Assembly: GCA_946623485.1 (NCBI GenBank)
Contig: CAMORF010000001.1
Location: forward strand, 1 to 26,286
Source: an uncultured Clostridia bacterium
GTDB taxonomy: Bacteria > Bacillota > Clostridia > Lachnospirales > Lachnospiraceae
Reading direction: 5' to 3'
Length of the DNA stretch: 26,286 nucleotides
Part shown: positions 1-26,286 of the stretch, piece by piece
How the letters are laid out: the number at the start of each line of letters is the position of its first letter
Numbering within the stretch: the stretch's first letter is position 1
The notes under the pieces: generated by a model
What the model was told of the DNA's origin: nothing
Seen by the model: the letters and a program-made list of their open reading frames with translations, nothing else
Databases searched by the model: none
Position numbers and translations under genes: made by a program

Positions 1-43
1 TTTTTATATCCGTACCCCTCCGCCTTATTGAGCATCGTCTTGA

Positions 44-322
44 GTTGCGAGACGTGTTCCGTCCGAGATAAAGGTAGGTGTGGTCACGGCCAGAGATGGC
101 CGGATTGTAGATAAAGAATTTCGTGCCGGCGCTGCGCAGTGTCTGGAAATCGCTATGCGTGAGAAGCCGGATCTGATCGTGCTGCAGTCCAGAAGCCCCA
201 GCTGCGGAATTAAACAACGGTATGACGGTACATTCACTGGAACACTGGTGGACGGAGCCGGAGTGACGGCGCAGCTTTTGATAGAGAATGGATTTCAATG
301 TGTGGATGTGGAGGAATTGTAG
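44..322 (+). pseudogene. 5'-truncated DUF523 family protein (3' remnant)
   Basis: The reading frame after an in-frame TGA at 41-43 gives about 92 residues matching the C-terminal half of DUF523 proteins: a VPSEI segment, then TARDGRIVDKEF, then the family signature RSPSCG followed by YDGTFTGTLVDGAGVTAQLL. The family includes TudS-type iron-sulphur desulphidases, and the Cys in SPSCG is one of its conserved cysteines. The N-terminal half, which should carry the other conserved cysteines, is missing in this frame. Sequence before 44 hints at continuation in another frame (a run read as LELR), so a frameshift or deletion is likely. A GTG at 80 could start a shorter protein, but that would lack half the fold. 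Recognition of the family is from memory of its motifs; loss of function is inferred. Confidence 0.6.
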
Positions 323-404
323 ATGGCATCTGCCAGAAATCCGTAAGCGGCCTGTGATCAGAATCAGGATTGATGACTGGTTTGGAGGCATAGTAATCAT
401 ATCT

Positions 405-436
405 GCAGTGCCTGTCGAAATATTGGCAGGCACTGC
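405..436. repeat. Perfect 10-bp inverted repeat (hairpin)
   Basis: GCAGTGCCTG at 405-414 is exactly complementary to CAGGCACTGC at 427-436, with a 12-base loop. It lies about 80 bases after the DUF523 stop. There is only a short TCTT after the 3' arm, so if it is a terminator it lacks a proper T-run. It could instead be a remnant of a mobile or palindromic element. The stretch 323-597 otherwise holds no convincing gene, only this hairpin and the two terminator-like structures that follow. Confidence 0.6.
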
Positions 437-494
437 TCTTATGGTCGAAAAAGAGCAGAAAGTCATTGAAAAAATAGCAAGTTAGAGGTATAGT

Positions 495-533
495 AGTGCT
501 GGTTAGCGAAATCTAACTACAGATGCACTTTTT
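495..533 (+). terminator. Possible composite terminator
   Basis: AGTGC (495-499) pairs with GCACT (525-529) and is followed by T529-T533. An inner hairpin, GTTAG (502-506) with CTAAC (513-517), sits inside it. Each stem is only 5 bp, so this is a modest candidate. It stands directly before a second terminator-like structure. Confidence 0.35.
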
Positions 534-536
534 ACA

Positions 537-576
537 GAGCAGGTAACGATTGATTTCGAGCCTGCTTCTTGTTTTT
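537..576 (+). terminator. Intrinsic terminator upstream of the hydrolase
   Basis: AGCAGG (538-543) pairs with CCTGCT (561-566), extended by a G-T wobble at 537/567, and is followed by a T-rich tail to 576. It ends about 20 bases before the hydrolase start, so it would separate that gene from upstream transcription or act as a leader attenuator. The loop is long (17 bases), which lowers confidence. Confidence 0.45.
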
Positions 577-597
577 GATTAAATGGACGGTAAGGAT

Positions 598-1365
598 ATG
601 CAGTTCGATGAAATAGGTAATATGGCAGGGAAAACGCTGATGCTTCTGCCGGGGACTGCCTGTGATTATCAGACAAACTTCGGAACCGTACTGGAAAGGC
701 TCGGAGAAAAATACCATTTGGTCTGTGTCAATTATGACGGATTTGATGGCAGTGAAGCTATATTCCCGGATATGATCACGGTCACAGAAAAGATTGAGCA
801 GTATATACAGGATCACTTTGACGGAAGGATAGATGGCGCGATCGGGTCATCGCTGGGTAGCAGTTTTGTCGGGCAGCTGATTCAGAGGGAGCAGGTACAT
901 CTGGATCATGGAATCTTCGGCAGCCCCGATCTTGACCAGAGCGGAAAGGTCAGCGCGTGGCTGCAGTCGAAGCTGGTGGTTCCGCTTTTGACTGGTTTTA
1001 CGAAGAACGAAAAGAGGAGAGGTAAAACCAGGAGGCTGCTGAAGGATTTCTTCGAAATGAATGATGAGATGGCGGATAAATTCATGGACTGCTTTTCAAA
1101 ATTCAGCCCGGAATCCATCAAAAACGAGTATTATACCGACTTGCTGACATGGCTCAGGGACGATATCCACGTGGATCACACGAAATTTCATTTTATTTAT
1201 GCGAACAAGATGGGTGAGAAATACCTGAAACGGTATCGGAAATATTTCCGGGATCCGGATATCCGGGAATTTGATATGCAGCACGAGCAGTGGCTATTTA
1301 GCGGTGATAAGTTTGCCTCCCCTGTGCTGGAGGCCATAGACGAGTTTATGGAAATGCCCGTTTGA
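598..1365 (+). CDS. Alpha/beta-hydrolase fold protein
   Basis: A 255-residue protein with an early LLPGTACDYQ segment where the oxyanion loop of alpha/beta hydrolases lies. A nucleophile elbow of GxSxG form (GSSLG, nucleophile Ser85 from this start) is followed by a C-terminal MQHEQW segment that can supply the catalytic His. There is no signal peptide or membrane segment, so it should be cytoplasmic. The substrate cannot be told. The start is uncertain: ATG 598 has a weak GGACGG 7 bases upstream and gives an N-terminus of ordinary length, while ATG 583 in the same frame adds five residues with no visible ribosome site. The stop codon lies inside the remains of a methyltransferase frame, so the C-terminus may have been set by a deletion. 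The protein appears intact across the fold. Confidence 0.7.
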   Translation: MQFDEIGNMAGKTLMLLPGTACDYQTNFGTVLERLGEKYHLVCVNYDGFDGSEAIFPDMITVTEKIEQYIQDHFDGRIDGAIGSSLGSSFVGQLIQREQVHLDHGIFGSPDLDQSGKVSAWLQSKLVVPLLTGFTKNEKRRGKTRRLLKDFFEMNDEMADKFMDCFSKFSPESIKNEYYTDLLTWLRDDIHVDHTKFHFIYANKMGEKYLKRYRKYFRDPDIREFDMQHEQWLFSGDKFASPVLEAIDEFMEMPV

Positions 1366-1663
1366 AGGGACCTTCGATATCGTTGTCAGCATGAACGGCT
1401 TTCACGCATTTCCGGACAAGAAGATGGCGTTCAGCGAGACATGGCGGGTACTGAAAAACGGCGGAGATTTTATTGGCTGTTTCTACATTAAGGGTAAATC
1501 AAACAGAACCGATTGGCTCGTGAGGAATATACTCGCAAAAAATGGGTGGTTTACTCCCCCGTTCCAAACAGAGGAGGAACTGAGAGAAATTCTGCAGGAG
1601 ATGTATAAGGAAGTTGAACTTCACGTTGACGGTTCAATTGTATATTTCTGCTGTATCAAATAA
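1355..1663 (+). pseudogene. 3' half of a class I SAM-dependent methyltransferase
   Basis: The frame reads CPFEGTFDIVVSMNGFHAFP and continues through ETWRVLKNGGDFIGCFYIKG to a TAA at 1661-1663. The FDIVVSMNGFHAF stretch and the LKNGG turn are the motif IV and post-motif strand region of class I methyltransferases. The glycine-rich SAM-binding motif I, which should lie about 60 residues earlier, is absent. Upstream the frame runs into the hydrolase's coding sequence and then a TAG at 1337-1339. The first ATG inside is at 1391 and has no good ribosome site. It is best read as the 3' part of a gene whose front was deleted, with the junction at the hydrolase's end. Confidence 0.65.
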
Positions 1664-1737
1664 TATGTGTCGTGGAGCCTGAATCCTCCCGCGGCTGTGC
1701 AAAACACCAATAATAAAGAAGAAAGAGAGCGTGTCAC

Positions 1738-1760
1738 ATGACCGTCGGAGGTCATTTTTT
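1738..1760 (+). terminator. Intrinsic terminator after the methyltransferase remnant
   Basis: ATGACC (1738-1743) pairs perfectly with GGTCAT (1750-1755) around a six-base loop, followed directly by six T residues (1755-1760). It isolates the AAA/RyR transcription unit from the upstream decayed genes. Confidence 0.7.
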
Positions 1761-1767
1761 CTGTTCT

Positions 1768-1795
1768 TTGCGATCGCGGAGCAGTCTGCTACAAT
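1768..1795 (+). promoter_or_regulatory. Putative sigma-A promoter for the AAA/RyR unit
   Basis: TTGCGA at 1768-1773 and TACAAT at 1790-1795 are separated by 16 bases. The -10 box is good and the -35 box is 4/6. It lies between a terminator and the next ribosome binding site, which is where a promoter is needed. Confidence 0.5.
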
Positions 1796-1868
1796 GAGAA
1801 AAGCAGGATCAGAGGAGTAACGGGAACGTACAGACAGCGTGTGACAGAACCATTGCAGGAGATTTGCC

Positions 1869-1994
1869 ATGTCAGATGTAATCGCGAAAAACAGGCGTTT
1901 CTATGACGAGCATGTCGCTGAACTGATCCACAGCGGTTTTCCGGAGTATGAGGACCGCATCGCAGCTGTAAAGGATCTGGTGATCCACGTATGA
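1869..1994 (+). pseudogene. 41-codon remnant resembling the N-terminus of a DUF4037 protein
   Basis: ATG 1869 follows AGGAGA at 1857-1862 (6-base spacing), so the small frame is probably translated. It encodes 41 residues, starting MSDVIAKNRRFYDEHV and including GFPEYEDRIAA. The FY...FPEYEDRIA pattern is what I recall from the start of DUF4037 (nucleotidyltransferase-like) proteins in Clostridia, which then continue with a GSECFGYDD-type motif. Here the frame instead ends within nine codons. It may be an internally deleted gene whose last codons abut the next ribosome site, or a genuine small protein. The next gene starts 16 bases after the stop, so the two are co-transcribed. The family assignment is from memory and tentative. 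Confidence 0.45.
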
Positions 1995-2010
1995 GGAAAG
2001 AGGAGGATCC

Positions 2011-3942
2011 ATGAAAAGTCAGAAGTCATACCAGGAATACATTCCGGGCAGGTCCATGATGACCTTCTTTGAGAAGGACAAGATTCCGCTGCTGCAGATG
2101 CGGCATCTTCGTGATCTGGATTTCCCGATCACCCGATCCATTTCCTATGAAAGGACCGTGGACGAATTCCTTCTGCAGCTGGCGGTCAACGATGTTCTCC
2201 TGCCGCTTCGGTCAAGGAAGGAGCTGGTGGTCCTTCTGGACGCCCAGGGTGCATTGATCCGGGAAAAGGGACGATGGTCGCTGTTGTTCATCCCGGATGC
2301 GGAAGAGATGCTGACGCTCGCGGAGGACGCTCCTCTCTATCCGGTTCTCAAGGATCTTATGAGCAGGGAAAAGACGGGAGAGGTCTGCAGGATCGCCGTC
2401 CCGGAAAGAAGCATGAAGACACTGGTTTCCGACCTGTCGCCTTTCTGCATTCTGGATGAATACTGTAAAAACAGCAAGGGCGGTTATATGGCAGAGGCGC
2501 AGAAGATTGTCATCGCCGGACCGGAGGAATTGTACCGGCATGTCCCGGTCTGCAGCTATCAGGCCCTGGCTACCGTGGATAAGGATGAAGTGGAAAGCTT
2601 TCATACCATACGCCTGCTTCTGGAGGACTATATCACCCGCTACGACAATGCGGCAAGAGGTGAAACCATCAGGCCATTGTCCATTGCTGTCTTTGGCCCT
2701 CCGGGTTCGGGAAAGTCCTTTGGGGTCAAACAGATCGCGTCCAGCATCGGGCATTTTTCCCTGACCTCCCTGAATCTGTCCCAGTACAATGAACCGGTGG
2801 AGCTCTTTGAGGGACTGAATGAAGCATTGCACAGTGAAGAAGGAGAGATTCCGCTGATCTTTATGGATGAGTTTGACTGTGAGCTTCAAGGCGTCTCGAG
2901 GGGGTGGCTGAAGTATTATCTTGCACCGATGCAGGACGGAGAATACACTCTGAACGGACGCAGCTACCAGATTAAGGGCGCTGTATTCGTCTTTGCGGGA
3001 GGAACCGCCTCTACGTTCAATGAGTTCCTTCCGGCAGTTCCTGAAGAGGAGGAGGTCTTCCGCAAGGTCAAGGGGCCGGACTTCGTAAGCCGTCTGGAAG
3101 GAATCCTGAACATCAAAGGTCCGAATCCGGTTTCCGTTTCCGATCAAAGCCACCTGATCCGGCGGGCTATGCTGATGCGCAGCCAGATCATCCACAAGGT
3201 CTCCAGTATCTATGACCCGGAAAGCGGCCTTGTCAATATCTCCAGAAATATGCTCTCGGCACTGCTGGCTGTATCAGAATACCGGCATGGCTCCCGCTCC
3301 CTGGAATTCATCCTGGATATGAGCCGCCTGACGGAGGTAAGCCGTTTTACGCCTTCCTGCCTGCCGGTCGATGAGCAGCTGGACATTCATCTGGACGTCA
3401 CGGATTTCAGGAAGCGTCTTTCCTACGAGCAGATGATGGGAGATTATGAAGAGAAATACGCGATCGCCGCGCATGAAAACTACTGTGCCCGGAGACTGGA
3501 GGAGGCGGAAAAACTCCAGATGGATCAAACCCGGATCCAGGAGCTGAAGGCGGAGAGGGAGATGGCCCCCTGGGAAGAGCTGGATGAATCCTTCCGGAGA
3601 GAGTATTTCTCCCAGATTCATTATATCGGAGTCCAGCTTCAGGATTACCAGTCTGCACTGGGACTCAGGCCGGTTCTTCCGGGCTCCTCGGATACCATTA
3701 CGGAGCTGTATGGCCCGGTTCTCGAAGAGCTGTCGGAAATGGAGCATCGACGCTGGATGCTGGACCGTGAAAAAGAGGGATGGCGCTATGGCCAATATGA
3801 CCCTGACGCAAAGACTACGCCGGAGATGGTGCCTTATGATGAGCTGGATGAAGTCTCCCGCGAAAACATCCGTCTTATCGTCAGGGCAATCCCGGAAAAT
3901 CTCCTCGCGATCGGGTTTGAGCTTTACCGCAAGGTCGTATAA
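2011..3942 (+). CDS. AAA+ ATPase with C-terminal RyR-type repeats
   Basis: A 643-residue protein preceded by a strong AGGAGG site 8 bases before the ATG. Residues 1 to about 215 match nothing I recognise. The AAA+ core follows: Walker A GPPGSGKS (229-236), Walker B LIFMDEFD (282-289), and a sensor-1-like strand VFVFAGGT (325-332). After it come two RyR-type repeats. The first (about 481-551) is degenerate, with HENYC and APWEELDE. The second (about 575-637) is clear, with EHRRW, EGWRYG and VPYDELDE. RyR repeats are named from ryanodine receptors; in bacteria they occur fused to varied domains and have been proposed to sense nucleotide-type ligands. There is no membrane segment. It is probably an energy-dependent remodeller whose RyR part binds a ligand or partner. 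The true role is unknown. It sits 37 bases before guaA with no terminator between. Confidence 0.75.
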
Positions 3943-3979
3943 CGCAGTCATAGACAGAAACAACATGGAGATGAGGCAG

Positions 3980-5524
3980 ATGGAACAGGAAAAGATCATC
4001 GTTTTGGATTTTGGCGGCCAGTATAACCAGCTGATTGCCAGGAGAGTGAGGGAGTGCAATGTTTATGCGGAGATCTACCCTTACACGACAGAGCTGTCCG
4101 TGATCCGGGAGATGAACCCGAAAGGGATCATTTTTACAGGTGGTCCCAACAGTGTGTATGACAGCGCGTCTCCGCATTTTGCCAGGGAGATCTGTGATCT
4201 GCAGATTCCGATTCTCGGAATCTGCTATGGAGCCCAGCTGCTTTCCTGGATGGAGGGCGGAGAGGTGGAGACGGCTCCGGTCAGTGAGTACGGGCATACA
4301 GAGCTTCAGGTAGATGAGTCCTCGGATGCGTTGTTTAAAGGCGTGACGCCGGGTACGGTGGTATGGATGAGCCATACAGATTACATCTCGAAGGTTCCGG
4401 AGGGCTTCCGGATCACGGCTCATACCAAAGACTGTCCGGTGGCGGCGATGTCCTGTCCGGAAAGAAGGCTTTACGCGGTGCAGTTTCATCCTGAGGTCAT
4501 GCATACGCGGGAAGGACAGACCATGCTCCGGAATTTTGTCTTAGGGGTCTGCGGATGCAGTGGGGAATGGAAGATGGGCTCCTTCGTAGAGCAGTCCATT
4601 CACAGCCTTCGTGAAAAGATCGGGGATGGAAAGGTACTGTGCGCGCTTTCGGGCGGCGTGGATTCTTCGGTGGCCGCAGTGCTTCTGTCGAAAGCCGTCG
4701 GCCGCCAGCTGACCTGTGTGTTTGTGGATCATGGATTACTTCGTAAAAAAGAAGGCGATGAAGTAGAAGCCATATTTGGCCCGAATGGCCATTATGAGCT
4801 GAATTTTATCCGTGTCAATGCACAGCAGCGATACTATCAGAAGCTGGCCGGTGTCACGCAGCCGGAACAGAAGCGGAAGATCATCGGAGAGGAATTCATC
4901 CGTGTATTTGAGGAGGAAGCGAAGAAGCTTGGGACGGTCGACTATCTGGTGCAGGGAACGATCTATCCGGATGTGATCGAATCCGGACTCGGAAAGTCAG
5001 CCGTGATCAAGTCTCACCACAATGTAGGGGGACTTCCGGATGTGGTGGACTTCAGGGAGATTATAGAGCCTCTTCGCATGCTCTTTAAGGATGAGGTCCG
5101 CAAAGCCGGACTGGAGCTTGGCCTTCCTTCGTATCTGGTAAACCGTCAGCCGTTTCCCGGGCCCGGGCTGGGTGTCAGGATCATCGGTGAGGTGACAGAA
5201 GAAAAGGTGAAGATCGTCCAGGAGGCAGATGCCATCTTCCGGGAGGAGATTCAGAAGACCGGACTGGATCAAAGTCTGGGACAGTATTTCGCGGCTCTGA
5301 GCAATATGAGATCCGTGGGCGTAATGGGAGACTTCAGGACCTATGACTACGCCATCGTCCTCCGCGCAGTGAACACCTCTGACTTTATGACCGCTGAGGC
5401 CGCGCCTCTTCCCTGGGATCTGATCAACAGGGTAACGAACCGGATCGTCAACGAGGTGAAGGGAGTCAACCGCTGCCTGCTGGATACCACTTCAAAGCCG
5501 CCCTCCACGATCGAACTGGAGTGA
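3980..5524 (+). CDS. guaA: GMP synthase (glutamine-hydrolysing)
   Basis: GuaA converts XMP, ATP and glutamine to GMP in the cytoplasm. The 514-residue length matches the family. The N-terminal class I amidotransferase has Cys82 in GICYGAQ and His170/Glu172 in FHPE. The ATP-pyrophosphatase domain has the P-loop SGGVDSS at 224-230, and the C-terminal dimerisation domain ends in the usual [16 protein letters not shown]. Three in-frame ATGs lie at 3965, 3971 and 3980; I chose 3980 because it gives the standard [14 protein letters not shown] start and has GGAG nine bases upstream. The gene follows the AAA/RyR gene by 37 bases, so it may be read from that promoter. A terminator-bearing cassette lies about 100 bases after its stop. 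Confidence 0.97.
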
Positions 5525-5579
5525 CCGCGAAGCAATATAATTTCGTGCGAAGCCGGAACAATCATCTGGAAAAAAGCGA

Positions 5580-5608
5580 TTGACAATCGATTTTTTGAGC
5601 GGTATCAT
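5580..5608 (+). promoter_or_regulatory. Promoter of the amt-carAB unit
   Basis: A perfect -35 TTGACA (5580-5585), a 17-base spacer and TATCAT (5603-5608, 5/6 to consensus). The expected start of transcription is near 5615, only about ten bases before the terminator stem begins. The same boxes and almost the same spacer recur upstream of asnB. Confidence 0.75.
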
Positions 5609-5619
5609 TCAGAAACAGA

Positions 5620-5635
5620 AAGGCAAAGGCGTCTT
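5620..5635 (+). promoter_or_regulatory. Candidate antiterminator hairpin with ANTAR-type hexaloop
   Basis: AAGGC (5620-5624) can pair with GTCTT (5631-5635, one G-T wobble) around the six-base loop AAAGGC. ANTAR-family antiterminators such as NasR and EutV recognise hexaloops with A at position 1 and G at position 4, which this loop has. The 3' arm of the hairpin is part of the terminator's 5' arm, so the two folds exclude each other. The upstream hairpin of a classical two-hairpin ANTAR site is not visible, so this is a candidate only. Confidence 0.35.
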
Positions 5636-5664
5636 GAAGAGTTTCTTCGGGACGCCTTTTCTTT
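5625..5664 (+). terminator. Intrinsic terminator/attenuator of the amt leader
   Basis: AAAGGCGTC (5625-5633) pairs perfectly with GACGCCTTT (5651-5659). The helix extends through two T-G wobbles and GAAGA/TCTTC to a three-base loop, and is followed by TTTTCTTTTATTT. It lies immediately after the promoter, so it would end most transcripts at about 50 bases unless antitermination occurs. It also ends readthrough from guaA. The 130 bases that follow, up to amt, hold a small hairpin (5689-5707, loop CCGG) and no gene. Confidence 0.85.
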
Positions 5665-5798
5665 TATTTATTCAGAATAGCAGGGGAAAGAAGGAACCGG
5701 TTCTTCTGTATATTCGAACATGTAACATTCCTCAGGAACTCTTCCACAATGGCGTGGCTGGCGCGGTGGGAGAGTTTTCCTTTTGAAAGGGGGCAGGT

Positions 5799-7610
5799 AT
5801 GACAAAAGAACTGATGGATGTAATGAAAACGCTGGATGGGGAAATCTTTGCGGTATGGTTTCTGGCCGGCGCTGCGCTGGTCTTCTGGATGCAGGCAGGA
5901 TTTGCCATGTGTGAAGCCGGCTTCACCAGGGCAAAGAACGCCGGCAATATCATTATGAAAAACCTGATGGATTTTTGCATCGGGACGGTGATGTGGTTTA
6001 TCTGCGGGGCATCCCTGATGCTTGGCCCGAACATTATGAAGGGCTTTGCCGGTGGTTTCAGCTTCGATGTGTTTACTCATTATGGATCATTCAATTACTC
6101 GTCATTTGTGTTTAACCTGGTGTTCTGCGCCACAACGGCTACGATTGTATCCGGATCTATGGCGGAGCGTACAAAGTTTTCCAGCTACTGTATCTATTCC
6201 GCCGTGATTTCCGCAGTGATCTACCCGGTTGAGGCACACTGGACATGGGGAGGCGGCTTTCTGGCACAGTGGGGATTCCATGATTACGCCGGTTCAAACT
6301 GCATCCATATGGTAGGCGGAATCTGTGCGTTTATCGGGGCATGGATGCTGGGACCCAGAATCGGCAAGTATGACAGGGACAAGAGTGGAAAGATTGTGAA
6401 GGTCAATGCATTTCCGGGACATAACCTCGTGATCGCGGCGCTTGGTGTATTCATTCTCTGGCTCGGCTGGTACGGGTTCAACGGTGCTGCTGCAACGGAT
6501 GTTGAGACGCTGGGATCTGTCTTCCTGACGACTACTGTAGCGCCTTCTGTGGCAACGGTCACCTGTATGCTGTTTACCTGGTTCAAGTACGGGAAGCCTG
6601 ATGTTTCCATGTGCCTGAATGCGTCTCTGGCCGGTCTGGTGGCAATCACAGCACCCTGTGACGTGACCGACTGTTCCGGAGCAGCCATGATCGGCGTGGT
6701 AGCCGGACTGCTGGTGGTGTTTGGGGTATGGTTCAATGATAACGTAACGCATGTGGATGACCCGGTCGGTGCTGTTGCGGTGCATATGTTCAATGGAATA
6801 TGGGGAACGATCGCGACAGGTCTGTTTGCAACCAGCTCTGCGCCGGGCTTCAAGGTGGCAGGGATTAAGGAAGGCCTGTTTTACGGAGGAGGACTGGAAC
6901 AGCTTGGAAAGCAGCTCGGAGGAATGGGCGTTACCATTGTATGGACAGTCGTCACGATCCTGATTGCTTTTACTGTAATCAAAATGACAGTCGGGCTGAG
7001 GGTTTCGGAAGAGGAGGAGATTACCGGCCTGGATACAACAGAGCATGGTCTTCCATCCGCCTATGCCGGCTTTGCGATTATGGATATTTCCAATACCATG
7101 ACCATGAGTGTGAACGAGAATACAAACCTTGGAACAGACAGCTATTCGGAGGCTTCTCAGACAAAACGGGATGCTGCGGTACCGGTAGTCCGGGCCGATG
7201 CGGAAGCCTTGAAGGGGACTCTGGCGGAAGGAGAAAGGATTCCGGAGATAGAAACCGGCATTTCCAAGGTAGTGATTATTGCAAAGCTTTCCCGCTATGA
7301 CAAACTGCGCAAAGCCATGAATGATCTGGGCGTGACAGGAATGACTGTCACACAGGTTATGGGATGCGGAATTGAGAAAGGCGCAGGGGAACGGTATCGT
7401 GGTGTAGAGATCGACGCCACTCTGCTGCCCAAGGTGAAGCTGGAGGTTGTTGTCAGCGGTATTCCGGTAGATGACGTCATAACTGCAGCGAAGGAAGCTC
7501 TGTACACAGGACATATCGGAGACGGCAAGATCTTCGTTTATCCGGTCAGGCGGGTTGTCAAGATCCGGACTGGAGAAGAGGGCTTCGATGCGCTGCAGGA
7601 TGTTGAGTGA
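5799..7610 (+). CDS. amt: Ammonium transporter Amt fused to a PII (GlnK) domain
   Basis: A 603-residue membrane protein. Residues 1 to about 410 are an Amt/Mep/Rh channel with many hydrophobic helices, the ATIVSGSMAER segment, the recruitment-site DYAG, and both pore histidines (the CIHMVGG and VAVHMFNGIWG motifs). A linker of about 75 polar residues leads to a complete PII domain (about 489-598) with KGAGERYRG (T-loop), LPKVK, IGDGKIF and KIRTGEE. PII trimers normally block Amt trimers reversibly according to ATP, ADP and 2-oxoglutarate, and here the regulator is tethered. In the T-loop the usual 2-oxoglutarate/Mg ligand Gln39 is Glu526, and the uridylylated Tyr51 is Ile538. ATG 5799 has AAAGGGGG about 7 bases upstream. 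It is the first gene after leader cassette 1 and is followed by carA. Confidence 0.95.
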   Translation: MTKELMDVMKTLDGEIFAVWFLAGAALVFWMQAGFAMCEAGFTRAKNAGNIIMKNLMDFCIGTVMWFICGASLMLGPNIMKGFAGGFSFDVFTHYGSFNYSSFVFNLVFCATTATIVSGSMAERTKFSSYCIYSAVISAVIYPVEAHWTWGGGFLAQWGFHDYAGSNCIHMVGGICAFIGAWMLGPRIGKYDRDKSGKIVKVNAFPGHNLVIAALGVFILWLGWYGFNGAAATDVETLGSVFLTTTVAPSVATVTCMLFTWFKYGKPDVSMCLNASLAGLVAITAPCDVTDCSGAAMIGVVAGLLVVFGVWFNDNVTHVDDPVGAVAVHMFNGIWGTIATGLFATSSAPGFKVAGIKEGLFYGGGLEQLGKQLGGMGVTIVWTVVTILIAFTVIKMTVGLRVSEEEEITGLDTTEHGLPSAYAGFAIMDISNTMTMSVNENTNLGTDSYSEASQTKRDAAVPVVRADAEALKGTLAEGERIPEIETGISKVVIIAKLSRYDKLRKAMNDLGVTGMTVTQVMGCGIEKGAGERYRGVEIDATLLPKVKLEVVVSGIPVDDVITAAKEALYTGHIGDGKIFVYPVRRVVKIRTGEEGFDALQDVE

Positions 7611-7680
7611 TTCGATGTATGCTTCAGCATGCGGCAGGATCGCGCTGACAGGAAAAGAAACAACATGAAAGAGGGACGGG

Positions 7681-8760
7681 ATGAAGCCGGACAGACAGTT
7701 GATTTTAGAAGATGGGAGTGTATACACCGGGATCGGATTTGGAAGCAGAAGGGATACCATATGCGAGGTTGTATTCAATACTTCCTGCGCTGGTTACCAG
7801 GAGATTCTTTCTGATCCGTCCTATACGGATCAGGCAGTGGTAATGGCCTACCCGCTGATCGGGAACTATGGACTTGCGGATGAGGATTATGAGAGCAGGC
7901 TCATAGCTCCCTCAGCCCTGATCGTGAGGGATCTGTGCGACGACCCGGCCAACTTCCGCTCCACATGCTCTGTGCGGGATCTGTTTGAGGAGAAGGAGAT
8001 TCCGGGACTTTGCGAAGCAGATACACGGAGGCTGGTGAGAAATATAAGGGACTACGGCGCAAGAAGAGGTATTCTGACCGATATTTCTGTCTCTGTTGAA
8101 GAAGGGGTCAGAAGGATTCTGGATGCGCCCATTCCTCATAACGCGGTTGCAAGATGCAGCTGCAGAAAAAAATGGTACAGTCGCACCTCCAATCCAAGGT
8201 TTCATGTAGTGGCGGTTGACTGCGGCATGAAGCTGAATATCGTGCGCATGCTGAACCGGAGAAAATGCAATCTCACAATCGTTCCGTACGATACAGGGAG
8301 TGAAGAAATACTGGCAATGAAACCTGACGGCGTGTTCATTTCAAATGGACCCGGAGACCCTGCGGATGTGCCGGAGATTGTTAGGATGCTGAAAGGCCTG
8401 CACGGGCAGGTTCCTCTATTCGGGATCTGCCTGGGACATCAGCTGATTGCCATGTCCTATGGCGCGAGGACATATAAGCTGAAGTTCGGACACAGGGGCG
8501 GGAATCATCCGGTGAAGGAGCTTTCAACAGGCCGGATTGGGATGACGAGCCAGAACCATAGCTATGCGGTAGAGGAAGCATCCCTGGAGGGAACCGGGCT
8601 CAAGGTCACACATATCAATCTGCTGGATGGGACGATTGAGGGCCTTGCCAGGGAAGAAGAGAAGGTATTCTCTGTCCAGTATCATCCGGAAGGTGCCCCC
8701 GGACCGCAGGATTCTATGCAGCTGCTGGACCGGTTTCTGGAGCTGATGAAGAGAGGGTAA
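7681..8760 (+). CDS. carA: Carbamoyl-phosphate synthase small (glutaminase) chain
   Basis: CarA hydrolyses glutamine and passes ammonia to CarB for carbamoyl phosphate, the precursor of pyrimidines and arginine. The 359-residue length is standard. The N-terminal domain has the GYQEILSDPSYTDQ motif. The class I amidotransferase has Cys250 in GICLGHQ and His335/Glu337 in YHPE, so the triad is complete. The start has GAGGGA six bases upstream. The gene follows amt by 70 bases with no terminator, and carB starts 6 bases after its stop. No pyrimidine biosynthesis gene other than pyrG lies nearby, so the placement looks nitrogen-based rather than pathway-based. Confidence 0.97.
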   Translation: MKPDRQLILEDGSVYTGIGFGSRRDTICEVVFNTSCAGYQEILSDPSYTDQAVVMAYPLIGNYGLADEDYESRLIAPSALIVRDLCDDPANFRSTCSVRDLFEEKEIPGLCEADTRRLVRNIRDYGARRGILTDISVSVEEGVRRILDAPIPHNAVARCSCRKKWYSRTSNPRFHVVAVDCGMKLNIVRMLNRRKCNLTIVPYDTGSEEILAMKPDGVFISNGPGDPADVPEIVRMLKGLHGQVPLFGICLGHQLIAMSYGARTYKLKFGHRGGNHPVKELSTGRIGMTSQNHSYAVEEASLEGTGLKVTHINLLDGTIEGLAREEEKVFSVQYHPEGAPGPQDSMQLLDRFLELMKRG

Positions 8761-8766
8761 GGGATT

Positions 8767-11700
8767 ATGCCGAAAAGAGCAGACATCAGGAAAGTGCTTG
8801 TCATAGGCTCCGGTCCGATTGTGATCGGGCAGGCTGCAGAGTTTGATTATGCCGGGACACAGGCCTGCCTTGCATTGAAGGAGGAAGGGTGCGAGGTGAT
8901 TCTCGCGAACTCGAATCCTGCCACCATCATGACGGATCACGCGATTGCGGACAAGGTGTATATGGAGCCGCTGACGCTGGAATATCTGGCGAGAATCTGC
9001 CGCTATGAGCGCCCGGATGCCATCGTGCCGGGGCTGGGCGGACAGACAGGCCTGAACCAGGCATTGAGACTCTATGAGAAAGGGATCCTTGCAGAATGTG
9101 AGATCGAGCTGCTGGGAACGGATGCGGACAGCATCCGGCGTGCGGAGGACCGGGAGCGGTTTAAAGAGCTTTGCGAAGAGCTTGGGGAGCCAACTGTACC
9201 ATCCGGGATCGCCCAGAGCGTGGAAGAAGGTCTGGCAGCTGCAGAGCGGATCGGGTATCCGGTGATACTCAGGCCGGCCTTTACCCTGGGAGGAACCGGA
9301 GGCGGTTTCGCAGAGGATGCAGACCAGATGTCCGAAAAAATGAAACATGCACTCGAGCTGTCTCCGGTCGGGCAGGTGCTGGTGGAAAAAAGCATCAGGG
9401 GTTTTAAGGAAATCGAATATGAAGTGATCCGCGACGCAAATGACACTGCCATCACGGTCTGTAATATGGAAAACCTGGATCCCGTCGGGATACACACAGG
9501 AGATTCGATCGTAGTTGCGCCCAGCCAGACGTTGACGAACAAGGAATATCAGATGCTTCGGAGCAGCGCCTTGCGGATCATCCGCGCGCTGAAGGTGAAG
9601 GGCGGCTGTAATGTCCAGTTCGCTCTGGATCCGGAATCCTTTGACTATTATGTTATAGAGGTGAACCCGAGGGTATCGCGCTCCTCGGCTCTGGCTTCCA
9701 AGGCGACAGGATATCCGATCGCACGTGTCTCTGCAAAAATAGCCATAGGCCTGAATCTGGAGGAAATCCGCCTGGCCAATACGCCGGCCTGCTTTGAACC
9801 TGCCCTGGACTATGTTGTAACAAAGATGCCAAGATTCCCGTTCGACAAGTTTGAGTCAGCATCCAATATGCTTTCCACCCAGATGAAAGCGACCGGTGAG
9901 ACCATGGGCATCGGACGGACTCTGGAGGAAAGCCTTCTGAAAGCCATCCGTTCCCTGGAGGATGGAAAGAATCATATTCATCTTGATCGATTTGATGTAA
10001 AGAACCTGTCGGAGCAGGGCAGCCGCAAGGAGGCGGTCTTGAAACTTCTGAAATACATTGAAGAAGGGACTGATGACAGAATCTATGCAATCTCAGAACT
10101 GTTATGGCTGGGAACAGATCCTCAGGTCATCTATACGAAGACAAAGATTGATCTGTTTTTCCTGGAGAAAATAAAAAAGATTGTCTGCTTTGAAAAGAAG
10201 CTGGAAAGCATGGAGCAGCAGAGACTCCCGTGCGTAGAGAAACCTGTCCTTGAGAAGGATCTCCTTCTTGAGGCAAAGCGCATGGGATTCTCTGATTCCT
10301 ATATCGCGGAACTGACCGGGACAAATGAGAGAGAGATCAGACTGCTCAGGAAGCGGTATGGGATTCATCCGGTTTATAAAATGATTGATACCTGTGCGAG
10401 TGAGTTTAAGAGCTACGTTCCGTATTTCTATTCTTCCTATGAGGAAGAGAATGAGTCCATCGTGTCAGACAGACCGAAGATTATGGTTCTTGGCTCAGGA
10501 CCGATCAGGATCGGACAGGGGGTCGAGTTTGACTATTCCACAGTTCATGCAGTAAAGACGATCCGTGAGATGGGATATGAAGCGATTGTAGTCAATAATA
10601 ACCCGGAGACTGTTTCCACGGACTATACGACTGCGGACAAGCTGTATTTTGAGCCTCTGACGCTGGAGGATATTCTGAATATTGTTGATCTGGAACAGCC
10701 TGTGGGTGTGATCACTTCCCTGGGTGGCCAGACGGCCGTAAATCTAACACAGCCTCTTGCGGAAAACGGAGTTTTGATCATCGGGACATCCCCGGAGGCG
10801 GTATTTGCGGCGGAGGACAGGGATGCCTTTGAAAGGACCATACAGAAACTGGGAGTTCCTCATCCGAAGGGTGTCGCTGTGACCAGTCTTGCGCAGGGCA
10901 TCCGTGCGGCACAGGAGATCGGATATCCTGTACTTGTGAGACCGTCGTTTGTCCTGGGCGGGCGTGCCATGGAGATCGTCGCGAATGAGGAAATGCTCAG
11001 GCACTATCTCCGGAATGCCGTTGAAGTAAACGAAGACAAGCCGGTCCTTGTGGATCGTTATATTGTCGGAAGAGAGGTAGAAGTAGACGCAATCTGTGAT
11101 GGAAAAAATGTATTTCTTCCCGGCATCATGGAACTTGTGGAACGTACCGGTATTCACTCAGGGGACAGTATCAGTGTGTTTCCGCCATATTCCATTTCAG
11201 AGGCGGTCAGGGAAACCATCCGGGAGGATACACGGAAGCTGGGACTGGGTCTTGGAATCATCGGATTGTATAACATTCAGTTCATTGTAGAAGAAAATGA
11301 CAAAGTCTCTGTGATAGAAGTGAACCCAAGAGCCTCCAGGAGTGTGCCGTTTCTTTCCAAATCAACAGGTCTGCCGCTTGTGGACATCGCCACAAAGGTC
11401 ATGCTGGGAATCAGTCTGGAGAAAATGGGATATGCAGATGTGATGTTCCCGGAGAAACCATTCTGGTATGTGAAGGCACCGGCCTTCTCTTTTGAGAAGC
11501 TGAACGGTATGGACGCGTACCTTTCTCCGGAGATGAAATCAACCGGAGAAGCGATCGGATATGACAGAAGCCTGAAGCAGGCACTGTATAAAGCACTGCA
11601 GGCCTCCGGTGTAAAGATGAAGGAATACGGGACAGTTGTAGTGACACTTGCGGATGAAGATAAAGAGGAAGCTCTGCCCCTGGTGAGACGGTTTTACGAT

Positions 11701-12003
11701 CTGGGGTTCAATATCGAGGCAACAGCCGGAACGGGAATGTTCCTGAAAGAACACGGGATCCGGACAAGGATACGCGGAAAAATCAGCGATGGCAGTGACG
11801 AGATTCTCACATCCATCCGGGCAGGATATGTCAGCTACATCATCAACACACGCGCAATCCTGTCAGGGATACACTATGAAGATGGGGCAGCAATCCGAAG
11901 AGAAGCCATCATGAATGGAGTCACCATGTTTACCTCACTGGACACTGTCAGAATCGTACTGGAGGTGCTGGAGGATATCACACCCCGGATCAGAGACATA
12001 TAA
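8767..12003 (+). CDS. carB: Carbamoyl-phosphate synthase large chain
   Basis: A 1078-residue enzyme of the usual length that makes carbamoyl phosphate from bicarbonate, two ATP and ammonia from CarA. It has two homologous ATP-grasp halves. The first opens with [20 protein letters not shown] and the second, near residue 570, with [19 protein letters not shown]. Each has its own GGQT and EVNPR(V/A)SRS motifs. The C-terminal methylglyoxal-synthase-like domain (from about residue 950, with [12 protein letters not shown]) normally binds UMP or ornithine as effectors. ATG 8767 follows the carA stop by 6 bases, with the site AGGG in between. Twenty-two bases after its TAA the second leader cassette promoter begins. 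Confidence 0.97.
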
Positions 12004-12025
12004 GCAGAAAAATCTGAAAAGGCTA

Positions 12026-12054
12026 TTGACAATCGTTTTTTTGAGCGGTATCAT
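12026..12054 (+). promoter_or_regulatory. Promoter of the asnB-glnN-gltBD unit
   Basis: TTGACA (12026-12031), a 17-base spacer and TATCAT (12049-12054), with the spacer differing from copy 1 at a single base. Expected transcription start is near 12061, about ten bases before the terminator stem. Confidence 0.75.
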
Positions 12055-12065
12055 TCAAAAACATA

Positions 12066-12081
12066 AAGGCAAAGGCGTCTT
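12066..12081 (+). promoter_or_regulatory. Candidate antiterminator hairpin, copy 2
   Basis: AAGGC (12066-12070), loop AAAGGC (12071-12076) and GTCTT (12077-12081) are unchanged from copy 1, including the A1/G4 hexaloop and the overlap with the terminator's 5' arm. No second hexaloop hairpin was found upstream in the transcribed part. Confidence 0.35.
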
Positions 12082-12107
12082 GGATTTATTCCGGGACGCC
12101 TTTTTTT
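12071..12107 (+). terminator. Intrinsic terminator/attenuator of the asnB leader
   Basis: AAAGGCGTC (12071-12079) pairs with GACGCCTTT (12095-12103). The helix extends by two wobbles and GGA/TCC to a TTTAT loop, and is followed by seven T residues (12101-12107). It stands directly behind the promoter as in copy 1. Confidence 0.85.
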
Positions 12108-12153
12108 GCGCGTTAGCAATGAGCCATGCGCGGACGCACATTTCGGAACACGG

Positions 12154-12169
12154 CGGATGCGAGCATCCG
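12154..12169 (+). other. Small hairpin in the asnB 5' untranslated region
   Basis: CGGATG (12154-12159) and CATCCG (12164-12169) form a perfect 6-bp stem with a CGAG loop, about 18 bases before the asnB ribosome site. The function is unknown. It might stabilise the leader or affect ribosome access. Confidence 0.4.
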
Positions 12170-12201
12170 AAGAGAGACGAACTGAAGAGAGGTGATGCAT
12201 C

Positions 12202-13869
12202 ATGTGTGGAGTCTTAGGTTACTGCGGAAGCAAAGGAGAATATGAAGAGATTCGGGCAGCTCTGGCAGCAACCACGTCGAGGGGCCCGGACGAAACCGTT
12301 CTGATGAATACGGGCAACGGATGGCTGGGCTTCAACAGACTGTCCATTATGGGGCTTACGCCGGACGGGATGCAGCCTTTCCGGTATGGAAAGAAGCGGA
12401 CGCTGAGGCGGAATGACCAGATGCTGCCGGCTGACAAGAGCAATCCTGCGCAGCCAAGCTCCGATCCGGAGTGGGAAATCTCTCTTGTATGCAATGGTGA
12501 GATCTACGGATTCCGTCCCATCAAAGAGGCGCTGGCCGCGAAGGGATACCGCTTCATCAGCGACTCAGACTGTGAGATTCTTCCTGCTCTGTACGTGGAA
12601 TATGGGACAGACATGTTCCGGATGCTGGATGCCGAATTTGCCATGATTCTCTATGACAGGAAGGAGAATGCATATATTGCGGCAAGAGATCCCATCGGGA
12701 TCCGGCCGCTCTACTATGGGTACAGTAATCAGGGGGAGATTGTCTTTGCGTCAGAGCCCAAGAACCTGACCCGGCTGGTGAAGAAGATCATGCCGTTTCC
12801 GCCCGGACACTATTATAAGGACGGAGCGTTTGTAAAGTACCGTGATCTGTCAGAAGTGCCATTTTACCGTAAGGATGATCTGCTGCAGACATTTGAAAAC
12901 ATCCATGACCTGCTGTTTCAGGGAGTCAGGAAACGCCTGGATTCTGATACGCCGGTTGGGTTTCTGCTCTCGGGAGGCCTGGATTCCTCCCTGGTCTGCG
13001 GGATAGCAGCAACGATTCTGGACAAGCCTCTTCAGACATGGGCGATCGGGATGGATGTTGATGCGATCGATCTGAAGTATGCCAGACAGGTAGCGGATTA
13101 TATCGGATCAAACCACCATGAAATCATTATCACGAAGGAGGACGTGCTGGATGCACTCGACCCGGTCATTCAGGCGCTCGGAACCTATGACATTACCACG
13201 ATCCGGGCATCGGTCGGCATGTACCTTGTATGCAAGGCGATCCATGAACAGTCGGATATCAGGGTCATTCTGACCGGCGAGATTTCCGATGAAATCTTCG
13301 GGTATAAGTACACGGACTTTGCACCTTCCGCGGAGGAATTCCAGAAGGAGGCACAGAAGCGGATCCGCGAGATCCATATGTACGATGTGCTCCGCGCCGA
13401 CCGGTGTATCAGCGTGAACTCTCTGGAAGCGAGGGTTCCCTTCGGAGATCTGGACTTTGTGGAGTACTGCATGTCCATCGATCCTGAGAAGAAGCTGAAC
13501 CGTTACGGAAAGGGAAAGTACCTCCTGCGGAAAGCATTTGAGAAGGACGGACTCATCCCTGAGAGCATCCTGTGGAGAGAGAAGGCTGCTTTTTCCGACG
13601 CGGTCGGCCATTCCCTGACAGATGATATCGTACAGCTTGCGAAGGAGACCTACTCCGATGAGGCCTATGAGGCAGGCATCCGGAAGTATCATCATGCGCG
13701 GCCGTTTACAAAGGAATCTCTACTTTACCGGGATATTTTTGAAAAGCATTATCCGGGACAGTCTGAGATGATTGCAGACTTCTGGATGCCCAACAGAAAC
13801 TGGGAAGGCTGTAATGTAACGGATCCGTCCGCTCGTGTGCTGTCAAACTACGGGGACAGCGGGAAGTAA
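12202..13869 (+). CDS. asnB: Asparagine synthase (glutamine-hydrolysing)
   Basis: AsnB makes asparagine from aspartate, ATP and glutamine. The 555-residue protein starts MCGVLGY, giving the class II amidotransferase nucleophile Cys2 after Met removal. SRGPDE (26-31) and CNGEIYGF (97-104) follow. The synthetase domain has the P-loop SGGLDSS at 257-263 and LTGEISDEIFGY further on. Residues about 61-92 are a polar stretch (RYGKKRTLRRNDQ, then DKSNPAQPSSD) where related enzymes usually have a shorter loop before the VCNGE strand. The start has GAGAGGTGA about 7 bases upstream. It is the first gene after leader cassette 2, and glnN follows 72 bases after the stop. Confidence 0.95.
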   Translation: MCGVLGYCGSKGEYEEIRAALAATTSRGPDETVLMNTGNGWLGFNRLSIMGLTPDGMQPFRYGKKRTLRRNDQMLPADKSNPAQPSSDPEWEISLVCNGEIYGFRPIKEALAAKGYRFISDSDCEILPALYVEYGTDMFRMLDAEFAMILYDRKENAYIAARDPIGIRPLYYGYSNQGEIVFASEPKNLTRLVKKIMPFPPGHYYKDGAFVKYRDLSEVPFYRKDDLLQTFENIHDLLFQGVRKRLDSDTPVGFLLSGGLDSSLVCGIAATILDKPLQTWAIGMDVDAIDLKYARQVADYIGSNHHEIIITKEDVLDALDPVIQALGTYDITTIRASVGMYLVCKAIHEQSDIRVILTGEISDEIFGYKYTDFAPSAEEFQKEAQKRIREIHMYDVLRADRCISVNSLEARVPFGDLDFVEYCMSIDPEKKLNRYGKGKYLLRKAFEKDGLIPESILWREKAAFSDAVGHSLTDDIVQLAKETYSDEAYEAGIRKYHHARPFTKESLLYRDIFEKHYPGQSEMIADFWMPNRNWEGCNVTDPSARVLSNYGDSGK

Positions 13870-13878
13870 AAAACAAAA

Positions 13879-13896
13879 TGCAGAATCCTGTCTGCA
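13879..13896 (+). other. Hairpin in the glnN upstream region
   Basis: TGCAGA (13879-13884) pairs perfectly with TCTGCA (13891-13896) around the hexaloop ATCCTG. A second weak hairpin (AGTG...CACT, about 13896-13914) follows. There is no T-run, and the loop has C, not G, at position 4, so it does not fit an ANTAR target. It may be a processing or stability element between asnB and glnN. Confidence 0.4.
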
Positions 13897-13941
13897 GTGC
13901 TGAATTCGGTCACTCATTAAAGTGTTTCAAAGGAGGTTGAT

Positions 13942-16041
13942 ATGGAGAAGCAAAACATACCTGAACTATTCGGCTCTATGGTATTTGACGACAGGGTGAT
14001 GAGGTCCTGCCTTCCGGCGGACATCTACCAGTCGCTGAGAAAGACGATTGATGAAAACGCCAGGCTGGAGGAGAACGTGGCGGAGGCAGTTGCGGCCCAG
14101 ATGAGAGACTGGGCAGTCTCCAAAGGTGCAACCCATTTTACACACTGGTTCCAGCCGCTGACCGGCGTGACGGCCGAGAAGCATGACGGCTTTATCGCGC
14201 CTTCACCGGACGGCGGAGTCATCATGGAGTTTTCCGGAAAAGAACTGATCAAGGGAGAACCGGACGCCTCCTCCTTCCCTTCCGGCGGACTCAGGGCAAC
14301 CTTTGAGGCAAGAGGGTATACAGCGTGGGATCCTACCTCTTACGCATTCATAAAAGATCATACGCTCTGCATTCCCACAGCATTCTGCTCGTACGCAGGA
14401 GACGCCCTTGATAAAAAGACGCCTCTGCTGAGATCCATGCAGGCATTGAACCGGCAGGCAAAGAGGATCCTGAAGCTGTTCGGCAAGGATGCGAAGTATG
14501 TAAGCACGAGCGTCGGACCGGAGCAGGAGTATTTCCTGATTGATCAGAAAATGTTTGAGAAGAGGCCGGATCTGATCTATACAGGCAGGACTTTATTCGG
14601 CGCCATGCCCCCGAAGGGGCAGGAACTGGATGATCATTACTTCGGGGCAATCAAGCCGAGGGTTGCGGAATTTATGGATGACCTCAACCGCGAGCTCTGG
14701 AAGCTGGGCATCCTTGCGAAGACAGAGCACAATGAAGTGGCACCTGCACAGCATGAACTGGCTCCGATTTTTTCCACAACCAACGTGGCGACGGACAAGA
14801 ACCAGCTGACCATGGAAATCATGCAGAAGGTGGCAAGAAGGCATGGCATGGTCTGCCTGCTGCATGAGAAGCCCTTCGCCGGCGTGAACGGGTCAGGCAA
14901 ACACAATAACTGGTCCATGGCGACAGAAGACGGGACAAACCTGCTGTCACCCGGAGAGACGCCTTACGAGAACGCGCAGTTTCTTCTGTTCCTGTGCGCT
15001 GTGATCCAGGCAGTGGATGATTATCAGGATCTGCTGAGGCTGTCGGTGGCAACGGCAGGAAATGACCACCGGCTGGGCGCAAATGAAGCACCGCCCGCAA
15101 TCATTTCCGTATTCCTGGGAGATGAACTGACCGCCATACTGGACGCCATCAAAAAGGACGAACCCTATCAGGGCCGGGAGAAGAAGGTCATCAAGCTTGG
15201 CGTGCATTCACTGCCGCGCTTTTCCAGAGACACAACGGACAGAAACCGCACCTCGCCCTTTGCGTTTACAGGCAATAAATTTGAATTCCGCTCTCTGGGA
15301 TCCTCCAACAGCATTGCCTGCTGCAACATCATGCTGAACGCTGCGGTTGCGGAAAGCCTGAAGCAGTACGCGGATATACTGGAAGGTGCCGGGAACTTCG
15401 AGGAGTCTTTGCATAAACTGATCCGGGGCGTCATTCAGAAGCATGAGAGGATTCTGTTTAACGGGAACGGATACAGTGAGGAATGGGTGCAGGAGGCGAC
15501 ACAGGTCAGAGGTCTTTCCAATCTGAGGACGACACCGGATGCGATGCCGCACCTTCTGGATCAGAAAAATGTGGATATGCTGGTTTCCCACAGGGTATTC
15601 TCCGAAACAGAGCTTCATTCCAGATGTGAGATCATGCTCGAAAACTATTGTAAGACCGTGATCATCGAAGGACATACCATGGTAGATATGGTCAGAAAGA
15701 ATTACCTTCCGGCGATCGAGGATTATCTGTACCAGCTGGCGAAGACAACATCAATGATGAGATCTGTCAGCGACAGGGTGACGTGCAATTATGAGATTTC
15801 CACGATGGAACGGCTTTCAGACCTCACGGACTATATTCTGGACAGAGTGAAGGATCTGGAGAAAGCGCTGGAAGATCTGAAGGGGAAGGATACGGTTCTG
15901 GAAACCTCACAGGCAATCCGGGATGATGTCATTCCCAAGATGGAACATCTGAGAAAGCATGTGGATGAGGCGGAGATGCTTGCAAGTGAAGCATGCTGGC
16001 CTTTCCCGAGTTATGGAAAGCTGTTGTTTTCTGTTTATTGA
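13942..16041 (+). CDS. glnN: Glutamine synthetase, type III
   Basis: The enzyme makes glutamine from glutamate, ammonia and ATP. At 699 residues it is far longer than type I enzymes (about 440-470) and fits the type III class of anaerobes and cyanobacteria. Typical type III blocks are seen: HWFQPLTG near residue 67, [20 protein letters not shown], the metal-binding [21 protein letters not shown], and [10 protein letters not shown]. The C-terminal about 130 residues form a helical extension. There is no type I adenylylation motif. AAAGGAGG lies about six bases before ATG 13942. It sits between asnB and gltB, and the gltB ribosome site overlaps its stop, so it is translationally close to glutamate synthase and the two form the GS/GOGAT cycle. 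Confidence 0.97.
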
Positions 16042-16053
16042 GGAGGAACCGGT

Positions 16054-19000
16054 TTGAAATCGTTTCGTGAAATTCAAGAGAAAGGATTGTACGACTACGG
16101 CTTTGAACATGATAACTGCGGGATCGGGGCGATCATCGATACCCGGGGCAGGCAAAGTCATCAACTGGTGGATGATGCCCTGCTGATTGTAGAGAGGCTC
16201 GAGCACAGGGCCGGGAAGGACGCAGAGGGAAAAACGGGAGACGGCGTCGGGATCCTGACACAGATTCCGCATGCATTTTTTGTGAAAAAGCTGCAGGAAA
16301 TGGGAATCCGGCTGCCCTCTGAGAGGCAGTACGGCGTTGGTATGTTTTTCTTTCCGCAGAATGATCTGGACATGCGGCAGGCAAGATCCATGTTTGAGAT
16401 CATCGCCCGGAAGGCAGGTCTGACGATTCTTGCGTGGAGGCAGGTAGATACCAGGCCTGAGGTCCTCGGTTCCAAAGCCAGAGAATGCATGCCAAATATC
16501 CATCAGGTCTTTATCAAAAGACCTGATGGAATCCGGGAGGACCTGGACTTTGACAGGATGCTTTATATCGTGCGCAGAGAGTTCGAGCAGAGCAATGTGA
16601 ATACCTATATTCCGTCTTTGTCATGCAGAACCATCGTATACAAGGGCATGTTCCTGGTGGGACAGCTGCGCACATTTTTCACTGATCTGTGCGATGGGGA
16701 CTATCAGTCCGCCATCGCGATTGTGCATTCCCGCTTTTCCACCAATACCCTGCCCAGCTGGAACCGGGCGCATCCGAACCGCCTGATCGTCCATAATGGA
16801 GAGATCAACACGATCAAGGGGAACGCCGACAAGATGCTGGCACGCGAGGAGACCATGCATACTTCAGCCTTCTCAGAGGAAGATATGACGAAGGTGCTTC
16901 CTGTGATCTCGCAGAGCGGATCGGATTCCGCGATGCTGGACAATGTTCTTGAGTTCCTGATGATGGGAGGGCTGCCGCTTCCGCTTGCGGCAACGGTCAT
17001 GATCCCGGAGCCGTGGGCCCACAATGAAACCTTATCCCGGGAGGAGCGGGATTTTTACCAGTACTACGCAACTATGATGGAGCCCTGGGACGGGCCTGCT
17101 TCCATCGTATTCTCCGATGGAGATGTGATGGGAGCCATTCTGGACCGGAACGGACTGCGGCCATCCAGATATTATGTCATGGATGACGGGAGACTGATTC
17201 TTTCCTCCGAGGTCGGTGTTCTGGATCTTGATGAGAAGCATATCCTGAAGAAGGAAAGACTTCATCCGGGCAAGCTTCTTCTGATTGACACCAGAAAGAA
17301 AAAAATCTTTCTGGATGAAGAACTCAAAGAAACCTACGCCCACGCAGTTCCCTACGGAGAATGGCTGGACAGTGAGCTGGTGGCTCTTTCCTCGCTGAAG
17401 GTGCCGAACCGGAAGGTGACGGAGTACAGCATGCAGGAGCGAGCCAGACTTCAGAAGGCATTTGGCTATACTTGGGAGAACTGCCATGACAGCATCCTTT
17501 CCATGGCTTTGAACGGGACGGAGGTGATCGGTTCCATGGGCGTGGATACCCCGATCGCAGCCCTCTCGGATCAGTACCAGCCATTGTTCTATTATTTTAA
17601 GCAGCTCTTTGCCCAGGTGACCAATCCGCCGATTGATGCCCTGAGGGAGGAGATTGTCACTTCACGTACCGTGTATGTGGGAAAGCACGGAAACCTCCTG
17701 GAAGAGAAAAAGGAAAACTGCCATGTTCTTATGATCAACAATCCGATCCTGAGCGATCTGGATCTTCTGAAAATCGAGAACATGAAGAAGGATGGCTTTC
17801 AGATTGCGAAGGTCTCCATGCTGTTTTATAAAAGCACGCCTATGAAGAGGGCCCTGAACCATCTTTTTGTGGAAGTCGACAAGGCGTACCGGGATGGCGC
17901 GAATATCCTGATCCTGTCTGACAGAGGCGTGGATGAGAATCATGTTGCAATCCCTTCCCTGCTGGCAGTCGCAGCAGTTCACAGGCATCTGGTGGATACG
18001 AAAAAATGCACGGCCATGTCGCTGATTGTGGAAACCGGGGAGCCGCGGGAGGTGCATCATTTTGCGACGCTTCTAGGGTATGGTGCTTCTGCCGTGAATC
18101 CCTATCTGGCACACGCGACCATCGCACAGTTTACCCGGGAGGGGCTGCTGGAGAAAGATTATTACGCAGCCGCGCAGGACTACGACAGCGCGGTCTTAGC
18201 CGGGATTGTAAAGATCGCGTCGAAAATGGGAATCTCAACCATACAGTCCTACCAGGGCAGCAAGATCTTTGAGGCGATCGGGATCAGCGAAGAGGTGATC
18301 AGGGAGTACTTTACCGGGACCGTCAGCCGCGTAGGCGGGATCACTCTGGAGGAGATCGGAAGAGCAGTACACGAGCAGCACAGCAGGGCCTTCGATCCGC
18401 TGGGACTTCCTGTCAACCTGGAACTCACCCCTGCCGGACGGCATAAACAGCGCAGCCAGGGAGAATCGCACAGATACAATCCCAGGACCATCCATATGCT
18501 GCAGGCTGCAACCAGGAATGGAGATTACAGCCAGTTCCGGAAATACACGGACATGGTGGACAGCGAGTCCACCGGCTATCTCAGGAGCCTGCTGGAGTTT
18601 GATTATCCGGAGAATGGAATTCCTCTGGAGGAAGTGGAAGACGAAGAGCAGATTGTAAAAAGATTTAAGACCGGCGCCATGTCCTACGGATCCATCTCAG
18701 AGGAAGCACACCAGACCCTTGCCATAGCCATGAATCATCTGCAGGGAAAAAGCAACAGCGGCGAGGGCGGGGAAAGTGAGGAGAGAATCCTGTCTGCCGG
18801 GACCGATCACGACAGAAGCTCAGCCATCAAGCAGGTGGCCAGCGGACGGTTTGGCGTGACAAGCCGTTATCTGGTCAGCGCGAAGGAAATACAGATTAAG
18901 ATGGCACAGGGAGCAAAGCCCGGGGAGGGAGGACATCTTCCCGGGGAAAAAGTGTATCCATGGATCGCGAAGACCAGACATTCCACGCCGGGCATCAGCC

Positions 19001-20601
19001 TGATTTCTCCGCCTCCGCATCATGATATCTATTCGATCGAGGATCTGGCCCAGCTGATCTATGATCTGAAGTGTGCGAACAAAGACGCGAGGATCTCAGT
19101 GAAGCTGGTGTCGGAGGCCGGTGTCGGGACGGTGGCGGCAGGCGTGGCGAAGGCAGGCGCAGCCGTAGTCCTGATCTCCGGATATGACGGAGGAACCGGG
19201 GCGGCACCACTCTCTTCCATACACAATGCAGGACTTCCGTGGGAACTGGGACTTGCAGAAACCCATCAGACACTCCTGGCCAACGGACTGAGAAACCGTG
19301 TCGTGATCGAAACAGACGGGAAGCTGATGAGCGGGCGTGATGTGGCGATCGCAGCCATGCTGGGGGCGGAGGAGTTCGGATTCGCAACGGCTCCGCTGAT
19401 TACACTGGGCTGCGTGATGATGCGGCAGTGCCAGTCAGATACCTGTCCGATGGGAGTGGCGACCCAGAATCCGGAGCTTCGCAGACGCTTTGCAGGGAAG
19501 CCGGAATATGTGGAGAACTTCATGCTTTTCATTGCCCGGCAGCTGCGGGAGATTATGGCGCGCCTGGGGATCAGGACAGTAGAGGAGCTGGTCGGCAGAA
19601 GCGATCTTCTGAAGGTAAGGGAATCGCTTACCGAAAAGGAAAGCCGGCTCGATCTGAGCAGGATTCTGCTGCATATGGACGGGGAAACGATTTCCCACGA
19701 GAGCAGATATCTGTATGATTTCCGGCTTTCCGGGACGAAGGATGAAAGCATTCTTCTGAAATCCGCAAAGGTGAGGAAATCGCTGGACGGGGGAACAAAA
19801 GCAGTCCTGTCCTGCAGTCTCAAAAGCATCGACCGGACCTTCGGGACGCTTCTGGGCGCGCAGATCACCAGAAAGCATCCGGAGGGCCTGCCGGAAGACA
19901 GTATCACTGTGAACTGCACAGGCTCCGGCGGACAGAGCTTCGGTGCATTTCTTCCGAAGGGGCTTACGCTGAAGCTTTCCGGCGACAGCAATGACTATTT
20001 CGGAAAGGGCCTGTCCGGCGGAAAACTGATCGTATCCGTTCCTCCTGAGGCAGGGTATGATCCGGATGAAAATATCATCATCGGAAATGTGGCTTTGTAC
20101 GGCGCGACCTCCGGACAGGCTTACATCGCCGGCGTGGCGGGAGAGAGGTTTGCGATCCGCAACTCAGGCGCGACCTGCGTCGTGGAAGGCGTCGGAGAGC
20201 ATGGATGCGAATATATGACAGGCGGCACAGTTGTGGTTCTGGGCAATACCGGGAAGAACTTCGGCGCAGGCATGAGCGGCGGCGTGGCTTATGTGCTGGA
20301 TGAGAACAATACGCTGTATAAGAATCTGAACAAGCAGCTTGTCCGTATGGAGCTGCTGGAACAGGAGGAAGACGCAGCGGAGCTGAAGCGGATCATCGAA
20401 GCGCATGTGGAGGCAACAGGCTCTGCGAAGGGAAAAAGAATCCTTGCTCACTTTGACGAGTATAAAGCGCATTTTAAGAAAATCATACCGGCAGGGTACA
20501 AGGAGATCCTCAGGCTGATCGCGAAAGAGATGGAGGCAGGGATCGACCCTGCGACGGCAAAGGTCGAAGCTTTCAGAAAATTTGTCGGGGGTAAGAGGTG
20601 A
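16054..20601 (+). CDS. gltB: Glutamate synthase large subunit
   Basis: GltB transfers the glutamine amide to 2-oxoglutarate, giving two glutamates, with electrons from GltD. The 1515-residue length is full. The start is TTG at 16054, with AGGAGG at 16041-16046 overlapping the glnN stop. It encodes a 21-residue propeptide before the nucleophile Cys22 in DNCGIGAI, which is cleaved in this family. The class II amidotransferase domain is followed by a central domain, the FMN-binding synthase domain (GAKPGEGGHLPGEKV, SGYDGGTGAAPL), and the 3Fe-4S cysteines 1120, 1126 and 1131 (C-x5-C-x4-C). A C-terminal GXGXG-type beta-helix comes last (GGVAYVLDE region). The stop overlaps the gltD start. Confidence 0.97.
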   Translation: MKSFREIQEKGLYDYGFEHDNCGIGAIIDTRGRQSHQLVDDALLIVERLEHRAGKDAEGKTGDGVGILTQIPHAFFVKKLQEMGIRLPSERQYGVGMFFFPQNDLDMRQARSMFEIIARKAGLTILAWRQVDTRPEVLGSKARECMPNIHQVFIKRPDGIREDLDFDRMLYIVRREFEQSNVNTYIPSLSCRTIVYKGMFLVGQLRTFFTDLCDGDYQSAIAIVHSRFSTNTLPSWNRAHPNRLIVHNGEINTIKGNADKMLAREETMHTSAFSEEDMTKVLPVISQSGSDSAMLDNVLEFLMMGGLPLPLAATVMIPEPWAHNETLSREERDFYQYYATMMEPWDGPASIVFSDGDVMGAILDRNGLRPSRYYVMDDGRLILSSEVGVLDLDEKHILKKERLHPGKLLLIDTRKKKIFLDEELKETYAHAVPYGEWLDSELVALSSLKVPNRKVTEYSMQERARLQKAFGYTWENCHDSILSMALNGTEVIGSMGVDTPIAALSDQYQPLFYYFKQLFAQVTNPPIDALREEIVTSRTVYVGKHGNLLEEKKENCHVLMINNPILSDLDLLKIENMKKDGFQIAKVSMLFYKSTPMKRALNHLFVEVDKAYRDGANILILSDRGVDENHVAIPSLLAVAAVHRHLVDTKKCTAMSLIVETGEPREVHHFATLLGYGASAVNPYLAHATIAQFTREGLLEKDYYAAAQDYDSAVLAGIVKIASKMGISTIQSYQGSKIFEAIGISEEVIREYFTGTVSRVGGITLEEIGRAVHEQHSRAFDPLGLPVNLELTPAGRHKQRSQGESHRYNPRTIHMLQAATRNGDYSQFRKYTDMVDSESTGYLRSLLEFDYPENGIPLEEVEDEEQIVKRFKTGAMSYGSISEEAHQTLAIAMNHLQGKSNSGEGGESEERILSAGTDHDRSSAIKQVASGRFGVTSRYLVSAKEIQIKMAQGAKPGEGGHLPGEKVYPWIAKTRHSTPGISLISPPPHHDIYSIEDLAQLIYDLKCANKDARISVKLVSEAGVGTVAAGVAKAGAAVVLISGYDGGTGAAPLSSIHNAGLPWELGLAETHQTLLANGLRNRVVIETDGKLMSGRDVAIAAMLGAEEFGFATAPLITLGCVMMRQCQSDTCPMGVATQNPELRRRFAGKPEYVENFMLFIARQLREIMARLGIRTVEELVGRSDLLKVRESLTEKESRLDLSRILLHMDGETISHESRYLYDFRLSGTKDESILLKSAKVRKSLDGGTKAVLSCSLKSIDRTFGTLLGAQITRKHPEGLPEDSITVNCTGSGGQSFGAFLPKGLTLKLSGDSNDYFGKGLSGGKLIVSVPPEAGYDPDENIIIGNVALYGATSGQAYIAGVAGERFAIRNSGATCVVEGVGEHGCEYMTGGTVVVLGNTGKNFGAGMSGGVAYVLDENNTLYKNLNKQLVRMELLEQEEDAAELKRIIEAHVEATGSAKGKRILAHFDEYKAHFKKIIPAGYKEILRLIAKEMEAGIDPATAKVEAFRKFVGGKR

Positions 20602-22085
20602 TGGGCAAAACAACGGGGTATCTGGAATTTGACAGAACAGAAGGACCGGTCAGAGACGAAGAAAGCCGCACACAGGATTTCCTGGAATTCCATGAACGGC
20701 TGGATCTGAAGGAGCAGAAGAGACAGGCATCCAGATGCATGGACTGCGGGATTCCATTCTGCCAGGCGGGAGTGATGATTTCAGGAATGATGTCCGGCTG
20801 TCCTCTTCAAAACCTCGTACCGGAAATCAATGATCTGGTCTATAAAGGACAAATGGAAGAGGCCTACCGCAGGCTGTCCGTCACACACAGCTTTCCGGAG
20901 TTTACCAGCAGGGTCTGTCCTGCCCTCTGCGAAGCGGCATGCACCTGCGGCGTGCATGATCAGAGCGTGACCACGAAGGAAAATGAAAAGGCTGTCATCG
21001 AGTACGCATATGAACACGACCTGGTGAAGGAAGAGATTCCGGCTGTTCGGACCGGCAAGAAGGTGGCGGTGATCGGCAGCGGTCCCTCCGGTCTGGCCGC
21101 GGCGCAGCTTTTGAACCGGCGCGGCCATGAAGTAACCGTGTACGAAAGGAATGACCGCATCGGCGGACTGCTTCGTTACGGAATTCCGAACATGAAGCTG
21201 GATAAATCTCTGATCGACAGGCGCCTCCGCATCATGGAGCAGGCAGGGATCCGGTTCGTGACGGGGACGGATGCGGGAAAAGATATCTCAGCAGAAGAAC
21301 TGATGCGGGAGTATGACAGCGTGCTGCTTGCCTGCGGTGCCTCGCATCCCAGGGACATTCAGGTCCCGGGAAGGGATGCGGGAGGGATCCGGTTTGCGGT
21401 GGATTTTCTGTCGGAGGTAACCCAAACCCTGCTGGACAGTGAATTTCAGAAGGTTCCGTATGAGCTTGTGAAGGACAAGGATGTGATCATCATAGGCGGC
21501 GGGGATACCGGAAATGACTGCGTGGCCAGCTGCATCCGTCTGGGAGCCAGGAGCGTAACCCAGCTTGAGATGATGCCGAAACCCTCCGAAACAAGGCAGC
21601 CCTCCAACCCGTGGCCGGAATGGCCCAGAGTGCTGAAGACAGACTACGGCCAGGAGGAGGCCATCTGGAAATTCGGGCAGGATCCCAGAATTTATCAGAC
21701 GACCGTGAAGGAATTCATCAAAGATCAGGAAGGAAATCTGAAGGAAGCAGTTCTGATCTCCCTTGAAGGCAGGAAGGATCCAAAGACCGGACGTTTTGCG
21801 ATGACGCCGGTGGAAGGATCAGAAACAACAGTGCCCGCGCAGCTGGTCCTGATCGCGGCCGGCTTTCTCGGAAGTGAGCAATATGTGACAGAAGCCTTCG
21901 GCGTGGAGACAGATGAAAGGACAAATGTCAGGACTGAGAAAGGCGGATATGCGACATCAAAAGCGCATATCTTCACCGCCGGGGATATGCACCTGGGGCA
22001 GTCCCTGGTCGTCAGAGCCATCGCGGAAGGAAGAAAGGCGGCAAAGGCGATAGATGAGGCGTTGATGGGATATACAAATTTGTGA
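20601..22085 (+). CDS. gltD: Glutamate synthase small subunit
   Basis: GltD oxidises NAD(P)H on FAD and passes electrons to GltB. The 494-residue protein has N-terminal cysteine clusters for two 4Fe-4S centres (CMDCGIPFC, GCPLQN, CPALCEAACTCG). An FAD-binding VAVIGSGPSGLAAA and an NAD(P)-binding VIIIGGGDTGNDC follow, with a closing FTAGDMHLGQSLVV. I chose ATG 20601, which overlaps the gltB stop as TGATG and gives the family-typical MGKTTGYLEF start. A GTG at 20598 adds one Met-like codon and is less likely. Tight coupling to gltB ensures matched subunits. Confidence 0.97.
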   Translation: MGKTTGYLEFDRTEGPVRDEESRTQDFLEFHERLDLKEQKRQASRCMDCGIPFCQAGVMISGMMSGCPLQNLVPEINDLVYKGQMEEAYRRLSVTHSFPEFTSRVCPALCEAACTCGVHDQSVTTKENEKAVIEYAYEHDLVKEEIPAVRTGKKVAVIGSGPSGLAAAQLLNRRGHEVTVYERNDRIGGLLRYGIPNMKLDKSLIDRRLRIMEQAGIRFVTGTDAGKDISAEELMREYDSVLLACGASHPRDIQVPGRDAGGIRFAVDFLSEVTQTLLDSEFQKVPYELVKDKDVIIIGGGDTGNDCVASCIRLGARSVTQLEMMPKPSETRQPSNPWPEWPRVLKTDYGQEEAIWKFGQDPRIYQTTVKEFIKDQEGNLKEAVLISLEGRKDPKTGRFAMTPVEGSETTVPAQLVLIAAGFLGSEQYVTEAFGVETDERTNVRTEKGGYATSKAHIFTAGDMHLGQSLVVRAIAEGRKAAKAIDEALMGYTNL

Positions 22086-22095
22086 GGACTTACAT

Positions 22096-22116
22096 ATGTG
22101 TGGAATAGTCGGATAA
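22096..22116 (+). other. Six-codon frame encoding MCGIVG: leader peptide or gene relic
   Basis: Ten bases after gltD, an ATG with AGGA about seven bases upstream opens a frame reading MCGIVG and then TAA. This is precisely the universal N-terminus of class II glutamine amidotransferases (AsnB, GlmS, PurF). No continuation of such a protein is visible afterwards. It is most simply the stub of a deleted second amidotransferase gene; a tiny translated leader upstream of dapL is the alternative. Confidence 0.45.
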
Positions 22117-22139
22117 ATCATCGTCAGGGAGATACGAAC

Positions 22140-23354
22140 ATGACAAAGGTCAACAAAAACTATCTGAAACTTCCGGGCAGTTATCTGTTCTCTCAAATCG
22201 GGAAAAAAGTCAGGGCGTATGAAGCGGCGCATCCGGAGAAAAAGGTGATCCGGCTGGGGATCGGAGATGTGACACAGCCGATTGCCCCCAAGGTCCTCTC
22301 AGCGCTTCACACGGCGGTTGATGAGATGGGACATGAGGAAACGTTCCGGGGGTACGCGCCGGATCTGGGATATGCATTTCTGCGCGATGTCATCGCGCGG
22401 AAGGATTTTCAGGAACGGGGCATGGCTGTCGCGGCCGACGAAATCTTCATTTCGGATGGGGTGAAATGTGATTGCGGGAATATCCAGGAGATCTTCAGTA
22501 CAGAGAATACCATCGCGGTTCAGGATCCGGTTTATCCCGTCTATGTCGACTCCAATGTCATGGCCGGAAGAGGCGGGCAGTATGATCCGTCCCTGCAGAG
22601 ATTCGATCAGGTCATCTATCTGCCATGTACAAGGGAAAACGGGTTTGTGCCGGAGCTTCCCGCCCGGGTGCCTGACCTGATCTACCTGTGCTTTCCGAAT
22701 AATCCTACAGGCGCGGTCATGACGAAGGATCAGCTGCAGGAGTGGGTCGATTACGCGAACCGGAACGGTTCCGTCCTCCTGTATGACGCGGCCTATGAGG
22801 CCTATATCTCGCAGCCGGATATTCCGCACAGCATCTATGAGTGCAGCGGTGCCGGCACCTGTGCCATTGAATTCAGGTCCTTTTCCAAGACAGCCGGCTT
22901 CACCGGGCTGAGACTGGGATACACCGTGATTCCAAAAACAGTCAAGGCGGAGGGCGTGGCACTGTGGGATCTCTGGGCAAGACGGCACGGGACGAAGTAC
23001 AATGGCGCTCCATATATCATCCAGCGCGCAGGCGAGGCGGTATACTCTGCGGAAGGAAGAAAACAGATCCAGGATCAGATCGCATGGTACATGGGGAATG
23101 CGAAGATCATAGCGGATGGGCTCAGGGAAGCCGGATATGAAGTGTCAGGAGGCGTAAATGCGCCTTACATATGGATGAGAACCCCCGGCCACAGGACCAG
23201 CTGGGAATTCTTTGATGAGCTGCTGGAGCAGGCAAATGTGGTGGGCACACCGGGAGCCGGCTTCGGACCGCATGGAGAGTATTATCTCAGACTGACCGCC
23301 TTTGGGAACAGGGAGAATACCATTGAAGCGGTGAACCGCATCAAAGCGCTGTAA
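22140..23354 (+). CDS. dapL: LL-diaminopimelate aminotransferase
   Basis: DapL converts tetrahydrodipicolinate and glutamate directly to LL-diaminopimelate, bypassing the succinylase or acetylase steps, for lysine and peptidoglycan. The 404-residue length is typical. Fold type I PLP motifs are seen: the DapL-type start KLPGSYLFSQIGKKV, LGIGDVTQPI, FPNNPTGA, and the PLP lysine Lys250 in SFSKTAGFTG. ATG 22140 has AGGGAG eight bases upstream. An in-frame GTG at 22098 would add 14 residues unlike the family and is rejected. Its glutamate use links it to the GltBD genes just before it, with 54 bases and no terminator between. Confidence 0.95.
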   Translation: MTKVNKNYLKLPGSYLFSQIGKKVRAYEAAHPEKKVIRLGIGDVTQPIAPKVLSALHTAVDEMGHEETFRGYAPDLGYAFLRDVIARKDFQERGMAVAADEIFISDGVKCDCGNIQEIFSTENTIAVQDPVYPVYVDSNVMAGRGGQYDPSLQRFDQVIYLPCTRENGFVPELPARVPDLIYLCFPNNPTGAVMTKDQLQEWVDYANRNGSVLLYDAAYEAYISQPDIPHSIYECSGAGTCAIEFRSFSKTAGFTGLRLGYTVIPKTVKAEGVALWDLWARRHGTKYNGAPYIIQRAGEAVYSAEGRKQIQDQIAWYMGNAKIIADGLREAGYEVSGGVNAPYIWMRTPGHRTSWEFFDELLEQANVVGTPGAGFGPHGEYYLRLTAFGNRENTIEAVNRIKAL

Positions 23355-23429
23355 CGCAGCGGAATGATTCCCGCTCCGGGAGAGGACAGGGACAAGACCC
23401 GGCGCGCCAAAGCCGGCAGGAGCATAGGT

Positions 23430-23443
23430 ATCCTTTGGAGGAT
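23430..23443 (+). promoter_or_regulatory. Hairpin over the pyrG ribosome binding site
   Basis: ATCCT (23430-23434) and AGGAT (23439-23443) form a perfect 5-bp stem with a TTGG loop. The AGGA of the pyrG ribosome site lies in the 3' arm. It is short and may be chance, but could damp pyrG translation. No G-rich initial-transcript attenuator of the Bacillus pyrG type is visible in the 94-base gap. Confidence 0.35.
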
Positions 23444-23448
23444 TTGTT

Positions 23449-25050
23449 ATGACGAAATATATCTTTGTGACCGGCGGCGTGGTTTCCGGGCTTGGAAAGG
23501 GCGTTACGGCGGCCTCCCTGGGAAGGCTTCTGAAGGCAAGAGGCCTGAAGGTGACGGCGCAGAAGCTGGATCCCTATATGAATGTAGATCCCGGGACCAT
23601 GAGCCCCTACCAGCATGGAGAGGTCTATGTGACGGAGGACGGGGCGGAAACAGATCTCGATCTGGGACATTACGAACGGTTTATCGATGAGAACCTGACG
23701 AAGTACTCGAACCTGACTTCAGGAAGAGTCTACTGGAATGTCCTGAACAAGGAACGGCAGGGAGCATATCTTGGCTCCACGGTACAGGTCATTCCGCACA
23801 TCACGAACGAGATCAAGGACTTCATCTACCGTGCCGGCAGGGAATCCGGGGCGGATATTGTGATTACGGAGATCGGCGGAACGATCGGTGATATCGAGTC
23901 CCAGCCATTTCTGGAGGCAGTCAGGCAGGTGTCGCTGGAGGTAGGGCGGCAAAACAGCCTGTTTATCCATGTGACGCTGGTTCCGTATCTGCATGGCTCC
24001 AATGAGCATAAGTCCAAGCCGACGCAGCATTCCGTGAAGGAACTTCAGGGGATGGGCATCATGCCGAATCTCATCGTCCTGCGCTGCAATGAACCGTTGG
24101 AGGAAGGAATCCTGAAAAAGATTTCCATGTTCTGCAACGTAAAAGAAGATTGTGTCATAGAAAACCGGACGCTGGACAGCCTCTACGCAGCGCCGGTGAT
24201 GCTCGAAAAATCAAATTTTTCCGGCGTCGTGTGCAGGGAGCTGGGGCTTGAGACACCTGCGCCGGATCTTGCGGAGTGGGAGCAGCTTACGCAGCAGATC
24301 TCGCAGGCGGACAGAGAGGTTACCATCGCGCTGGTGGGAAAATATACACAGCTGCATGACGCTTACCTGTCTGTTGCCGAGGCGCTGCGCCATGCCGGCT
24401 TCGCGCTGAAGGCAAACGTGAAAATCGACTGGGTTGATTCGGAGGAATTAACCCGGGAAACGGTTCGCGCAAGACTGAAGGATGCCCGGGGCATCCTGGT
24501 TCCGGGCGGGTTCGGCGACAGGGGGATCGAGGGAATGATCCTTGCTGCCGCCTATGCAAGGCAGGAGGATATTCCCTACCTTGGAATCTGCCTCGGGATG
24601 CAGATAGCCGTGATTGAATTTGCCAGAAATGCTGCGGGAATCGAGGATGCCTGCTCCGGAGAATTTGACGCATCGTCCGCACATAAGGTCATCGACTATA
24701 TGCCCGGCCAGTCGGATGAGATCCAAAAGGGAGGAACACTCCGCCTGGGCAGCTACCCCTGCAGGATCAAGCCCGGCACACTGATGGAAAGATGTTACAG
24801 GCAGCTGCAGATCTCAGAGAGGCACCGCCACCGGTATGAATTCAACAATGAGTACAGACAGATCCTGGAGAATCACGGACTGTGCCTGTCTGGGCTGTCG
24901 CCGGACGGAGAACTGGTGGAAACAGTAGAGCTTCCTGACAGAGCATTTTACCTGGGGGTTCAGTATCATCCCGAGTTCAAATCAAGGCCAAACAGGCCGC
25001 ATCCCGTTTTCAGAGGATTCGTGGAAGCAGCGTTATCCGAATTGCGGTAG
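23449..25050 (+). CDS. pyrG: CTP synthase
   Basis: PyrG aminates UTP to CTP with glutamine and ATP. The 533-residue length is normal. The synthetase domain starts [16 protein letters not shown] (P-loop, Lys17) and has [14 protein letters not shown] and [11 protein letters not shown]. The class I amidotransferase domain carries Cys381 in GICLGMQ and His507/Glu509 in YHPEF. The ribosome site GGAGGA is 7 bases before the ATG. It follows dapL by 94 bases with no clear terminator, so it may be the last gene of the asnB unit or have its own promoter. No terminator was found directly after it. Confidence 0.97.
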
Positions 25051-25128
25051 ACGCGGGCAAGGAATCCGGGAGCGTGTTATGATAGTCTTATTGCAGGTAT
25101 CCATGAAACAGACAATCGAATTCGGATT

Positions 25129-25473
25129 TTAGTTCGTTATGATTCGTATTTCTCCCTGGAGTGCAGGAAATACCTGATCTTCCATGGACGGATCCGGGCG
25201 GTTTTCAGGATGTAATGGATCGCTCCGATGGAGATACCCTTCCACGATCTTTTCCTGAATCAGTGCCTTTTGCAGGAGGGAAAGGCTCCAATGACTTGCT
25301 TCAAATCCGTAATCCTGTGGGTTCTGGCAGGCAAGCAGCTGTATCTTCGTCCGGACATCCGCTGCAAAGGTATATGGTGCACCGGATCTTTCGGCATCGG
25401 TAAGGACCGCTTCTATGGCTTCCCTGAGTTTATCCGGCTGTTCCTTTTCGATATGGACAAACGAGATTGCGGG
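25129..25473 (-). pseudogene. Relic of a transposase-type helix-turn-helix protein
   Basis: Read on the minus strand, an open stretch of about 114 codons follows a stop and ends at TAA (25131-25129). It contains EKEQPDKLREAIEAVLTDAE, RSGAPYTFAADV, LLACQNPQDYGFEASHWS and LLQKALIQEKIVEGY. The RSGAP-x-TF...ACQNPxDYG...SHWS pattern is that of the N-terminal winged-helix region of IS630-like transposases and their relatives. There is no start codon with a ribosome site, no catalytic domain, and the usual following SPRSVGRFL motif is lost. This is therefore a decayed fragment. It fills most of the gap between pyrG and tetR; 25051-25128 shows nothing recognisable. Confidence 0.5.
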
Positions 25474-25563
25474 TCATGCCGTTTCTTATCAGTTTATCCA
25501 GAGAGAAGAAAGTATAATTCATTGGATCACTTGCGTAATAAAAAAGAAAATGGTGGAATACAG

Positions 25564-25593
25564 TTGACAAGGTGACTTGTCGTTCACTATAAT
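25564..25593 (+). promoter_or_regulatory. Promoter of the TetR-family gene
   Basis: TTGACA (25564-25569) and TATAAT (25588-25593), both perfect to consensus, with an 18-base spacer. The operator dyad begins right after the -35 box and is centred on the -10 box. Confidence 0.8.
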
Positions 25594-25614
25594 AGGGTGA
25601 ACGATAGGTCACCT
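25570..25614 (+). promoter_or_regulatory. 45-bp nested operator dyad over the tetR promoter
   Basis: AGGTGAC (25570-25576), a 4-base gap, CGTTCAC (25581-25587), nine bases, GTGAACG (25597-25603), a 4-base gap, GTCACCT (25608-25614). The right half is the exact reverse complement of the left half in all four 7-base arms, with equal gaps. Each half is itself an imperfect palindrome of the form GTGA-N8-TCAC, the size of a TetR-dimer operator. Two dimers could bind, covering the spacer, the -10 box and the start site, so autorepression is the natural reading. Confidence 0.75.
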
Positions 25615-25632
25615 GCTCTTTGGGAGGGTTTT

Positions 25633-26229
25633 ATGGCAAACGATACAAAAGAAAGAATACTTGATGCTGCGCTGGAGATGTTTTCACAAAACGGCTATGC
25701 AGGGACAAACATCCGTGAACTGAGCGCATCGCTCGGGCTTGTCAAGTCCGGGGTATATAAACACTATGAGAGCAAGGAAGCCATCTGGAATGCGCTGCTG
25801 GATCAGATGATTGCGTATTACGGGGAACATTTCGGTTCGGCTGAGCACTTGCCGCCTGTGCCGGATTCGCTGGAAGAGTTGACCCTGCTGACCATGCACA
25901 TGGTGAATATCACTATTTATGATGAGAAGATCATTATGATGCGCAAGGTTCTGACACTTGAACAGTACCGGGACGTACGTGCACGGGAGCTTGCAACGAA
26001 ACACTTCCTCACCGGTCTGACAGAGATATTTACGCGGATATTCATGGGCATGATGGAAAAGGGACTGCTTAGGAAAGATGATCCTAAGATGCTTGCCTTT
26101 GCCTACACTACGCCGATTTCTGCCCTTATTCATCTGTGCGACCGAGAGCCTGAGAAAACAGAGGAAGCAATTAAGCAGGTTGAGGCCTTCAGTCGGCATT
26201 TTATCCGGGTGTATGGACGGGGTGATTGA
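25633..26229 (+). CDS. TetR/AcrR-family transcriptional regulator
   Basis: A 198-residue protein. Its N-terminal domain has the classic pattern RILDAALEMFSQNGYAGTNIRELSASLG, split here as the first helix and the helix-turn-helix (about residues 6-50), ending in GVYKHYESKEAIW. The C-terminal part is helical with no recognisable ligand motif. ATG 25633 has GGGAGGG about 5 bases upstream; a GTG at 25597 in frame lies inside the operator and is rejected. The perfect dyad over its promoter indicates self-regulation. The target is probably an adjacent transporter or efflux gene beyond the window, as is common for the family; this is inference. Confidence 0.93.
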   Translation: MANDTKERILDAALEMFSQNGYAGTNIRELSASLGLVKSGVYKHYESKEAIWNALLDQMIAYYGEHFGSAEHLPPVPDSLEELTLLTMHMVNITIYDEKIIMMRKVLTLEQYRDVRARELATKHFLTGLTEIFTRIFMGMMEKGLLRKDDPKMLAFAYTTPISALIHLCDREPEKTEEAIKQVEAFSRHFIRVYGRGD

Positions 26230-26233
26230 TTGT

Positions 26234-26286
26234 ATGAGCAGACCGCGAATGGTTTTGGAAACAAAAGGGCTGTGAAGTCAGAACAC
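26234..26286 (+). other. Possible start of the next gene, interrupted or out of frame
   Basis: Four bases after the tetR stop, ATG 26234 opens MSRPRMVLETKGL and then meets TGA at 26273-26275. VLETKGL resembles the start of ABC-transporter ATPases, often partners of TetR regulators, and the bases after it read CEVRT in another frame. It may be a frameshifted ABC gene or a chance short frame. The window ends too soon to decide. Confidence 0.2.

Follow-up and report, generated by a model that had tools for sequence, protein, structure and literature searches.

In the present study, two leader regions in a 26,286-nucleotide stretch of DNA from an uncultured Lachnospiraceae bacterium (the whole stretch is called the window here) were found to share one compact element, in which a promoter leads almost directly into a small hairpin with a six-base loop that overlaps an intrinsic terminator. 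We believe, with a probability of roughly 0.77, that this element is an antitermination leader of the ANTAR type with a single hexaloop, fused to its own promoter and belonging to a glutamine and nitrogen regulon. Known ANTAR switches use two hexaloop hairpins, and here one was found. For these leaders, ANTAR binding, the direction of control and the signal are what we infer from comparison of related sequences.

Materials and Methods

Two covariance models were used, both with the terminator pairs only. The first (R1) was searched against 150 genomes of the family. The second (R2), in which the hairpin P2 was left unpaired, had 95 sources; its 110 matches, less 10 antisense readings and one duplicate, gave the set of 99 elements. 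An alignment of 28 elements (A4) was made without the use of structure. Seven of the 30 loci L044-L073 were left out of A4 by eye (L057, L061, L067, L068, L070, L071 and L072) and are also absent from the 95 sources; L044 and L045 repeat L003 and L008. The loci L074-L076 and L104-L132, which come from ANTAR-negative genomes, were kept out of the 95 sources and used as control. The upstream hairpin P1 was sought as a hexaloop hairpin with A1 and G4, a stem of at least 4 and a linker of 2-14. Nine ANTAR-negative family genomes were derived as handles missing from the ANTAR listing, and in the ANTAR-positive genomes 28 of the listed matches were read as loci, which is less than a full count. EutV residue numbers were carried over through our own alignment.

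Results

The repeat finder gave the pair 5571-5636 and 12017-12082 of the window as 66 nt with 92% identity. The initial annotation had described one block with 54 of 57 bases identical from the -35 box (5580 and 12026) into the terminator, and an exact recount agrees with it. The other repeat families among those listed (19 of 52 besides the leader pair) are at most 82% alike and, by their coordinates, lie in or at coding sequence; this and a further copy in the genome, described below, put the leader pair beyond chance. The promoter is TTGACA-N17-TATCAT in both copies. At the amt-carAB leader the -10 box (5603-5608) ends 16 nt 5' of the hexaloop, which is the commonest distance among related elements, and transcription is expected to start near 5614-5617. 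The terminators of the two copies fold with -27.5 and -22.9 kcal/mol, and none of 200 shuffles was equal. It had also been remarked that the tops of the terminator stems differ and still pair, as under selection for the hairpin, and that the terminator follows the likely start by about ten bases; the paired tops are seen in both copies, and the sequence supports the selection of the hairpin as well as the short distance. The positions are collected in Table 1. The Amt protein carries a C-terminal P-II fusion (Ammonium_transp 19-418, P-II 489-593). Upstream of guaA, the window encodes at 2011-3942 an AAA ATPase with a C-terminal RyR domain.

Table 1. Positions of the leader elements and of the genes that follow them in the window
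Feature	Position	Strand	Basis
-35 box TTGACA, promoter of the amt-carAB leader	5580..5585	+	sequence; promoters in related elements
-10 box TATCAT, amt-carAB leader, 17-bp spacer	5603..5608	+	sequence
Antiterminator hairpin P2, AAGGC[AAAGGC]GTCTT, hexaloop 5625-5630 with A1 and G4	5620..5635	+	covariation in relatives
Intrinsic terminator stem-loop, T-rich run to about 5669; 5' arm formed by the hexaloop and the 3' arm of P2	5625..5659	+	sequence, fold, covariation
amt, ammonium transporter, first gene after copy 1	5799..7610	+	ORF, domains
carA (7681-8760) and carB (8767-12003), carbamoyl-phosphate synthase	7681..12003	+	
-35 box TTGACA, promoter of the asnB-glnN-gltBD leader	12026..12031	+	sequence, copy identity
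-10 box TATCAT, asnB-glnN-gltBD leader	12049..12054	+	sequence
Antiterminator hairpin P2, AAGGC[AAAGGC]GTCTT, hexaloop 12071-12076	12066..12081	+	sequence; covariation
Intrinsic terminator, T run 12101-12107	12071..12103	+	sequence, fold, covariation
asnB, glutamine-hydrolysing asparagine synthase, first gene after copy 2	12202..13869	+	
glnN, type III glutamine synthetase	13942..16041	+	
gltB (16054-20601) and gltD (20598-22085), glutamate synthase	16054..22085	+	

A third, diverged copy precedes glmS elsewhere in the window's own genome, an assembly of 2.45 Mb in 390 contigs that is 73% complete. It consists of TTGACA-N17-TAGAAT, then CAGAAAGACAAAGGCGTCTTGG, then a terminator. The RNA start, hairpin and terminator of the window copies are kept in it, and the spacer differs from theirs. 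Furthermore, the block was found in relatives before asnB and glnN. Selection thus acts on a part that takes in the RNA start and leaves out the promoter spacer.

In its first bases the RNA is able to form AAGRC[AAAGGC]GTCTT, a 5-bp stem closed by a hexaloop with A1 and G4. Both window copies carry this hairpin, which corresponds to P2 of the ANTAR-type attenuators, and in both its 3' arm overlaps the terminator. Because the loop and the 3' arm of P2 double as the 5' arm of the terminator, the two structures are mutually exclusive. P2 alone has a folding energy of -3.7 kcal/mol, no better than shuffles; such marginal stability suits a hairpin that depends on a protein, yet it is equally what a weak hairpin looks like. 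No Rfam model matched the window at gathering score. RF00625 overlapped the first copy with 19.6 bits (E 2), its gathering score being 70, and the leaders of seven further loci, one of them from the window's own genome, gave no match at E up to 0.5. A known Rfam RNA family (riboswitch, T-box or leader) was ruled out on this lack of matches.

The hairpin was then judged by covariation. R1 matched 48 of the 150 family genomes at E up to 0.01, the E-values of R1 and R2 both being rough. In A4, 95.7% of the cells of P2 are paired, with 20 two-sided changes, and 97.4% of those of the terminator, with 28. For either helix none of 500 shuffles reached the observed cells paired or the covariation score; for P2, 32 of 500 had at least as many pairs changed on both sides as observed (4 of 5). 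Among the 99 R2 matches the P2 stem is at least 4 in 81 and at least 3 in 96, and shuffling of the arms gave a stem of at least 4 in a mean of 44 and a maximum of 59. Two of the seven loci left out by eye (L057 and L061) have P2 and five are without it; when these five are counted as failures, a stem of at least 3 is found in 96 of 104. The ten antisense readings of the terminator had a P2 stem of 0 or 1 in nine cases and of 6 in one. The closing pair is C-G in 99/99, the second pair is G-C in 37, A-T in 35 and G-T in 26, and the third is G-C in 47 and A-T in 43. G4 of the hexaloop is present in 99/99 and A1 in 95/99, and position 3 is A in 79/99; as the search model favours the loop sequence, this loop conservation weighs less than the covariation of the stem.

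Several other forms of the element were seen. A variant hairpin, ATGAGC[AAAGGC]GTTCAT or close to it, occurs in L080 (602+), L081 (3757-), L082 (8876-), L176 (137-), L352 (1686+) and L354 (1705+), with GTGAGC in L081 and GTTCGT in L176; it mostly has a near-perfect promoter and another terminator, and in L080 glutamate-synthase-like ORFs lie downstream. At L400 (1295+) an element with the loop AATGAC and an unrelated terminator lies between glnN and amt, in a genome (G101) without an R2 match, so that the element family may be wider than the model. Two single-hexaloop attenuators in a row upstream of a single gene were observed in L176 (314, 389), L353 (1512, 1586), L352 (1543, 1424), L191 (2091, 1990) and L139 (1543, 1439).

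A promoter with at least 10 of 12 consensus bases was found upstream of 82 of the 99 elements; of 253 control windows taken from those loci, 3 had one. The distance from the end of the -10 box to the hexaloop is 13-17 nt in 67 of the 82 strong-promoter copies. From this distance the start is expected a few bases before P2, which would leave no room for P1 in the RNA. The scan at a stem of at least 4 detected P1 in none of the 99 elements (shuffle mean 2.0); when the stem was relaxed to at least 3, there were three candidates in 99 (shuffle mean 5.8). As positive control, the scan detected the dual hexaloop near a EutV-like ANTAR gene (L319). Thus, the second, upstream hexaloop on a short linker that characterizes ANTAR-type attenuators was not found here. 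In 81 sites of named records preselected for promoter and P2, four had a P1-like hairpin with a stem of at least 4, a count that has no shuffle comparison. About 65 nt upstream of 43 elements were also read, and three of them had an A1/G4 hairpin with a stem of 4-5 at 26-40 nt, beyond the linker range. Copies inside operons, for example before glnN and gltB in G011, have no adjacent promoter, and in these two no P1 was found within the linker range.

Of the 250 genomes of the family, R2 matched 160 with E up to 0.001, and P2 is absent from some of these matches. A pattern scan of named genomes (a -35 box, then AARRCAAAGGCGYYTTGG) gave at least 118 stretches. Of 80 titles of such stretches, 67 name Lachnospiraceae or what we take to be its genera (Blautia, Butyrivibrio, Oribacterium, Eisenbergiella, Mediterraneibacter, Sellimonas and others), and the other 13 name Clostridia, Eubacteriales, Eubacterium, Ruminococcus, one Selenomonadaceae and one Bacteroides. 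The at least 118 stretches hold 120 sites, 27 without a readable ORF. The 93 readable sites precede glnN (41), asnB (23), amt (9), purF (6), dapL (6), gltB (2), pyrG (1), guaA (1), dapF (1) and three other genes, in a tally that is free of ANTAR bias but preselected for promoter and P2. In the 99-element set, 79 of 98 readable sites stand before such genes, with gdhA, carA, asnA, glmS and a circularly permuted ATP-grasp ORF added; this tally is not a random sample, because 14 of the 95 sources (from L077-L093) were picked mainly because a second element or an ANTAR gene lay close by, and targets that had been seen first were added to the reference genes (the circularly permuted ATP-grasp ORF, asnA, gdhA, purF, dapF and glnA). 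At the 19 other sites the downstream genes range from those of an ornithine cyclodeaminase-like protein, a class III aminotransferase, a PucR and an AsnC-type regulator and a PPDK_N protein to seemingly unrelated ones. With E up to 1e-5, R2 matched 29 of 245 genomes in the order search, and 13 of the 29 belong to other families. All 13 loci of other families have a P2 stem of at least 4; ten precede glnN or amt, and three are without a named downstream gene. Related copies across the family and the order indicate more than duplication within one genome.

These results bear on two expectations of the initial annotation. The link to nitrogen genes is supported by the elements before glnN, asnB, amt and gltB in relatives. 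A covariance-model search of relatives had been proposed to see whether copies cluster before amt, asnB, gln, glt and nif-type genes; when run, it gave clusters before the first four, and nif was not among the named downstream genes. The circularly permuted ATP-grasp protein was seen downstream repeatedly (L093, L164, L188, L189 and L194) and is a candidate nitrogen-related enzyme. Another conserved protein follows the elements in L054, L073, L140 and L273, with a PPDK_N domain in L073.

The ANTAR domain (PF03861) is encoded in 221 of the same 250 family genomes. Of the model-positive genomes 154 of 160 have it, and of the model-negative ones 67 of 90 (both 154, R2 only 6, ANTAR only 67, neither 23; p 5e-7), and the 67 ANTAR-positive genomes have no R2 match at E 0.001. 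The six genomes with R2 only are the incomplete genome of the window itself (G000), two without P2 (G161 and G220) and three with P2 (G230, G234 and G280). The window's own assembly (73% complete) yielded no ANTAR gene, and in the same genus the gene is present in 15 of 18 genomes. The last three of the six are near-complete, have no detectable ANTAR and carry credible elements, which precede glnN, asnA, amt and an ATP-grasp-like ORF. When matches at E up to 0.05 were considered in 28 ANTAR-negative genomes, credible elements were found in these three only, with a weaker candidate in G232; the other matches lie at other genes or at none. In the order search, ANTAR was present in all 21 model-positive genomes tested (13/13 of other families and 8/15 of the family). 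A comparison draw made regardless of the element had it in 11 of 24 other-family genomes, one genome (G037) being in both sets (Fisher, p 0.0009; 0.0007 without the shared genome).

In addition, the ANTAR gene and the element are physically linked. Places for both were listed in 61 genomes, and in 23 of these no more than 30 kb separates an ANTAR gene from an element, with about 1.9 expected by chance. Apart from EutV-like loci, the ANTAR gene stands directly behind one for glutamine synthetase in 21 of 26 cases, and in a second locus set in 19 of 20, with six genomes common to both sets. The linked glutamine synthetase is of type I by TIGR00653 (one tested). In Clostridium saccharobutylicum an ANTAR regulator is linked to glnA. 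In G481 the ANTAR gene is divergent from and adjacent to a glnN element. In the window's genus, G008 and G011 have an asnB-glnN-gltBD cluster with elements and the ANTAR gene at its end, and in G004, G006, G010 and G018 the 20-36 kb covered on the ANTAR contig are free of elements; of the six genomes of this genus inspected around ANTAR, two thus have them. When the full-length ANTAR alignment (A5) was used as query, ordinary receiver domains dominated the outcome, and among the matches listed none went past position 153 of 191.

The ANTAR proteins were compared with EutV, in which Lys149, Glu160 and Met172 hold the flipped G4 or plug the hexaloop and Tyr164 stacks on G4 (PMC8934654). The three residues Lys149, Glu160 and Met172 are invariant in 22/22 aligned proteins. 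The Tyr164 position is His in 18, Tyr in 3 and Phe in 1, and Arg168, Arg175 and Arg177 are mostly replaced in the 22. The phospho-acceptor Asp is absent from 20/20 pseudo-receivers and present in the two EutV-like proteins. Since the contact residues are mostly kept and the acceptor Asp is lost, reading of the hexaloop is probably largely retained and control by phosphorylation is unlikely.

Discussion

The initial annotation had described a promoter-plus-terminator cassette. Both parts are present, and the object under selection is rather the hexaloop antiterminator hairpin that overlaps the terminator, which also occurs inside operons without an adjacent promoter. We propose that each copy may act as a transcription-attenuation leader fused to its own promoter. 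RNA polymerase would start about 3-6 bases before P2, so that the nascent RNA begins almost at the hairpin. Without a regulator, the 3' arm of P2 would be captured by its downstream complement, the stronger terminator would form and transcription would stop after about 50 bases. The default-off leader suggested by the initial annotation is the simplest reading of the sequence on this point, and the RNA of about 50 bases that it gave as the alternative may exist as a stable species. A regulator bound to the hexaloop through A1 and G4 would hold P2, block the terminator and let the operon be read. Most likely, this regulator is the degenerate-receiver ANTAR protein of related genomes, whose gene as a rule stands immediately behind one for glutamine synthetase. 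The signal would probably be the nitrogen or glutamine status, and because this ANTAR protein lacks the phospho-acceptor Asp, the signal is perhaps passed through a protein partner, as for AmiR.

Other readings of the element were weighed against this one. P2 could be read by a factor that is not an ANTAR protein, either another RNA-binding protein or a small ligand as in a riboswitch, with the antitermination logic unchanged; we consider this unlikely. The three ANTAR-negative genomes that keep elements before glnN, asnA, amt and the ATP-grasp-like ORF speak for it, as do the missing ANTAR gene in the window's own assembly and the departure of one hexaloop from the two-hexaloop targets studied so far. 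The hexaloop itself argues for the ANTAR protein, since A1 and G4 with a freer position 3 (A in 79/99) are its known signature, and so do the 21 of 21 order-search genomes with ANTAR, the physical linkage and the absence of any Rfam family matching the leaders (at gathering score, or at E up to 0.5). Moreover, for a metabolite aptamer a stem of 5 bp closed by six bases would be very small. We regard as improbable that the leaders are classical dual-hexaloop targets with a disguised P1, be it by an unusual loop, a short stem, a long linker or a longer transcript from an upstream promoter. The same scan that detects the dual hexaloop of L319 finds none in 99 at a stem of at least 4 (shuffle mean 2.0), by which a P1 hidden upstream is largely rejected, and a -10 box 13-17 nt before the loop in 67 of 82 leaves no room for it in the RNA; such a P1 would be favoured by its essential role in eutP (PMC3369931), by the three candidates in 99 at a stem of at least 3 (shuffle mean 5.8), by the three of 43 elements with an A1/G4 hairpin 26-40 nt upstream and by the four of 81 pattern-selected sites with a P1-like hairpin of stem at least 4, which have no shuffle comparison.

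It is very improbable, in our judgement, that the element serves to make the terminated RNA of about 50 nt, which might act as an ANTAR sponge as proposed for EutX/Rli55, with the operon having its own start. A strong promoter with a strong terminator would fit such a role, and Walshe 2022 (PMC8934654) describes an extra single hexaloop in EutX; but the elements precede nitrogen genes in the reading direction and recur inside operons without an adjacent promoter, and the overlap of P2 and terminator is needed only for read-through. A neutral recent duplication or a mobile repeat within the genome is scarcely credible. It would account for the 92% identity of the window copies but not for mutually exclusive, covarying helices across many genera and other families, and on this family-wide covariation a mobile repeat or chance duplication was rejected.

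Overall, the antitermination leader with one hexaloop remains our preferred reading, and we lean towards a broader proposal, in which the glutamine and nitrogen regulon of this order, prominent in gut and rumen, would be run by single-hexaloop attenuators fused to the start, the 5' end of the RNA would be the switch, one hexaloop would suffice and the ANTAR protein with a dead receiver beside glutamine synthetase would be the master regulator. If this is true, the two-hexaloop rule is not general, and search models based on dual hairpins have missed the most compact, and perhaps the commonest, form. The leaders look like natural single-hexaloop attenuators, and with at least 118 stretches there are enough of them to test the single-hexaloop question directly. 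They also offer a concrete model for nitrogen sensing in Lachnospiraceae, a major group of gut and rumen, in which an ANTAR protein linked to glutamine synthetase would act on a defined set of leaders. In addition, an element of 50 nt is small enough to be used as a regulatory part.

In the open-access literature covered (titles and starts of abstracts), no description of the element was found, and some of the element loci may already stand in the supplementary tables of Ramesh 2012. The initial annotation knew of no named element of such form. This does not hold, because antitermination of the ANTAR type is named (PMC3369931), and the present leader differs from it by the missing P1. Ramesh 2012 defines ANTAR targets as two A1/G4 hexaloop hairpins, the second overlapping a terminator, and describes ANTAR regulons at nitrogen genes, among them those for ammonium transporters and for the synthases of glutamine and glutamate (PMC3369931). 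The dual-hairpin definition is also used in the commentary PMC3369936 and in PMC8164766. Our leaders resemble the attenuators of EutV/eut, NasR/nasF and AmiR/amiE in the A1/G4 hexaloop hairpin whose 3' arm overlaps an intrinsic terminator, and they share with the dual-hexaloop attenuators the nitrogen genes, the ANTAR gene in most genomes with the element and the presence of several copies as a regulon (PMC3369931). Unlike those attenuators, they have one hexaloop, placed at the 5' end of the transcript beside the promoter (PMC3369931), and unlike the EutV, NasR and AmiR systems the linked ANTAR protein has a degenerate receiver and is mostly encoded after glutamine synthetase.

In the EutV system, deletion of P1 abolishes induction and both hexaloops are needed (PMC3369931), so that by that model one hexaloop should not suffice. 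According to Walshe 2022 (PMC8934654), the EutV dimer is unable to bind both hexaloops at once, P1 and P2 alone are bound without significant difference, and the minimal ANTAR motif is redefined as one hexaloop, with a call to search for single sites. Our results agree with the expectation that such sites exist (PMC8934654); that paper expects them where there is no time limit from a transcribing polymerase, and here they lie inside transcription attenuators. The actinobacterial ANTAR RNAs are likewise a predicted target set in one large group, and in PMC8164766 they are modelled as dual stem-loops, few of them upstream of a terminator. The element is also like the RAT antiterminators of LicT, SacY and BglG, in which a single hairpin held by a protein excludes a terminator. 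RAT measures 29-30 nt, has asymmetric internal loops and serves sugar genes (PMC3369936 and PMC3369931), whereas P2 spans 16 nt, has no interruption in its 5-bp stem below the hexaloop and serves nitrogen genes; identity with RAT was rejected, since P2 lacks that length and the internal loops. Because the element would work like an ANTAR attenuator and lacks the upstream P1, we place it with the ANTAR attenuators as a variant and not as a standard member.
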